From assembly GCA_029213165.1 (NCBI GenBank), contig JARGNO010000001.1:160095-204518 (forward strand): DNA of 44,424 nucleotides, read 5' to 3'. Origin of the DNA: Minwuia sp. Lineage in GTDB: Bacteria; Pseudomonadota; Alphaproteobacteria; Minwuiales; Minwuiaceae. Of the stretch, positions 1 to 44,424 are shown one piece after another. The position numbers and the translations under genes were made by a program. The number at the start of each line of letters is the position of its first letter. The first letter of the stretch is position 1. The notes below the pieces were generated by a model, which saw nothing but the letters and a program-made list of their open reading frames with translations, made no database searches and was not told the DNA's origin.

Positions 1-6
1 AGCCCC

Positions 7-35
7 CGTCCTCCCCCACGTCCTCCCCCACGTCC
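7..35. repeat. Short tandem repeat, 12-bp unit
   Basis: Two perfect copies of CGTCCTCCCCCA lie head to tail at 7-18 and 19-30, followed by a partial third copy (CGTCC, 31-35). They lie upstream of the first TAXI operon, at the window edge. No function can be read from it; it may be slippage-prone pyrimidine-rich DNA or the tail of the preceding gene, which is outside the window. The rest of 36-202 holds the presumed promoter of the operon but no promoter I could identify with confidence. Confidence 0.7.
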
Positions 36-202
36 GCTCCGCGTCCCGGCTGACGCGTGATGCCGGACCAACAAGCCCCTCCAGGTTGTAGAAGTCATTG
101 CGATCAGGGCTTTTCAATGCAGGCGGCAGTCGTCAATATGCGCCGCAGGTTGGCCGGACCAGAAAATGGATTTTCCGGACTGGCCGTGACAGGGAGGACT
201 AT

Positions 203-1348
203 ATGAAGACCTATGTGAAAGCAGCGGCCCTTGCCGGTGCGCTGAGCTTTGCCGCGTCCGCCGTGATGGCCGACGGCATGCCCGAGAAGATGACCTGGAC
301 CGCCTATGGCACCACAGCCTCCGGCTATGCCCAGTCGGTCGCGATCGGCAATGCGCTGACCAAGGCCTATGGCACCAAGATGCGCGTCATTCCGGGCAAG
401 AACGATGTTTCCCGCATGGCCCCGCTGCGTGACGGCAAGGCTGACTATTGCGCCTGTGGCATCGCCGCGTTCTTCGGTCAGGAAGGCACCTTCCTGTTTG
501 CGTCGAACGAATGGGGTCCGCAGCCGCTGCGCGTCGTGCTGACGGCCGTGGGTGAGAACAACCTCGGCCTGGCAACCGCCAAGGATGCCGGCATCACGAC
601 CATGGCCGACCTGAAGGGCAAGCGTGTGTCCTATGTCGTCGGTGGTGACGCCCTGAACTGGAACGCCGCGGCCAACATGGCCTTCGCCGGTCTGACCTGG
701 GACGATGTCCAGAAGGTCGAGGTCTCGGGCTTCAAGGCTTCCGTTGATGCGATCATCAATGGCCAGTCCGATGCGGCTTTCATGTCCACCATCACCCCGC
801 ATGCGCAGCGCCTGGCCGCCAGCCCGCGCGGCATTCACTGGCCGGCCCTGCCGGTCGATGACAAGGCCGGTTGGGAACGCCTGAACAAGGCGCATCCGGT
901 CGCCCTGAAGCATTCCGCAACCCGTGGCGCGGACATTTCGGTCGAGAAGCCGCATGCCGGTTACGTCTATCCGTACCCGATCCTGGTGACCAACAGCGAC
1001 CAGGATGCCGATGAGGTCTATGCCCTGACCAAGGGCATTGTCGAGCAGATCGACAACTACAAGGACGCGGCACCGGGCGGCGGTGGCTGGGCCCTGGCGA
1101 ACCAGACCCTGGTCTGGGGCATGCCGTATCATGAGGGCACCATCCGCTATTTCAAGGAAGCAGGCGTCTGGACGGATGAGGCCCAGGCCAACAATGACAT
1201 GCTGGTCAAGCGTCAGCAGATCATCATGGATACCTGGAAGTCACTGGGTGACCTGTCCGGCATGAGCCCGGAAGACATCTCGGCCAAGTGGCTGCCGCTG
1301 CGTGCCAAGGCGTTGACCGCCGCTGGCATGCCGGTTGTCTTCGAGTGA
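203..1348 (+). CDS. TAXI family TRAP transporter solute-binding protein
   Basis: Periplasmic binding protein of 381 residues that would capture a small organic solute and hand it to the fused permease encoded 13 bases downstream. The ATG at 203 is chosen because a good Shine-Dalgarno (AGGGAGG, 191-197) precedes it and the protein then opens with a typical Sec signal peptide (K near the start, Ala-rich core, likely cleavage after AVMA near residue 23). The mature part has the TAXI-family pattern: TWTAYGT near the N-terminus, PGKNDVSR, and DLKGKRVSYV in the second lobe. It is paralogous to the protein at 31194-32357. The ligand cannot be read from sequence; the linked thiamine-diphosphate and M24 genes suggest a small carboxylate or similar metabolite. 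Confidence 0.93.
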   Translation: MKTYVKAAALAGALSFAASAVMADGMPEKMTWTAYGTTASGYAQSVAIGNALTKAYGTKMRVIPGKNDVSRMAPLRDGKADYCACGIAAFFGQEGTFLFASNEWGPQPLRVVLTAVGENNLGLATAKDAGITTMADLKGKRVSYVVGGDALNWNAAANMAFAGLTWDDVQKVEVSGFKASVDAIINGQSDAAFMSTITPHAQRLAASPRGIHWPALPVDDKAGWERLNKAHPVALKHSATRGADISVEKPHAGYVYPYPILVTNSDQDADEVYALTKGIVEQIDNYKDAAPGGGGWALANQTLVWGMPYHEGTIRYFKEAGVWTDEAQANNDMLVKRQQIIMDTWKSLGDLSGMSPEDISAKWLPLRAKALTAAGMPVVFE

Positions 1349-1361
1349 CGGCTGACATTTC

Positions 1362-3413
1362 GTGAACCAGACCGCTGGTGAGGCACCGGCGGGGCCCGAC
1401 ATGGGCCCCGCCGGATCCGCCGGTCAGACGATGAAAGTGGCCGACACCGAATTCCGGTATCGGCCACTTTCGCCGTTCTGGCGTGCCCTGCTTGTGACTG
1501 TCACGGTGCTGACCGTGGCCATGTCCATCTACAAGCTCTTCAACCTCGGCCACAGACTCGGCTACGTGCCGATCGATACCCAGTATTTCTTCGCACTGCT
1601 GGCGCTGCTGCTGCCGCTGTGCCTGCTCGTCTTCCCCATGCGGCCGCCGCGCCCCGGTCCCGAGACCGGTACTGATCGCGCGCTGTTTGGTGTCGACATC
1701 CTGCTGATTCTCGCCTCCATCGGCGTGAACGCCTATCTGTTCTATTACGCCCGGGATATCGTGAATCTCGGCTGGGAGTATGGTGCACCGACGCACATCC
1801 AGATTGCAGGCGGCATCCTCTGGCTGCTGGTGATGGAGGCCACGCGCCGTTCCGCCGGCCTGGTCGTGGCGCTTATCGTCCTGATCTTCTCGCTCTATCC
1901 GACCTATGGCGAATGGCTGCCGGAACCGTTCGAGACCTTCGAGAACGAACCGTTCGGCAATACCTTCGGCTATCACGCCATTTCGTCCGAATCGATCCTC
2001 GGCATTCCGTTCCGCGCCTTTGCCAATCTGGTCATCGGCTTCCTGATGTTCGGTGTCGCGCTGCAGCACACGGGCGGCGGCAAGTTCTTCCTGAACCTGG
2101 CCTTTGCCCTGCTCGGGCATGTGCGCGGCGGTCCGGCAAAGGTGGCGATCTTCTCGTCCGGCCTGATGGGTTCCATGAGCGGCAGCGTCATCACCAACGT
2201 GATGACCACGGGTGCCCTGTCGATCCCCGCCATGAAGCGGACCGGCTTCAAGTCGCATTATGCCGCCGGCGTCGAGGCCTGTGCCTCGACCGGTGGCGTG
2301 CTGATGCCGCCGATCATGGGCGCGACCGCCTTCATCATGGCGATCTACCTGAACGTCCCCTACTCGGAGATCATCATCGCGGCGGCGATTCCGTCGTTCC
2401 TCTATTTCTTCGGCCTGTTCATGCAGATCGATTCCTATGCGGCACGCATGGGGCTGGAGGGGCTGCCCAAGACGGAGATGCCACGGGTACGCGATACCCT
2501 GCGTGAAGGCTGGCACTATGTGTTCGTCTTCGCGCTGCTGGTCTTCATGCTGCTCTACCTGCAGCAGGAGGCTCTGGCCCCCTACTACGCCACGGCCCTG
2601 CTGATCGCGATCAACCAGATCAATGCGGTCACACGCTGGAAGATGGCCAATGTCGGCACCTTCATCGTCGGCGTCGGGCGGCTGTTTGCCGAACTGGCGG
2701 CGATCCTGGCCGGTATCGGCATGATCGTCGGGGCACTGTCCCTGACCGGCAAGGTCTCCACCCTGGCGAGCGAACTGCTCGCCCTGGCGGACGGCAATGT
2801 CATCCTGCTGCTGATCATGGGCGCGCTGGCCAGCTTCATCATGGGCATCGGCGTCACGGTGACCGTCGCCTACATCATCCTGGCGATCACCCTGGCACCG
2901 GCGCTGACCCAGTCGGGTCTCAACCCGATGGCTGTCCACATGTTCATGCTCTACTGGGGCATGCTCAGCTTCATCACACCACCGGTGGCGCTGGGGGCCT
3001 TCGCTGCGGCCAGTCTGGCCGGGTCGAATCCCATGCGAACGGGATTCGAGGCCATGCGCCTGGGTTCCGTGATCTACTTCATCCCGTTCTTCTTCGTGCT
3101 GAATCCGGGACTGATCATGCAGGGTACCGTGACCCAGGTGCTGACCGTGACGATCACCGCGGTGATCGGCGTTGTCCTGATGGCGTCATCGCTGCAGGGC
3201 TATCTGATCGGCGTGGGTCGCCTGACCGGTGGCGGGGTCATGCAATGGCCTCTGCGTGCGGCTGTCGGGATCGCGGCCATCCTGTTCCTGGCACCCGGCG
3301 GAAAGCTGACCGGCTTCACCCATATCGAACTGGTGATTGCCGCGCTGGTCCTGCTGGTTCCCGCGCTGGTCCTGGCCGTGACCTTCAACCGGCGGGGAGC
3401 AACTGCGTCATGA
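1362..3413 (+). CDS. TRAP transporter fused permease (TAXI-associated)
   Basis: Inner-membrane permease in which the small (Q) and large (M) TRAP subunits are fused in one chain of 683 residues, as is usual for TAXI systems. Many hydrophobic segments run through the protein; the conserved M-domain stretch GHVRGGPAKVAIFSSGLMGSMSG and the following EACASTGGVLMPPIMG motif lie around residues 250-325. The start is uncertain: GTG at 1362 gives the longest form, but in-frame ATGs at 1401 and 1431 would remove a poorly conserved, Gly/Pro-rich N-terminus and neither choice has a strong ribosome site. It overlaps the next gene by four bases (ATGA), so the two are probably translationally coupled. A paralogue is at 29044-31050. 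Confidence 0.93.
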   Translation: MNQTAGEAPAGPDMGPAGSAGQTMKVADTEFRYRPLSPFWRALLVTVTVLTVAMSIYKLFNLGHRLGYVPIDTQYFFALLALLLPLCLLVFPMRPPRPGPETGTDRALFGVDILLILASIGVNAYLFYYARDIVNLGWEYGAPTHIQIAGGILWLLVMEATRRSAGLVVALIVLIFSLYPTYGEWLPEPFETFENEPFGNTFGYHAISSESILGIPFRAFANLVIGFLMFGVALQHTGGGKFFLNLAFALLGHVRGGPAKVAIFSSGLMGSMSGSVITNVMTTGALSIPAMKRTGFKSHYAAGVEACASTGGVLMPPIMGATAFIMAIYLNVPYSEIIIAAAIPSFLYFFGLFMQIDSYAARMGLEGLPKTEMPRVRDTLREGWHYVFVFALLVFMLLYLQQEALAPYYATALLIAINQINAVTRWKMANVGTFIVGVGRLFAELAAILAGIGMIVGALSLTGKVSTLASELLALADGNVILLLIMGALASFIMGIGVTVTVAYIILAITLAPALTQSGLNPMAVHMFMLYWGMLSFITPPVALGAFAAASLAGSNPMRTGFEAMRLGSVIYFIPFFFVLNPGLIMQGTVTQVLTVTITAVIGVVLMASSLQGYLIGVGRLTGGGVMQWPLRAAVGIAAILFLAPGGKLTGFTHIELVIAALVLLVPALVLAVTFNRRGATAS

Positions 3414-5053
3414 CCAGTGCCGCGGAACTGCTGGTCGCCTGCCTGGAACGGCAGGGGGCGGACCGGGTCTTCTGTGTGCCGGGGGAGAGCTATCTGGCGA
3501 CCCTCGACGCGCTGGCCCGGCAGAACCGGATCGACCTTGTGCAGACACGCCATGAGTCCGGGGCCGGGTTCATGGCGGTCGCCGACGCCAAGCTGACGGG
3601 CCGCCCCGGCGTCGCCTTCGTCAGTCGCGGACCGGGTGCCACCAATGCGTCCATCGCCGTGCATACGGCGGAACAGGACGCGGTGCCGATGGTGCTGTTC
3701 ATTGGCCAGGTGGCACGGGACGAGATCGGGCGCGGCGCGTTTCAGGAAGTCGACTACTCCCGCATGTTCGGCGGCATGGCCAAGGCTGTCTGGACCATCA
3801 TGGACGGGGAGCGGATTCCGGAGATCGTGGCCCGGGCCTGGCAGATTGCCAGCTCCGGCACGCCCGGCCCGGTGGTCATCGTGCTGCCGGAGGACATGCA
3901 GTTCGACCAGGTCACCAACGCACCGCTGGACGCGATGCCGGTGCCGCGGACGGCTGCGGCAGATGCCGATGTGGCCCGCGTGGCCGACCTGCTGGCAAAG
4001 GCCGAAAGGCCGATCGTCATTGCCGGTGGGCAGGTTGACGGGGAACGCGGGCGCGCCGCCATGCTGCGGGCTGCGAATGCCCTGCAGATCCCGGTCGTCA
4101 CCAGCTTCAAGCGACAGGACATCTTCCCCAACGACAACCCGCTCTATGCCGGTTATCTGGGCTTCAACATTCCGAAGCCACAGGTGGACCTGCTGTCGGA
4201 GGCCGACCTGATCCTCGCCATCGGCACGCGCCTGGGGGACACCACGACGCAGGGCTATGTCTTCCCGTCGATCCCACCGAAGCAGCCACTGGTGCATGTC
4301 TATCCGGACGCCAATGTGGTGGGCCGGGTATTCGCGGCGGAGGTCGGGCTGACCGTTGATCCGGCCGCGTTCCTGGATGCACTGGTCGATGCCGCACCGC
4401 CCGCGAAGGACCGTTCCGACTGGCTTGGACGGTTGAAGGCCTATGTCGACCGTCTGATGGGCGGCGCGCCGGAACCGGCGGAGGACGGCGTCAATTTCGG
4501 CATGGTGATCGAGGCGCTGCGCCCGCACCTGGCCGACGATGCGATTCTGGTGACGGATGCAGGCAATTTCTCCAGCTGGGTGCATCGCCACCTGCGCCTG
4601 AACGGGCGGCAGGTGATGGTTGGTGCGGTGTCAGGGGCCATGGGCATGGGTGTTCCCGCCGCCGCGGCTGCGGGCCTGCGCCACCCGGAACGCCAGATCG
4701 TCACCTTCCTTGGCGACGGCGGCGCGATGATGACGGGCAACGAGATCGCCACGGCCATCTCCCGCCGGGTGCCGATCAAGATCTTTGTCTCGAACAATGG
4801 CGCCTACGGCACCATCCGCCTGCATCAGGAAAAGTTCTTTCCCGGCACCGTCGCGGGCACCGATCTGGTCAACCCCGACTTCGCCGCCTGGGGGGCTGCC
4901 TTCGGGGCCAAGGGCCTGAAGATCCGCGACGACAACGACGTGGAGCGTGTGGTGGCGGAAGCCATGAACCATGACGGCCCCGTGGTGGTCGAAGTCCGCT
5001 CCAGCCTGGAACGCATCTCCGCCTATGTCTCGATGAGCGATCTGAAGGGCTGA
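3410..5053 (+). CDS. Thiamine diphosphate-dependent enzyme, acetolactate synthase-like
   Basis: Enzyme of 547 residues with the three-domain layout of the acetolactate synthase/pyruvate decarboxylase family: N-terminal pyrimidine-binding domain with the activating Glu49 in RHE, a central domain, and a C-terminal diphosphate-binding domain with GDG at 435-437 and NN at 462-463, the expected 27-residue spacing. It would decarboxylate or ligate a 2-oxo acid in the cytoplasm. The start at 3410 overlaps the permease stop as ATGA. No small regulatory subunit (ilvH) is nearby, which argues against the branched-chain biosynthetic enzyme and for a catabolic decarboxylase or lyase acting on the imported solute. 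The exact substrate cannot be assigned. Confidence 0.88.
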   Translation: MTSAAELLVACLERQGADRVFCVPGESYLATLDALARQNRIDLVQTRHESGAGFMAVADAKLTGRPGVAFVSRGPGATNASIAVHTAEQDAVPMVLFIGQVARDEIGRGAFQEVDYSRMFGGMAKAVWTIMDGERIPEIVARAWQIASSGTPGPVVIVLPEDMQFDQVTNAPLDAMPVPRTAAADADVARVADLLAKAERPIVIAGGQVDGERGRAAMLRAANALQIPVVTSFKRQDIFPNDNPLYAGYLGFNIPKPQVDLLSEADLILAIGTRLGDTTTQGYVFPSIPPKQPLVHVYPDANVVGRVFAAEVGLTVDPAAFLDALVDAAPPAKDRSDWLGRLKAYVDRLMGGAPEPAEDGVNFGMVIEALRPHLADDAILVTDAGNFSSWVHRHLRLNGRQVMVGAVSGAMGMGVPAAAAAGLRHPERQIVTFLGDGGAMMTGNEIATAISRRVPIKIFVSNNGAYGTIRLHQEKFFPGTVAGTDLVNPDFAAWGAAFGAKGLKIRDDNDVERVVAEAMNHDGPVVVEVRSSLERISAYVSMSDLKG

Positions 5054-5069
5054 ATCGCGGGAGACCGCC

Positions 5070-6329
5070 ATGGCGCAGCTTGACTGGCATCAGGGCCGCA
5101 CCGGCCTGAACGACCTGGCGCTGCTGGATGCGGCCCCGGAATCGGACGGGATCGACCTGGATGCGGTGCGCCACTACCGGCGCGGGCGGGTTCGCGAACA
5201 GATGCGGCTGGCCGGGATCGACGCGGTGATCCTGTCGGACGCGGTGAACATCCGCTATGCGACCGGCACCCGGAACATGCAGGTGTTCAGCGCCCGCAAT
5301 GCGCCGTCCCGCTATCTGTTGCTGACCGCCGACCGCTCGATCCTGTACGAATTCACCGGCTGTCTGCATCTGGCGGATGGTTTCGACACGATCGACGAAG
5401 TACGACCGGCACTGACAGCCAGCTACGTCGCCGCCGGACCGGAGATTGCCGCCCGCGAGAGGAAATGGGCAGCGGAGATGGCAGACACCCTGCGCCATGA
5501 AGTCGGCGACGGGGCCATCGTGGGACTGGAACGCCTCAATGCCGGCTCAGCCATCGCGCTTGCGGCACAGGGTTTCGACATCGTTGACGCGCAGTATCCG
5601 GTGGAACTGGCCCGCGCCGTGAAGTCGGCGGAGGAGGTCAAATGCATCCGCGCCTCCCTCGCCCTGACCGGGCGTGCGGTCGGCCTGATGCGCGATGCCA
5701 TCCGTCCGGGCATCTCGGAGAACGAACTCTGGTCGGTGTTGCAGCAGGCGGTGGTGGCGGGCAATGGCGACTATTGCGAGACCCGGCTGCTGAACTCCGG
5801 CCCGCGCACCAATCCGTGGTTCCAGGAGACCGGGCCGCGCATCATCGGGCCGAACGAACTGATCGCCTTCGACACGGATGTGGTCGGCTGCCACGGCTAC
5901 TATTCCGACTTCTCCCGCACCTTCCATTCCGGCCCGGACGCGCCGACCTCGGGCCAGCGGGAGCTGTATCGCATCGCGCACGAGCAGGTGCATCACAACA
6001 TGGCCCTGATTCGCCCTGGCCTCAGCTTCCGCGACTATGCGGAGGGGGCCTGGGACATTCCGGAGAGATATGCCGCCAACCGCTATTACCTCTCTGCCCA
6101 CGGCTGCGGCATGACCGGCGAGTATCCCTATCTCTACCACCGCGCCGACTTCCCAGACGCGGGCTATGACGGCGAGATCGTGCCGGGCATGACGCTCTGC
6201 GTCGAGAGCTTCATTGGCGGGGATGACGGCGGCGAAGGGGTGAAGCTGGAGCAACAGGTTCTCGTCACCGAGACCGGGACCGAACTGCTCTCCGACTTCC
6301 CCTTCGAGGACGCCTTGCTGACCGTCTGA
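5070..6329 (+). CDS. M24 metallopeptidase-fold protein, DddP-like
   Basis: Protein of 419 residues with an N-terminal creatinase-like domain (NIRYATGTRNMQ near residue 57) and a C-terminal pita-bread domain. Putative dinuclear metal ligands are Asp268, Asp270, Asp280, His344, Glu379 and Glu394. Their spacing (2, 10, 64, 35, 15) equals, from memory, that of the DMSP lyase DddP (D295, D297, D307, H371, E406, E421). Tyr339 matches DddP Tyr366, but the position matching the proposed catalytic Asp377 is Gly350. So it belongs to the DddP/Xaa-Pro peptidase superfamily, yet DMSP cleavage is doubtful. It starts 16 bases after the thiamine-diphosphate gene and is the last member of the operon. A peptidase or another C-S, C-N or C-O lyase or hydrolase role is equally possible. 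Confidence 0.85.
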   Translation: MAQLDWHQGRTGLNDLALLDAAPESDGIDLDAVRHYRRGRVREQMRLAGIDAVILSDAVNIRYATGTRNMQVFSARNAPSRYLLLTADRSILYEFTGCLHLADGFDTIDEVRPALTASYVAAGPEIAARERKWAAEMADTLRHEVGDGAIVGLERLNAGSAIALAAQGFDIVDAQYPVELARAVKSAEEVKCIRASLALTGRAVGLMRDAIRPGISENELWSVLQQAVVAGNGDYCETRLLNSGPRTNPWFQETGPRIIGPNELIAFDTDVVGCHGYYSDFSRTFHSGPDAPTSGQRELYRIAHEQVHHNMALIRPGLSFRDYAEGAWDIPERYAANRYYLSAHGCGMTGEYPYLYHRADFPDAGYDGEIVPGMTLCVESFIGGDDGGEGVKLEQQVLVTETGTELLSDFPFEDALLTV

Positions 6330-6334
6330 CAGCC

Positions 6335-6811
6335 TCAGCCGTCAGGCAGGGCCGACAGATGGGCCGACAGGCGCTGCGCCGCAATCCGGCTGCGCTTGCG
6401 CAGCGCCGGTCGGATCACGAGGCTGATGAGCAACCTGCCGAGCCGGGATCGGTTCCGGCTCATGAACCGCCACCGCAGCGTGGTACCTCCGTCTCCGCCC
6501 GGCGCCAGTGTCATCTCCATTCGGGGATGCAATGGCGGGAACCTGCCCTCTGTCACGAAACGCGCCGGCGGCACACTTTCGACAACCGGAATGGCGATGC
6601 ATTTTTCCCGGCCCGAGGGCAGACGGATGGTTTCCCGGTATGTCTTTCCCACCGTGCCGTGCGGTAGGCTGTCGTCGGAACGGATACCGATCACCCCCGG
6701 GAACCAGAGGGCATAGTTCTGATGATTGGACACGAAGGCGAAGACCGCTTCAGCCGGTGTCGGCGTGGCGATGACATGATCGAACAGGATCAGGGGTTCT
6801 GGCTTGGTCAT
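6335..6811 (-). CDS. SRPBCC family protein (START-like fold)
   Basis: Small soluble protein of 158 residues. The opening segment (PTPAEAVFAFVSNHQNYALWFPGV) and later strands match the polyketide cyclase/dehydrase branch of the SRPBCC superfamily, whose helix-grip fold binds hydrophobic ligands. A basic helix-rich C-terminus (RPALRKRSRIAAQRL) ends the chain. It is divergent from a TetR-family gene, with 42 bases and a perfect palindrome between the two starts, so it is very probably a target of that regulator. It converges with the upstream operon with only five bases between stops. The ligand is unknown. Confidence 0.82.
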   Translation of the reverse strand: MTKPEPLILFDHVIATPTPAEAVFAFVSNHQNYALWFPGVIGIRSDDSLPHGTVGKTYRETIRLPSGREKCIAIPVVESVPPARFVTEGRFPPLHPRMEMTLAPGGDGGTTLRWRFMSRNRSRLGRLLISLVIRPALRKRSRIAAQRLSAHLSALPDG

Positions 6812-6818
6812 TTGCGTA

Positions 6819-6846
6819 GTTTACAAAATTTGTTCAATTTGTAAAC
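6819..6846. promoter_or_regulatory. Palindromic operator between SRPBCC and TetR genes
   Basis: Perfect 9-bp inverted repeat GTTTACAAA (6819-6827) and TTTGTAAAC (6838-6846) separated by 10 bases, in an AT-rich patch filling most of the 42-base gap between two divergent starts. Its size, symmetry and position fit an operator for the adjacent TetR-type repressor, controlling both its own gene and the SRPBCC gene. The assignment is inference from position and symmetry. Confidence 0.75.
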
Positions 6847-6853
6847 AAGACAG

Positions 6854-7447
6854 ATGAAACCCACCCCCGAAAGTGATCGTTCCGATACCGCCGACCAGTT
6901 GCTGGATGCCGCGCTGGACCAGTTCACCCGGCATGGCTACGCGAAGACGACCATGTCCGATATCGCGACCGCAGCCGGGCTTTCACGGACATCCCTGTAC
7001 AAGCATTACCAGGCCAAGGACGCCGTCTTCGCGGACCTGAGCCAGCGCATGAACGAGCGGGTTGTCGAAGCGGTCACATCTGCCGCGACCGCGCCCGGCG
7101 GTCCCGCCGAACGGCTGGCCAATGTGGTTCATGCCCGGATCGGCTGGGTCTATGACCTTCTGAACAGGGGACCGTTCGGGCATGAGTTGATCAATGAGAA
7201 GAACCAGATCTGCGGCGGCCATATCCTGGCCACCAATGACCGGTTCCAGAGCCTGCTTGCCAGGCTGATCACCGGAATCACCGGGCAGCGGGATGCCGCG
7301 CCTGCCACGGCGCGGGTCATCACCGCCGCCCTCAACGGTGTCCTGGAAGTCGCGACATCACGAGAACAGGCAGAGGCGGACGTGTCCTGCCTGCGGGATC
7401 TGCTGGTTTCGGGACTGGAGCGGCCGTCAGACCGTCCCCGGGGCTGA
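6854..7447 (+). CDS. TetR/AcrR family transcriptional regulator
   Basis: Regulator of 197 residues. The N-terminal TetR DNA-binding domain is clear: LLDAALDQFTRHGYAKTTMS, then the helix-turn-helix IATAAGLSRTSLYKHYQAKDAVF at about residues 35-58. The C-terminal ligand-binding domain is divergent, as usual, and gives no clue to the effector. It is divergent from the SRPBCC gene, with a shared palindrome at 6819-6846, and probably represses itself and that gene. It converges with the flavin reductase gene, with 12 bases between stop codons. Confidence 0.92.
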   Translation: MKPTPESDRSDTADQLLDAALDQFTRHGYAKTTMSDIATAAGLSRTSLYKHYQAKDAVFADLSQRMNERVVEAVTSAATAPGGPAERLANVVHARIGWVYDLLNRGPFGHELINEKNQICGGHILATNDRFQSLLARLITGITGQRDAAPATARVITAALNGVLEVATSREQAEADVSCLRDLLVSGLERPSDRPRG

Positions 7448-7459
7448 GGCCCCTGCCGC

Positions 7460-8173
7460 TCACAGCCCGGCTTGCCGCGCCCGGTCCACGTCTGGGCTGC
7501 GATACAGCTTTTCCGGCACCGTCCCGAGTGTCGAAGCACGTACCCTTTCCGCCGACAGGCCAAAGAATTCCTGAAAGCACATCATCAGGGGCCGCCAGCG
7601 GGTCGGATCGATCCGGTTCGACTGCCCCGGCATCAGGATCGACCGTGCGGCATGGACACGGGTGATCCGGGCCTCCAGCACCACCGTGAACCGACCGACG
7701 ACGGGGTCATCTGCCGCCAGCGGGCGATGATGCTCGATCACCGCCTCCAACTGCACCGGGCACTCGCCCGCGCGTGGTGGCGTGACGGTCTCGGCGGCGA
7801 CTGGCGTCAGTCCGGCCCGTCCGAACTTCTGCGCCTCATGGCGATATCCGCGCAAGGCCTTGGACTGCGGCACCTCCTGGGATCCCGTGGTCAACGCCAG
7901 CCGATCGACCGCCGCCGCCTGATCCACGGACGGCAGGTTGATCACGCATTCCCGGTTGGCGATCAGATTGCGAGTCGTGGCCGATTGGGCGGCGAGGCCG
8001 AGCACGCAGCGCCAGCCGAGCCAGAAGATGGAGGACATCGGGGCCAGATTGGCCGAGCCGTCAGGGTTCATGGTGCTGATCAGGGCAACCGGTGTCCCGA
8101 AGTAGAGGATCGCGGGTTCACACCTGACGGTGTCACTGACCGGACTGGATCCGGGGGCGGCAGTTTCGGGCAT
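7460..8173 (-). CDS. Flavin reductase family protein
   Basis: Protein of 237 residues with the split-barrel FMN-binding fold of the flavin reductase-like family: an N-terminal VALISTMNPDGSANLAPMSS segment and the TTRNLIANRECVINLPS stretch around residues 65-85 are characteristic. It would bind FMN in the cytoplasm and reduce flavin or act as a flavin-dependent oxidoreductase. The start at 8173 has a strong upstream AAGGAG. It lies 96 bases downstream of ccrM on the same strand; a functional link to ccrM is not evident. The partner monooxygenase, if any, is not adjacent. Confidence 0.85.
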   Translation of the reverse strand: MPETAAPGSSPVSDTVRCEPAILYFGTPVALISTMNPDGSANLAPMSSIFWLGWRCVLGLAAQSATTRNLIANRECVINLPSVDQAAAVDRLALTTGSQEVPQSKALRGYRHEAQKFGRAGLTPVAAETVTPPRAGECPVQLEAVIEHHRPLAADDPVVGRFTVVLEARITRVHAARSILMPGQSNRIDPTRWRPLMMCFQEFFGLSAERVRASTLGTVPEKLYRSPDVDRARQAGL

Positions 8174-8269
8174 CTCTATTCTCCTTGTCTGGAGAACCGA
8201 GAATGCGTCATGCCCGGAATCGGGACGTCCCGCGCCTTGTGATCAAACAGTGGTGCCGGGGTTCGGGCT

Positions 8270-9473
<1,204 letters not shown>

Positions 9474-9475
<2 letters not shown>

Positions 9476-10100
9476 AGTGATTTATCGGATCTTCTTGAAT
9501 GATCAAATCACGAACAGGCTGAAAGGAACGGCGATGCACGGGGCAGGGTCCAAGGGCCGCAAGCGCTTGGCGATGCTGGCGTGTCGGGTATCCGGCGTGC
9601 CGTTCGAAGCCGTATCCGGGATAGGTTTCAGCCAGTCCCGACATCAGTGCATCGCGATGCACTTTTGCAACAATGGAGGCTGCTGCGATGGCCGCGACCT
9701 TCGCGTCCCCCTTCACCACCGCTTCCCCTGGCATGGCGAGATCGGGGGGCATCCGGTTGCCATCGACCAGAACCGCGGCGGCGGGCGTCGGAAGCGCCGC
9801 AATGGCGCGGGACATGGCCAGCATGGCCGCATGCAGGATGTTCAGCCGGTCGATCTCCGCCACCGTGGCCTCCGCGATCGAGACCAGGGCATCCTGATGC
9901 AGCACCGCCGCGATCTCCTGCCGGCGACGGGCGGAGAGCGCCTTTGAATCGGCCAGCCCCCCGATCAGCCGGTCGTCGGGCAGGATCACCGCAGCAGCCA
10001 CGACCGGACCGGCCAGCGGGCCGCGCCCGACCTCGTCAACGCCCGCGACCGGGCCGCCGACCCGGGCGCGCCAGGCCTGCTCAAGTACCCGGTCGGCCAT
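9474..10100 (-). CDS. rnhB: Ribonuclease HII
   Basis: Type 2 RNase H of 208 residues that nicks the RNA strand of RNA-DNA hybrids and removes misinserted ribonucleotides. The family signature [19 protein letters not shown] holds catalytic Asp22 and Glu23; a third acidic residue lies in VLVDGNR and the [21 protein letters not shown] block follows. The ATG at 10100 is chosen because it places this signature near the N-terminus as in the family; the frame stays open upstream but without homologous sequence. The start overlaps the end of the antiporter gene by 20 bases, implying coupled expression. Confidence 0.95.
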
Positions 10101-11529
10101 CGGCTTCCGGTTCTTCCGCCTTCCCACCCGATGCTTCACCGGCAGGGGTCTCCCCCTCCGGCATGGCATCATCCTTTGCATCGGTCTCGGGCGAAACATC
10201 GCGTTTCGGCTGCAGGCGGCGCACGATCCGGTCCAGCTCGTTGCGGCCATAGTCGCCGACACTCAGGGTCACCCGACCGACACCACGGGCGGCCCGGCCC
10301 GACCCCTGCGTGAAGGCACCGATATTCCGTCCGTAGATCGCCCGTGTGAAATCACTGAAGGAGTGCACGCGCCGCCATTCCACCTGGTCCATCCGGCGTG
10401 CGGTGAACAGGAAGAACGGGCTTGCCACCAGACTGAGGGCGATCACCGCCGTCATCAGCTTCGAACCGAAGGGATCGACCACGCCAGCCGCCAGTCCGGC
10501 GGCCACGAGGACAAAGGAGAACTCGCCGACCTGACCGATGACGGTCCCGGCCAGCCATGCCTTCGGCCAGGGTTCGCCCAGCATGCGCAGGATGGTGATG
10601 TTGGTTGCGGTCTTGGCGAAGGAGATCACCAGCAGCAGGCCGATCACCAGCACGATATTGTCCCAGATGAAGGCCAGGTCGAGCAGCAGGCCGATTGACA
10701 GGAAGAAGACCATCAGCAGCACCGACTGGATCGGCTCCACCGCCGCGATCATCTTGCCACGCTCGATCGTGTTGCCCGCCACCAGCCCGCCGATGAAGGC
10801 CCCATAGGCGGGTGAAAGCCCCACCAGACCGCTGATCGCGGCGAAGACGAAACACATCGCCAGCCCGGACATGGCGGCCAGGTCGTGGTTGTCACTGATC
10901 CAGTGGGCAAAGGGCAGGTGCTCCCGCTTGCGGCGGCTGAGCAGGAAGACGATCCCGGCCAGGATCGAAACGGCGACGATGACCGGAACCAGGGCGCTGG
11001 TCGGGCTGGATCCCTCGTTCCCCATCTCGCTGACGATCAGCAGCATCGGCACCACAGCCAGATCCTGCGCCACCAGGATGCCGACGGCCAGCCGCCCGAC
11101 CTCCGTCCGCAGTTCGCCGATGTCCTCCAGGATCTTGATGGCCACGGCGGTCGAACTGAGGCCCAGGCCAAAGCCTACGATCAGCGACAGCTCGGGCCCC
11201 CAGCCGAACGCCTTGCCGAACATCCAGGCGAAGGCCAGGCCCAGGCCGATCTGCAACCCCGCAATGGTCATGGCCGTGCGCCAGATGCGGCGGAAGTTGC
11301 GCAGCGACAGCTCCATCCCGATCAGGAACAGCAACATCAGCACGCCCAGTTCCGCCACCAGCTGCAGCTCTTCCCCGTCGCCGACAAGTTCCAGCACCGA
11401 CGGGCCCAGCACGACCCCCGCGATGATGTAGCCGACAACGACCGGCTGCTTGATGCGGCTGAGCAGCAGTCCGCACAACAGTGCCGCACCGGCAACGATG
11501 GCCAGGTTGATCAGTTCTTCTTCATGCAT
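10081..11529 (-). CDS. CPA2 family cation:proton antiporter, KefB-like
   Basis: Integral membrane antiporter of 482 residues with about 12-13 hydrophobic segments over residues 1-380, including the CPA2-like [16 protein letters not shown] and [16 protein letters not shown] segments. It would exchange K+ or Na+ for protons across the inner membrane. The C-terminus (about 385-482) is polar and rich in Glu, Gly and Pro and lacks the TrkA_N/RCK nucleotide-binding domain of classical KefB/KefC, so gating by NAD(H) or glutathione is not supported. It is 45 bases downstream of the Lrp-type regulator and overlaps rnhB, so the three may be cotranscribed. Confidence 0.9.
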
Positions 11530-11574
11530 GTCCGACCCGTGCTCCGCCGTCAGGGGGCTTCCGAGAATGTCAGG

Positions 11575-12036
11575 TTACGTCACATCGACCGGATAGGCAC
11601 CACCCTCACGGACGCTGCGCAGGACGAAGCCCGATTGCATGCTGGCTACGCCCGGCAGCCGCGAGAGCCGGTTGCGGTGGATACGCTCGAAATCCGCCAC
11701 GTCCCGCGCCGCGACCCGCAGCATGTAATCCGCCGTTCCGGTCATCAGATGACATTCCAGGATCTCGTCCGTATTGGTCACCGCCGCCTCGAAGGCCGTC
11801 AGCGATTCCTCGCTCTGCGACGTCAGGCTGATCTCCACGAACGCCTGGATGGTCAGGCCCAGCGCCATCCGGTCCAGGCGTGCGGCATAGCCGGAGATGA
11901 CACCCGACTTCTCCAGCAGCTTCACCCGTCTGTGGCAGGCGGAGGGGGACAATCCGACAGCATCGGCCAGGTCATTGAGCGACAGGGAGGAGTCCTGTTG
12001 CACACGCTGCAATATGCGCGCGTCAGTCCGATCCAT
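11575..12036 (-). CDS. Lrp/AsnC family transcriptional regulator
   Basis: Regulator of 153 residues: an N-terminal winged helix-turn-helix (RILQRVQQDSSLSLNDLADAVGLSPSACHRRVKLLEKSGVI, residues 7-47) followed by an alpha-beta RAM effector domain with GTADYMLRVAARDVADFE. It is divergent from alanine dehydrogenase, an arrangement seen for AldR/BkdR-like activators that sense amino acids, so its likely job is alanine- or leucine-responsive control of ald. A T-rich palindrome at 12056-12071 in the 140-base gap is a candidate binding site. Confidence 0.94.
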   Translation of the reverse strand: MDRTDARILQRVQQDSSLSLNDLADAVGLSPSACHRRVKLLEKSGVISGYAARLDRMALGLTIQAFVEISLTSQSEESLTAFEAAVTNTDEILECHLMTGTADYMLRVAARDVADFERIHRNRLSRLPGVASMQSGFVLRSVREGGAYPVDVT

Positions 12037-12055
12037 GGAATTTTCTCCACCTTTT

Positions 12056-12071
12056 TTCGATTATCGTCGAA
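12056..12071. promoter_or_regulatory. Candidate Lrp/AsnC operator upstream of ald
   Basis: TTCGA (12056-12060) and TCGAA (12067-12071) form an inverted repeat around ATTATCGT-like sequence in an AT-rich patch just upstream of the regulator start. Lrp-family proteins favour AT-rich palindromic sites in such divergent gaps. The gap 12037-12176 also must hold both promoters. This is a positional inference. Confidence 0.4.
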
Positions 12072-12176
12072 TTCTTTATCACACTAAGCGAAAATCAGGC
12101 AAAGAATCGGAACTCATTCCGGGTGCGGCGGGCGATACTGGGAGATCAGACAAATTCCACGGTTCAGGAGGCTGTG

Positions 12177-13295
12177 ATGCGTGTCGGTACCCCCAGAGAG
12201 ATCAAGAATCACGAGTATCGGGTCGGGCTGACGCCGGAGAGCGTTGCCGAGCTGAAACTGAACGGCCATGAGGTTCTGGTGGAAACCGGTGCCGGCATGG
12301 GCATCGGCGCCACCGATGAGGCCTATGTGCTGGCCGGTGCCGAGATCGCTGCCGAGGCGGCGGAGGTCTTCGCCCGATCCGACATGATCGTGAAGGTGAA
12401 GGAGCCGCAGGCGAACGAGCGCGCGATGCTGCGCCCCGACCAGATCCTCTACACCTACCTGCATCTGGCGCCCGATCCCGACCAGACCCGCGACCTGGTG
12501 AACAGCGGTGCGGTCTGCATCGCCTACGAGACCGTCACCGATCCGACCGGCGGTCTGCCGCTGCTGAAGCCGATGAGCCAGGTTGCCGGCCGCATGTCGG
12601 TCCAGGCTGGTGCCTCGGCGCTGGAGAAAGCCCATGGCGGCCGGGGCGTGCTGCTGGGTGGCGTGCCGGGCGTGGCCCCGGGCAAGGTCGTCATCCTGGG
12701 TGGCGGTGTCGTCGGCTTCAACGCCGCGCAGATGGCCGTCGGCCTGCATGCCGATGTCACGATCATGGACCGCAATCCGGTGGTGCTGGAGAAGCTGGAG
12801 AACCATTTCGAGGCTTCGGCCACGGTGCTCTATTCCACCCGCACGGCGGTCGAGGAACAGGTCGCCGCCGCCGATCTGGTGATTGGCGCCGTGCTGGTGC
12901 CCGGTGCCGCCGCGCCGAAGCTGGTGACGCACCACATGCTGTCCACCATGCAGGACGGGTCGGTGCTGGTCGATGTCGCCATTGACCAGGGCGGCTGCTT
13001 CGAGACCTCCCGCGCCACCACCCACGCGGAGCCGACCTATGTCGTCGGCGGCGTCGTGCACTACTGCGTGGCCAACATGCCGGGCGGGGTTGCGCGAACC
13101 TCCACCTATGCCCTGAACAACGTCACCCTGCAGCACGCCATCGCCATCGCCAACAAGGGCTGGAAGGGCGCGCTGTCCGCCAATCCGCACCTGAAGAACG
13201 GGCTGAATGTCTGGAACGGCAAGGTCACCTACGAGGCCGTGGCCAGGGATCTGGGCTATGACTACGTGTCCGCTGACGAGGCCCTGAAGGGCTGA
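12177..13295 (+). CDS. ald: Alanine dehydrogenase
   Basis: NAD-dependent enzyme of 372 residues that interconverts L-alanine and pyruvate plus ammonia; the length equals that of the family. Residues known to matter in Ald are all present at the expected positions: Arg15, Lys75, His96 and Asp270 (numbering that matches the mycobacterial enzyme). The Rossmann motif is [15 protein letters not shown] at about 178-192. The ATG at 12177 has a strong AGGAGG five bases upstream. It is divergent from an Lrp/AsnC regulator, so alanine-inducible expression is likely. It would feed alanine into pyruvate or assimilate ammonia. Confidence 0.97.
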
Positions 13296-13351
13296 ACCCT
13301 TGCCGGAAGCCGATTGCCAGCCAGTGCTTGCGACAAACTTCCCTGTTCATC

Positions 13352-13394
13352 CCTGCGCCTGTCTGCCCATCTAATGGGAACTGACAGGCGCAGG
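13352..13394 (+). other. Long hairpin in the leader of the TetR-like gene
   Basis: Perfect 12-bp arms CCTGCGCCTGTC (13352-13363) and GACAGGCGCAGG (13383-13394) enclose an inner 5-bp stem CCCAT (13366-13370)/ATGGG (13374-13378). The right arm ends inside the AGGAGG ribosome site at 13392-13397 of the next gene. As DNA it could be an operator; as RNA it could partly hide the ribosome site or end ald transcripts, although no T-run follows. Confidence 0.65.
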
Positions 13395-13406
13395 AGGACA
13401 GTGGTC

Positions 13407-14048
13407 ATGCCACGCAAGAAGGATCCGGTCGGCCCGATCATCGACGCAACGATGCAACTCGCCGCGCTGGGCGGCTGGCGCAATGTCACGCTGTATGACA
13501 TTGCCCGGGAATCGGGCATGGATGTCGCGGATGTTGTCGCCGCGGTGGGCAGCCGCAACGGGATCATCAGCGAGATCGCGGCCCGCGCCGATGCAGTCAT
13601 GCTGTCCGCGGTGGATGACGACTGGCCCGATGAGGCCATTCGCGACCGCCTGTTCACACTGCTGATCGCCCGTTTCGACTACCTGAAGCCCCATCGCGAG
13701 GGACTGCGCGCGGTGCTGGCAAGTCTGCCGGGTGATCCCATGAGCGCGGTGGCACTGATGGCCGGACCGGGGCAGCGGGCAATGCGCCTGGCACTGGAAT
13801 CCGCTGGTGTTTCAACCGGTGGCATTGCCGGCGCGCTGCGCATGAAGGCCCTGGGACTGGCCTATGCCCGGACCTTCCGCACCTTCCTGAACGACGACAG
13901 CGCCGACCTGGCAAAGACCATGGCCGCGCTGGACAAGGCCCTGTCGGGCCTTGACCGTCTTGCCGGGCGGTTCCGGCGCGGGCGCTCTCCCTTCTCGGAC
14001 AATGAAATCGCAGGGCAGGCTGCTGACGCCAGACCGGCAACGGGCTGA
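13407..14048 (+). CDS. TetR-like transcriptional regulator
   Basis: Protein of 213 residues whose N-terminus resembles a TetR DNA-binding domain: PIIDATMQLAALGGWRNVTLYDIARESGMDVADVVAAVGSRNGIISEI at about residues 9-56. The rest is helical with no recognised effector features. ATG at 13407 with AGGAGG at 13392-13397 is preferred to the GTG at 13401, which is too close to that site. A large inverted repeat immediately upstream could be its own operator. The target is unknown; ald upstream and the thiolase-like pair downstream are candidates. Confidence 0.75.
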   Translation: MPRKKDPVGPIIDATMQLAALGGWRNVTLYDIARESGMDVADVVAAVGSRNGIISEIAARADAVMLSAVDDDWPDEAIRDRLFTLLIARFDYLKPHREGLRAVLASLPGDPMSAVALMAGPGQRAMRLALESAGVSTGGIAGALRMKALGLAYARTFRTFLNDDSADLAKTMAALDKALSGLDRLAGRFRRGRSPFSDNEIAGQAADARPATG

Positions 14049-14155
14049 CCCGTCCGGTCCCTGACCGCGCTGCTGACCTGCGTGCAGCACAATGCACGGG
14101 CGCGGGCCGCATGTATGATGCAGGCGGGACCGGAACTGGGGGAGGATGATCAGGC

Positions 14156-15331
14156 ATGGCCTCATCAGCACGCGCGCCACATATCGTCGGTGTCGGCCAG
14201 AGCGCCTATACGCGCTGGGGCGGCATCCAGAACCGCAGCCAGTTCCAGATCACGGCGGAGGCCATCGTGGCCGCCGCCCGTGATGCGGGACTGCCGGTCA
14301 GTGCCATCGACGGGCTGACATCCTTTTCCAATGACAGCAACGAAGGCCCCGTCATGCAGGCCGCGCTGGGCATCCCCGAACTGCGCTGGTCGGCCATGGT
14401 CTGGGGCGGCGGCGGTGGCGGATCCTGCGGTGCGGTCTCCCTGGCCTGCGCGGCCATCGAGTCCGGTCAGGCGGAGGTCGTCGTTGCCTACCGGGGTCTC
14501 TGCCAGGGCCAGGGCCGCCGCTTCGGCCGCGCGGCCCCGACGCGCACGCACGGCAGCTACATTGCCCCCTTCGGCCTGTTCGCGCCGCCGCAGATGCTGG
14601 CGCTGATGGTGCAGCGTTTCATGCACCTCTATCCGATCACGGAGGATCATCTGGCGGAGGTGGCGCTGTCGTTCCGCGCCAATGCCAACCGCAACCCGCG
14701 CGCCGTGATGGGGGACCGGACCCTGACGAAGGAACAGTATCTGGCGTCCCGCTGGATCGCGGAGCCGCTGCGCCTCTATGACTGCTGCCTGGAAACAGAC
14801 GGTGCCGCCGCTGTCATCATCACCACGGCGGAACGCGCCCGCGACCTGGCGCAACAGCAGGTGGAGGTGCTGGCCAGCGCCCATGGCGGCGGCGCGGGCT
14901 GGAGCACCGGCCCGCTGGGCAGCCAGAACATGCCCGATGACACCTACGCCAGCACCAACAACCGCCGCCTCGCGGGCGAACTCTTCGCGAAGGCCGGTCT
15001 GACCCCGGATGACATCGATGTGGCCCAGATCTACGACCATTTCTCCGGCATGGTGCTGATGGCGCTGGAGGATTTCGGATTCTGCGGACCTGGGGAAAGC
15101 GGTGCCTTCGTGGCCGAAGGCAACATTCGCCATGACGGCGGCAGCCTGCCGTTGAACACCTCCGGCGGCCAGCTCTCCGAGGCCTATGTCCATGGTGTCA
15201 ATCTGATCATCGAGGGCGTGCGCCAGATGCGCGGCACCTCGACCGCGCAGGTCGCGGACGCAAGCACCTGCCTGGTGACGGGCGGCCTTGGCGTCGCGCC
15301 GACCAGCGCCATCCTGCTGGGGAGGAACTGA
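14156..15331 (+). CDS. Thiolase-like protein of the SCP2/lipid-transfer branch
   Basis: Protein of 391 residues with the thiolase fold, of the branch that pairs with DUF35 proteins. Cys91 in GGSCGAV lies where the nucleophile of thiolases sits, but the surrounding canonical motif is altered, and the C-terminal GHP motif is replaced by SEAYVHG. Tyr293 (AQIYDHFSG) and Tyr344 (EAYVHG) correspond to tyrosines I recall as catalytic in the steroid side-chain aldolase Ltp2. It may therefore be a thiolase or a retro-aldolase acting on an acyl-CoA. It overlaps the DUF35 gene by one base, so the two proteins very likely form a complex. Confidence 0.85.
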   Translation: MASSARAPHIVGVGQSAYTRWGGIQNRSQFQITAEAIVAAARDAGLPVSAIDGLTSFSNDSNEGPVMQAALGIPELRWSAMVWGGGGGGSCGAVSLACAAIESGQAEVVVAYRGLCQGQGRRFGRAAPTRTHGSYIAPFGLFAPPQMLALMVQRFMHLYPITEDHLAEVALSFRANANRNPRAVMGDRTLTKEQYLASRWIAEPLRLYDCCLETDGAAAVIITTAERARDLAQQQVEVLASAHGGGAGWSTGPLGSQNMPDDTYASTNNRRLAGELFAKAGLTPDDIDVAQIYDHFSGMVLMALEDFGFCGPGESGAFVAEGNIRHDGGSLPLNTSGGQLSEAYVHGVNLIIEGVRQMRGTSTAQVADASTCLVTGGLGVAPTSAILLGRN

Positions 15332-15750
15332 TGGCCCTGTTTCCAGAGACCATGCCACGACCGGAACCGGACATGGATGATGCGCCGTTCTGGTCAGCCT
15401 GCGCCGAACAGCGGCTGCAGTTCCAGTCCTGCGCCGTCTGCGGTCTGTTGCGCCACCCCCCTGCCCCGATCTGCGCTGGCTGCCATTCAACCGAAGTGGC
15501 CTGGGTAACGGCGCCGGAGGAGGCAGAGGTCTTTTCCTTCACCGTCATCCACCATGCCAGTCATGCGGCGGTGGCGGACAACCTGCCCTATGTCGTGGGT
15601 CTGGTGACCTTTCCGAACCTGCCGGGGGTCAAGCTGGTCACCAACATCACGGAGATTCCGCCATCGGAGGTGCGGATCGGCATGCGGCTCACCCTCTGGT
15701 GGGACGACATCGGTGAGGGCATGCACCTGCCCCGCTTCCGCCCCGCCTGA
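15331..15750 (+). CDS. DUF35 zinc-ribbon/OB-fold protein, partner of thiolase-like protein
   Basis: Protein of 139 residues: a rubredoxin-like zinc ribbon with CxxC pairs (CAVC and CAGC, about residues 32-50) followed by an OB-fold domain that binds acyl-CoA in relatives. Such proteins act as obligate partners of SCP2-type thiolases, HMG-CoA synthases and Ltp2-like aldolases, shaping the CoA site. Its ATG shares a base with the upstream stop (TGATG), indicating coupled translation. It converges on the TRAP permease gene. Confidence 0.9.
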   Translation: MALFPETMPRPEPDMDDAPFWSACAEQRLQFQSCAVCGLLRHPPAPICAGCHSTEVAWVTAPEEAEVFSFTVIHHASHAAVADNLPYVVGLVTFPNLPGVKLVTNITEIPPSEVRIGMRLTLWWDDIGEGMHLPRFRPA

Positions 15751-15804
15751 GGCAGGGGGAAAGGGGTGGTGCTGTCAGCGGACCACGGAACGGGCCCGCT
15801 GCGA

Positions 15805-18459
15805 TCAGAAGTTCAGCGAGATATCCCGATGACTGGAGCTGCAGGCCGCGACGAACAGGGCCTGATCGCGTGACAGCCTGCTTTGCATGCGGGCACCCAG
15901 GGTATCCCGGATTGCGTCCAGATAGGCTTCAACCTCCGTCTTCAGGGTCGATGCGGCGGCTCCGCGCCAGGACTGCTGGGCCTCGAACTCGATGATCGCA
16001 TCCTCATACTCGTCCAGTGCCTTGGTCCGGTCTGTCCCGGATTTCTTCAGCCCGCGACGCGCCTTGCCAAGGGCCTTCCTGACTTCATCGGCACCCTCGA
16101 CTTCCCTGAACGCGCGCTCGATTTCCTGAACCGCAGTGGTGGCGTCCTTTTCGGAAGCATTCTCGATCACCGACCGCAAGCCACGCAGGTCGCTTTCCAG
16201 CGCGGCAAAGGCGTCATTGCCATTCAGGACAGCAAGCACCATCGCCGGCCCCTCGTAGGAATTGTCGGCGGCGCGCTGATAGCTCGTCCTGGCCTTCGCC
16301 TCCGCCTTGGTCAAGGCGCTGAAGGTCTGATAGGTGTCGGTCCAGGTTGCCGGTATCTCGCCACGCAGTTCGTCGATCCGGTCCAGATGCGCCTGCATCT
16401 CAGCCTCCAGTCCGGGCTTCTCATCAAGTTGGCCTTCCTGCAGACGGCTGATACGGGTCTTCAGCACATCAGCCTCTTCCTGTTCCTTGCGGATTTCCTT
16501 CTCCAGACGACGCACGATCCGCAATTCCGGACGGTAGGCGCCGGAGGCCGCCTCCACCGCATCACCTGCGACGACCGTCTCCTTCAACGACGCAATGGCG
16601 TTCTGCGCGTTCTCGAAACCCTTGCCGAGATCCTTCGCCAGATCCTTTGGCAGAGCCGACAGGTCAAGGCCGCGTGCCCGGGCAATGGCGGCGGTTATGG
16701 CACCGCCGTCTTCGGCCAGCCGCGTATCCACATATTCCTCAAGGCAGAACTGGAGCTTCGGATTCCTGGGTGGCGGCGAGGTATCGGAAAGGAAGCTGAC
16801 CCGGTTCGGCAGGTAATTCACCAGCTCCGGCACCGCACCCATGATGCCCAGGGCCAGCAACTGCAGACTGATGAAGGCAACCACGCCCCGGTACATCTGC
16901 ACGGTGCGCACAACCGCCGGCGCGACGCCACGCAGGTAGAACAGTGCGAAACCGAACGGCGGTGTCAGGAACGAGGTCTGGATGTTCAGGCCGATCATCA
17001 CGCCGAGCCAGACCGCCGTGATGTTGGCAGACGGATCGGCCAGCAGGATCGGCGCGACGATGGGGACCACGACCACGGCGATCTCGATGAAATCGAGGAA
17101 GAAGCCAAGGATGAAGATCACCAGCATGACGATGACGAACTGGGTCCAGAAGCCGCCCGGCAGTGAATTCAGGAACTCCCGTACCAGTTCCTCGCCACCG
17201 AAGGCGCGGAAGGCGGCGGTCAGCATTGCCGCACCCAGCAGGATGATGAACACCAGCGAAGTGGTCTTCGCGGTCTCCAGCATCACACTCTGCAGCGTGC
17301 GGTCGATCTTCAGCACCCGCCAGCCGCTCCAGCCCAGTGAAATGACCAGCAGCACGGCGGCGATCGCACCGACGGCGATGCCGATCTCATCCTCCGCGCT
17401 GTCGATGGACTTGATGTTCATGTCGAAGGAAGTCAGCGCGACACCGATCAACACCAGCGCCACGATCGCCATGATCGCAGGCAGATAGGTCGAGGCGCGG
17501 CCTTCCGTCAGGCGATAGCCGCCCATGATCAGGGCACCGGCGGCGCCAATGGCACCCGCCTGATTCACCGTGGCGATACCCGCGATGATCGAGCCCAGCA
17601 CCAGAAAGATCAGCGCCAGAGGCGGCACCAGCGTCAGCACGACATTCCGCCAGAACACGCCGTCGAACTTGCCGTCGAAGCGCACTGCGGGAGCCGCACT
17701 GGGGCGTATCGTGGCGTAGATCAGGATGTAGAGCATGTAGAGACCGACCAGCACCATGCCCGGAATGAAGGCGCCGAGGAACATCTCACCCGCGCTGGTG
17801 GAGGCCACGTCGAACACCGACGGCATGCTCAGCTCGCCGGTCGCTTCCTTGTAGAGTGCCTTCCGCGCCGTGCCTGCCTGATCGGTGGCGGATGCCAGCT
17901 GGTCGGCCAGGATGATCAGCACGATGGAGGGCGGAATGATCTGTCCCAGTGTACCGGACGCCGCGATGGTGCCGGTGGCCAGCGAAGGCGAGTAGTTGTT
18001 GCGCAGCATGGCAGGCAGGGAGATCAGGCCCATGGCCACGACGGTCGCGCCGACGATGCCGGTGGTGGCCGCAAGCAGCGCGCCGACGAAGACCACGGAA
18101 ATGCCGAGGCCGCCCGGCACGGGGCCGAACAGTTGTGCCATGGTCACCAGCAGGTCCTCGGCGATCTTCGACCGCTGCAGCATGATGCCCATGAAGATGA
18201 ACAGCGGGATCGCGATCAGTGTATCGCGCTCGACCTCCCAGTAGACTCCGCGCAGGTTGGTGACGCCCGCCGACAGCCATTGCGACGGGCCACCGGAATG
18301 GAAATAGGCGTCAACGCTGTCGGCGAAGAGGTAGCCGGAACCAGCCGCCAGCGCGATCGAGATGATCGCCGCTCCAGGCAGCGCAAATGCAACCGGATAG
18401 CCCGAGCCAAGCGCGAACGCCATGATCAGGACCAGCACTGCGAGAAAGAATAGCTCCAT
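15805..18459 (-). CDS. TRAP transporter large permease (DctM) with long C-terminal extension
   Basis: Membrane permease of 884 residues, about twice the usual DctM length. Residues 1-545 hold the DctM core (FALPGAAIISIAL, PLFIFMGIMLQRS, GTIAASGTLGQIIPPSIVLIILAD, FLTPPFGFALFYLRGVAP), enlarged by a roughly 65-residue insert with two extra hydrophobic segments near 315-380. Residues 550-884 form a soluble, helix-rich tail: a highly charged probable coiled coil at about 640-700 (RRLEKEIRKEQEEADVL) and further helical stretches at 720-830. The tail is in frame, with no sign of a frameshift. It starts nine bases after dctQ, so the P-Q-M order is complete. The role of the tail is unknown; docking of a partner or oligomerisation are possible. 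Confidence 0.9.
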   Translation of the reverse strand: MELFFLAVLVLIMAFALGSGYPVAFALPGAAIISIALAAGSGYLFADSVDAYFHSGGPSQWLSAGVTNLRGVYWEVERDTLIAIPLFIFMGIMLQRSKIAEDLLVTMAQLFGPVPGGLGISVVFVGALLAATTGIVGATVVAMGLISLPAMLRNNYSPSLATGTIAASGTLGQIIPPSIVLIILADQLASATDQAGTARKALYKEATGELSMPSVFDVASTSAGEMFLGAFIPGMVLVGLYMLYILIYATIRPSAAPAVRFDGKFDGVFWRNVVLTLVPPLALIFLVLGSIIAGIATVNQAGAIGAAGALIMGGYRLTEGRASTYLPAIMAIVALVLIGVALTSFDMNIKSIDSAEDEIGIAVGAIAAVLLVISLGWSGWRVLKIDRTLQSVMLETAKTTSLVFIILLGAAMLTAAFRAFGGEELVREFLNSLPGGFWTQFVIVMLVIFILGFFLDFIEIAVVVVPIVAPILLADPSANITAVWLGVMIGLNIQTSFLTPPFGFALFYLRGVAPAVVRTVQMYRGVVAFISLQLLALGIMGAVPELVNYLPNRVSFLSDTSPPPRNPKLQFCLEEYVDTRLAEDGGAITAAIARARGLDLSALPKDLAKDLGKGFENAQNAIASLKETVVAGDAVEAASGAYRPELRIVRRLEKEIRKEQEEADVLKTRISRLQEGQLDEKPGLEAEMQAHLDRIDELRGEIPATWTDTYQTFSALTKAEAKARTSYQRAADNSYEGPAMVLAVLNGNDAFAALESDLRGLRSVIENASEKDATTAVQEIERAFREVEGADEVRKALGKARRGLKKSGTDRTKALDEYEDAIIEFEAQQSWRGAAASTLKTEVEAYLDAIRDTLGARMQSRLSRDQALFVAACSSSHRDISLNF

Positions 18460-18468
18460 GACCCGACC

Positions 18469-19479
18469 TCAATGCGCGACGGGCTGATGTTCACGGTGCC
18501 CGGGTTCATCCCGGATATCCGCAATAGCCTCGAAGAAGTAGCTGACAAACTGGATCAGCATCGTGATGGCGAAGATGCCGATGAACCCGGCCATCTGATA
18601 CTTGATGAACATGCCGACGGAGCCGGTCTGTGAAATCTCGAAGTTCGCTATGGGTCCATTGATGATCGACTGCTGGCCGTCGAAGCCGATGTAGATGATG
18701 ACCCACATGGTGGAGGCGCCGAGCAGGATCGACCCCAGGGCATTGACGTAGCCACGGGTGCGACGGCCGAACCCGGCATAGAGCACATCGACGCGGACAT
18801 GCCCCTCGTCGAACAGTGTGAAGGCGGAGGCGAACAGGAACAGTGCCGCATACCAGTACCGCACCAGGTCACCCATCAGGGCCTGCTCATAGGAGAAGAC
18901 GAAGCGGGTGATGACGATCAGCAACTCCGCACCCACGATCAGCAGTGCCAGCCAGGTGAAGCCGAGTGTGCGGGTGAAGGCGGCAATGACGAAGGCGATC
19001 GCGATCAGCGGCATGTGAATCCACGGACCTACGAAATGCGCCCGGCTCAGCGCCCGGACCGAGTCTTCTCCCATGAAGTCCTGCAGCAGGTTCTCGACCC
19101 GCATGAACGCGATCACGGAATCGGCGATACCAACCAGAACCACCATCCAGAAGAAGCCGCGAATGACATAGAGATTGAAGTGATGGATGCGGTGCGCTTC
19201 CCAGCGCAGCGCGCAGTCCGATGTGCGTTGCACGAAAAGGACGCTCACGGCGATCGCGGCTGCATAGAGCAGCACCTGCACCCAGGCCAGGCCGCCACCG
19301 CCCTCGGAGAATGCCGCCGAGAAGCCGGGGAAACCGAAACTGACGATCAGCACGTTCTCGGCAATGAATGCGACGAGCAGCGACAGCATGGACCAGCCCA
19401 CTATCCGGACCAGGGGTGCGGGTCGACCGTAACGCGGAATCTCCGCCTGCATCTCTGCTGTCACGCTGCTGTCAGTCAT
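18469..19479 (-). CDS. TRAP transporter small permease (DctQ)
   Basis: Small membrane subunit of 336 residues, longer than the usual 160-220. Several hydrophobic segments are spread over the chain; the C-terminal part (YWYAALFLFASAFTLFDEGHVRVDVLYAGFGRRTRGYVNALGS) is the recognisable DctQ region. The N-terminal half adds extra membrane segments, a pattern found in the large TRAP systems linked to TakP-like binding proteins. ATG at 19479 is chosen over an upstream start for its AGGATTG ribosome site. A terminator hairpin separates it from the dctP gene upstream. Confidence 0.9.
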   Translation of the reverse strand: MTDSSVTAEMQAEIPRYGRPAPLVRIVGWSMLSLLVAFIAENVLIVSFGFPGFSAAFSEGGGGLAWVQVLLYAAAIAVSVLFVQRTSDCALRWEAHRIHHFNLYVIRGFFWMVVLVGIADSVIAFMRVENLLQDFMGEDSVRALSRAHFVGPWIHMPLIAIAFVIAAFTRTLGFTWLALLIVGAELLIVITRFVFSYEQALMGDLVRYWYAALFLFASAFTLFDEGHVRVDVLYAGFGRRTRGYVNALGSILLGASTMWVIIYIGFDGQQSIINGPIANFEISQTGSVGMFIKYQMAGFIGIFAITMLIQFVSYFFEAIADIRDEPGHREHQPVAH

Positions 19480-19562
19480 CTGCAATCCTGTCGATTGGAT
19501 GGCGCCGGGTGCGCAGATGGACGACCTGATGGCGTCATCGCACACCGGCGGGGCCAGAACGG

Positions 19563-19594
19563 AAAAAAGGGCGGTGCCACCGAGGCACCGCCCT
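19563..19594 (-). terminator. Intercistronic terminator between dctP and dctQ
   Basis: Perfect 11-bp arms AGGGCGGTGCC (19568-19578) and GGCACCGCCCT (19584-19594) with a five-base loop; on the reverse strand the stem is followed directly by six T (19563-19568). It lies 24 bases after the dctP stop and before dctQ. It should end most dctP transcripts, leaving excess binding protein over permease. Confidence 0.9.
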
Positions 19595-19617
19595 GATTCC
19601 TGTCAGTCAGCCTTCGC

Positions 19618-20706
19618 TCAGGCCAGACCCAGCACGCGGTTGCGCTGGTTGACGAAGGTGCCTTCGAACTTCGCCATCGTCCCGCCGATCTCGCGCAGGT
19701 TGGCCTGGAAGGAGTCATCAACTTCCGTGGCCAGAGCCGAATGGTCGCGGGTTTCCGCGAACACTTCCGCCGCGGCCTCGCCCATGGCGTCCCAGACATC
19801 GTCGTTGAACGCACGCACCTGGACACCGTGGTCATTGACCAGCTTGGTCATGTACTCGCCGTTCTTGGCCATGTTCTCTTCGAATGCCGCACCATGCTCC
19901 TCGTAGCAGGCCGCCTCGATAACCGCCTTCTCCCAGTCGGTCAGGCTGCCCCAGAAGCCGGCATTCATGCCGAAGGACAGTCCGCCACCCGGCTCATGCA
20001 TACCACCGGTGTAGTAGTACTTCGCGGCCTCGTAGAACTTCATGAAGTAGTCGTTGTAGGGACCGACCCACTCCGTTGCCTCGATGGCGCCGGAAACCAG
20101 GTTTTCATAGATCTGGCCGCCCGGCAGGGACACGGTGGAGACGCCGAGCTTCGACATCACGGAACCGCCCAGACCCGGAATACGCATCTTCAGACCCTTC
20201 AGGTCGTCAGCGGATTCGATTTCCTTGTTGAACCAGCCACCGGCCTGGGTGCCGGTCGCGCCGCACATCAGCGGCTTCAGGCCGAATTCGCCGGAAACCT
20301 TGTTCCAGAGTTCCTGACCGCCCTTGAACTTGATCCAGGCGTTCCATTCCACCGTCGTCATGCCGAACGGCACGGCGGTGAAATAGGCCAGGGCCGGATG
20401 CTTGCCGGTCCAGTAGTAGTCGGCACCGATATAGGCCTGCGAGTTGCCGGACGCGACTTCGTCGAAGCAATCGAACGCACCGACACGCTCGCCGGCGGCG
20501 AAATACTCAACATTCAGCGCACCATCGGAAAGCTGCGCGATACGCGCGGCCAGGCGCTGCGCCGAAATACCGAGACCCGGGAAATCCCGCGGCCAGGTCG
20601 AAACGATGGTCAGTGTCTTGCCGCCCTGGGCAATGGCCGGCGCAGCCAGCGCTGCGGTGCCAACGCCAGCCAGCGCGGCACCCTTCAGAAATTTACGACG
20701 TTCCAT
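19618..20706 (-). CDS. TRAP transporter substrate-binding protein (DctP), TakP-like
   Basis: Periplasmic binding protein of 362 residues with a twin-arginine signal (RRKFLKGAALAG, residues 3-14; cleavage after AIA near 25), so it is probably exported folded by Tat. The mature protein follows the TakP/lactate-binding branch of DctP: GADYYWTGKHPAL, GGWFNKEI, and TEWVGPYNDYFMKFYEAAKYYY, the segment that in TakP relatives contacts a 2-oxo or 2-hydroxy acid. A short monocarboxylate such as pyruvate or lactate is the likely cargo. The ATG at 20706 is set by the signal peptide. It is first in the operon; the 152 bases upstream must hold its promoter. Confidence 0.93.
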   Translation of the reverse strand: MERRKFLKGAALAGVGTAALAAPAIAQGGKTLTIVSTWPRDFPGLGISAQRLAARIAQLSDGALNVEYFAAGERVGAFDCFDEVASGNSQAYIGADYYWTGKHPALAYFTAVPFGMTTVEWNAWIKFKGGQELWNKVSGEFGLKPLMCGATGTQAGGWFNKEIESADDLKGLKMRIPGLGGSVMSKLGVSTVSLPGGQIYENLVSGAIEATEWVGPYNDYFMKFYEAAKYYYTGGMHEPGGGLSFGMNAGFWGSLTDWEKAVIEAACYEEHGAAFEENMAKNGEYMTKLVNDHGVQVRAFNDDVWDAMGEAAAEVFAETRDHSALATEVDDSFQANLREIGGTMAKFEGTFVNQRNRVLGLA

Positions 20707-20858
20707 AGACTTGAAGTCCTCCGTTGTGTCGATTCGTTCTCGTGCAGCACGGTTCCATGCGTTGTTACGCACACCACAAAAGCTGCGCTGCGTTAATTGG
20801 CGGAATTCCAGCGTGGATTGCAACTGGTTTCGATGAATTGTGGTATCCAAACACCCGA

Positions 20859-21110
20859 TCAGGCCACTTTCGTGCATCCGGGATGGTCCTTGAGAACCCG
20901 TTCGCGGGACCCGGGGAAGCGCGACAGCAAACCCGCAGGTCGGATCGGACGCGTGACCAGACCGCCACCGCAATTCGGGCAAATGTGGCTGAAGGTCGCC
21001 TCCGCGCAGTCACGGCAGAAGGTGCATTCGAATGTGCAGATCACCGCCTGGTCGGATTCCGGTGGCAGGTCCGCATCGCAGCATTCGCAATTGGGCTTCA
21101 GGACAAGCAT
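20859..21110 (-). CDS. DUF1272 small cysteine-rich protein
   Basis: Protein of 83 residues with the compact cysteine array of DUF1272: NCECC near residue 10, then CTFECTFCRDC and CPNCGGGL, consistent with two zinc-ribbon-like sites, followed by the typical RPIRP. The C-terminal 25 residues extend past the usual domain end. The ATG at 21110 has GAGGAG upstream; the frame stays open upstream without homologous sequence. Function is unknown for the family. It is upstream of dctP on the same strand and divergent from the PRISE-type gene. Confidence 0.9.
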   Translation of the reverse strand: MLVLKPNCECCDADLPPESDQAVICTFECTFCRDCAEATFSHICPNCGGGLVTRPIRPAGLLSRFPGSRERVLKDHPGCTKVA

Positions 21111-21222
21111 GGGTGTCTCCTCATTCCAGTGGATGAACCACGCCCCGGAGAGGTTAGTATGGCCCCAGTGGACGTCAACTTTGCATCGGGTCGGACAGGC
21201 AGACAATGACAGCAGGCGCGGA

Positions 21223-22302
21223 ATGACAGCAGACAGGGGAACAACGCTGGTGGCCGGCGCAATGGGGGTCGTCGGCAGGGCGGTACTCGAACAACTGGCC
21301 GCAGAGGGACGACCCGCCATCGGGTTGTCGCGGCGCACACCGGACTTTGACAGCGAGGCCCGTTTCATCGCCCTCGACCTGCTGGATCGCGACGGCGGCG
21401 CCGCCGCGCTGACGGGACTGGAGGATGTGACCCACCTGGTCTATGCCGCCGTCAACGAACAGCCGGAGATCGCGCGAGGCTGGACCGACCCCGGCCACGT
21501 CGCCACGAATCTCGCCATGCTGTCGAACCTGGTCGAGGTGGTGGAGGCCCGGGCGCCGAAGCTGCGCCACATCACCCTGATGCAGGGGACCAAGGCCTAT
21601 GGCATCCACATGGGGCCGTTCCGCCTGCCGGCGCGTGAGGACGATCCGCGCTACATGACGCCGAACTTCTATTACGACCAGCAGGACTGGCTGACCGCCC
21701 GCCAGCAGGGCAAGGCCTGGCACTGGACCGTCATGCGCCCGCAACTGGTCTGTGGCTACGCGCTGGGCAGCCCGATGAACATCATCGCCGGGGTAGGTGC
21801 CTATGCCGCGATCTGCCGCGAGCTCGGCCTGCCGTTGCGCTTTCCGGGCGGCGAGCCGCGCACCATCGAACTGACCGACGCGGCCCTGCTGGCCCGCTCG
21901 ATCAGCTGGGCCGGCGAATCAGACAACGCGCGGAACACGATCTTCAATGTCACCAATGGGGACGTCTTCGTCTTCGCGCACTTCTGGCGCCGGGTTGCTG
22001 CCCATTTCGCCATGCCGACCGACGTGCCTCACCCGCACAGCCTCGCCCGCTCCATGGTCGACAAGGAGGCGGTCTGGCAACGGATCGTCGAACGGCACGG
22101 GCTGAAGCCGACCACCCTGGCGGAACTGGTGCCGTCCTGGTCCTTCATCGACTATTCGATGGGGTATGGCAGCCGCCCCAATGACGTCATCCTCTCCACC
22201 ATCCGGATACGACAGGCAGGCTTCGGCGACTGCCTGGATTCGGAGGAGATGTTCCTCGGCTGGCTCACCCGCCTGCAATCGGAGGGGGTGCTGCCGAGGT
22301 AG
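21223..22302 (+). CDS. PRISE-type SDR (progesterone 5-beta-reductase/iridoid synthase-like)
   Basis: NAD(P)H-dependent reductase of 359 residues. The N-terminal Rossmann motif (VAGAMGVVGRAVLEQL) and, above all, the catalytic pair of the PRISE family are present: Lys in LMQGTKAYG and Tyr in NFYYDQQDWL, the family's 1,4-enone reductase signature seen in plant progesterone 5-beta-reductase and iridoid synthase. It would reduce an activated C=C bond of an unsaturated carbonyl compound. The start at 21223 is chosen for the family N-terminus; its ribosome site is weak. It is convergent with the SDR at 22415-23173 across a palindromic repeat. Confidence 0.85.
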   Translation: MTADRGTTLVAGAMGVVGRAVLEQLAAEGRPAIGLSRRTPDFDSEARFIALDLLDRDGGAAALTGLEDVTHLVYAAVNEQPEIARGWTDPGHVATNLAMLSNLVEVVEARAPKLRHITLMQGTKAYGIHMGPFRLPAREDDPRYMTPNFYYDQQDWLTARQQGKAWHWTVMRPQLVCGYALGSPMNIIAGVGAYAAICRELGLPLRFPGGEPRTIELTDAALLARSISWAGESDNARNTIFNVTNGDVFVFAHFWRRVAAHFAMPTDVPHPHSLARSMVDKEAVWQRIVERHGLKPTTLAELVPSWSFIDYSMGYGSRPNDVILSTIRIRQAGFGDCLDSEEMFLGWLTRLQSEGVLPR

Positions 22303-22330
22303 GGTGCGCTGTTTGTTGACCCCGGCCAGC

Positions 22331-22400
22331 CCTCTCCCGGCCACCCTTCTCAGGATACTTGCGTGGGTGGCCGGAAGGGGGAGAGGGGCGGAGCGGTCAG
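22331..22400. repeat. Palindromic intergenic repeat, copy 1
   Basis: Perfect 10-bp arms CCGGCCACCC (22337-22346) and GGGTGGCCGG (22365-22374) around an 18-base loop, flanked by CCTCTC on the left and GGGGGAGAGGGGCGGAGCGGTCAG on the right in two parts (22376-22400). The reverse complement of the core matches copy 2 at 23235-23356, including CCACCCACG and TATCCT in the loop. It lies between two convergent stop codons. Confidence 0.75.
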
Positions 22401-22414
22401 ACGTCGGACTCCAC

Positions 22415-23173
22415 TCAGAGAAACACCGTGCCGCCATCGACCGCGATGGTCTGACCCGTGACCATGGCGGAGGCATCGGAGGCCAGCCAGATCGCGGTGC
22501 CGACCAGATCCTCACTGTCCAGATTGCGCTGGATCGACTGGCCGGAGGCGATGACATCCAGGGCCTTTTCGTACTTCTCCCCCATGAACTCGACCGTGCC
22601 TTCGGTCAGCACGGCGGACGGGGCGATGGCATTGACCCGGATTCGGTCGCGACCCAGTTCACGCGCCAGCCCTCGGGTGAGGCCGATCACGGCCGCCTTG
22701 GACACCGTATAGTGCAGCGCATAGGCCAGACCGTACGTGGCAGCCAGAGACGAGATATTGATGATGGAGCCGCCACCCAGTTCACGCATCTGGGGCACGA
22801 AGGCCTTGGCTGCATTCCACAATCCCTTGACGTTCACTGCCATGGCAGCGTCCCAGCTTTCTTCCGTCAGCTTGTCGAAACGCCCACCGCCCAGTGTACC
22901 GTAGAGTGCGGCGTTGTTGATCAGTACAGTCGCCGGGCCGAACCGTTCCGCCGTCTTCGCCGCCAGCTCCGTCATCTGATCCATCTTCGAGATGTCGCAG
23001 ACATGCCCCATGGCCACACCCCCGGCGGACGTGATCTCATCGACCACCGCATCGCAGTCGGAAATGTCCGTGACCACCACATTGGCACCCAGTCCGGCAA
23101 AGCCCTTCGCATAGGCCTTGCCGATTCCGCGCGCGGCACCGGTGACGACAACCGTCGTGTTGATGAAACTCAT
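22415..23173 (-). CDS. Short-chain dehydrogenase/reductase (FabG-like)
   Basis: Classical SDR of 252 residues: cofactor motif TGAARGIG at about 12-19, NNAA near 87, and catalytic YTVSK in LHYTVSKAAV. It would oxidise an alcohol or reduce a ketone with NAD(P)(H); the Asp after the second strand (VVTDIS) hints at NAD(H) preference. The start at 23173 has GGAGGG upstream. Both sides of the gene carry copies of the same palindromic repeat. Substrate is unknown. Confidence 0.92.
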   Translation of the reverse strand: MSFINTTVVVTGAARGIGKAYAKGFAGLGANVVVTDISDCDAVVDEITSAGGVAMGHVCDISKMDQMTELAAKTAERFGPATVLINNAALYGTLGGGRFDKLTEESWDAAMAVNVKGLWNAAKAFVPQMRELGGGSIINISSLAATYGLAYALHYTVSKAAVIGLTRGLARELGRDRIRVNAIAPSAVLTEGTVEFMGEKYEKALDVIASGQSIQRNLDSEDLVGTAIWLASDASAMVTGQTIAVDGGTVFL

Positions 23174-23234
23174 GATGTTTCCCTCCCCAGGGTTTGCTGT
23201 TGTTCGGTGTCTGTCTCGCGGTTGCGAGTCGTTT

Positions 23235-23356
23235 GCTGACCGTTCCGCCCCTCTCCCGGTCTATGCGTGGACTGTTCCACCCCTCTCCCCCTCCCGACCA
23301 CCCACGGGATTATCCTAATGGGTGGTCAGGAGGGGGAAAGGGGCGGAACGGTCAGC
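23235..23356. repeat. Palindromic intergenic repeat, copy 2
   Basis: Core inverted repeat GACCACCCA (23296-23304) and TGGGTGGTC (23319-23327) with a 14-base loop. An outer inverted repeat joins GCTGACCGTTCCGCCCC (from 23235) with its complement ending at 23356. It is the same element as copy 1 in the opposite orientation and lies between the SDR start and the phosphoesterase stop. No gene is present in 23174-23371. Confidence 0.8.
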
Positions 23357-23371
23357 GAAAGAATTCCACTT

Positions 23372-24175
23372 CTACTTCATGCTGACGTCCACCAGCACGG
23401 GATAGTCATCCAGATAGACATGATGTGTCACGAGTGGCGCCCCGGGCTGGCGGGTGTGCATCAGGCAGGCCGGAGGCTCGGCGACGATGCTGACACCATC
23501 GGTGCGCAACAGGTCGAGACCCAGTTGATGCGCGGTGCTCGGGCAGGTATGCGCCGGCACTCCGGCGATGGAGGTCATGATCGGGCGATGCACATGGCCG
23601 GCGGAGATACCGAGCACCTGGCGGTTGGTGCCGATGATCCGCGCCAGTTCCTCCCGCCCCTCGACAAGCCCATTGGCGTCCATGCGGTCAATTCCGCTCG
23701 GGAACGGCGGATGATGCAGGAAGATCATGGTCGGCCTGTCCGGCTGCTCCGCCAGTCGCTCCTCCAGCCACCCCAACCGTTCCGCACAGAGCGCCCCTGC
23801 GGTCTCTCCCGGGATCTGGCTGTCCAGGGCGATCAGGCGCACGGAAAGATCCTCCACCGTGTACTGCACGAAACCCCCGGTGCCGAGATAGGCGTGATCG
23901 TCGAACACCAGACGCAGGTCGTCGCGGGCGTCATGGTTGCCGACCATCAGCCAGACCGGCACCTGCAACGGGGCCAGCGTCTGCCGCAGACGTTCATACT
24001 CACTGGTCCGGCATTCGTTCACCAGGTCACCGGAGATGATCACCCCGTCCGGGCGCGGGCGCATGGCGTTGATCCGTGTCACCGCAATGGCCAGTCGCTC
24101 CGTGGTGCGGGCCAACCGGTCCACCGGCTCACCCGGGTCCGTGATGTGCGGATCACTGATCTGGATCAGGATCAT
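23372..24175 (-). CDS. Metallophosphoesterase, GpdQ/CpdA-like
   Basis: Calcineurin-type phosphodiesterase of 267 residues. All signature metal ligands are visible: Asp8 and His10 (SDPH), Asp50 (SGDL), Asn80 and His81 (GNHD), His154/155 (LHHPPF) and His194 and His196 (GHVHR). Spacing and length match GpdQ and the class III cyclic-nucleotide phosphodiesterases, so glycerophosphodiesters or cAMP are plausible substrates; sequence alone does not decide. It follows the FprA-like gene by 24 bases on the same strand. Confidence 0.92.
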   Translation of the reverse strand: MILIQISDPHITDPGEPVDRLARTTERLAIAVTRINAMRPRPDGVIISGDLVNECRTSEYERLRQTLAPLQVPVWLMVGNHDARDDLRLVFDDHAYLGTGGFVQYTVEDLSVRLIALDSQIPGETAGALCAERLGWLEERLAEQPDRPTMIFLHHPPFPSGIDRMDANGLVEGREELARIIGTNRQVLGISAGHVHRPIMTSIAGVPAHTCPSTAHQLGLDLLRTDGVSIVAEPPACLMHTRQPGAPLVTHHVYLDDYPVLVDVSMK

Positions 24176-24199
24176 GGCGCTGCGTTCCTTCCGCTCGCC

Positions 24200-25504
24200 T
24201 CAGGACTCGTCGACGACCGACAGCATATCCGGAATCGTGATGAATTTCCGCCTTGGCGCTTCCGGGTCGGCACGATCCTGCTCGGCCTTGTCGATCAGCA
24301 GCCAGTCATCGTAGCTGACGCGCCGTATGCCACGCTGGATCAGGACCGCATCCAGCCCCGCGCCGCCCTGCTTGCCCGCACCATCACTCATATCCTCCAG
24401 CAACAGGCCGACAACATCCTGCGCGTCGGGCCGGTTGGTTCCGATGGTGCCGCTGGGACCGCGCTTGGCCCAGCCCACGACATAGACGCCGGGGGCCACG
24501 CGCCCCTGGTCATTCACGACCTTCCCGTATTCCATGGGCAGCCCGTCGATGGGGCGGCTGACATAGCCGATGCAGCTGATGACCATGCCGCAGGGAATGT
24601 CGAAGATCTCCCCCGTACCCACCGCGCGGCCATCCTCCAGCTTCGTCCGCTCCACGCGGATACCGGTGACCCGGTCATCACCGAGCACCTCGACCGGGCG
24701 CAGGAAGAATTCGAAATGTACCGCGACCGGGGCCTGGTCGCGGGTATTGCCGCGGAATGACTGCAAGACCTCCAGCACCGGTTTCCGGGCGCGCGCCTCC
24801 TTCGGATCCATGTCCGCAGGCAGGCCGTCCGGGATCTGTTCGTCATGAACCAGCGAGATGCCGCGCTGCAGTTCCCCCATCTCCCGCATCTCGGCGATGG
24901 AGAAGCTCGCCTCCACCGGGCCGCGCCGCCCGATCAGATGCACATCGGTCACGGGGCTGTTGAAAAGCACCTCACCGGCCTCGTCCGTCAGATCGGACGC
25001 CTTCATCTCGTCCTCGGTCCGGACCAGCAGGCGGGCGCAGTCCAGCGCCACGTTGCCGTTGCCGACAACCACCACGTCGCTGACGTCCAGATCAATGTCC
25101 AGATCGACGAAGTCCGGGTGACCATTGTACCAGCCGACGAAGGCGAAGGAGCCCAGTACCCCGTCCTTGTCCTCCCCCGGGATGCCCATCGGGCGATCCC
25201 CCTCCGCGCCGAAGGCGATGATCACCGCATCATAGAGGTCGCGCAATTCGTCCATCGTCACGTCCCGGCCCAGCGTGACATTGCCGACGTAGCGCACATT
25301 CTCCCGCGATGCGGTCTGGTCGTATTTCTTCGTGACCCGCTTGGTGGTCTGGTGATCCGGGGCGACACCTGACCGGATCAGGCCATGCGGGGTGGGCAGG
25401 CGGTCGATCAGATCGACCATGACCCCCTCCCCCTTCGCGGCCAGTGCCTCCGCCGCGTAGAATCCGGCCGGACCCGCGCCAATGATTGCCACATGCATGG
25501 TCAT
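24200..25504 (-). CDS. FprA-type NADPH-ferredoxin reductase
   Basis: FAD enzyme of 434 residues of the adrenodoxin-reductase/FprA type that passes electrons from NADPH to a ferredoxin. The FAD motif is HVAIIGAGPAGFYAAEAL at the N-terminus, the NADP site is VVVGNGNVALDCARLLVR near 148-165, with LIGRRGPVEASF following. The C-terminal GWAKRGPSGTIGTNRPDA block is characteristic. It lies between a PaaX-like regulator and a phosphoesterase on one strand, perhaps one transcript. It could supply reductant to an oxygenase such as the Rieske protein at 33545-34855, but that is a guess from the absence of another reductase in the window. Confidence 0.92.
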   Translation of the reverse strand: MTMHVAIIGAGPAGFYAAEALAAKGEGVMVDLIDRLPTPHGLIRSGVAPDHQTTKRVTKKYDQTASRENVRYVGNVTLGRDVTMDELRDLYDAVIIAFGAEGDRPMGIPGEDKDGVLGSFAFVGWYNGHPDFVDLDIDLDVSDVVVVGNGNVALDCARLLVRTEDEMKASDLTDEAGEVLFNSPVTDVHLIGRRGPVEASFSIAEMREMGELQRGISLVHDEQIPDGLPADMDPKEARARKPVLEVLQSFRGNTRDQAPVAVHFEFFLRPVEVLGDDRVTGIRVERTKLEDGRAVGTGEIFDIPCGMVISCIGYVSRPIDGLPMEYGKVVNDQGRVAPGVYVVGWAKRGPSGTIGTNRPDAQDVVGLLLEDMSDGAGKQGGAGLDAVLIQRGIRRVSYDDWLLIDKAEQDRADPEAPRRKFITIPDMLSVVDES

Positions 25505-25549
25505 GTAAATCCTCCCCGTTTCATCACCTGTTGGCCCGACCGCATCCCC

Positions 25550-26518
25550 TCAGTCCAGGCCACCATACCGATCATAGTATCCACTGCGCGGCGGGGGCAG
25601 CCCCCCGTCGGCAGTTTCCAGATTTCGCCGCGCATGCGCCGTCGCCGCCGCATGGATGGCACGATACAGACTGGCCGAAAGCTGTCGCGCCGTCTCCCCC
25701 GGCCAGTCCTTGCCCAGCACTGCCTGCGGCAGCAGCGGGTCGCGCAGTGTGACGCGCCTGAACTCATGGATCAGCAGCGTCCGGGCCACGAAGGCATCGC
25801 GGTCGGGCAGCGCACCGTTCAGGCTGACATGCTCCATGACCGGTGTGAAGAGCCGCAGGAAGTCGCTGTATCCTGCTTCCAGGGACGCAAGGTCCCATGC
25901 CTCCCGCGCCAGATGCCGCAACGCGGCAGGATCCGAATTGTCGTCTGCCCGCGCGCGCAGCACCACGACCTGATCCTCCATGCCCTGATCGTGCAACAGG
26001 GCACGTACGGCCTGTCCGGACATGTCAGGGTGCAGGAAGACGCCCGGCGACGGTGAACCGAAGCCCATCCAGGCGAGATCACGCTTGAGCTGATCCGCCC
26101 GGCGCATGGCGTCCGAGGTGGCCATCAGGGTGAGCCAGCATCCGTCCCATTCGCCGCGGGCGGAGCGGTAGATGGTCCTGTGCGCGGCGTCGGAGCGGCG
26201 GCGACCGGATGCAGCCAGATCGTAGAAGCTGCGGCGACCGGCCTGCCGACCCTGCAGCCAGTTGTCCTTCTGCAGGCGGAATACAGCTGTCCGCACCACC
26301 CGCTCGTTGAGGCCGAAGTCCGCCAGCAGCCGGATCAGGCTGCCGAGCCAGACCGGACAGTCATGCGCAGAAATGGTGTCACCCCAGACCGTGACGATCA
26401 GCGATGGCGCGCGCACCGGCACCTGGTCAAGCAGATGGCGCACGACGGGAACCAGGTCGGTTCCGCCGCGGTCGCCGGGGCCGTCCTGTGTCCGGCGATC
26501 TTGCATGGTCGTGGCCAT
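25550..26518 (-). CDS. PaaX family transcriptional regulator
   Basis: Regulator of about 322 residues. The N-terminal winged-helix of the PaaX family is clear (SLIRLLADFGLNERVVRTAVFRLQKDNWL in two parts, then GRRSFYDL), followed by the PaaX central and C-terminal domains. PaaX itself represses phenylacetate catabolism and is relieved by phenylacetyl-CoA; no paa genes are visible here, so the effector may differ. ATGs at 26518 and 26506 are both possible starts. It is divergent from the MBL-fold gene with an inverted repeat at 26578-26603 between them. Confidence 0.88.
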   Translation of the reverse strand: MATTMQDRRTQDGPGDRGGTDLVPVVRHLLDQVPVRAPSLIVTVWGDTISAHDCPVWLGSLIRLLADFGLNERVVRTAVFRLQKDNWLQGRQAGRRSFYDLAASGRRRSDAAHRTIYRSARGEWDGCWLTLMATSDAMRRADQLKRDLAWMGFGSPSPGVFLHPDMSGQAVRALLHDQGMEDQVVVLRARADDNSDPAALRHLAREAWDLASLEAGYSDFLRLFTPVMEHVSLNGALPDRDAFVARTLLIHEFRRVTLRDPLLPQAVLGKDWPGETARQLSASLYRAIHAAATAHARRNLETADGGLPPPRSGYYDRYGGLD

Positions 26519-26577
26519 GGGTGCCGATGTTACCGGCAAATCGCGACCTTTCAATCCCGCAGGGCTTGCGGTGCAGG

Positions 26578-26603
26578 GTTGCGTGCCCTTATCTGAACGC
26601 AAC
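26578..26603. promoter_or_regulatory. Inverted repeat between PaaX-like and MBL genes
   Basis: Perfect arms GTTGCGT (26578-26584) and ACGCAAC (26597-26603) with a 12-base spacer, in the 127-base divergent gap. The centre-to-centre distance is 19 bases, about two helical turns, fitting a dimeric repressor such as the adjacent PaaX-like protein. Positional inference only. Confidence 0.45.
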
Positions 26604-26645
26604 AGGACCGGTCATCAACCGGCAGGAAACAGGGGAGACAGCGGC

Positions 26646-27596
26646 ATGGCGCGCGCATTCGCATCGACACAGGATCTGGGGCCGAAGGAAATCACGTTCG
26701 AGCAACTGACGGAGAATACCTGGGTCTATGTGGAGGAGGGTGATCCCACCTCCGGTGTGATCATCGGCGATGACGGCGTCATGGTGATCGATACCCGTGC
26801 CACGCCCATCGCGGCGGATGACCTGATCCGCCGCGTGCGCGAAGTGACCGACAAGCCGTTCCGCTATGTCGTGCTGACCCACTATCACGCGGTCCGCGTG
26901 CTGGGCGCCGCCGCCTATGGCGCGGAGCACATCATCGCCTCAGAGCCGACGATGGAGATGATCCGTGAGCGCGGAGATGCCGACTACAAGTCGGAAGCAG
27001 ACCGGTTCCCGCGCCTGTTCCAGGGCATCGAGAGCATTCCCGGCCTGACCTGGCCGACCATGACCTTCTCCGACCGGATGACCATCATGATGGGCGACCT
27101 GGAGGTGCAGATCATGCATCCGGGCCGGGGCCATACGCGCGGTGACACCATCGTCTGGGTGCCTTCGCAGAAGGTGCTGTTCTCCGGCGATCTGGTGGAG
27201 AACGGCGCCACGCCCTACACGGGCGATGCCCACCTGCGCGACTGGCCCGGCACCCTGGACAAGCTGCGTGCGCTGAAGCCGGAGTTCCTCATCCCCGGCC
27301 GCGGCCCCGCAATGAAGACACCGGCAGCCTGCGAGGAAGCCATCGCCGGCACGGAGAGCTTCATCCGCGCCCTGTACGACGGCGTCGCCCGGGAAGTCGC
27401 CGCCAACCATTCCCTGAAGGAAGCCTATGACACGGTGGTTCCGGCGCTGGAGAGCAAGTACGGCCACTGGTCCATCTTCGCCCACTGCATGCCCTTCGAC
27501 ATCTCCCGCGCATATGACGAGGCCAGCGGCATGGACCACCCCCGCATCTGGACCGCCGACCGCGACAAGGAAATGTGGCAGCAACTGGAGCAATAG
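26646..27596 (+). CDS. MBL-fold protein with altered metal site
   Basis: Metallo-beta-lactamase-fold protein of 316 residues. The usual HxHxDH motif reads HYHAVR: His79 and His81 are kept but the Asp and second-site His are Val83 and Arg84. His163 (GRGHTRGD) and Asp182 (FSGDLV) are kept, while the last second-site His is Arg219 (IPGRGP instead of PGHGP). Thus the first metal site is intact and the second appears lost in a consistent way. A hydrolase with one metal or a changed reaction are options. It is divergent from the PaaX-like regulator and probably controlled by it. The same HYHAVR variant occurs, as far as I recall, in a wider subfamily. Confidence 0.85.
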   Translation: MARAFASTQDLGPKEITFEQLTENTWVYVEEGDPTSGVIIGDDGVMVIDTRATPIAADDLIRRVREVTDKPFRYVVLTHYHAVRVLGAAAYGAEHIIASEPTMEMIRERGDADYKSEADRFPRLFQGIESIPGLTWPTMTFSDRMTIMMGDLEVQIMHPGRGHTRGDTIVWVPSQKVLFSGDLVENGATPYTGDAHLRDWPGTLDKLRALKPEFLIPGRGPAMKTPAACEEAIAGTESFIRALYDGVAREVAANHSLKEAYDTVVPALESKYGHWSIFAHCMPFDISRAYDEASGMDHPRIWTADRDKEMWQQLEQ

Positions 27597-27620
27597 GAAC
27601 AGGACTTCAGCGCTCCCGAC

Positions 27621-27652
27621 GACAGGGTGACCGTGCGGTGCGTGACCCTGTC
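27621..27652. terminator. Hairpin between convergent MBL and FIST genes
   Basis: Perfect 8-bp arms GACAGGGT (27621-27628) and ACCCTGTC (27645-27652) with further partial pairing inside. It lies in the 64-base gap between two convergent stops. There is no strong T-run on either side, so a bidirectional terminator is plausible but not certain. Confidence 0.45.
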
Positions 27653-27660
27653 ATTTCAGG

Positions 27661-28755
27661 TCACAGGAACAGCGACAGCACACCCGTATAGGCATAGAGG
27701 CGGCTGTTGGCGATCTCGCCATTGCCGAAGAATCCGATCAGCGGCAGGTCGGGGAACCGTTCCCGGATCATCGCGGCCTCGGTGCGGGAATCGTCGAACA
27801 GGTTCGGCCCGCGGCCAAGGCAACTGAAGTAGAGCCCGCCGCGCGGTGCGGTGCCGCCCGCGCGCTGTTCCAGCGTGTCCAGCATGCGTTCCATGTCCGC
27901 CACGGCTGCTGCGCCGTCGCGACGGCAGAACATCAGCCGCTGCCCCACCGAGACGTCTTCCGCCACTGCCACCAGGCCGTGCTGAGGATCGACGCCCGCG
28001 ATTTCCCGCACCAGGTAATCGCCACTATCCTGACCCGCCGGGGCCAGTCCGGCAAAGATGAAGCCGGGAATGCGGTCCAGGTTGCGGGACAGGATCTCGC
28101 CAATGTCCTGCCTGAAGACCTCGAACGCCGGTCTGCCATCCAGCTCGATGGCGATATTGCGTTCCGCCCGCGTGATCTCCCGCGCCGGGCCAATCGGGGT
28201 GCATCCCTGGGTGAGGGCGGTAGCAACCGGAACCTGATCGGAGAAGGCGATACCCGCCGGACCACCGGTCGTCAGGGTCTTCGCCACCACTGGATTCGGC
28301 CCCCGGGAAGCCGCGAGGCCGCCAACCCAGTAACCACCGGGCTGCTGCTCCAGCACCTGCAGGCTCTCCCGAAGTTCGGGCTGGCCCGGATCGGCATGGA
28401 CAACACCGAACCATGGTGTGAACGGCAGTGATGACGCGTCGCCGGGGCGCAGCAGTTGCGACGTGCCCCCGGGCATCGCGGTCAGCATCACGGCAATGGC
28501 AGGGGTATCGAAGAACTGCCGGTCGTTGGCCAGGATTCCGATCCCTGCCGTGCCCACCCAGTCACCGATGCCCGTCCGGCCACGCAGAACAGTCAGAATA
28601 CCCTGCGCATCGCCGGAGAAATGGTCGGACAGATAGACAAAGCCGGGGCCAGCGTGCTGCAGGTCCGGATCAATCATGTCCAGGCATTGCCCCAGCGCGA
28701 TGCGCCAGTCCGCGTCCGCACCCCAACCCGTCTGAAAGCGTTCGTTCGTGCTCAT
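27661..28755 (-). CDS. Stand-alone FIST sensory-domain protein
   Basis: Protein of about 364 residues made of the FIST N and FIST C domains, a sensory module thought to bind small ligands such as amino acids. Visible features are TGWGADADW at the start, the GTAGIGILAND loop, and the C-terminal CLGRGPNLFDDSRTEAAMIRERFPDLPLIGFFGNGEIA, typical of FIST C. No output domain (kinase, GGDEF, methyl-accepting) is attached. ATG at 28755 gives the family N-terminus; its ribosome site is weak. It is convergent with the MBL gene; the signalling partner is not obvious in the window. Confidence 0.85.
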   Translation of the reverse strand: MSTNERFQTGWGADADWRIALGQCLDMIDPDLQHAGPGFVYLSDHFSGDAQGILTVLRGRTGIGDWVGTAGIGILANDRQFFDTPAIAVMLTAMPGGTSQLLRPGDASSLPFTPWFGVVHADPGQPELRESLQVLEQQPGGYWVGGLAASRGPNPVVAKTLTTGGPAGIAFSDQVPVATALTQGCTPIGPAREITRAERNIAIELDGRPAFEVFRQDIGEILSRNLDRIPGFIFAGLAPAGQDSGDYLVREIAGVDPQHGLVAVAEDVSVGQRLMFCRRDGAAAVADMERMLDTLEQRAGGTAPRGGLYFSCLGRGPNLFDDSRTEAAMIRERFPDLPLIGFFGNGEIANSRLYAYTGVLSLFL

Positions 28756-28848
28756 CAATGCATTTCTGGACGTGACGACCGACGCACACAAGCCATGATC
28801 ACGATGTTTCGCTTTTTCCCTGTGCGGGCGGAAGGATAGATTGAACGG

Positions 28849-28980
28849 ATGAAACGCAAGTACGTCATCGCCATGCTGCTGGTCAGCCTCACCCTGCTTT
28901 CAGGCTGTGAGGCCCTGCGCGTGAAACTCAACGGCGGCAGCGAATCCGGTGTCGACTGGGCAGTTGGCGTCAGATTCTGA
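28849..28980 (+). CDS. Small predicted lipoprotein, 43 residues
   Basis: Short open frame beginning MKRKYVIAMLLVSLTLLSGC, a textbook lipoprotein signal: two to three basic residues, a hydrophobic core and the lipobox LSGC with Cys20. The mature peptide is only 24 residues and ends GVDWAVGVRF. A GAAGGA lies at 28831-28836, rather far from the ATG. It is divergent from the FIST gene and convergent with the second TRAP permease. I do not recognise a family. Such short lipoproteins are commonly missed by gene callers. Product would be anchored in the inner or outer membrane. Confidence 0.65.
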   Translation: MKRKYVIAMLLVSLTLLSGCEALRVKLNGGSESGVDWAVGVRF

Positions 28981-29043
28981 GTCCCTCTCCCGCCGAGGCC
29001 GGAATGACAACTGCGCGGTGACAGGTTCGCCTCACCCCTGACA

Positions 29044-31050
29044 TCAGCCTGCCAAGGCCGCCTTGCGTCCGCCCAGGAACGCGACGGCGACACCCGGCGC
29101 CGCCACGACAAGGGCGATCAGACTCAGCTCGGTGTGGCTGAAACCGATCATCTCACCGCCAGGTGCGGCGAAGATCAGACCCCCGACAAACAGGCTGGCG
29201 CGACCGATCACGCCCATCACACCTCCCCCCAGCCGTCCGACACCGAACAGGTATCCCTGCAACGCCGCCGCAACCATCAGGATGCCGATCACGGCCGTCA
29301 CGCAGACGACGATGACCTCCAGCGTTCCGGCATTGCCCAGCAGGGCCGGGTTGAAGACGAAGAAGAACGGGATGAAGTAGATGATGGAGCCGATCCGCAT
29401 GGCCTCGAAGCCGGTCTGCATCGGCTCCGACCGGGCGACAGAGGCGGCGGCGAAGGCGGCCAGCGCCACCGGCGGGGTGATGAAGGACAGCATGCCCCAG
29501 TAGAGCAGGAACATGTGGACGCTCATCGGATCCAGGCCCGCCGAGATCAGTGCCGGAGCGAGGATGATGGCCAGGAAGATATAGGCCGCGGTCACGGTCA
29601 TGCCGATGCCGAGAATGAAACTCGTCACCGCGCCCATCACCAGCAGCACCAGCGGATGGCCACCTGCCAGATACACCAGATCATTGGTCAGGGTGCCGGT
29701 CATGCCGGTCGCCTGCAACGCGCCGACGATCAGGCCGACGGCAGCCAGCAGGCTGGCCAGTTCCGCCAGCAGACAGCCGGTGGCATAGACGAACTGCTTC
29801 AGTTTCAGCCAGTCGAGCCGATGCTTCGGATTGAACTGGTTGATGATCAGCAGCAGCGCGGTGGCATAGAACGGTGCCTGCGCCTCCCGCTTCATGTAGA
29901 TCAGCATGAAGATCAGCAATGCGAAGACGAACAGGTAGTACCAGCCCTCGATCATCACCCTGCGCACGGACGGCAGTTCCGCCCGCGGCAGGCCGGTCAG
30001 CTTCTTCTCCGCCGCATAGGCATCGATCTGCATGAACAGGCCGAGGTAATAGAGCAGTGACGGAATGGCGGCGGCCAGCGCCACGTCGATGTAGCGGACC
30101 TGCAGGAAGTCGGCCATGACGAAGGCCGTCGCCCCCATGATCGGCGGCATCATCACGCCACCGGTGGAGGCACAGGCCTCGATCGCGCCCGCTGTCTTGG
30201 AGCGGATGCCGATGCGTTTCATCGCCGGAATGGTCAGGGAACCGGTGGTCAGGACATTGGTCACCGGCCCGCCGGACATGGAGCCGAAGAGACCGGACGA
30301 GAAGATCGCCACCTTGGCAGGGCCGCCCCGAACATGGCCCAGCAGCGCGAAGGCGAAGCTGATGAAGAACTGGCCGGCACCGGTGTAGATCAGGGCCACA
30401 CCGAACAGCAGGAACCCGAAGACCAGCAGCGCGAAGGCCTTCATCGGGATCCCGAGATAGCTCTCCTCCGAGAACATGTGGAACGCCGCCGTATCCAGGA
30501 ACGGACGGCTGAGGCCTGACACCACCTGCGGCACCTGGTCGGCGTAGATGGGGTAGAGCGAGATCACCAGCACGATGAAGAATACGGCGGGGCCACCGGC
30601 ACGGCGACCCGCCTCCATGATCACGGCCCACATGACCACGCTGACCCACATGCCATGCAGGGGCGCCGCATATTCCCAGGCTTCCAGCAGGATCGATTCC
30701 GCGTACCAGACGTAATAGCAGGTCAGGCCGAGGGTCAGGATCATCAGGGCAATGTCGTAGAAGGGCACCTTCGTCTTCGAGGACCGCTTGAAGCCCGGCA
30801 GGACCACGAACACCATCGAGATCATGATGCCGCCGACCAGGTAGAGGTAGCGGTTGTCGACCAGTGCCTTGCCGATCAGCGCCTGCAGCACCTCCAGCGC
30901 GAACATGCGATCAATCGCGATCAGCATGGCAATGCTGGTCATCGCGGAGATGATGCCCAGCCAGACGGGCCCTAGCGTGCGGTAGCGGCTGGCTTCCCGA
31001 TCATCGATCTCTTCAGGTTCGGTAGACGGATTCGTGGCGCTGTCGGACAT
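29044..31050 (-). CDS. TRAP transporter fused permease (second TAXI system)
   Basis: Inner-membrane fused Q-M permease of 668 residues, close in sequence to the one at 1362-3413: the block GHVRGGPAKVAIFSSGLFGSMSG and the EACASTGGVMMPPIMG motif are nearly identical. Many hydrophobic segments span the chain. The ATG at 31050 has a G-rich ribosome site (GGGGGG) and removes a short non-homologous leader. It follows the second TAXI binding-protein gene on the same strand, with two GC-rich hairpins in the 143-base gap. Confidence 0.93.
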   Translation of the reverse strand: MSDSATNPSTEPEEIDDREASRYRTLGPVWLGIISAMTSIAMLIAIDRMFALEVLQALIGKALVDNRYLYLVGGIMISMVFVVLPGFKRSSKTKVPFYDIALMILTLGLTCYYVWYAESILLEAWEYAAPLHGMWVSVVMWAVIMEAGRRAGGPAVFFIVLVISLYPIYADQVPQVVSGLSRPFLDTAAFHMFSEESYLGIPMKAFALLVFGFLLFGVALIYTGAGQFFISFAFALLGHVRGGPAKVAIFSSGLFGSMSGGPVTNVLTTGSLTIPAMKRIGIRSKTAGAIEACASTGGVMMPPIMGATAFVMADFLQVRYIDVALAAAIPSLLYYLGLFMQIDAYAAEKKLTGLPRAELPSVRRVMIEGWYYLFVFALLIFMLIYMKREAQAPFYATALLLIINQFNPKHRLDWLKLKQFVYATGCLLAELASLLAAVGLIVGALQATGMTGTLTNDLVYLAGGHPLVLLVMGAVTSFILGIGMTVTAAYIFLAIILAPALISAGLDPMSVHMFLLYWGMLSFITPPVALAAFAAASVARSEPMQTGFEAMRIGSIIYFIPFFFVFNPALLGNAGTLEVIVVCVTAVIGILMVAAALQGYLFGVGRLGGGVMGVIGRASLFVGGLIFAAPGGEMIGFSHTELSLIALVVAAPGVAVAFLGGRKAALAG

Positions 31051-31104
31051 GGGACCCCCCAAAAACGATCTGAGCAGGACAGGCAGCATTGCTGCGGACA
31101 GGAA

Positions 31105-31171
31105 GGGCCGGCGCGGCGGTGCAATGCCGGCCGGCCCCTGCTGGTCTCAAACCGGCGCGAAACCGCGCCGG
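31105..31171 (-). other. Two GC-rich hairpins between TAXI binding protein and permease
   Basis: First hairpin: GGGCCGGC (31105-31112) with GCCGGCCC (31130-31137). Second: CCGGCGCG (31152-31159) with CGCGCCGG (31164-31171), perfect 8-bp arms and a four-base loop. A smaller palindrome GCAGCATTGCTGC sits at 31083-31095. With no T-run they are more likely to stabilise the 3' end of the binding-protein message or slow transcription than to be full terminators. Confidence 0.6.
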
Positions 31172-31193
31172 GTCGTCGCTTCAGTCGGTCAGA

Positions 31194-32357
31194 TCACCAG
31201 GTCTCGAAGATCGTGATCATGCCGGCGGCTTCCAGGGCATCGAAGCGCGCCTTCATCCAGCCGGTGTTGAACGCCTCTTCATCCGATGATGCATCCTTCG
31301 TGTAAGCCGCCCAGGCATCCTGCAGCACCTTCTGGCGGGCCAGGTTCTTTTCCTGGTTGGCCTGTGCACCGTCCGACCACTTGCCGACTTCCTTGTAGTA
31401 ACGGATGGCACCGGGGTGGAACGGCAGGAACACATGCTCCAGCTTCTGACGCTCCCAGGCCCAGCCGTTGGCGCCCGGTGCGGAAGCCTTGTAGTCGTCG
31501 TAATGTTCGTACATCGCCTTGGTCATATTGTAGGCGAGGTCGTCGCTGGCCTGCGTCGTGCCGACCAGGATCGGGTAGGCGGTGCCGACGCCTTCATAAC
31601 CCTCGGCGGGAACGGCAGCACCCTGCATGCACTTGTGCGGGAAGTACCACGGCACCACCGCATTCAGCCGCTTCCAGCCTTCGGTGTCGGCATGGGGCTG
31701 CGGCGGATGCATCAGGCCGCGCGGGCTCGCCTCCAGCTTCACCATGGAGGTCGAGAACGTCGCGCCCTCGGCCGCGTCATTGTCGCCATTGATGATGCTG
31801 TCGATGGAGGCACCATAGCCACCCACCTGCACCTTCTCGACGTCGTCCCATGTCAGACCGGCGTGGGCCAGCATGGCCTCCACCGCCTTGTTGAGTGCCG
31901 GCGCACCCTGGACCCAGGAAATGCGCTTGCCCTTCAGGTCGGCCATGGTCTTGACCCCGGCATCGGCTGCCACGGCCATGGAGACGGCACAGCCGTCAGC
32001 CACATTGTGCAGCAGCAGACGGATCGGCTGCGGGCCCCAGTTGCGGTTGCCGAATGTATAGACGGCTTCCTGCGCGTAGACGCTGTCCGAACCGGTCGCG
32101 GAGAACTGGGCAACGCCCTTCACCAGCGGCGTCAGGCGGGACACGTCATTCTTGCCCGGCAGCACCCGCAGGTTCACGCCATAGGTGTTCTTCAGCACCG
32201 AACCGATGCCAACCGCCTGGTTGTAGCCGGAGGTGCCTGTGTTGTATGCGGTCCAGACAAGCGTGTTCGGCAGATTGATTTCCGCCGTCGCGGCCTGCGC
32301 CGCAAGGGCCACAGCCGCCACCGCAGCGGCAGGCGCAATTCTCTTCCAGACTGACAT
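31194..32357 (-). CDS. TAXI family TRAP transporter solute-binding protein (second)
   Basis: Periplasmic protein of 387 residues with a Sec signal peptide (Ala-rich core, likely cleavage after ATA near residue 25) and the TAXI pattern VWTAYNTGTSGYNQAVGIG, LPGKNDVSR and DLKGKRISWV. It is a clear paralogue of the protein at 203-1348. The start at 32357 has GGAGG upstream. The 200-base gap to the divergent dehydrogenase-Rieske-ligase operon holds both promoters, so the imported solute may be the substrate of those enzymes. The ligand itself cannot be read. Confidence 0.93.
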   Translation of the reverse strand: MSVWKRIAPAAAVAAVALAAQAATAEINLPNTLVWTAYNTGTSGYNQAVGIGSVLKNTYGVNLRVLPGKNDVSRLTPLVKGVAQFSATGSDSVYAQEAVYTFGNRNWGPQPIRLLLHNVADGCAVSMAVAADAGVKTMADLKGKRISWVQGAPALNKAVEAMLAHAGLTWDDVEKVQVGGYGASIDSIINGDNDAAEGATFSTSMVKLEASPRGLMHPPQPHADTEGWKRLNAVVPWYFPHKCMQGAAVPAEGYEGVGTAYPILVGTTQASDDLAYNMTKAMYEHYDDYKASAPGANGWAWERQKLEHVFLPFHPGAIRYYKEVGKWSDGAQANQEKNLARQKVLQDAWAAYTKDASSDEEAFNTGWMKARFDALEAAGMITIFETW

Positions 32358-32557
32358 GATCGTATCCTCCCCATTCAGGTTTCTGCCGCCCCTGCTGGAG
32401 ACGGATTTTTTATTTACGTTGCGGAAAGGTTATGCGACCTCCAGCCGATTGAACAGACCTGAAATCCAACAACTCCGAATCCGCGTTCCGGTGCCGATTC
32501 CATCCTGTGCCGGATCAGTCTAGGTTCTGGCACCTGCCTTGGGGGGAGAGAAACGAG

Positions 32558-33454
32558 ATGACGCAAACCGGATTTGGCCACATCGGATTCATCGGGCTCG
32601 GCGTGATGGGGGAGGCGATGTGCCGGAACCTCGTGCGTCGTGGGACATGGGCAGTCACTGCCTTTGACCTGAACCCTGCGCCGCTGGAGCGACTGGCCGG
32701 CGAGGGGGCCGGGATCGCTGGCTCGGTGGCCGAACTGATGGCGCAGGTTGACCTTGTCATCACCTGTCTTCCAGGGGGCGAACAGGTTCGGGCGCTGGTG
32801 CTCGGGGCCGATGGCCTGGTCGGCCACCTGCGTGAAGGCCAGGTCCTGATCGACATGTCCACATCCCAGCCGACGCTGATGCGGGAGATCGCGGCAGAGG
32901 CGGCGGAGAAGGGCGCGCGTTTCGCCGACGCCCCGATCGCCCGCACCCGCCAGGCTGCCGCCGACGGGACACTGGCGATCATGGTCGGTGCACCGGATGA
33001 CCTGTTTCAGACGATCCGGCCCGTTCTGGCGACCATGGGCTCCGATATCGAACATTGCGGTGCGGTCGGATCAGGTCAGGTCATCAAGATCATGAACAAC
33101 ATGGTGCTGTTCCAGACCGTCCTCGCCCTTGGCCAGGCGGTTGCGATTGCCGAGAAGGCGGGGGTTCCGGGCAAGGTCCTGCTGGATACGATGATGAAGG
33201 GCTCCGGCGACAGTTTCGCGCTGCGCAATCACGGCGTGAAGGCGATCCTGGCCGATACCTACCCGGAGAAATCCTTCTCCGTGCGCTATGCCGCCAAGGA
33301 CCTGTCCTACGCACTGGAGATGGCGGCGGAATTCGGCGTCCGCGCGCCCGGCGGCGAGACGGTCGCGCGGATGTTCGAGGAGGCCATCGCCAATGGCGAC
33401 GGTGACCGCTACTTCCCCGTCATGCGTCGCATCCTGGATGTCACCGACGCCTGA
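32558..33454 (+). CDS. 3-hydroxyisobutyrate dehydrogenase-like NAD(P) oxidoreductase
   Basis: Beta-hydroxyacid dehydrogenase family protein of 298 residues: Rossmann motif GFIGLGVMGEAMCRNL near residues 10-25, DMSTSQPT near 110, and the catalytic-lysine segment GSGQVIKIMNNMV with Lys177. The usual DAPVSGG is changed to DAPIARTR, so the substrate-binding loop differs from true HIBADH or tartronate-semialdehyde reductase. Start at 32558 has a GGGGGGAGAG ribosome site. It is first in a forward operon with the Rieske and ligase genes and would oxidise or reduce an acid or aldehyde intermediate there. Confidence 0.9.
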   Translation: MTQTGFGHIGFIGLGVMGEAMCRNLVRRGTWAVTAFDLNPAPLERLAGEGAGIAGSVAELMAQVDLVITCLPGGEQVRALVLGADGLVGHLREGQVLIDMSTSQPTLMREIAAEAAEKGARFADAPIARTRQAAADGTLAIMVGAPDDLFQTIRPVLATMGSDIEHCGAVGSGQVIKIMNNMVLFQTVLALGQAVAIAEKAGVPGKVLLDTMMKGSGDSFALRNHGVKAILADTYPEKSFSVRYAAKDLSYALEMAAEFGVRAPGGETVARMFEEAIANGDGDRYFPVMRRILDVTDA

Positions 33455-33544
33455 TCAGATGAGTGCTGGCCGCGCCTTGCCATCGACAGCGGGGCCTCCG
33501 GACTGGCAGTCTGGTCCGATGTGGATGTTGCGAGAGTGTGCGCC

Positions 33545-34855
33545 ATGATGAGTCAGAAGAACAACGACCTGATCACCCGCGTCGGGCCGGGTACGCAAGC
33601 AGGCGCATTGCTGCGGCAGTACTGGCAGCCGGTGGCACTGTCGGATGAACAGGTGAGTGCGCGGCCCGTGGTGCCGGTGACGGTCCTGGGGGAGCGGCTG
33701 GTGCTGTTCCGCGATGAAACGGGCACGCTGGGACTGATCGGTCGTCACTGCCCGCATCGCGGCGCTGACCTGGCCTATGGGCGGCTGGAGGATGGCGGCC
33801 TGCGCTGTCCCTTCCACGGCTGGCTCTTCGACTGCACCGGGCAATGCCGGGAACAGCCGGCGGAACCGGACGGCAGCGTCATGCATCGCCATGTCCGGGC
33901 CGTGAATTACCCGGTGATGGAACGCAATGGTGCCGTCTTCGCCTGGATGGGAGGCGGTGAGCCACCGGCCCTGCCCGCGCTGGATTGCTTCAGCGCGCCG
34001 GACAGTCACGTCTTTGCCTTCAAGGGACTGTGGGACTGCAACTGGCTGCAGGCCCTGGAAGTCGGGATTGACCCGGCCCATGCATCCTTCCTGCACCGCT
34101 TTCTCGCGGACGGGGACCCGGCAGAAAGCTACGGCAAGCAGTTTCGCGATTCGGTTGCCGACAGCGAGATCCCGATGACGAAGCTGCTGCGCGACTATCC
34201 GCGGCCGGAGCTGATGATCGAGGATACCGACCACGGCATGCGGCTGACGGCACTGCGGCACATGGCGGACGGGCGGACCCATGTGCGTGTCACCAACCAG
34301 ATCTTCCCGCAGGCCATCGTCATCCCGATGTCGAACGAGATGACGATCACCCAGTGGCACGTGCCGGTGGATGACGGGAGCTGCTACTGGTTCTCCCTGT
34401 TCACCAGCTTCGCCCGGCCCGTGGACAAGGCCGTGATGCGGGAGCAGCGGCTGAAGCAGCATCGCCTGCCCGACTATCGCCCGATCACGGGTGCGGCCAG
34501 CAACTATGGTTTCGATGCCGACGAACAGGCGCGGGAGACCTTCACGGGCATGGGACAGGACATCAACGTGCACGACCAGTGGGCGGTCGAGTCCATGGGC
34601 CGCATCCAGGACCGGCGACAGGAACATCTGGGCAAGTCCGACGTGGGTATCGTGCGCTATCGCCGCCTGCTGCGCGATGCGATCCGCCAGGTGGCGGCGG
34701 GGGAGGGCGTGCCGTTCCGTGACAGCCAGACCCGGCAGAGCGGCCCGGTGGCCGTCGACAGCATCTGCGCCACCGGGAGCTGGGAACAGCAATGGCGCGA
34801 CTTCGATACCAGCCGGCGGGCGGCATGCCCGTGGCCAGCCACACTCGGGGCCTGA
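33545..34855 (+). CDS. Rieske non-heme iron oxygenase, alpha subunit
   Basis: Oxygenase of about 436 residues. The Rieske 2Fe-2S site is complete: Cys69-x-His71 and Cys88-x-x-His91. The catalytic domain shows the mononuclear iron motif GIDPAHASFLH with bridging Asp176 and ligands His179 and His184. The layout resembles the phthalate dioxygenase/LigXa-type group that works without a beta subunit, and none is encoded here. It needs a reductase; none is adjacent. Starts at 33545 and 33548 are both possible. It ends three bases before the ligase gene, so the two are surely cotranscribed. The substrate is probably aromatic or amine-bearing. Confidence 0.92.
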   Translation: MMSQKNNDLITRVGPGTQAGALLRQYWQPVALSDEQVSARPVVPVTVLGERLVLFRDETGTLGLIGRHCPHRGADLAYGRLEDGGLRCPFHGWLFDCTGQCREQPAEPDGSVMHRHVRAVNYPVMERNGAVFAWMGGGEPPALPALDCFSAPDSHVFAFKGLWDCNWLQALEVGIDPAHASFLHRFLADGDPAESYGKQFRDSVADSEIPMTKLLRDYPRPELMIEDTDHGMRLTALRHMADGRTHVRVTNQIFPQAIVIPMSNEMTITQWHVPVDDGSCYWFSLFTSFARPVDKAVMREQRLKQHRLPDYRPITGAASNYGFDADEQARETFTGMGQDINVHDQWAVESMGRIQDRRQEHLGKSDVGIVRYRRLLRDAIRQVAAGEGVPFRDSQTRQSGPVAVDSICATGSWEQQWRDFDTSRRAACPWPATLGA

Positions 34856-34858
34856 GGC

Positions 34859-36271
34859 ATGTCTGACCACGCGCTGCCGGAGGGGGCGGAGGCGGTTCTG
34901 GCGGAGGCGCAGGAGCGGGGCGTGGAAACCGTCCGCATCAGCTTCACCGACCAGCATGGCATCCTGCGCGGCAAGGCCCTGCCCGCCAGCGCCTTGGAAA
35001 GCGCCTTTCGCAATGGGGTCACCATGACCTCGACCCTGCTGCTGAAGGATACGTCCCACCGTACGGTCTTCCCCGTCTGGGGTGACGATGCGGGTTTCGG
35101 GGACGGTGTCCTGACCGGTGCGGGTGATGTGGTCATGCGACCCGATCCGGCCAGCTTTCGCGTCCTGCCATGGGCATCGCATTCAGCCTGGATGCTGGCC
35201 GACATTCATCTGCCGGATGGTGAGCCTTTTCCCTTCAGCCCCCGGCACCTGCTGCGCCAGGCGATGCAGCGGCTGGCGGATCGCAACATGCGTCTGGTGA
35301 CGGGACTGGAGCTGGAGTTCCATGTCTTCCGCATCACCGATCCGCGCCTGGGCCACGCCGACACCGGCATGCCGCCCGAGGCGCCGGAGACGGAACTGCT
35401 GGCGCATGGCTACCAGTATCTGACCGAGGATCGCTATGCCCGGCTGGAACCGGTGATGGACATGCTGCGCCGCGCCGCCGAGGGGCTGCATCTGCCGGTC
35501 AGATCGATGGAGGTGGAGTTCGGGCCGGGACAGTTCGAGTTCACCTTCGATCCCGCCGGGGCCATGGTCCATGCCGACAACATGATCATGTTTCGCGCCA
35601 TGGCGAAGCAGGTCTGTCGCGAGCAGGGACTGCATGCCACCTTCATGACCCGGCCACAGGTCGCGAACGGCATGGCCAGTGGCTGGCACCTGCATCAGTC
35701 GCTGGTGGACCGGATCAGCGGCCAGAACCTGTTCATGGCCCGACCGGACGGGTCACTGTCGGCCATCGCCAGCGCCTGGATCGCCGGATTGCTGGACCAT
35801 GCGGCAGCGACCTGCCTGCTCTCCACACCGACCATCAACGGCTACAAGCGCTATCAGAACGCCTTCCAGCTTGCCCCGGACCGGATCGCCTGGGGCCGCG
35901 ACAACAAGGGCACCATGCTGCGGGCGCTGATGGGTGCGGACGACGCCGCGAGCCGGGTCGAGAACCGCGTGGCGGAGGCTGCCGCCAATCCCTACCTGCA
36001 CATGGCTGCGCAGATCCTCGCCGGACTGGACGGGATCGCGCGCGGGCTGGAGGCGGGTGCGCCGGTCACCCGTCCCTACGACAATGATGCCCCAGCCCTG
36101 CCGCGAAACCTGGGGACCGCGCTGGACGCATTTCAGGCCAGCCCCTTCATCGACCAGGCCTTCGGGGATGGTTTCAACCGCTACTTCAGCACCATCAAGC
36201 GTGCCGAATGGGACCGCTTCCTCGCCACCGTCACGGACTGGGAACAGCGCGAGTACTTCTCGATATTCTGA
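34859..36271 (+). CDS. Glutamine synthetase-like gamma-glutamyl ligase
   Basis: Protein of 470 residues of the glutamine synthetase fold. Visible are the N-terminal beta-grasp segment RISFTDQHGILRGKALPAS, the metal ligands in ELEFHVF and EVEFGPGQFEF, the WHLHQSL loop, INGYKRYQ, and VENRVAEAAANPYL near the end. True GlnA lacks this N-terminus; the pattern is that of the ligases that attach glutamate to amines (PuuA, IpuC, or the aniline-pathway AtdA1 type). Being fused in one operon to a Rieske oxygenase, it most likely activates an amine as its gamma-glutamyl amide, before or after oxygenation. Substrate is inferred only. Confidence 0.9.
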   Translation: MSDHALPEGAEAVLAEAQERGVETVRISFTDQHGILRGKALPASALESAFRNGVTMTSTLLLKDTSHRTVFPVWGDDAGFGDGVLTGAGDVVMRPDPASFRVLPWASHSAWMLADIHLPDGEPFPFSPRHLLRQAMQRLADRNMRLVTGLELEFHVFRITDPRLGHADTGMPPEAPETELLAHGYQYLTEDRYARLEPVMDMLRRAAEGLHLPVRSMEVEFGPGQFEFTFDPAGAMVHADNMIMFRAMAKQVCREQGLHATFMTRPQVANGMASGWHLHQSLVDRISGQNLFMARPDGSLSAIASAWIAGLLDHAAATCLLSTPTINGYKRYQNAFQLAPDRIAWGRDNKGTMLRALMGADDAASRVENRVAEAAANPYLHMAAQILAGLDGIARGLEAGAPVTRPYDNDAPALPRNLGTALDAFQASPFIDQAFGDGFNRYFSTIKRAEWDRFLATVTDWEQREYFSIF

Positions 36272-36314
36272 GGTTTCCTGCCGCGCAGACTGACGGATGG
36301 TGTCCCCACAAACA

Positions 36315-36346
36315 ATGACGCGGCCGGATTGCTCCGGCCGCGTCAT
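36315..36346 (-). terminator. Strong hairpin between ligase and LLM oxygenase genes
   Basis: Perfect 14-bp arms ATGACGCGGCCGGA (36315-36328) and TCCGGCCGCGTCAT (36333-36346) with a TTGC loop. On the reverse strand it is followed by TGTTTGT, a modest T-rich run, so it best serves the reverse-strand LLM gene; it may also stop forward transcripts from the ligase operon. Confidence 0.8.
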
Positions 36347-36406
36347 CCTCCCCTTCCCGGCCTCCTCCCCAGTAGGCCCGGCGGAAAAGCTTGGTCCTTT
36401 GATCTG

Positions 36407-37504
36407 TCAGGCGGCGGCCTGTGCCAGACGTTCGGCAGCAGGCGGTGCCTTCTTCAGTTCCGGCATGACTTCCCGCGCGAACAGTTCGGCGTTGCGCATG
36501 GATTCCTCCCGCGGCATCCCGGCGTAGGAGAACACCCCATTGAAGCCATCCGCACCGATGGTGTCGGCGGTCTTCATGATCTTCTCGAGGCACATCTCCG
36601 GCGTGCCCCAGACCTGCAGGTTCATGAAGAATTCGGTCGCCGCGTCGGGGCCATTCTTCAGCAGGTTGTCGCGGAACTGGGCGTAATACTCATAGCCCTT
36701 CATGTTCTGCATGTGGTCGCCGTCGAACTGGTAGTGGTCCATCACCGTCTTCCAGTAGCCACCGATGTATTTCAGCGCCATCTCGTAGGCGCGGTCCCGG
36801 TTCTCGTCGCAGAAGACCCAGCCACCGGCGATCGGTGCGGGGGCGTCCGCATTGTTCACCTCGCGGTAGATCGCGCGGTATTCGTCCAGCTCCTTGCGCA
36901 CGGCGGCCCAGGGCTTCTGCGGAATGATCAGGATACCGACCCCCAGCCGCGCCATGATGCGGGCTGATTCAGGGCTGACTGCGGCGGCATAGGTGCGACC
37001 GCGGAAGCTGCTGTGCGGGTTCGGCCGGATCTCGACGCGGGGCTGCTTGTAATGCTCGCCATCGAACTCGGCGTGACCGGTCTCCAGGCTGTCGAGGACC
37101 ATGGTCGCGGCCTCGACGAAACGCTCGCGGCTCTCCCCCATGTCCAGGCGGAAGCCATCGAACTCGACCTTGCCCGCGCCGCGACCGATGCCGAGGATGA
37201 AGCGGCCACCCGACATGTTGTCGAGCATCGAGATCTGCTCCGCAGCGCGCAGTGGGTCATGCCATGGCAGCACGACCACCATCGACCCGAGCTGGATCGT
37301 CTTCGAACGTCCGGCCATGTAGCTGAGAAACATCAGCGGGTCCGGGCACATGGTATAATCGGTGAAGTGATGCTCGACGGTCCAGACGCTGTCGAAACCC
37401 AGGGGTTCCGCCGCCTCTGCCAGAGCCATGTCAGCCTCGTAGACTTCCCTGTCCGAGCGTTCCTTGCCCGGATTCTGGAAGATCACACCCATCCCCACAT
37501 GCAT
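36407..37504 (-). CDS. LLM class flavin-dependent monooxygenase
   Basis: Luciferase-like protein of 365 residues: MHVGMGVIFQN start, VWTVEHHF near 43-50, LGSMVVVLPWHDPLRAAEQISMLDNMSGGRFILGIGRG in the TIM barrel, and VSPESARIMARLG. It would use reduced flavin (FMNH2) and O2 to oxidise a small substrate, so it needs a separate flavin reductase; one is encoded at 7460-8173 but far away. ATG at 37504 has GGAG upstream and aligns with the family start. It converges with the Rieske/ligase operon and may act on the same substrate. Confidence 0.9.
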   Translation of the reverse strand: MHVGMGVIFQNPGKERSDREVYEADMALAEAAEPLGFDSVWTVEHHFTDYTMCPDPLMFLSYMAGRSKTIQLGSMVVVLPWHDPLRAAEQISMLDNMSGGRFILGIGRGAGKVEFDGFRLDMGESRERFVEAATMVLDSLETGHAEFDGEHYKQPRVEIRPNPHSSFRGRTYAAAVSPESARIMARLGVGILIIPQKPWAAVRKELDEYRAIYREVNNADAPAPIAGGWVFCDENRDRAYEMALKYIGGYWKTVMDHYQFDGDHMQNMKGYEYYAQFRDNLLKNGPDAATEFFMNLQVWGTPEMCLEKIMKTADTIGADGFNGVFSYAGMPREESMRNAELFAREVMPELKKAPPAAERLAQAAA

Positions 37505-37716
37505 CAGCCTACTCCGTCGTGTTGAAGTGCTACTCACGGGTATCCTTGTGCCTGAAACGGACGATTGGGTCAAGTGGTCGCAGTCGGAATGGCAAATTCC
37601 TGGGCATCCGGGACAGCAGACGCCTGAATATCGGGCATTCGGCACATGATGCGACTATGGACAACCTGATGGTTGCAGGCGCTGGTCAGTCGGCTGTTCG
37701 GATTGGGAGGGGCCGA

Positions 37717-37750
37717 TCAGATCCGGAAGGGACGGTCAGATCCGGAAGGG
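37717..37750. repeat. Direct repeat at the 3' end of a hypothetical gene
   Basis: TCAGATCCGGAAGGG occurs at 37717-37731 and again at 37736-37750, a period of 19 bases with only two mismatches across the unit. The second copy holds the reverse-strand stop codon and last codons of the gene at 37736-38143; the first lies just beyond the stop. It looks like a small tandem duplication. Confidence 0.75.
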
Positions 37751-38143
37751 CTGGCGCAGACCGGCACCGTCGGGCCGCAGGACCATCGCGGAGAGATCGC
37801 CTGCAGCACGATAGGCGATCACGGCATCGGAAGCCCGATCCGCCATCGTCACCGCCCCGCCATCCAGCTGCGCCTGGCGCTGCACTTCGAAGAGCAGGCG
37901 ATGCCCTATCAGGCCGGACAGGGTCGGAACCGGCCAATGGGCCGAGGTCGCGGGTGCGGAATGCGCGGCATTACCGGGGCCAAGCGGATTAGGTGGCGCG
38001 TCCTGCTGCCCGCGGCTTTCGCTGATCCGTTCGGTTGGTGCGACAGGGCGGTCGGCGGCGCTGCCACGGTCTGTCGGCGCGACGCCTGCCGACATCGCAC
38101 GCAGTACCGGACCGGCGCTGGTACTGACCCCGTTCACACGCAT
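37736..38143 (-). CDS. Hypothetical protein, 135 residues
   Basis: Open frame beginning MRVNGVSTSAGPVLRAMS, with a Pro/Ala/Ser-rich middle and a more ordered end (HRLLFEVQRQAQ and AVIAYRAAG). N-termini of this style and the FEVQRQAQ...AYRAAG pattern occur, as I recall, in uncharacterised alphaproteobacterial proteins often near flagellar genes, but no flagellar gene is in the window. The upstream 128 bases are markedly AT-rich, consistent with a promoter on the reverse strand. The ribosome site is weak. Codon use looks coding, but confidence in the gene is moderate; 37505-37735 beyond its stop holds no other gene I can support. Confidence 0.55.
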   Translation of the reverse strand: MRVNGVSTSAGPVLRAMSAGVAPTDRGSAADRPVAPTERISESRGQQDAPPNPLGPGNAAHSAPATSAHWPVPTLSGLIGHRLLFEVQRQAQLDGGAVTMADRASDAVIAYRAAGDLSAMVLRPDGAGLRQPFRI

Positions 38144-38271
38144 TTCGAGTCCGAGAATGACTGTCGCATCCCCGGAATATATCGCCCAGGAAAATCGTAT
38201 ACAAATAGTTAATCAGAAATCTTGGTTAATTTCTGTCGAATTTGTTTACAATTTTACTCAAATGATGGCCA

Positions 38272-38898
38272 TCAACCCTTGGGCTTCATCATCTTCTCAA
38301 GTTGGCGCTGCATGGCGTCAAGTTGATCCTTCATCTGCTCGATATCACCCGACGCGCCAGCGGTTAACGGCTTCTCGCCTGTCCGGGTCGCGGGCTTTGC
38401 GGGCGCTGGCTCGCCTGCCGCAGGTGCTCCGTCCTGCACTGCCGCGAACGGATTGAACATGCTCATGGCCTGGTCGAACAGCGCCATGTTGCGCTTGGTC
38501 GCCTCCTCGAAATGCTGCAGGGGCGAGCCAAGGCTGCCACCGAAGCGGGTGCGCATCTCGTCCTGGTTCTTCGAGAACGCATCCATCGACATGTCGAGAT
38601 AGCTGGGCAGCAGTCCCTGCAGGCTGTCACCGTAGAAACTGATGAGTTGACGAAGGAAATTCACCGGCAGCACGTTCTGGCCCTTGCCCTCCGCCTCGAA
38701 GATGATCTGCGTCAGGACGGACCGGGTGATGTCCTCCCCCGATTTGGCGTCGAAGACCACGAAGTCGATATCGTCCCGCACCATCTCGGCCAGATGGTCC
38801 AGAGTGACGTAGGAAGAAGTGGAAGTATTGTAGAGCCGTCGGTTCGCATACTTCTTGATGGTCACCGGACCCTCTCCGGCCTTTTCTCGACGGGACAT
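38272..38898 (-). CDS. phaR: Polyhydroxyalkanoate synthesis repressor PhaR
   Basis: Regulator of 208 residues. The N-terminal PhaR DNA-binding domain is clear (IKKYANRRLYNTSTSSYVTLDHLAEMVRDD, about residues 14-43, in the family's usual position), followed by PHB-accumulation regulatory repeats (LLPSYLDMSMDAF) and a Pro/Ala linker with a short C-terminal helical segment ending KMMKPKG. PhaR binds both nascent polyester and DNA, repressing phasin and pha genes until polymer appears. It is divergent from the PhaE-like/PhaC-like pair; boxes similar to those before phaA lie in its upstream gap, which suggests autoregulation. Confidence 0.96.
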   Translation of the reverse strand: MSRREKAGEGPVTIKKYANRRLYNTSTSSYVTLDHLAEMVRDDIDFVVFDAKSGEDITRSVLTQIIFEAEGKGQNVLPVNFLRQLISFYGDSLQGLLPSYLDMSMDAFSKNQDEMRTRFGGSLGSPLQHFEEATKRNMALFDQAMSMFNPFAAVQDGAPAAGEPAPAKPATRTGEKPLTAGASGDIEQMKDQLDAMQRQLEKMMKPKG

Positions 38899-38971
38899 TC
38901 AGCAACTCCGACCAGGTTTGTGCGCGACCCTGTCATGCCAGGGCACGTGAACATCGAACTATCGCCGTTTC

Positions 38972-38984
38972 ATGTTGCATTGCG
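38972..38984 (-). promoter_or_regulatory. Candidate PhaR box upstream of phaR
   Basis: The reverse strand reads CGCAATGCAACAT, 11 of 13 bases identical to the box at 40578-40590 before phaA. It is 74 bases upstream of the phaR start and 83 before the small PhaE-like gene. TGC-rich sites are known for PhaR in other species. Confidence 0.45.
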
Positions 38985-39066
38985 CAAGGCGTATTCGCTC
39001 TTGCAGCGAAGTCACGCCGGGGCGCGAAGATTTCTTGTGGCCCGGAAATGCTGTAGATTGGCCGCA

Positions 39067-39366
39067 ATGACAACGCCAGCATCTGATCCTCCCGACCCGG
39101 ACCGCCTCGCCCGCCAGTTCGTTGACCTCTGGCAGGAGCAGGCTGCCCGGGCCTCCGCCGATCCCCGGCTGAGGGAGAGCTGGAAAGCCTTGAGCGGATT
39201 ATTGCATGACCGCAGCGCCGAACAGGAAACAGCCGGGCCCCGGGGTGAGCCGACGCATCGGTCCCCGCCCGCTGGCGCTGCATCTGGCGACAGCGGGGGC
39301 GACGCTGACCGGGGCAATGGCGGCACTGCCCCTGGCGCAGTCCGGCGGGATTCCCTGGCACCCTGA
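39067..39366 (+). CDS. Small PhaE-like protein upstream of PhaC-like hydrolase
   Basis: Frame of 99 residues. Residues 1-50 (DPDRLARQFVDLWQEQ, then ADPRLRESWKALSGLL) look like a genuine folded segment, similar to small proteins I recall preceding PhaC-like genes in Rhodospirillales and to the start of PhaE. From about residue 47 the frame overlaps the hydrolase gene by 161 bases, and the tail there is Gly/Asp-rich, low complexity and probably non-functional. The ribosome site is poor. It could be a PHA-synthase accessory subunit; its expression is unproven. Confidence 0.5.
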   Translation: MTTPASDPPDPDRLARQFVDLWQEQAARASADPRLRESWKALSGLLHDRSAEQETAGPRGEPTHRSPPAGAASGDSGGDADRGNGGTAPGAVRRDSLAP

Positions 39367-40465
39367 CATTGCCGACAGGGCCAACGGCCTGCTGGCCGCC
39401 ATGGCAGCAACGGACAGCACGAAGCTGGGCGCCGCGATTGCCGCCGAGTGCGCGCGACGGATGCAGGCCACCCTGGCAGGCATTGAACAGTACCAGACCC
39501 ATCCCTGGCACCGGATCGCCGATGAGCCACCTGCCCTCTGGCGACAGGGCGCGGTGCGGCTGCTTGACTATGGTGTTCCGGGTCAGGCCGACGCGCCGGT
39601 GGTCATGTTCGTGCCATCGCAGATCACCCGGGCCTGGGTCCTGGACCTGCTGCCCGACAACAGCATGCTTCGCTGGCTGGCAGCGGAGGCGGGGTTGCGT
39701 CCCCTGTTGCTCGACTGGGGCACGCCGGGAAAGCCGGAGCGCCGCTACGATGTCGCCGCGTTTCTCGAGGGACCGCTTTCCTCGGCGCTCGATGCGGCGG
39801 TCCGCCTGAATGGCGACCGGCCTGTTCCACTTGTCGGCTATTGCATGGGCGGCACATTGTCAGTCGCCCTGAGCCTGCTGCGCGGCGATGCCATCTCCGC
39901 CCTGGCCCTGCTGGCCTCCCCATGGGACTTCCACGCGGACCTCAGCCCGCAGGCCGAAGCCTTCGCCGCGTCGCTGCCCATGTGGCAACCGGTGCTGGAG
40001 GCCTTTGGCGAGATGCCCATCGACCTGATCCAGGCCTTCTTTGCCGCGCTTGATCCCAATCTCGCGCAACGCAAGTTCGCCCGCTTCGCCGGCATGGACC
40101 CAGGCAGCGAGAAGGCCCGGCAGTTCGTGGCGCTGGAGGACTGGCTGAACGACGGACCGGCCCTGCCGCCCAGGGTCGCCCATGACTGCCTTGTCGGCTG
40201 GTACAACGAGAACCTGCCCGGCACGGGCCGCTGGCAGATCGGGGACACGGCAATCCGGCCCGGCGACCTGAGAATGCCCGTGTTCGCGGCCATCCCGGCA
40301 CAGGACCGGATCGTGCCACCCGCCTCCGCCCGTGGCGCGGTGCGCGACCTGCCGCAGGCCACCGTGATCGAACCTGCGGCGGGCCATATCGGCATGGTGG
40401 TCGGATCCCGTGCCCGGCGCAGCCTCTGGCAGCCCCTTGGCGATTGGCTGGGGACCGTGACATGA
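39206..40465 (+). CDS. PhaC-like alpha/beta hydrolase (short PHA synthase relative)
   Basis: Alpha/beta-fold protein of 419 residues with PHA-synthase features: the modified lipase box GYCMGG with Cys213, Asp367 (PAQDRIVPP) and His394 (AAGHIGMVV) as catalytic triad, and the PhaC-like stretch VLDLLPDNSMLRWLAAE. It is shorter than class I PhaC (about 590) and its N-terminus (RRIGPRPLALHL) belongs to a distinct Rhodospirillales branch. It could polymerise hydroxyacyl-CoA, or depolymerise or transfer acyl groups. It lies divergent from phaR and upstream of phaA-phaB, which supports a polymer role. Its start overlaps the small upstream gene by 161 bases. Confidence 0.88.
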   Translation: MTAAPNRKQPGPGVSRRIGPRPLALHLATAGATLTGAMAALPLAQSGGIPWHPDIADRANGLLAAMAATDSTKLGAAIAAECARRMQATLAGIEQYQTHPWHRIADEPPALWRQGAVRLLDYGVPGQADAPVVMFVPSQITRAWVLDLLPDNSMLRWLAAEAGLRPLLLDWGTPGKPERRYDVAAFLEGPLSSALDAAVRLNGDRPVPLVGYCMGGTLSVALSLLRGDAISALALLASPWDFHADLSPQAEAFAASLPMWQPVLEAFGEMPIDLIQAFFAALDPNLAQRKFARFAGMDPGSEKARQFVALEDWLNDGPALPPRVAHDCLVGWYNENLPGTGRWQIGDTAIRPGDLRMPVFAAIPAQDRIVPPASARGAVRDLPQATVIEPAAGHIGMVVGSRARRSLWQPLGDWLGTVT

Positions 40466-40483
40466 CAGGCGATTCGGCATTGG

Positions 40484-40611
40484 TGCGTTGCAGCAAGAAT
40501 ACCGCTGCGCCGTCGCGACATACCGACACATTAACCATTCCACAGTTGCCGGAACCCTCGGAGACCGGCACTCTTTTCGCAATGCAGCAATCATATGTTG
40601 CGTCGCAGCAA
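40484..40611 (+). promoter_or_regulatory. Three repeated TGC-rich boxes upstream of phaA
   Basis: TGCGTTGCAGCAA (40484-40496), CGCAATGCAGCAA (40578-40590) and TGCGTCGCAGCAA (40599-40611) share the pattern YGCRWNGCAGCAA in the same orientation. The last two start 21 bases apart, two helical turns; the first is 94 upstream, about nine turns. They sit in the 211-base gap before phaA and are candidate PhaR operators. The gap holds no gene. Confidence 0.6.
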
Positions 40612-40676
40612 TGTCTGTGTGACGCAGCGTAAGGCGTGATATGCTGTCCGAGAAACCACCAAGGAGGAAATCCTGA

Positions 40677-41852
40677 ATGTCCGATATCGTCATCGCATCT
40701 GCCGCCCGTACCCCGGTCGGCTCCTTCAACGGGGCGTTCGGGTCCGTTCCCGCGCATGATCTCGGCACCGTCGCGATCAAGGGCGCGCTGGAGCGCGCCG
40801 GTGTCGACGCCGCCGAAGTCTCAGAAGTCATCATGGGCCAGATCCTGACCGCAGGTCAGGGCCAGAACCCGGCCCGCCAGGCATCGATCAATGCCGGTGT
40901 GCCGCAGGAAAGCCCGGCCTGGGGCGTGAACATGCTGTGCGGCTCCGGCCTGCGCACCGTTGCGCTCGGCTGGCAGGCCATCCGCAACGGCGACAGCAAG
41001 ATCGTGGTTGCCGGCGGCCAGGAAAGCATGTCCATGGCACCGCACGCCCAGCATCTGCGCGCCGGTGCCCGCATGGGCGACATGAAGTTCATCGATACGA
41101 TGATCCGCGATGGTCTCTGGGATGCCTTCAACGGCTATCACATGGGCAATACCGCAGAGAACATTGCCCAGCAGTGGCAGATCACGCGGGAGCAGCAGGA
41201 CGAATTCGCCCTCGCATCCCAGAACAAGGCCGAGGCAGCGCAGAAGGCCGGGAAGTTCAAGGACGAGATCGTGCCGGTCACCATCAAGGGCCGCAAGGGC
41301 GATACGGTGGTGTCGGAGGACGAATACATCCGCCATGGCGCGACGATGGACATGATGACGAAGCTGCGTCCGGCCTTCACCAAGGATGGCTCCGTCACCG
41401 CCGGCAATGCATCCGGCATCAACGATGGTGCCGGTGCAGTCGTCATGATGACCGCTGAAGAGGCGGCGAAGCGTGGCATCACCCCGCTGGCCCGTATCGT
41501 CTCCTGGGCCCAGGCCGGTGTCGATCCCGCGATCATGGGCATCGGGCCGGTCCCGGCGACGCGCAGCGCGCTGGAGAAAGCGGGCTGGACCGTCGATGAC
41601 CTGGACCTGATCGAGGCCAATGAGGCCTTTGCCGCACAGGCCTGCGCCGTCGGCAAGGACCTGGGCATCGACCCGGCGAAGCTGAACGTCAATGGCGGCG
41701 CCATTGCCATCGGCCATCCCATCGGTGCCTCCGGTACCCGTGTGCTCAACACCCTGCTGTTCGAGATGCAGAAGCGTGATGCCAAGAAGGGCCTCGCCAC
41801 CCTGTGCATCGGCGGCGGCATGGGTATCGCCATGTGCGTCGAGCGCGACTGA
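40677..41852 (+). CDS. phaA: Acetyl-CoA acetyltransferase (beta-ketothiolase)
   Basis: Biosynthetic thiolase of 391 residues that condenses two acetyl-CoA into acetoacetyl-CoA, first step of polyhydroxybutyrate synthesis. Catalytic Cys88 (MLCGSGLRT), His347 ([10 protein letters not shown]) and Cys377 (TLCIGGGMG) are all present and the length is standard. A strong AAGGAGG precedes the ATG. Three repeated boxes upstream may bind PhaR. It is followed by phaB after a 112-base gap holding a large hairpin. Confidence 0.97.
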
Positions 41853-41869
41853 CCCGAACGACCGACGAA

Positions 41870-41915
41870 CCGTTCCGATCCGCGGCCCTGCTGCAGGGCC
41901 GCGGGTCAGGAACGG
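41870..41915 (+). other. Large nested hairpin between phaA and phaB
   Basis: Outer arms CCGTTCC (41870-41876) and GGAACGG (41909-41915) enclose perfect inner 10-bp arms CCGCGGCCCT (41880-41889) and AGGGCCGCGG (41895-41904) with a five-base loop. No T-run follows; it may partly attenuate or stabilise the phaA message and so set the phaA:phaB ratio. Confidence 0.7.
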
Positions 41916-41964
41916 GCGTCACAACATCCTCCCCCAAGAAAAAGAAACCAAGGAGTCCAATCAG

Positions 41965-42687
41965 ATGGCACGAGTAGCACTCGTCACTGGCGGCACGCGC
42001 GGTATCGGCGCGGCCATTTCCACCACCCTGCGCGATGCCGGGATCAGCGTTGCCGCGAATTATGCAGGCAATGACGAGGCCGCCCGGGCCTTCACGGCGG
42101 AGACCGGCATTCCCGCCTTCAAGTTCGACGTCTCCGATTTCGACGCGGTACATGCGGCCGTGGCGAAGATTACCGCAGAAGTCGGCCCCATCGACATCGT
42201 GGTCAACAATGCCGGCATCACCCGCGACGGCACGCTGGCGCGGATGAGCAAGGAAGCCTGGCAGGCGGTCATCGACACCAACCTGGGCGGCTGCTTCAAC
42301 CTGGCCAAGGCAACCTTCGACGGCATGAAGGAGCGCAGCTTCGGCCGCATCGTCAACATCGGCTCCATCAACGGCCAGGCCGGCCAGTACGGTCAGGTGA
42401 ACTATGCCGCCGCCAAGTCCGGCATCCACGGCTTCACCAAGGCCCTGGCGCAGGAAGGCGCACGGTTCAACATCACCGTCAACGCCATCGCACCAGGTTA
42501 CATCGACACCGACATGGTGGCCGCGGTTCCGGCCAATGTGCTGGAGAAGATCGTTGCCAAGATTCCGGTCGGGCGCTTGGGCCATGCCGACGAGATCGCG
42601 CGTGGTGTGCTGTTCCTGGTTTCCGATGACGCGACCTTCGTCACCGGCTCCACCATGTCCATCAATGGTGGCCAGCACATGTACTGA
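41965..42687 (+). CDS. phaB: Acetoacetyl-CoA reductase
   Basis: NADPH-dependent SDR of 240 residues reducing acetoacetyl-CoA to (R)-3-hydroxybutyryl-CoA. Cofactor motif GGTRGIG at the N-terminus, NNAGITRD near 85, Ser134 and catalytic Tyr147 and Lys151 (YAAAK), and the PhaB-like INGQAGQYGQVNY segment support the call over FabG. A clear AAGGAG precedes the ATG. A GAAA-loop terminator follows the stop. Confidence 0.96.
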   Translation: MARVALVTGGTRGIGAAISTTLRDAGISVAANYAGNDEAARAFTAETGIPAFKFDVSDFDAVHAAVAKITAEVGPIDIVVNNAGITRDGTLARMSKEAWQAVIDTNLGGCFNLAKATFDGMKERSFGRIVNIGSINGQAGQYGQVNYAAAKSGIHGFTKALAQEGARFNITVNAIAPGYIDTDMVAAVPANVLEKIVAKIPVGRLGHADEIARGVLFLVSDDATFVTGSTMSINGGQHMY

Positions 42688-42717
42688 CGGCACACGCCAG
42701 TCAGTCGCAACCAACGG

Positions 42718-42749
42718 GAAGGCGGTGTCCGGAAACGGATGCCGCCTTC
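42718..42749 (+). terminator. Terminator after phaB
   Basis: Arms GAAGGCGG (42718-42725) and CCGCCTTC (42742-42749) continue through two G-U wobbles into TCCG/CGGA, giving a nearly continuous 14-bp stem closed by a GAAA tetraloop, followed by TTGCC. It fits an intrinsic terminator for phaA-phaB, with a weak T tract. Confidence 0.75.
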
Positions 42750-42771
42750 TTGCCATGGCGCACCGGTCAGG

Positions 42772-44424
42772 TCAGGGCGCGCTGTGAATCGCCGTGATGC
42801 CCAGGGTGTCGATGATGCTGGCGGGCGGCTGGCGCTGCAGGCCCATCAGCTGGATGACCGGCAACGGCGTCTGCAGGCCGGTCGAGACCTCCAGCGTGCC
42901 ACCGGCCGTGATGAAGGCAGCCAGCTGCTGCCCTATGGCCCGGCTCGCATCCGTCCCCATGCTCGCCCCCATCTGTTCCGCCATTGCGGCAAACTGGGTG
43001 CCGATCATCTCCGCAGTCGCTCCCGGGCGCTGTGCCGCCTGCGATTCCAGCAGCAGCAGACGCAATCCCTGATCGATCAGGGTGATCCGTGCACGGGCCA
43101 GATCAGAGGAAAGCGCCACCATGTTGCGTTGCTGCGCCGGGGCATGGCGCAGCTTCTCGAAATCCACACCGGTGAGGTCAAGTTCGGCCGTCAGTTCGGC
43201 AAGACCGGTACCGGACATGCCGATGCCAAGTGCGCCGGTACTGTCCGCCAGTCCCGCCTTCAGTGAGATGGCAGTTCCGAGCTGCAGGTCCTCGACGCCA
43301 TTTGCCTTCAGCATCTGCAGCAACATCGCCGCTTGTGGCTGTGTGCCGGCAGCACTGTCCAGTGGCGCCGAGATACCATCCATGCGGAACGCCATCTCCA
43401 CGGACGCGTCCGCGCCGACCCGGATGCTTTCGATCGCGAAGAAATCCACCCGAACCGGTTTCCCGTCAGGACCGGCTGCGTCCAGGCCTTCCATGCTGAA
43501 CGTGCCGAGATCGAAGACCGGCACCAGTTCTGCCAGGGTCTTGCCCGCGGCCCAGGCACGGGCCTTCTGCAAGCTGTCCTGTGTCAGGGGCGTGCCGAAG
43601 ACCGTACGCAGCCAGGCCGGCAGCGCGGAAAGGTCCCCGACCCGGCCCTGGTAGCGTTCGATGCTCGACCTGGCATCGCCCGCACCCTGCTGGCTGATGC
43701 CGGCAACTTCGAAGCTGCCACCCTTGAGGCCGAAGATCTCCCGGATATCGAGCCGGTCGATCGACACTGAAGTCGCCTCACCGAAACGCGCCTTCATGCC
43801 TGTCAGCCCGGCGTGACCGATCCCTGTCTGCAGGTCACGTGCGCGCTCCAGAATGACAAGATAGGCCTCCAGAAATTCGGTGAGCTCGGCAGGATCCGGC
43901 TTCGCACCCGGCTCCTGCGCCGCCAGATACTCGATCAGCGACTGCCAGAGTGCCAGCACCTGCGGGTCATAGCGGAGATCCGTCAACTGGTAGGTTTCAA
44001 CCGAAAACAGGAACGGACCCTGCGTCTGCATCATCCGGGCGACTTCAGGATCCTGCACCGCAAGGACATTGTCGGGCAGTTGCAGCATTTCGGACAGACC
44101 GGTCATGCTGACCTTGCCGACCGTGCCGATCTTGCCGGGCGCGCCCTTCTGCCAGTCGGTGACCGACAGGCTGTCGATGGCAAACTCGGCCACGCCCTCG
44201 GCTGCCGCAGGGGAGGATGCAGGGGAAGATGCGGGGATTGACCCGGCGGCGGTCGCGGCAAGTCCGCTCAGCAGGATGCTGTCCGCGCCATCCTTGCGCC
44301 ATCCGTTCACCGTCGCCGAAGACAGTCCGACCCGGATCACCAGGTCCTCCCCGGCATCCAGATAGGCGGCGGACGGTGTCATCACCATGTCCTGCAGGAT
44401 CAGCGCGTCGAAGCCGAGCGAGGT
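42772..44424 (-). CDS. Large uncharacterised protein, 5' end beyond the window
   Basis: The reading frame stays open from its stop at 42772 to the window edge, so at least 550 residues are seen and the N-terminus is missing. The visible part has no membrane segment and no motif I recognise. It alternates short strand-like stretches with helices and contains repeated phrases of the kind LxxLxGxxFExxGI and an Ala/Ser/Pro-rich linker (AAGSIPASSPASSPAAAEG). The pattern recalls large envelope-associated proteins such as the DUF945 or AsmA groups, but I would not assign it. It converges with phaB; the terminator lies between. Confidence 0.8.
   Translation of the reverse strand, partial: TSLGFDALILQDMVMTPSAAYLDAGEDLVIRVGLSSATVNGWRKDGADSILLSGLAATAAGSIPASSPASSPAAAEGVAEFAIDSLSVTDWQKGAPGKIGTVGKVSMTGLSEMLQLPDNVLAVQDPEVARMMQTQGPFLFSVETYQLTDLRYDPQVLALWQSLIEYLAAQEPGAKPDPAELTEFLEAYLVILERARDLQTGIGHAGLTGMKARFGEATSVSIDRLDIREIFGLKGGSFEVAGISQQGAGDARSSIERYQGRVGDLSALPAWLRTVFGTPLTQDSLQKARAWAAGKTLAELVPVFDLGTFSMEGLDAAGPDGKPVRVDFFAIESIRVGADASVEMAFRMDGISAPLDSAAGTQPQAAMLLQMLKANGVEDLQLGTAISLKAGLADSTGALGIGMSGTGLAELTAELDLTGVDFEKLRHAPAQQRNMVALSSDLARARITLIDQGLRLLLLESQAAQRPGATAEMIGTQFAAMAEQMGASMGTDASRAIGQQLAAFITAGGTLEVSTGLQTPLPVIQLMGLQRQPPASIIDTLGITAIHSAP

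Follow-up and report, generated by a model that had tools for sequence, protein, structure and literature searches.

We describe a pair of adjacent genes in a Minwuia genome, encoding an alpha-only Rieske ring-hydroxylating oxygenase (RO) and a glutamine-synthetase-like (GS-like) ligase, that is a relative of the sulfanilate-degrading system and not a wholly new pathway. On balance, we favor the reading that the two enzymes form a SadAB-type module whose substrate is an anionic aromatic amine, with 4-aminobenzoate the most likely one. The pair probably turns aminobenzoate, the substrate that we infer, into protocatechuate. Both genes lie in a stretch of 44,424 nucleotides, which we refer to as the window.

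Gene content and layout of the locus

The first-pass annotation listed a TAXI importer, a dehydrogenase, an RO, a GS-like ligase and a luciferase-like (LLM) oxygenase as one block. All of these genes are present, but they are transcribed in three directions. The TAXI-family TRAP solute-binding protein (31194-32357, minus strand; TIGR02122, 198.9 bits against a cut-off of 84.35) is followed by a fused TRAP transporter permease (29044-31089, minus strand; TIGR02123, 533.4 bits, cut-off 320.65), which lies outside the range first annotated, 31194-37504. Divergent from this importer is a plus-strand group of three genes: a beta-hydroxyacid dehydrogenase of the HIBADH/tartronate-semialdehyde-reductase family (HADH; 32558-33454, probable start ATG 32558), the SadA-like RO alpha subunit (33545-34855) and the GS-like gamma-glutamyl ligase (34859-36271), which family, Lys63 and tree position predict to be a SadB/GoaS-like enzyme for organic (aromatic) amines. 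The RO reading frame opens at GTG 33521 and its first ATG is at 33545. The gaps are about 90 bp between HADH and RO and 3 bp between RO and GS, and the three genes (32558-36271) look like one operon. The LLM flavin monooxygenase, which is bacterial-luciferase-like (36407-37504, minus strand; PF00296, PDB match 1brl), is convergent with the ligase. Between the two lies a perfect inverted repeat (36315-36346, 14-bp arms, 4-nt loop) that is terminator-like, without a T run; a terminator scan of the window gave no entry at this palindrome.

Conservation of the oxygenase-ligase pair

We collected 366 relatives of the ligase and examined the neighborhoods of the best 80. The full survey of 117 loci includes these 80 genome loci, 9 plasmid pairs and 28 further regions, the last not all independent of the 80. 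Several loci end before 9 kb. Among the best 80 of the 366 relatives, an oxygenase lies within 3.5 kb of the GS gene in 77, and directly upstream on the same strand at less than 400 bp in 69. The pair recurs in 25 of the 28 further regions, and the two genes also adjoin on betaproteobacterial plasmids. The conserved core is this pair, a phthalate-dioxygenase-type alpha-only RO with a GS-like organic-amine ligase, and it is widespread, in Alpha-, Beta- and Gammaproteobacteria and in Verrucomicrobiota. Within the cluster first proposed, conservation beyond chance holds for the pair. A TAXI gene accompanies it in 3 of the 117 loci (L013, L014 and L016, all of the Minwuia group), and an LLM homologue above 60 bits was found within 9 kb in none of the 117, some of which are shorter than that.

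The same survey bears on whether the ligase might simply be a synthetase for glutamine or for gamma-glutamylated polyamines or methylamine that sits beside the RO by chance. It does share the GlnA/GlnIII/PuuA superfamily, yet every NCBIfam score on it falls below cut-off, and its closest solved structure is NpaA1 (390 bits, versus 188 for the next structure). Together with the linkage to an oxygenase in many lineages, on chromosomes and plasmids alike, this makes chance placement extremely improbable, and the link between ligase and RO, rather than an unrelated polyamine enzyme, is upheld.

We also considered a new route in which the dehydrogenase, LLM oxygenase, ligase and RO act together. 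The genes are physically close in this genome, and HADH, TAXI and the pair are kept together in the three Minwuia-group loci, where HADH is directly upstream of the pair. In one further locus, L026, a PF00296 protein is encoded about 1 kb upstream of the oxygenase, although this protein scores only 42 bits to the LLM of the window. Against a joint route, the LLM gene is convergent behind the palindrome and lacks homologues near the other pairs; L013 has a 4-hydroxybutyrate-dehydrogenase-like gene in its place, and L015 has a homologue of that gene. HADH is kept upstream of the pair only in the Minwuia group, and HADH-family matches in L069, L074, L089 and L139 are weaker and more distant. We judge the LLM gene to be a neighbor and not part of the system, and dropped it as a pathway enzyme; a joint route of these four is very unlikely. 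The idea that HADH replaces the amidotransferase of the aniline pathway was likewise abandoned. In the npa system the amidotransferase NpaA2 is dispensable, so the absence of an amidotransferase is not telling.

Both a ferredoxin and a reductase gene accompany 6 of 9 plasmid pairs; among the further regions this holds for 4 of 28, and single members of the set are near 4 of the 80 loci. A gamma-glutamyl hydrolase or type 1 amidotransferase accompanies 3 of 9 plasmid pairs (L098, L099 and L101), which we count in favor of our main reading.

Kinship with known oxygenase-ligase systems

The RO contains a Rieske domain (PF00355) and a LigXa_C domain (PF19301), with the Rieske and mononuclear-iron ligands, which places it in the phthalate dioxygenase/LigXa family. 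Its PDB matches are 7fhr (211.8 bits), 9ina (211.1 bits) and 7fjl (189.8 bits). The missing beta subunit had been read as a peculiarity; it is normal for this type, and phthalate dioxygenase (PDO) of KF-1 is an alpha3alpha3 assembly. All 87 aligned rows, that of the window among them, have Arg at the position of Arg256 (numbered from GTG 33521). In the alignment this residue corresponds to R244 of PDO and R234 of isophthalate dioxygenase (IPDO), which bind the carboxylate. Around the second phthalate-binding residue, PDO R207, the alignment has gaps, and no Arg is aligned with it. The window RO thus shares with the phthalate/isophthalate dioxygenase and LigXa type an alpha-only oxygenase and the carboxylate-anchoring Arg; it differs in its partner, as four sampled plasmid relatives without a GS gene adjoin PDR/VanB reductases.

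In the ligase, E218 and E220 align with E232 and E234 of NpaA1, the catalytic ExE, and the amine-pocket Glu residues are retained. V68-M81 aligns gap-free, in sequence only, with the extra N-terminal loop of NpaA1. By these features (GS fold, ExE and NpaA1-type loop) the ligase is of the organic-amine (GoaS) kind, in agreement with the proposed kinship to the gamma-glutamyl ligase of the aniline pathway. IMCC3096 encodes a protein 90% identical to it. An N-bearing aromatic is likely the substrate, as the first-pass annotation also suggested. The amine tunnel is where the enzymes part. Of the oxygenase-linked rows, window included, 88 have a residue at the position of Lys63, and in all 88 it is Lys, in place of F75 of NpaA1; position 75 in four aniline-type ligases is F, F, F and V. 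The Lys is also present in 3 of 5 ligases without a nearby oxygenase.

We weighed a true aniline or chloroaniline system from which the amidotransferase, the beta subunit and the reductase have disappeared. The aniline and 1-naphthylamine systems (atdA, tdn, dca and npaA1-A5) use the same order of reactions, GS-like gamma-glutamylation and then Rieske dioxygenation, and the window ligase shares 43-47% identity with its counterparts in four sampled plasmid clusters whose oxygenases are of the alpha-beta type. Those four clusters also carry a type 1 amidotransferase, and in three an annotated reductase adjoins; an alpha-beta oxygenase, amidotransferase and reductase in one cluster define the atdA type, whereas at the RO-GS locus of the window we saw no gene for a beta subunit, a reductase or an amidotransferase. 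No aniline-type beta subunit or AtdA2 homologue above 60 bits was found near the pair in the 117 loci. The four ligases have a hydrophobic tunnel where the window has Lys, and in a tree of 57 of 98 GS rows they form their own supported clade (100/99). With an RO of the PDO/LigXa type as well, descent from an aniline system is very improbable, and we dropped it. In the same tree two oxygenase-linked rows (L047 and L049) group next to the aniline-type clade, at a support value that is unstarred, and the tree therefore does not establish a single origin of the oxygenase-linked ligases.

The closest described system is the 4-aminobenzenesulfonate 3,4-dioxygenase system of Hydrogenophaga intermedia PBC, encoded by the sad operon. 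In PMC5632844 this operon comprises sadA for the dioxygenase, sadB for a glutamine synthetase and sadC for a ferredoxin; the accessions of SadA and SadB are WP_009515254.1 and WP_009515256.1. The first-pass annotation considered the route undescribed; its kind, an RO with a glutamine synthetase, is already published for 4-aminobenzenesulfonate. In the window the RO likewise directly adjoins its GS-like ligase, and the chemistry is likely equal, on an acid-bearing aryl amine. A homologous RO-GS pair is found in the 4-aminobenzenesulfonate degrader SA1, on plasmid pSA3, which also carries a ferredoxin, a reductase and sulfocatechol genes. The pSA3 pair is 59% (RO) and 49% (GS) identical to that of the window, which points to kinship of the two pairs. 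In a tree of hand-picked rows (35 of 87 oxygenase rows that we had collected, and 8 others), the GS-linked oxygenases, those of SA1 and the window among them, fall on one side (100/97), with very long outgroup branches that were flagged by the tool; in the ligase tree the window and SA1 are in different subclades. Unlike the sad operon, whose reductase is SadD, the window pair has no ferredoxin or reductase gene seen adjoining it, while genes for HADH and a TAXI importer are its neighbors. The context of its relatives also differs, and suggests a carboxylate substrate and protocatechuate.

Substrate and proposed pathway

The linkage to protocatechuate is most direct in L125, where RO, GS, PcaH, PcaG, PcaB and a PcaD/CMD protein lie in a row on one strand. 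Genes of the pca set are within about 9 kb of the pair in L038, L076, L094 and L126 as well, and pcaH within 9 kb is rare (2 of 80, 1 of 9 and 2 of 28 loci). PnbB, 4-hydroxylaminobenzoate lyase, is near the pair in L096, L098 and L141; a PnbB search of the window genome gave no match, and control genomes were equally silent. Pair loci yielded 41 IclR matches, of which 36 were scanned; left out were a second one in L024, those of L078, L083 and L084 (odd length) and that of L116 (a repeat of L100). Twelve of the 36 reach E 4e-85 with TIGR02431 (PcaR/PcaU/PobR), approximately the curated cut-off, and the L077 protein scores 303 bits, above the cut-off of 284.75. At 1e-10 all 36 match TIGR02431, but all 36 match generic IclR models too, so only the 12 strong matches are informative. 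The best TIGR02431 match in the window genome has 120 bits against the same cut-off.

At the genome level, pcaH is present in 20 of 30 GS-positive genomes versus 52 of 355 others (odds ratio 11.7; raw counts, all genome sizes). Catechol-type dioxygenases associate equally (16 of 30 versus 30 of 355, odds ratio 12.4, counted in the same way), and we dropped the pcaH association as specific evidence. The window genome itself has pcaH above cut-off, with pcaG, on contig C58, and its RO-GS pair does not adjoin pca genes. This pcaHG adjoins a shikimate-dehydrogenase-like gene and may therefore serve quinate or shikimate.

The same mechanism could act on another anionic aromatic amine, such as 3-aminobenzoate, aminophenylacetate, 4-aminobenzenesulfonate or another acid-bearing ring amine. 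The Lys and Arg residues and the sad/SA1 precedent say more for an anionic aryl amine in general than for any particular acid, and 3-aminobenzoate opened at C3-C4 would likewise yield protocatechuate. Of the 80 loci, 11 have a CHMI-like gene close to the ligase, by name from another ring-cleavage pathway and with its Pfam family weakly matched, and 21 have BoxR there; Bradyrhizobium pairs adjoin BoxR and a benzoate-CoA ligase. These neighbors hint that some members of the family act on other acids. The pca and PnbB neighbors and the strong PcaR/PobR-type regulators argue instead for para-substituted benzoates and protocatechuate, and we consider a different amine rather unlikely. Homarine or another marine osmolyte was dropped as substrate, with nothing relevant in the literature among the matches listed.

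For 4-aminobenzoate we propose the following steps. Family and residues suggest that the ligase, at the expense of ATP, attaches L-glutamate to the aryl amine and so forms N-gamma-glutamyl-aminobenzoate. The alpha-only RO would then dioxygenate the N-bearing carbon and its neighbor, with electrons from a ferredoxin and its reductase whose genes lie elsewhere in the genome; a Fer2 and FAD-reductase pair on contig C45 is a candidate. The adduct would collapse to protocatechuate and glutamine (or glutamate and ammonia), and PcaHG would cleave the protocatechuate. The TAXI/TRAP system probably imports the substrate acid or anion.

No RO and GS system for aminobenzoate was found in the open-access literature, by titles and abstract openings. 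We tentatively propose, at somewhat less than even confidence, that RO-GS fills a gap as the gene pair so far missing for natural, aerobic breakdown of 4-aminobenzoate, widespread and leading via N-gamma-glutamyl-4-aminobenzoate straight to protocatechuate, and that the Sad pathway for the xenobiotic sulfanilate is a recruitment of it. If true, recruitment would answer a guess in Gan et al. 2017 that the original substrate of Sad was a natural look-alike of 4-aminobenzenesulfonate. If right, our reading would give a function to two protein families where no NCBIfam model reached cut-off and reveal the source of a dye-pollutant pathway. In soil and marine bacteria it would connect the protocatechuate pathway with the turnover of 4-aminobenzoate, a folate precursor. 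It also offers a specificity rule, Lys in the ligase loop with Arg in the oxygenase pocket.

Layout and conservation of the oxygenase-ligase pair

The genes for a Rieske oxygenase (33545, ATG, to 34855, + strand) and a glutamine synthetase (GS)-like ligase (34859-36271, +) lie 3 bp apart, with a HIBADH-family dehydrogenase gene (HADH; 32558, ATG, to 33454, +) about 90 bp upstream. The three share a strand and are probably one operon; a scan of 32300-36450 found no sigma-70-type promoter site, against 0.5 expected. The importer genes, encoding a TAXI solute-binding protein (31194-32357, -) and a fused TRAP permease (29044-31089, -), diverge from them. A bacterial-luciferase-like monooxygenase gene (LLM; 37504 to 36407, -) converges on the ligase gene, and a perfect inverted repeat with 14-bp arms (36315-36346) lies between the two. 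No terminator was called at this repeat, because it is without a T run. Next to the TRAP genes, 26262-28791 encodes a FIST-domain protein and a protein of metallo-beta-lactamase fold, the latter akin to quinoprotein relay hydrolases; both adjoin the TRAP genes in L013 too, one of the ligase loci surveyed. Downstream of LLM, phaR-, phaC-, phaA- and phaB-like genes (polyhydroxybutyrate; 38272-42687) were recognized by eye.

A genome scan returned 366 ligase relatives, and we retained the best 80, alongside nine plasmid loci and 28 further regions (117 loci). The 44 kb window belongs to an alphaproteobacterial genome of the Minwuia group, and the loci closest to it are those of IMCC3096 (labelled Kordiimonadales) and Minwuia MAGs. 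In 69 of the best 80, the oxygenase gene immediately precedes the ligase gene in the same orientation. In 8 more it is differently arranged or fragmented but no farther than 3.5 kb away, and in three (L017, L068, and L081) it was not found. It is present in 25 of the 28 regions, some of which are not independent of the 80; L148, one of the other three, is uninformative because its ligase is at the contig start. Record titles place the ligase matches of the best 80 in Alpha- and Gammaproteobacteria and Verrucomicrobiota, and the plasmid loci add Betaproteobacteria. L076 is labelled Bacteroidota, but this is doubtful because it shares its gene order with L126, which comes from an alphaproteobacterial sample. 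At E 1e-60, 14 of 96 relatives had a ligase match, five of them in the window's genus (window genome included), and two genomes of that genus had none. One Minwuia MAG (L004/L016:6295-9061) has broken oxygenase and TAXI frames, and the G004 ligase match contains an in-frame TAG; assembly error or decay may be the cause.

Neighbors that vary between loci

The first-pass annotation had treated importer, dehydrogenase, oxygenase, ligase, and luciferase-like gene as one block. The pair is real and conserved (77/80), but a single block was not borne out. Counting homologues above 60 bits within 9 kb, we found TAXI near 3 of 80 pairs (L013, L014, and L016), the same loci that alone have HADH directly upstream; weaker and more distant HADH matches occur at L069, L074, L089, and L139. 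DctP-type TRAP proteins (7/80) and branched-chain-type ABC binding proteins (24/80) are also found near the pair, and L137 has a TRAP permease. By the same measure no LLM homologue was detected at any of the 117 loci, several of which end short of 9 kb (L026 and L150 have weaker luciferase-family matches), and with its convergent orientation across the inverted repeat we no longer count LLM as a system member. At the LLM position, two other genes stand in L013:10556-13244, one 4-hydroxybutyrate-dehydrogenase-like and one of the HpaB family, and L015:1911-4602 has homologues of both; the genes downstream of the pair differ between close kin.

Where an electron-transfer pair is nearby, it consists of a Fer2 ferredoxin and an FAD reductase (HcaD/AndAa-like at L098). 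Both are near 6 of 9 plasmid pairs and 4 of 28 regional ones, and a single member is near 4 of 80 and in one more region. The window genome has such a pair on contig C45. Four sampled phthalate-dioxygenase-like relatives without the ligase have PDR/VanB reductases instead. Three of nine plasmid pairs (L098, L099, and L101) have a gene for gamma-glutamyl hydrolase or a type 1 amidotransferase nearby, which fits a gamma-glutamyl intermediate. In Bradyrhizobium and kin, BoxR stands beside the pair (21/80; e.g., L058:2974-6545), in most with benzoate-CoA ligase. Above 60 bits, a small CHMI-like protein (PF02962, weak) accompanies the ligase at 11 of the best 80 loci, at two of the nine plasmid loci, and in one of the 28 regions (e.g., L095:10347-10685 and L034); the match at L100:10500-10841 is weaker.

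Active-site residues and phylogeny

The oxygenase combines PF00355 with PF19301 (LigXa_C), and its best structural relatives are 7fhr (putative phthalate dioxygenase), 9ina (isophthalate dioxygenase), and 7fjl (phthalate dioxygenase of C. testosteroni KF-1). The KF-1 enzyme is given as alpha3alpha3, so the missing beta subunit, listed earlier as an oddity, is unremarkable. By alignment, the Rieske ligands, bridging Asp, and iron ligands are retained. Arg256 (numbered from GTG 33521; position counted on the alignment) corresponds to R244 of phthalate dioxygenase and R234 of isophthalate dioxygenase, described as binding the substrate carboxylate (PMC12445078), and is Arg in 87/87 aligned rows. 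The oxygenase tree, which carries long-branch warnings, sets 38 GS-linked rows apart from 5 unlinked ones (100/97). Among Rhodobacteraceae, one group has an oxygenase that appears split, with a small Rieske-domain protein beside a shorter catalytic alpha protein (L095:11819-13492; L020, L024, L029, L030, L033, and L037; L094:900-2630); the two share the strand of the ligase only in L094. Such a split, if natural, would be unusual for a Rieske oxygenase. Beyond the split oxygenase, L095:15998-19341 (Pseudooceanicola algae) carries hydantoinase/oxoprolinase A and B genes and a ureidoglycolate-lyase-annotated gene.

The ligase scored 390 bits against NpaA1 (8wwu), a 1-naphthylamine gamma-glutamyl synthetase, and 188 against the next structure. 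The NpaA1 pocket glutamates E232 and E234 align with E218 and E220; judging by the EDEW motif, PDB chain numbers are the paper's plus 15. NpaA1 F75 is described as a tunnel bottleneck, and replacing it with Ala leaves almost no activity on aniline (PMC11335346). Lys63 stands at this position in the window ligase; of 89 oxygenase-linked rows one has a gap there, and the other 88 all carry Lys. In the four ligases from alpha-beta-oxygenase clusters the residue is F (three) or V (one); five ligases without a nearby oxygenase have K (three) or F (two). Position 68 is Arg/Lys in 77 of 80 non-split rows having a residue and in 8/8 split rows. Judged from these residues, the charged tunnel would suit an anionic amine.

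In the ligase tree, four aniline/naphthylamine-type ligases form one clade (100/99), and the window ligase and three close relatives fall within a 22-row clade (100/100). The ligase of plasmid pSA3 of N. resinovorum SA1 groups elsewhere, with Bradyrhizobium and Methylobacterium. Oxygenase-linked L047 and L049 lie beside the aniline-type clade (unstarred support 90/88), and the tree therefore falls short of establishing one origin for linked ligases.

Affiliation, pathway, and substrate

The earlier likeness to the aniline pathway survives as mechanism, but not as affiliation. In the published account of NpaA1A3A4A5, the glutamylated amine is directly oxygenated and the amidotransferase is dispensable; on this model, the glutamylated amine would be the direct oxygenase substrate in the second step. 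The four aniline/naphthylamine-type ligases have their own clade and F/V at the tunnel position, whereas the window has Lys63. We place the pair with sad, the Hydrogenophaga operon for 4-aminobenzenesulfonate (SadA dioxygenase and SadB glutamine synthetase), rather than in a new block. That operon is reported as conserved in Hydrogenophaga, with a suspected natural substrate similar to 4-aminobenzenesulfonate, and SA1 is described as a degrader of 4-aminobenzenesulfonate (PMC5632844). On pSA3, a stretch of about 8 kb encodes the oxygenase-ligase pair together with a ferredoxin and an FAD reductase. About 40 kb from the pair are pcaHG and the genes for 4-sulfomuconolactone hydrolase and maleylacetate reductase. 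We infer that this pair is the sulfanilate dioxygenase of SA1. Its oxygenase and ligase are 80% and 74% identical to those of Bradyrhizobium RD5-C2 and 59% and 49% to the window's, and both marker residues (ligase Lys and oxygenase Arg) are retained.

L125 has the one-strand order oxygenase-ligase-PcaH-PcaG-PcaB-PcaD/CMD, and pca genes are also near the pair in L038, L076, L094, and L126; L076 and L126, with the same arrangement, may be one lineage. Such close linkage is rare (2/80 loci, 1/9 plasmid loci, and 2/28 regions). Three loci (L096, L098, and L141) have PnbB, a 4-hydroxylaminobenzoate lyase, close to the pair. We scanned 36 of 41 IclR regulators matching that of L096. TIGR02431 (PcaR/PcaU/PobR) matched 12 of 36 at E 4e-85, near the curated cut-off. 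It matched all 36 at 1e-10, but generic IclR models also matched every one of them. The window genome has pcaH over cut-off and pcaG, adjoining a shikimate-dehydrogenase-like gene; none of its IclR proteins reached the TIGR02431 cut-off. Among 385 alphaproteobacterial genomes, pcaH over cut-off occurs in 20 of 30 ligase-positive (E <=1e-140) versus 52 of 355 others, with genome size uncontrolled. This co-occurrence is not specific, because catechol-type dioxygenases (>=110 bits) associate too (16/30 versus 30/355, likewise uncontrolled for genome size). Conversion of 4-aminobenzoate to protocatechuate is the prediction that best fits the evidence, though the substrate may be 3-aminobenzoate or another acid-bearing aryl amine. 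The CHMI-like and BoxR neighbors point to other acids as possible substrates for part of the family.
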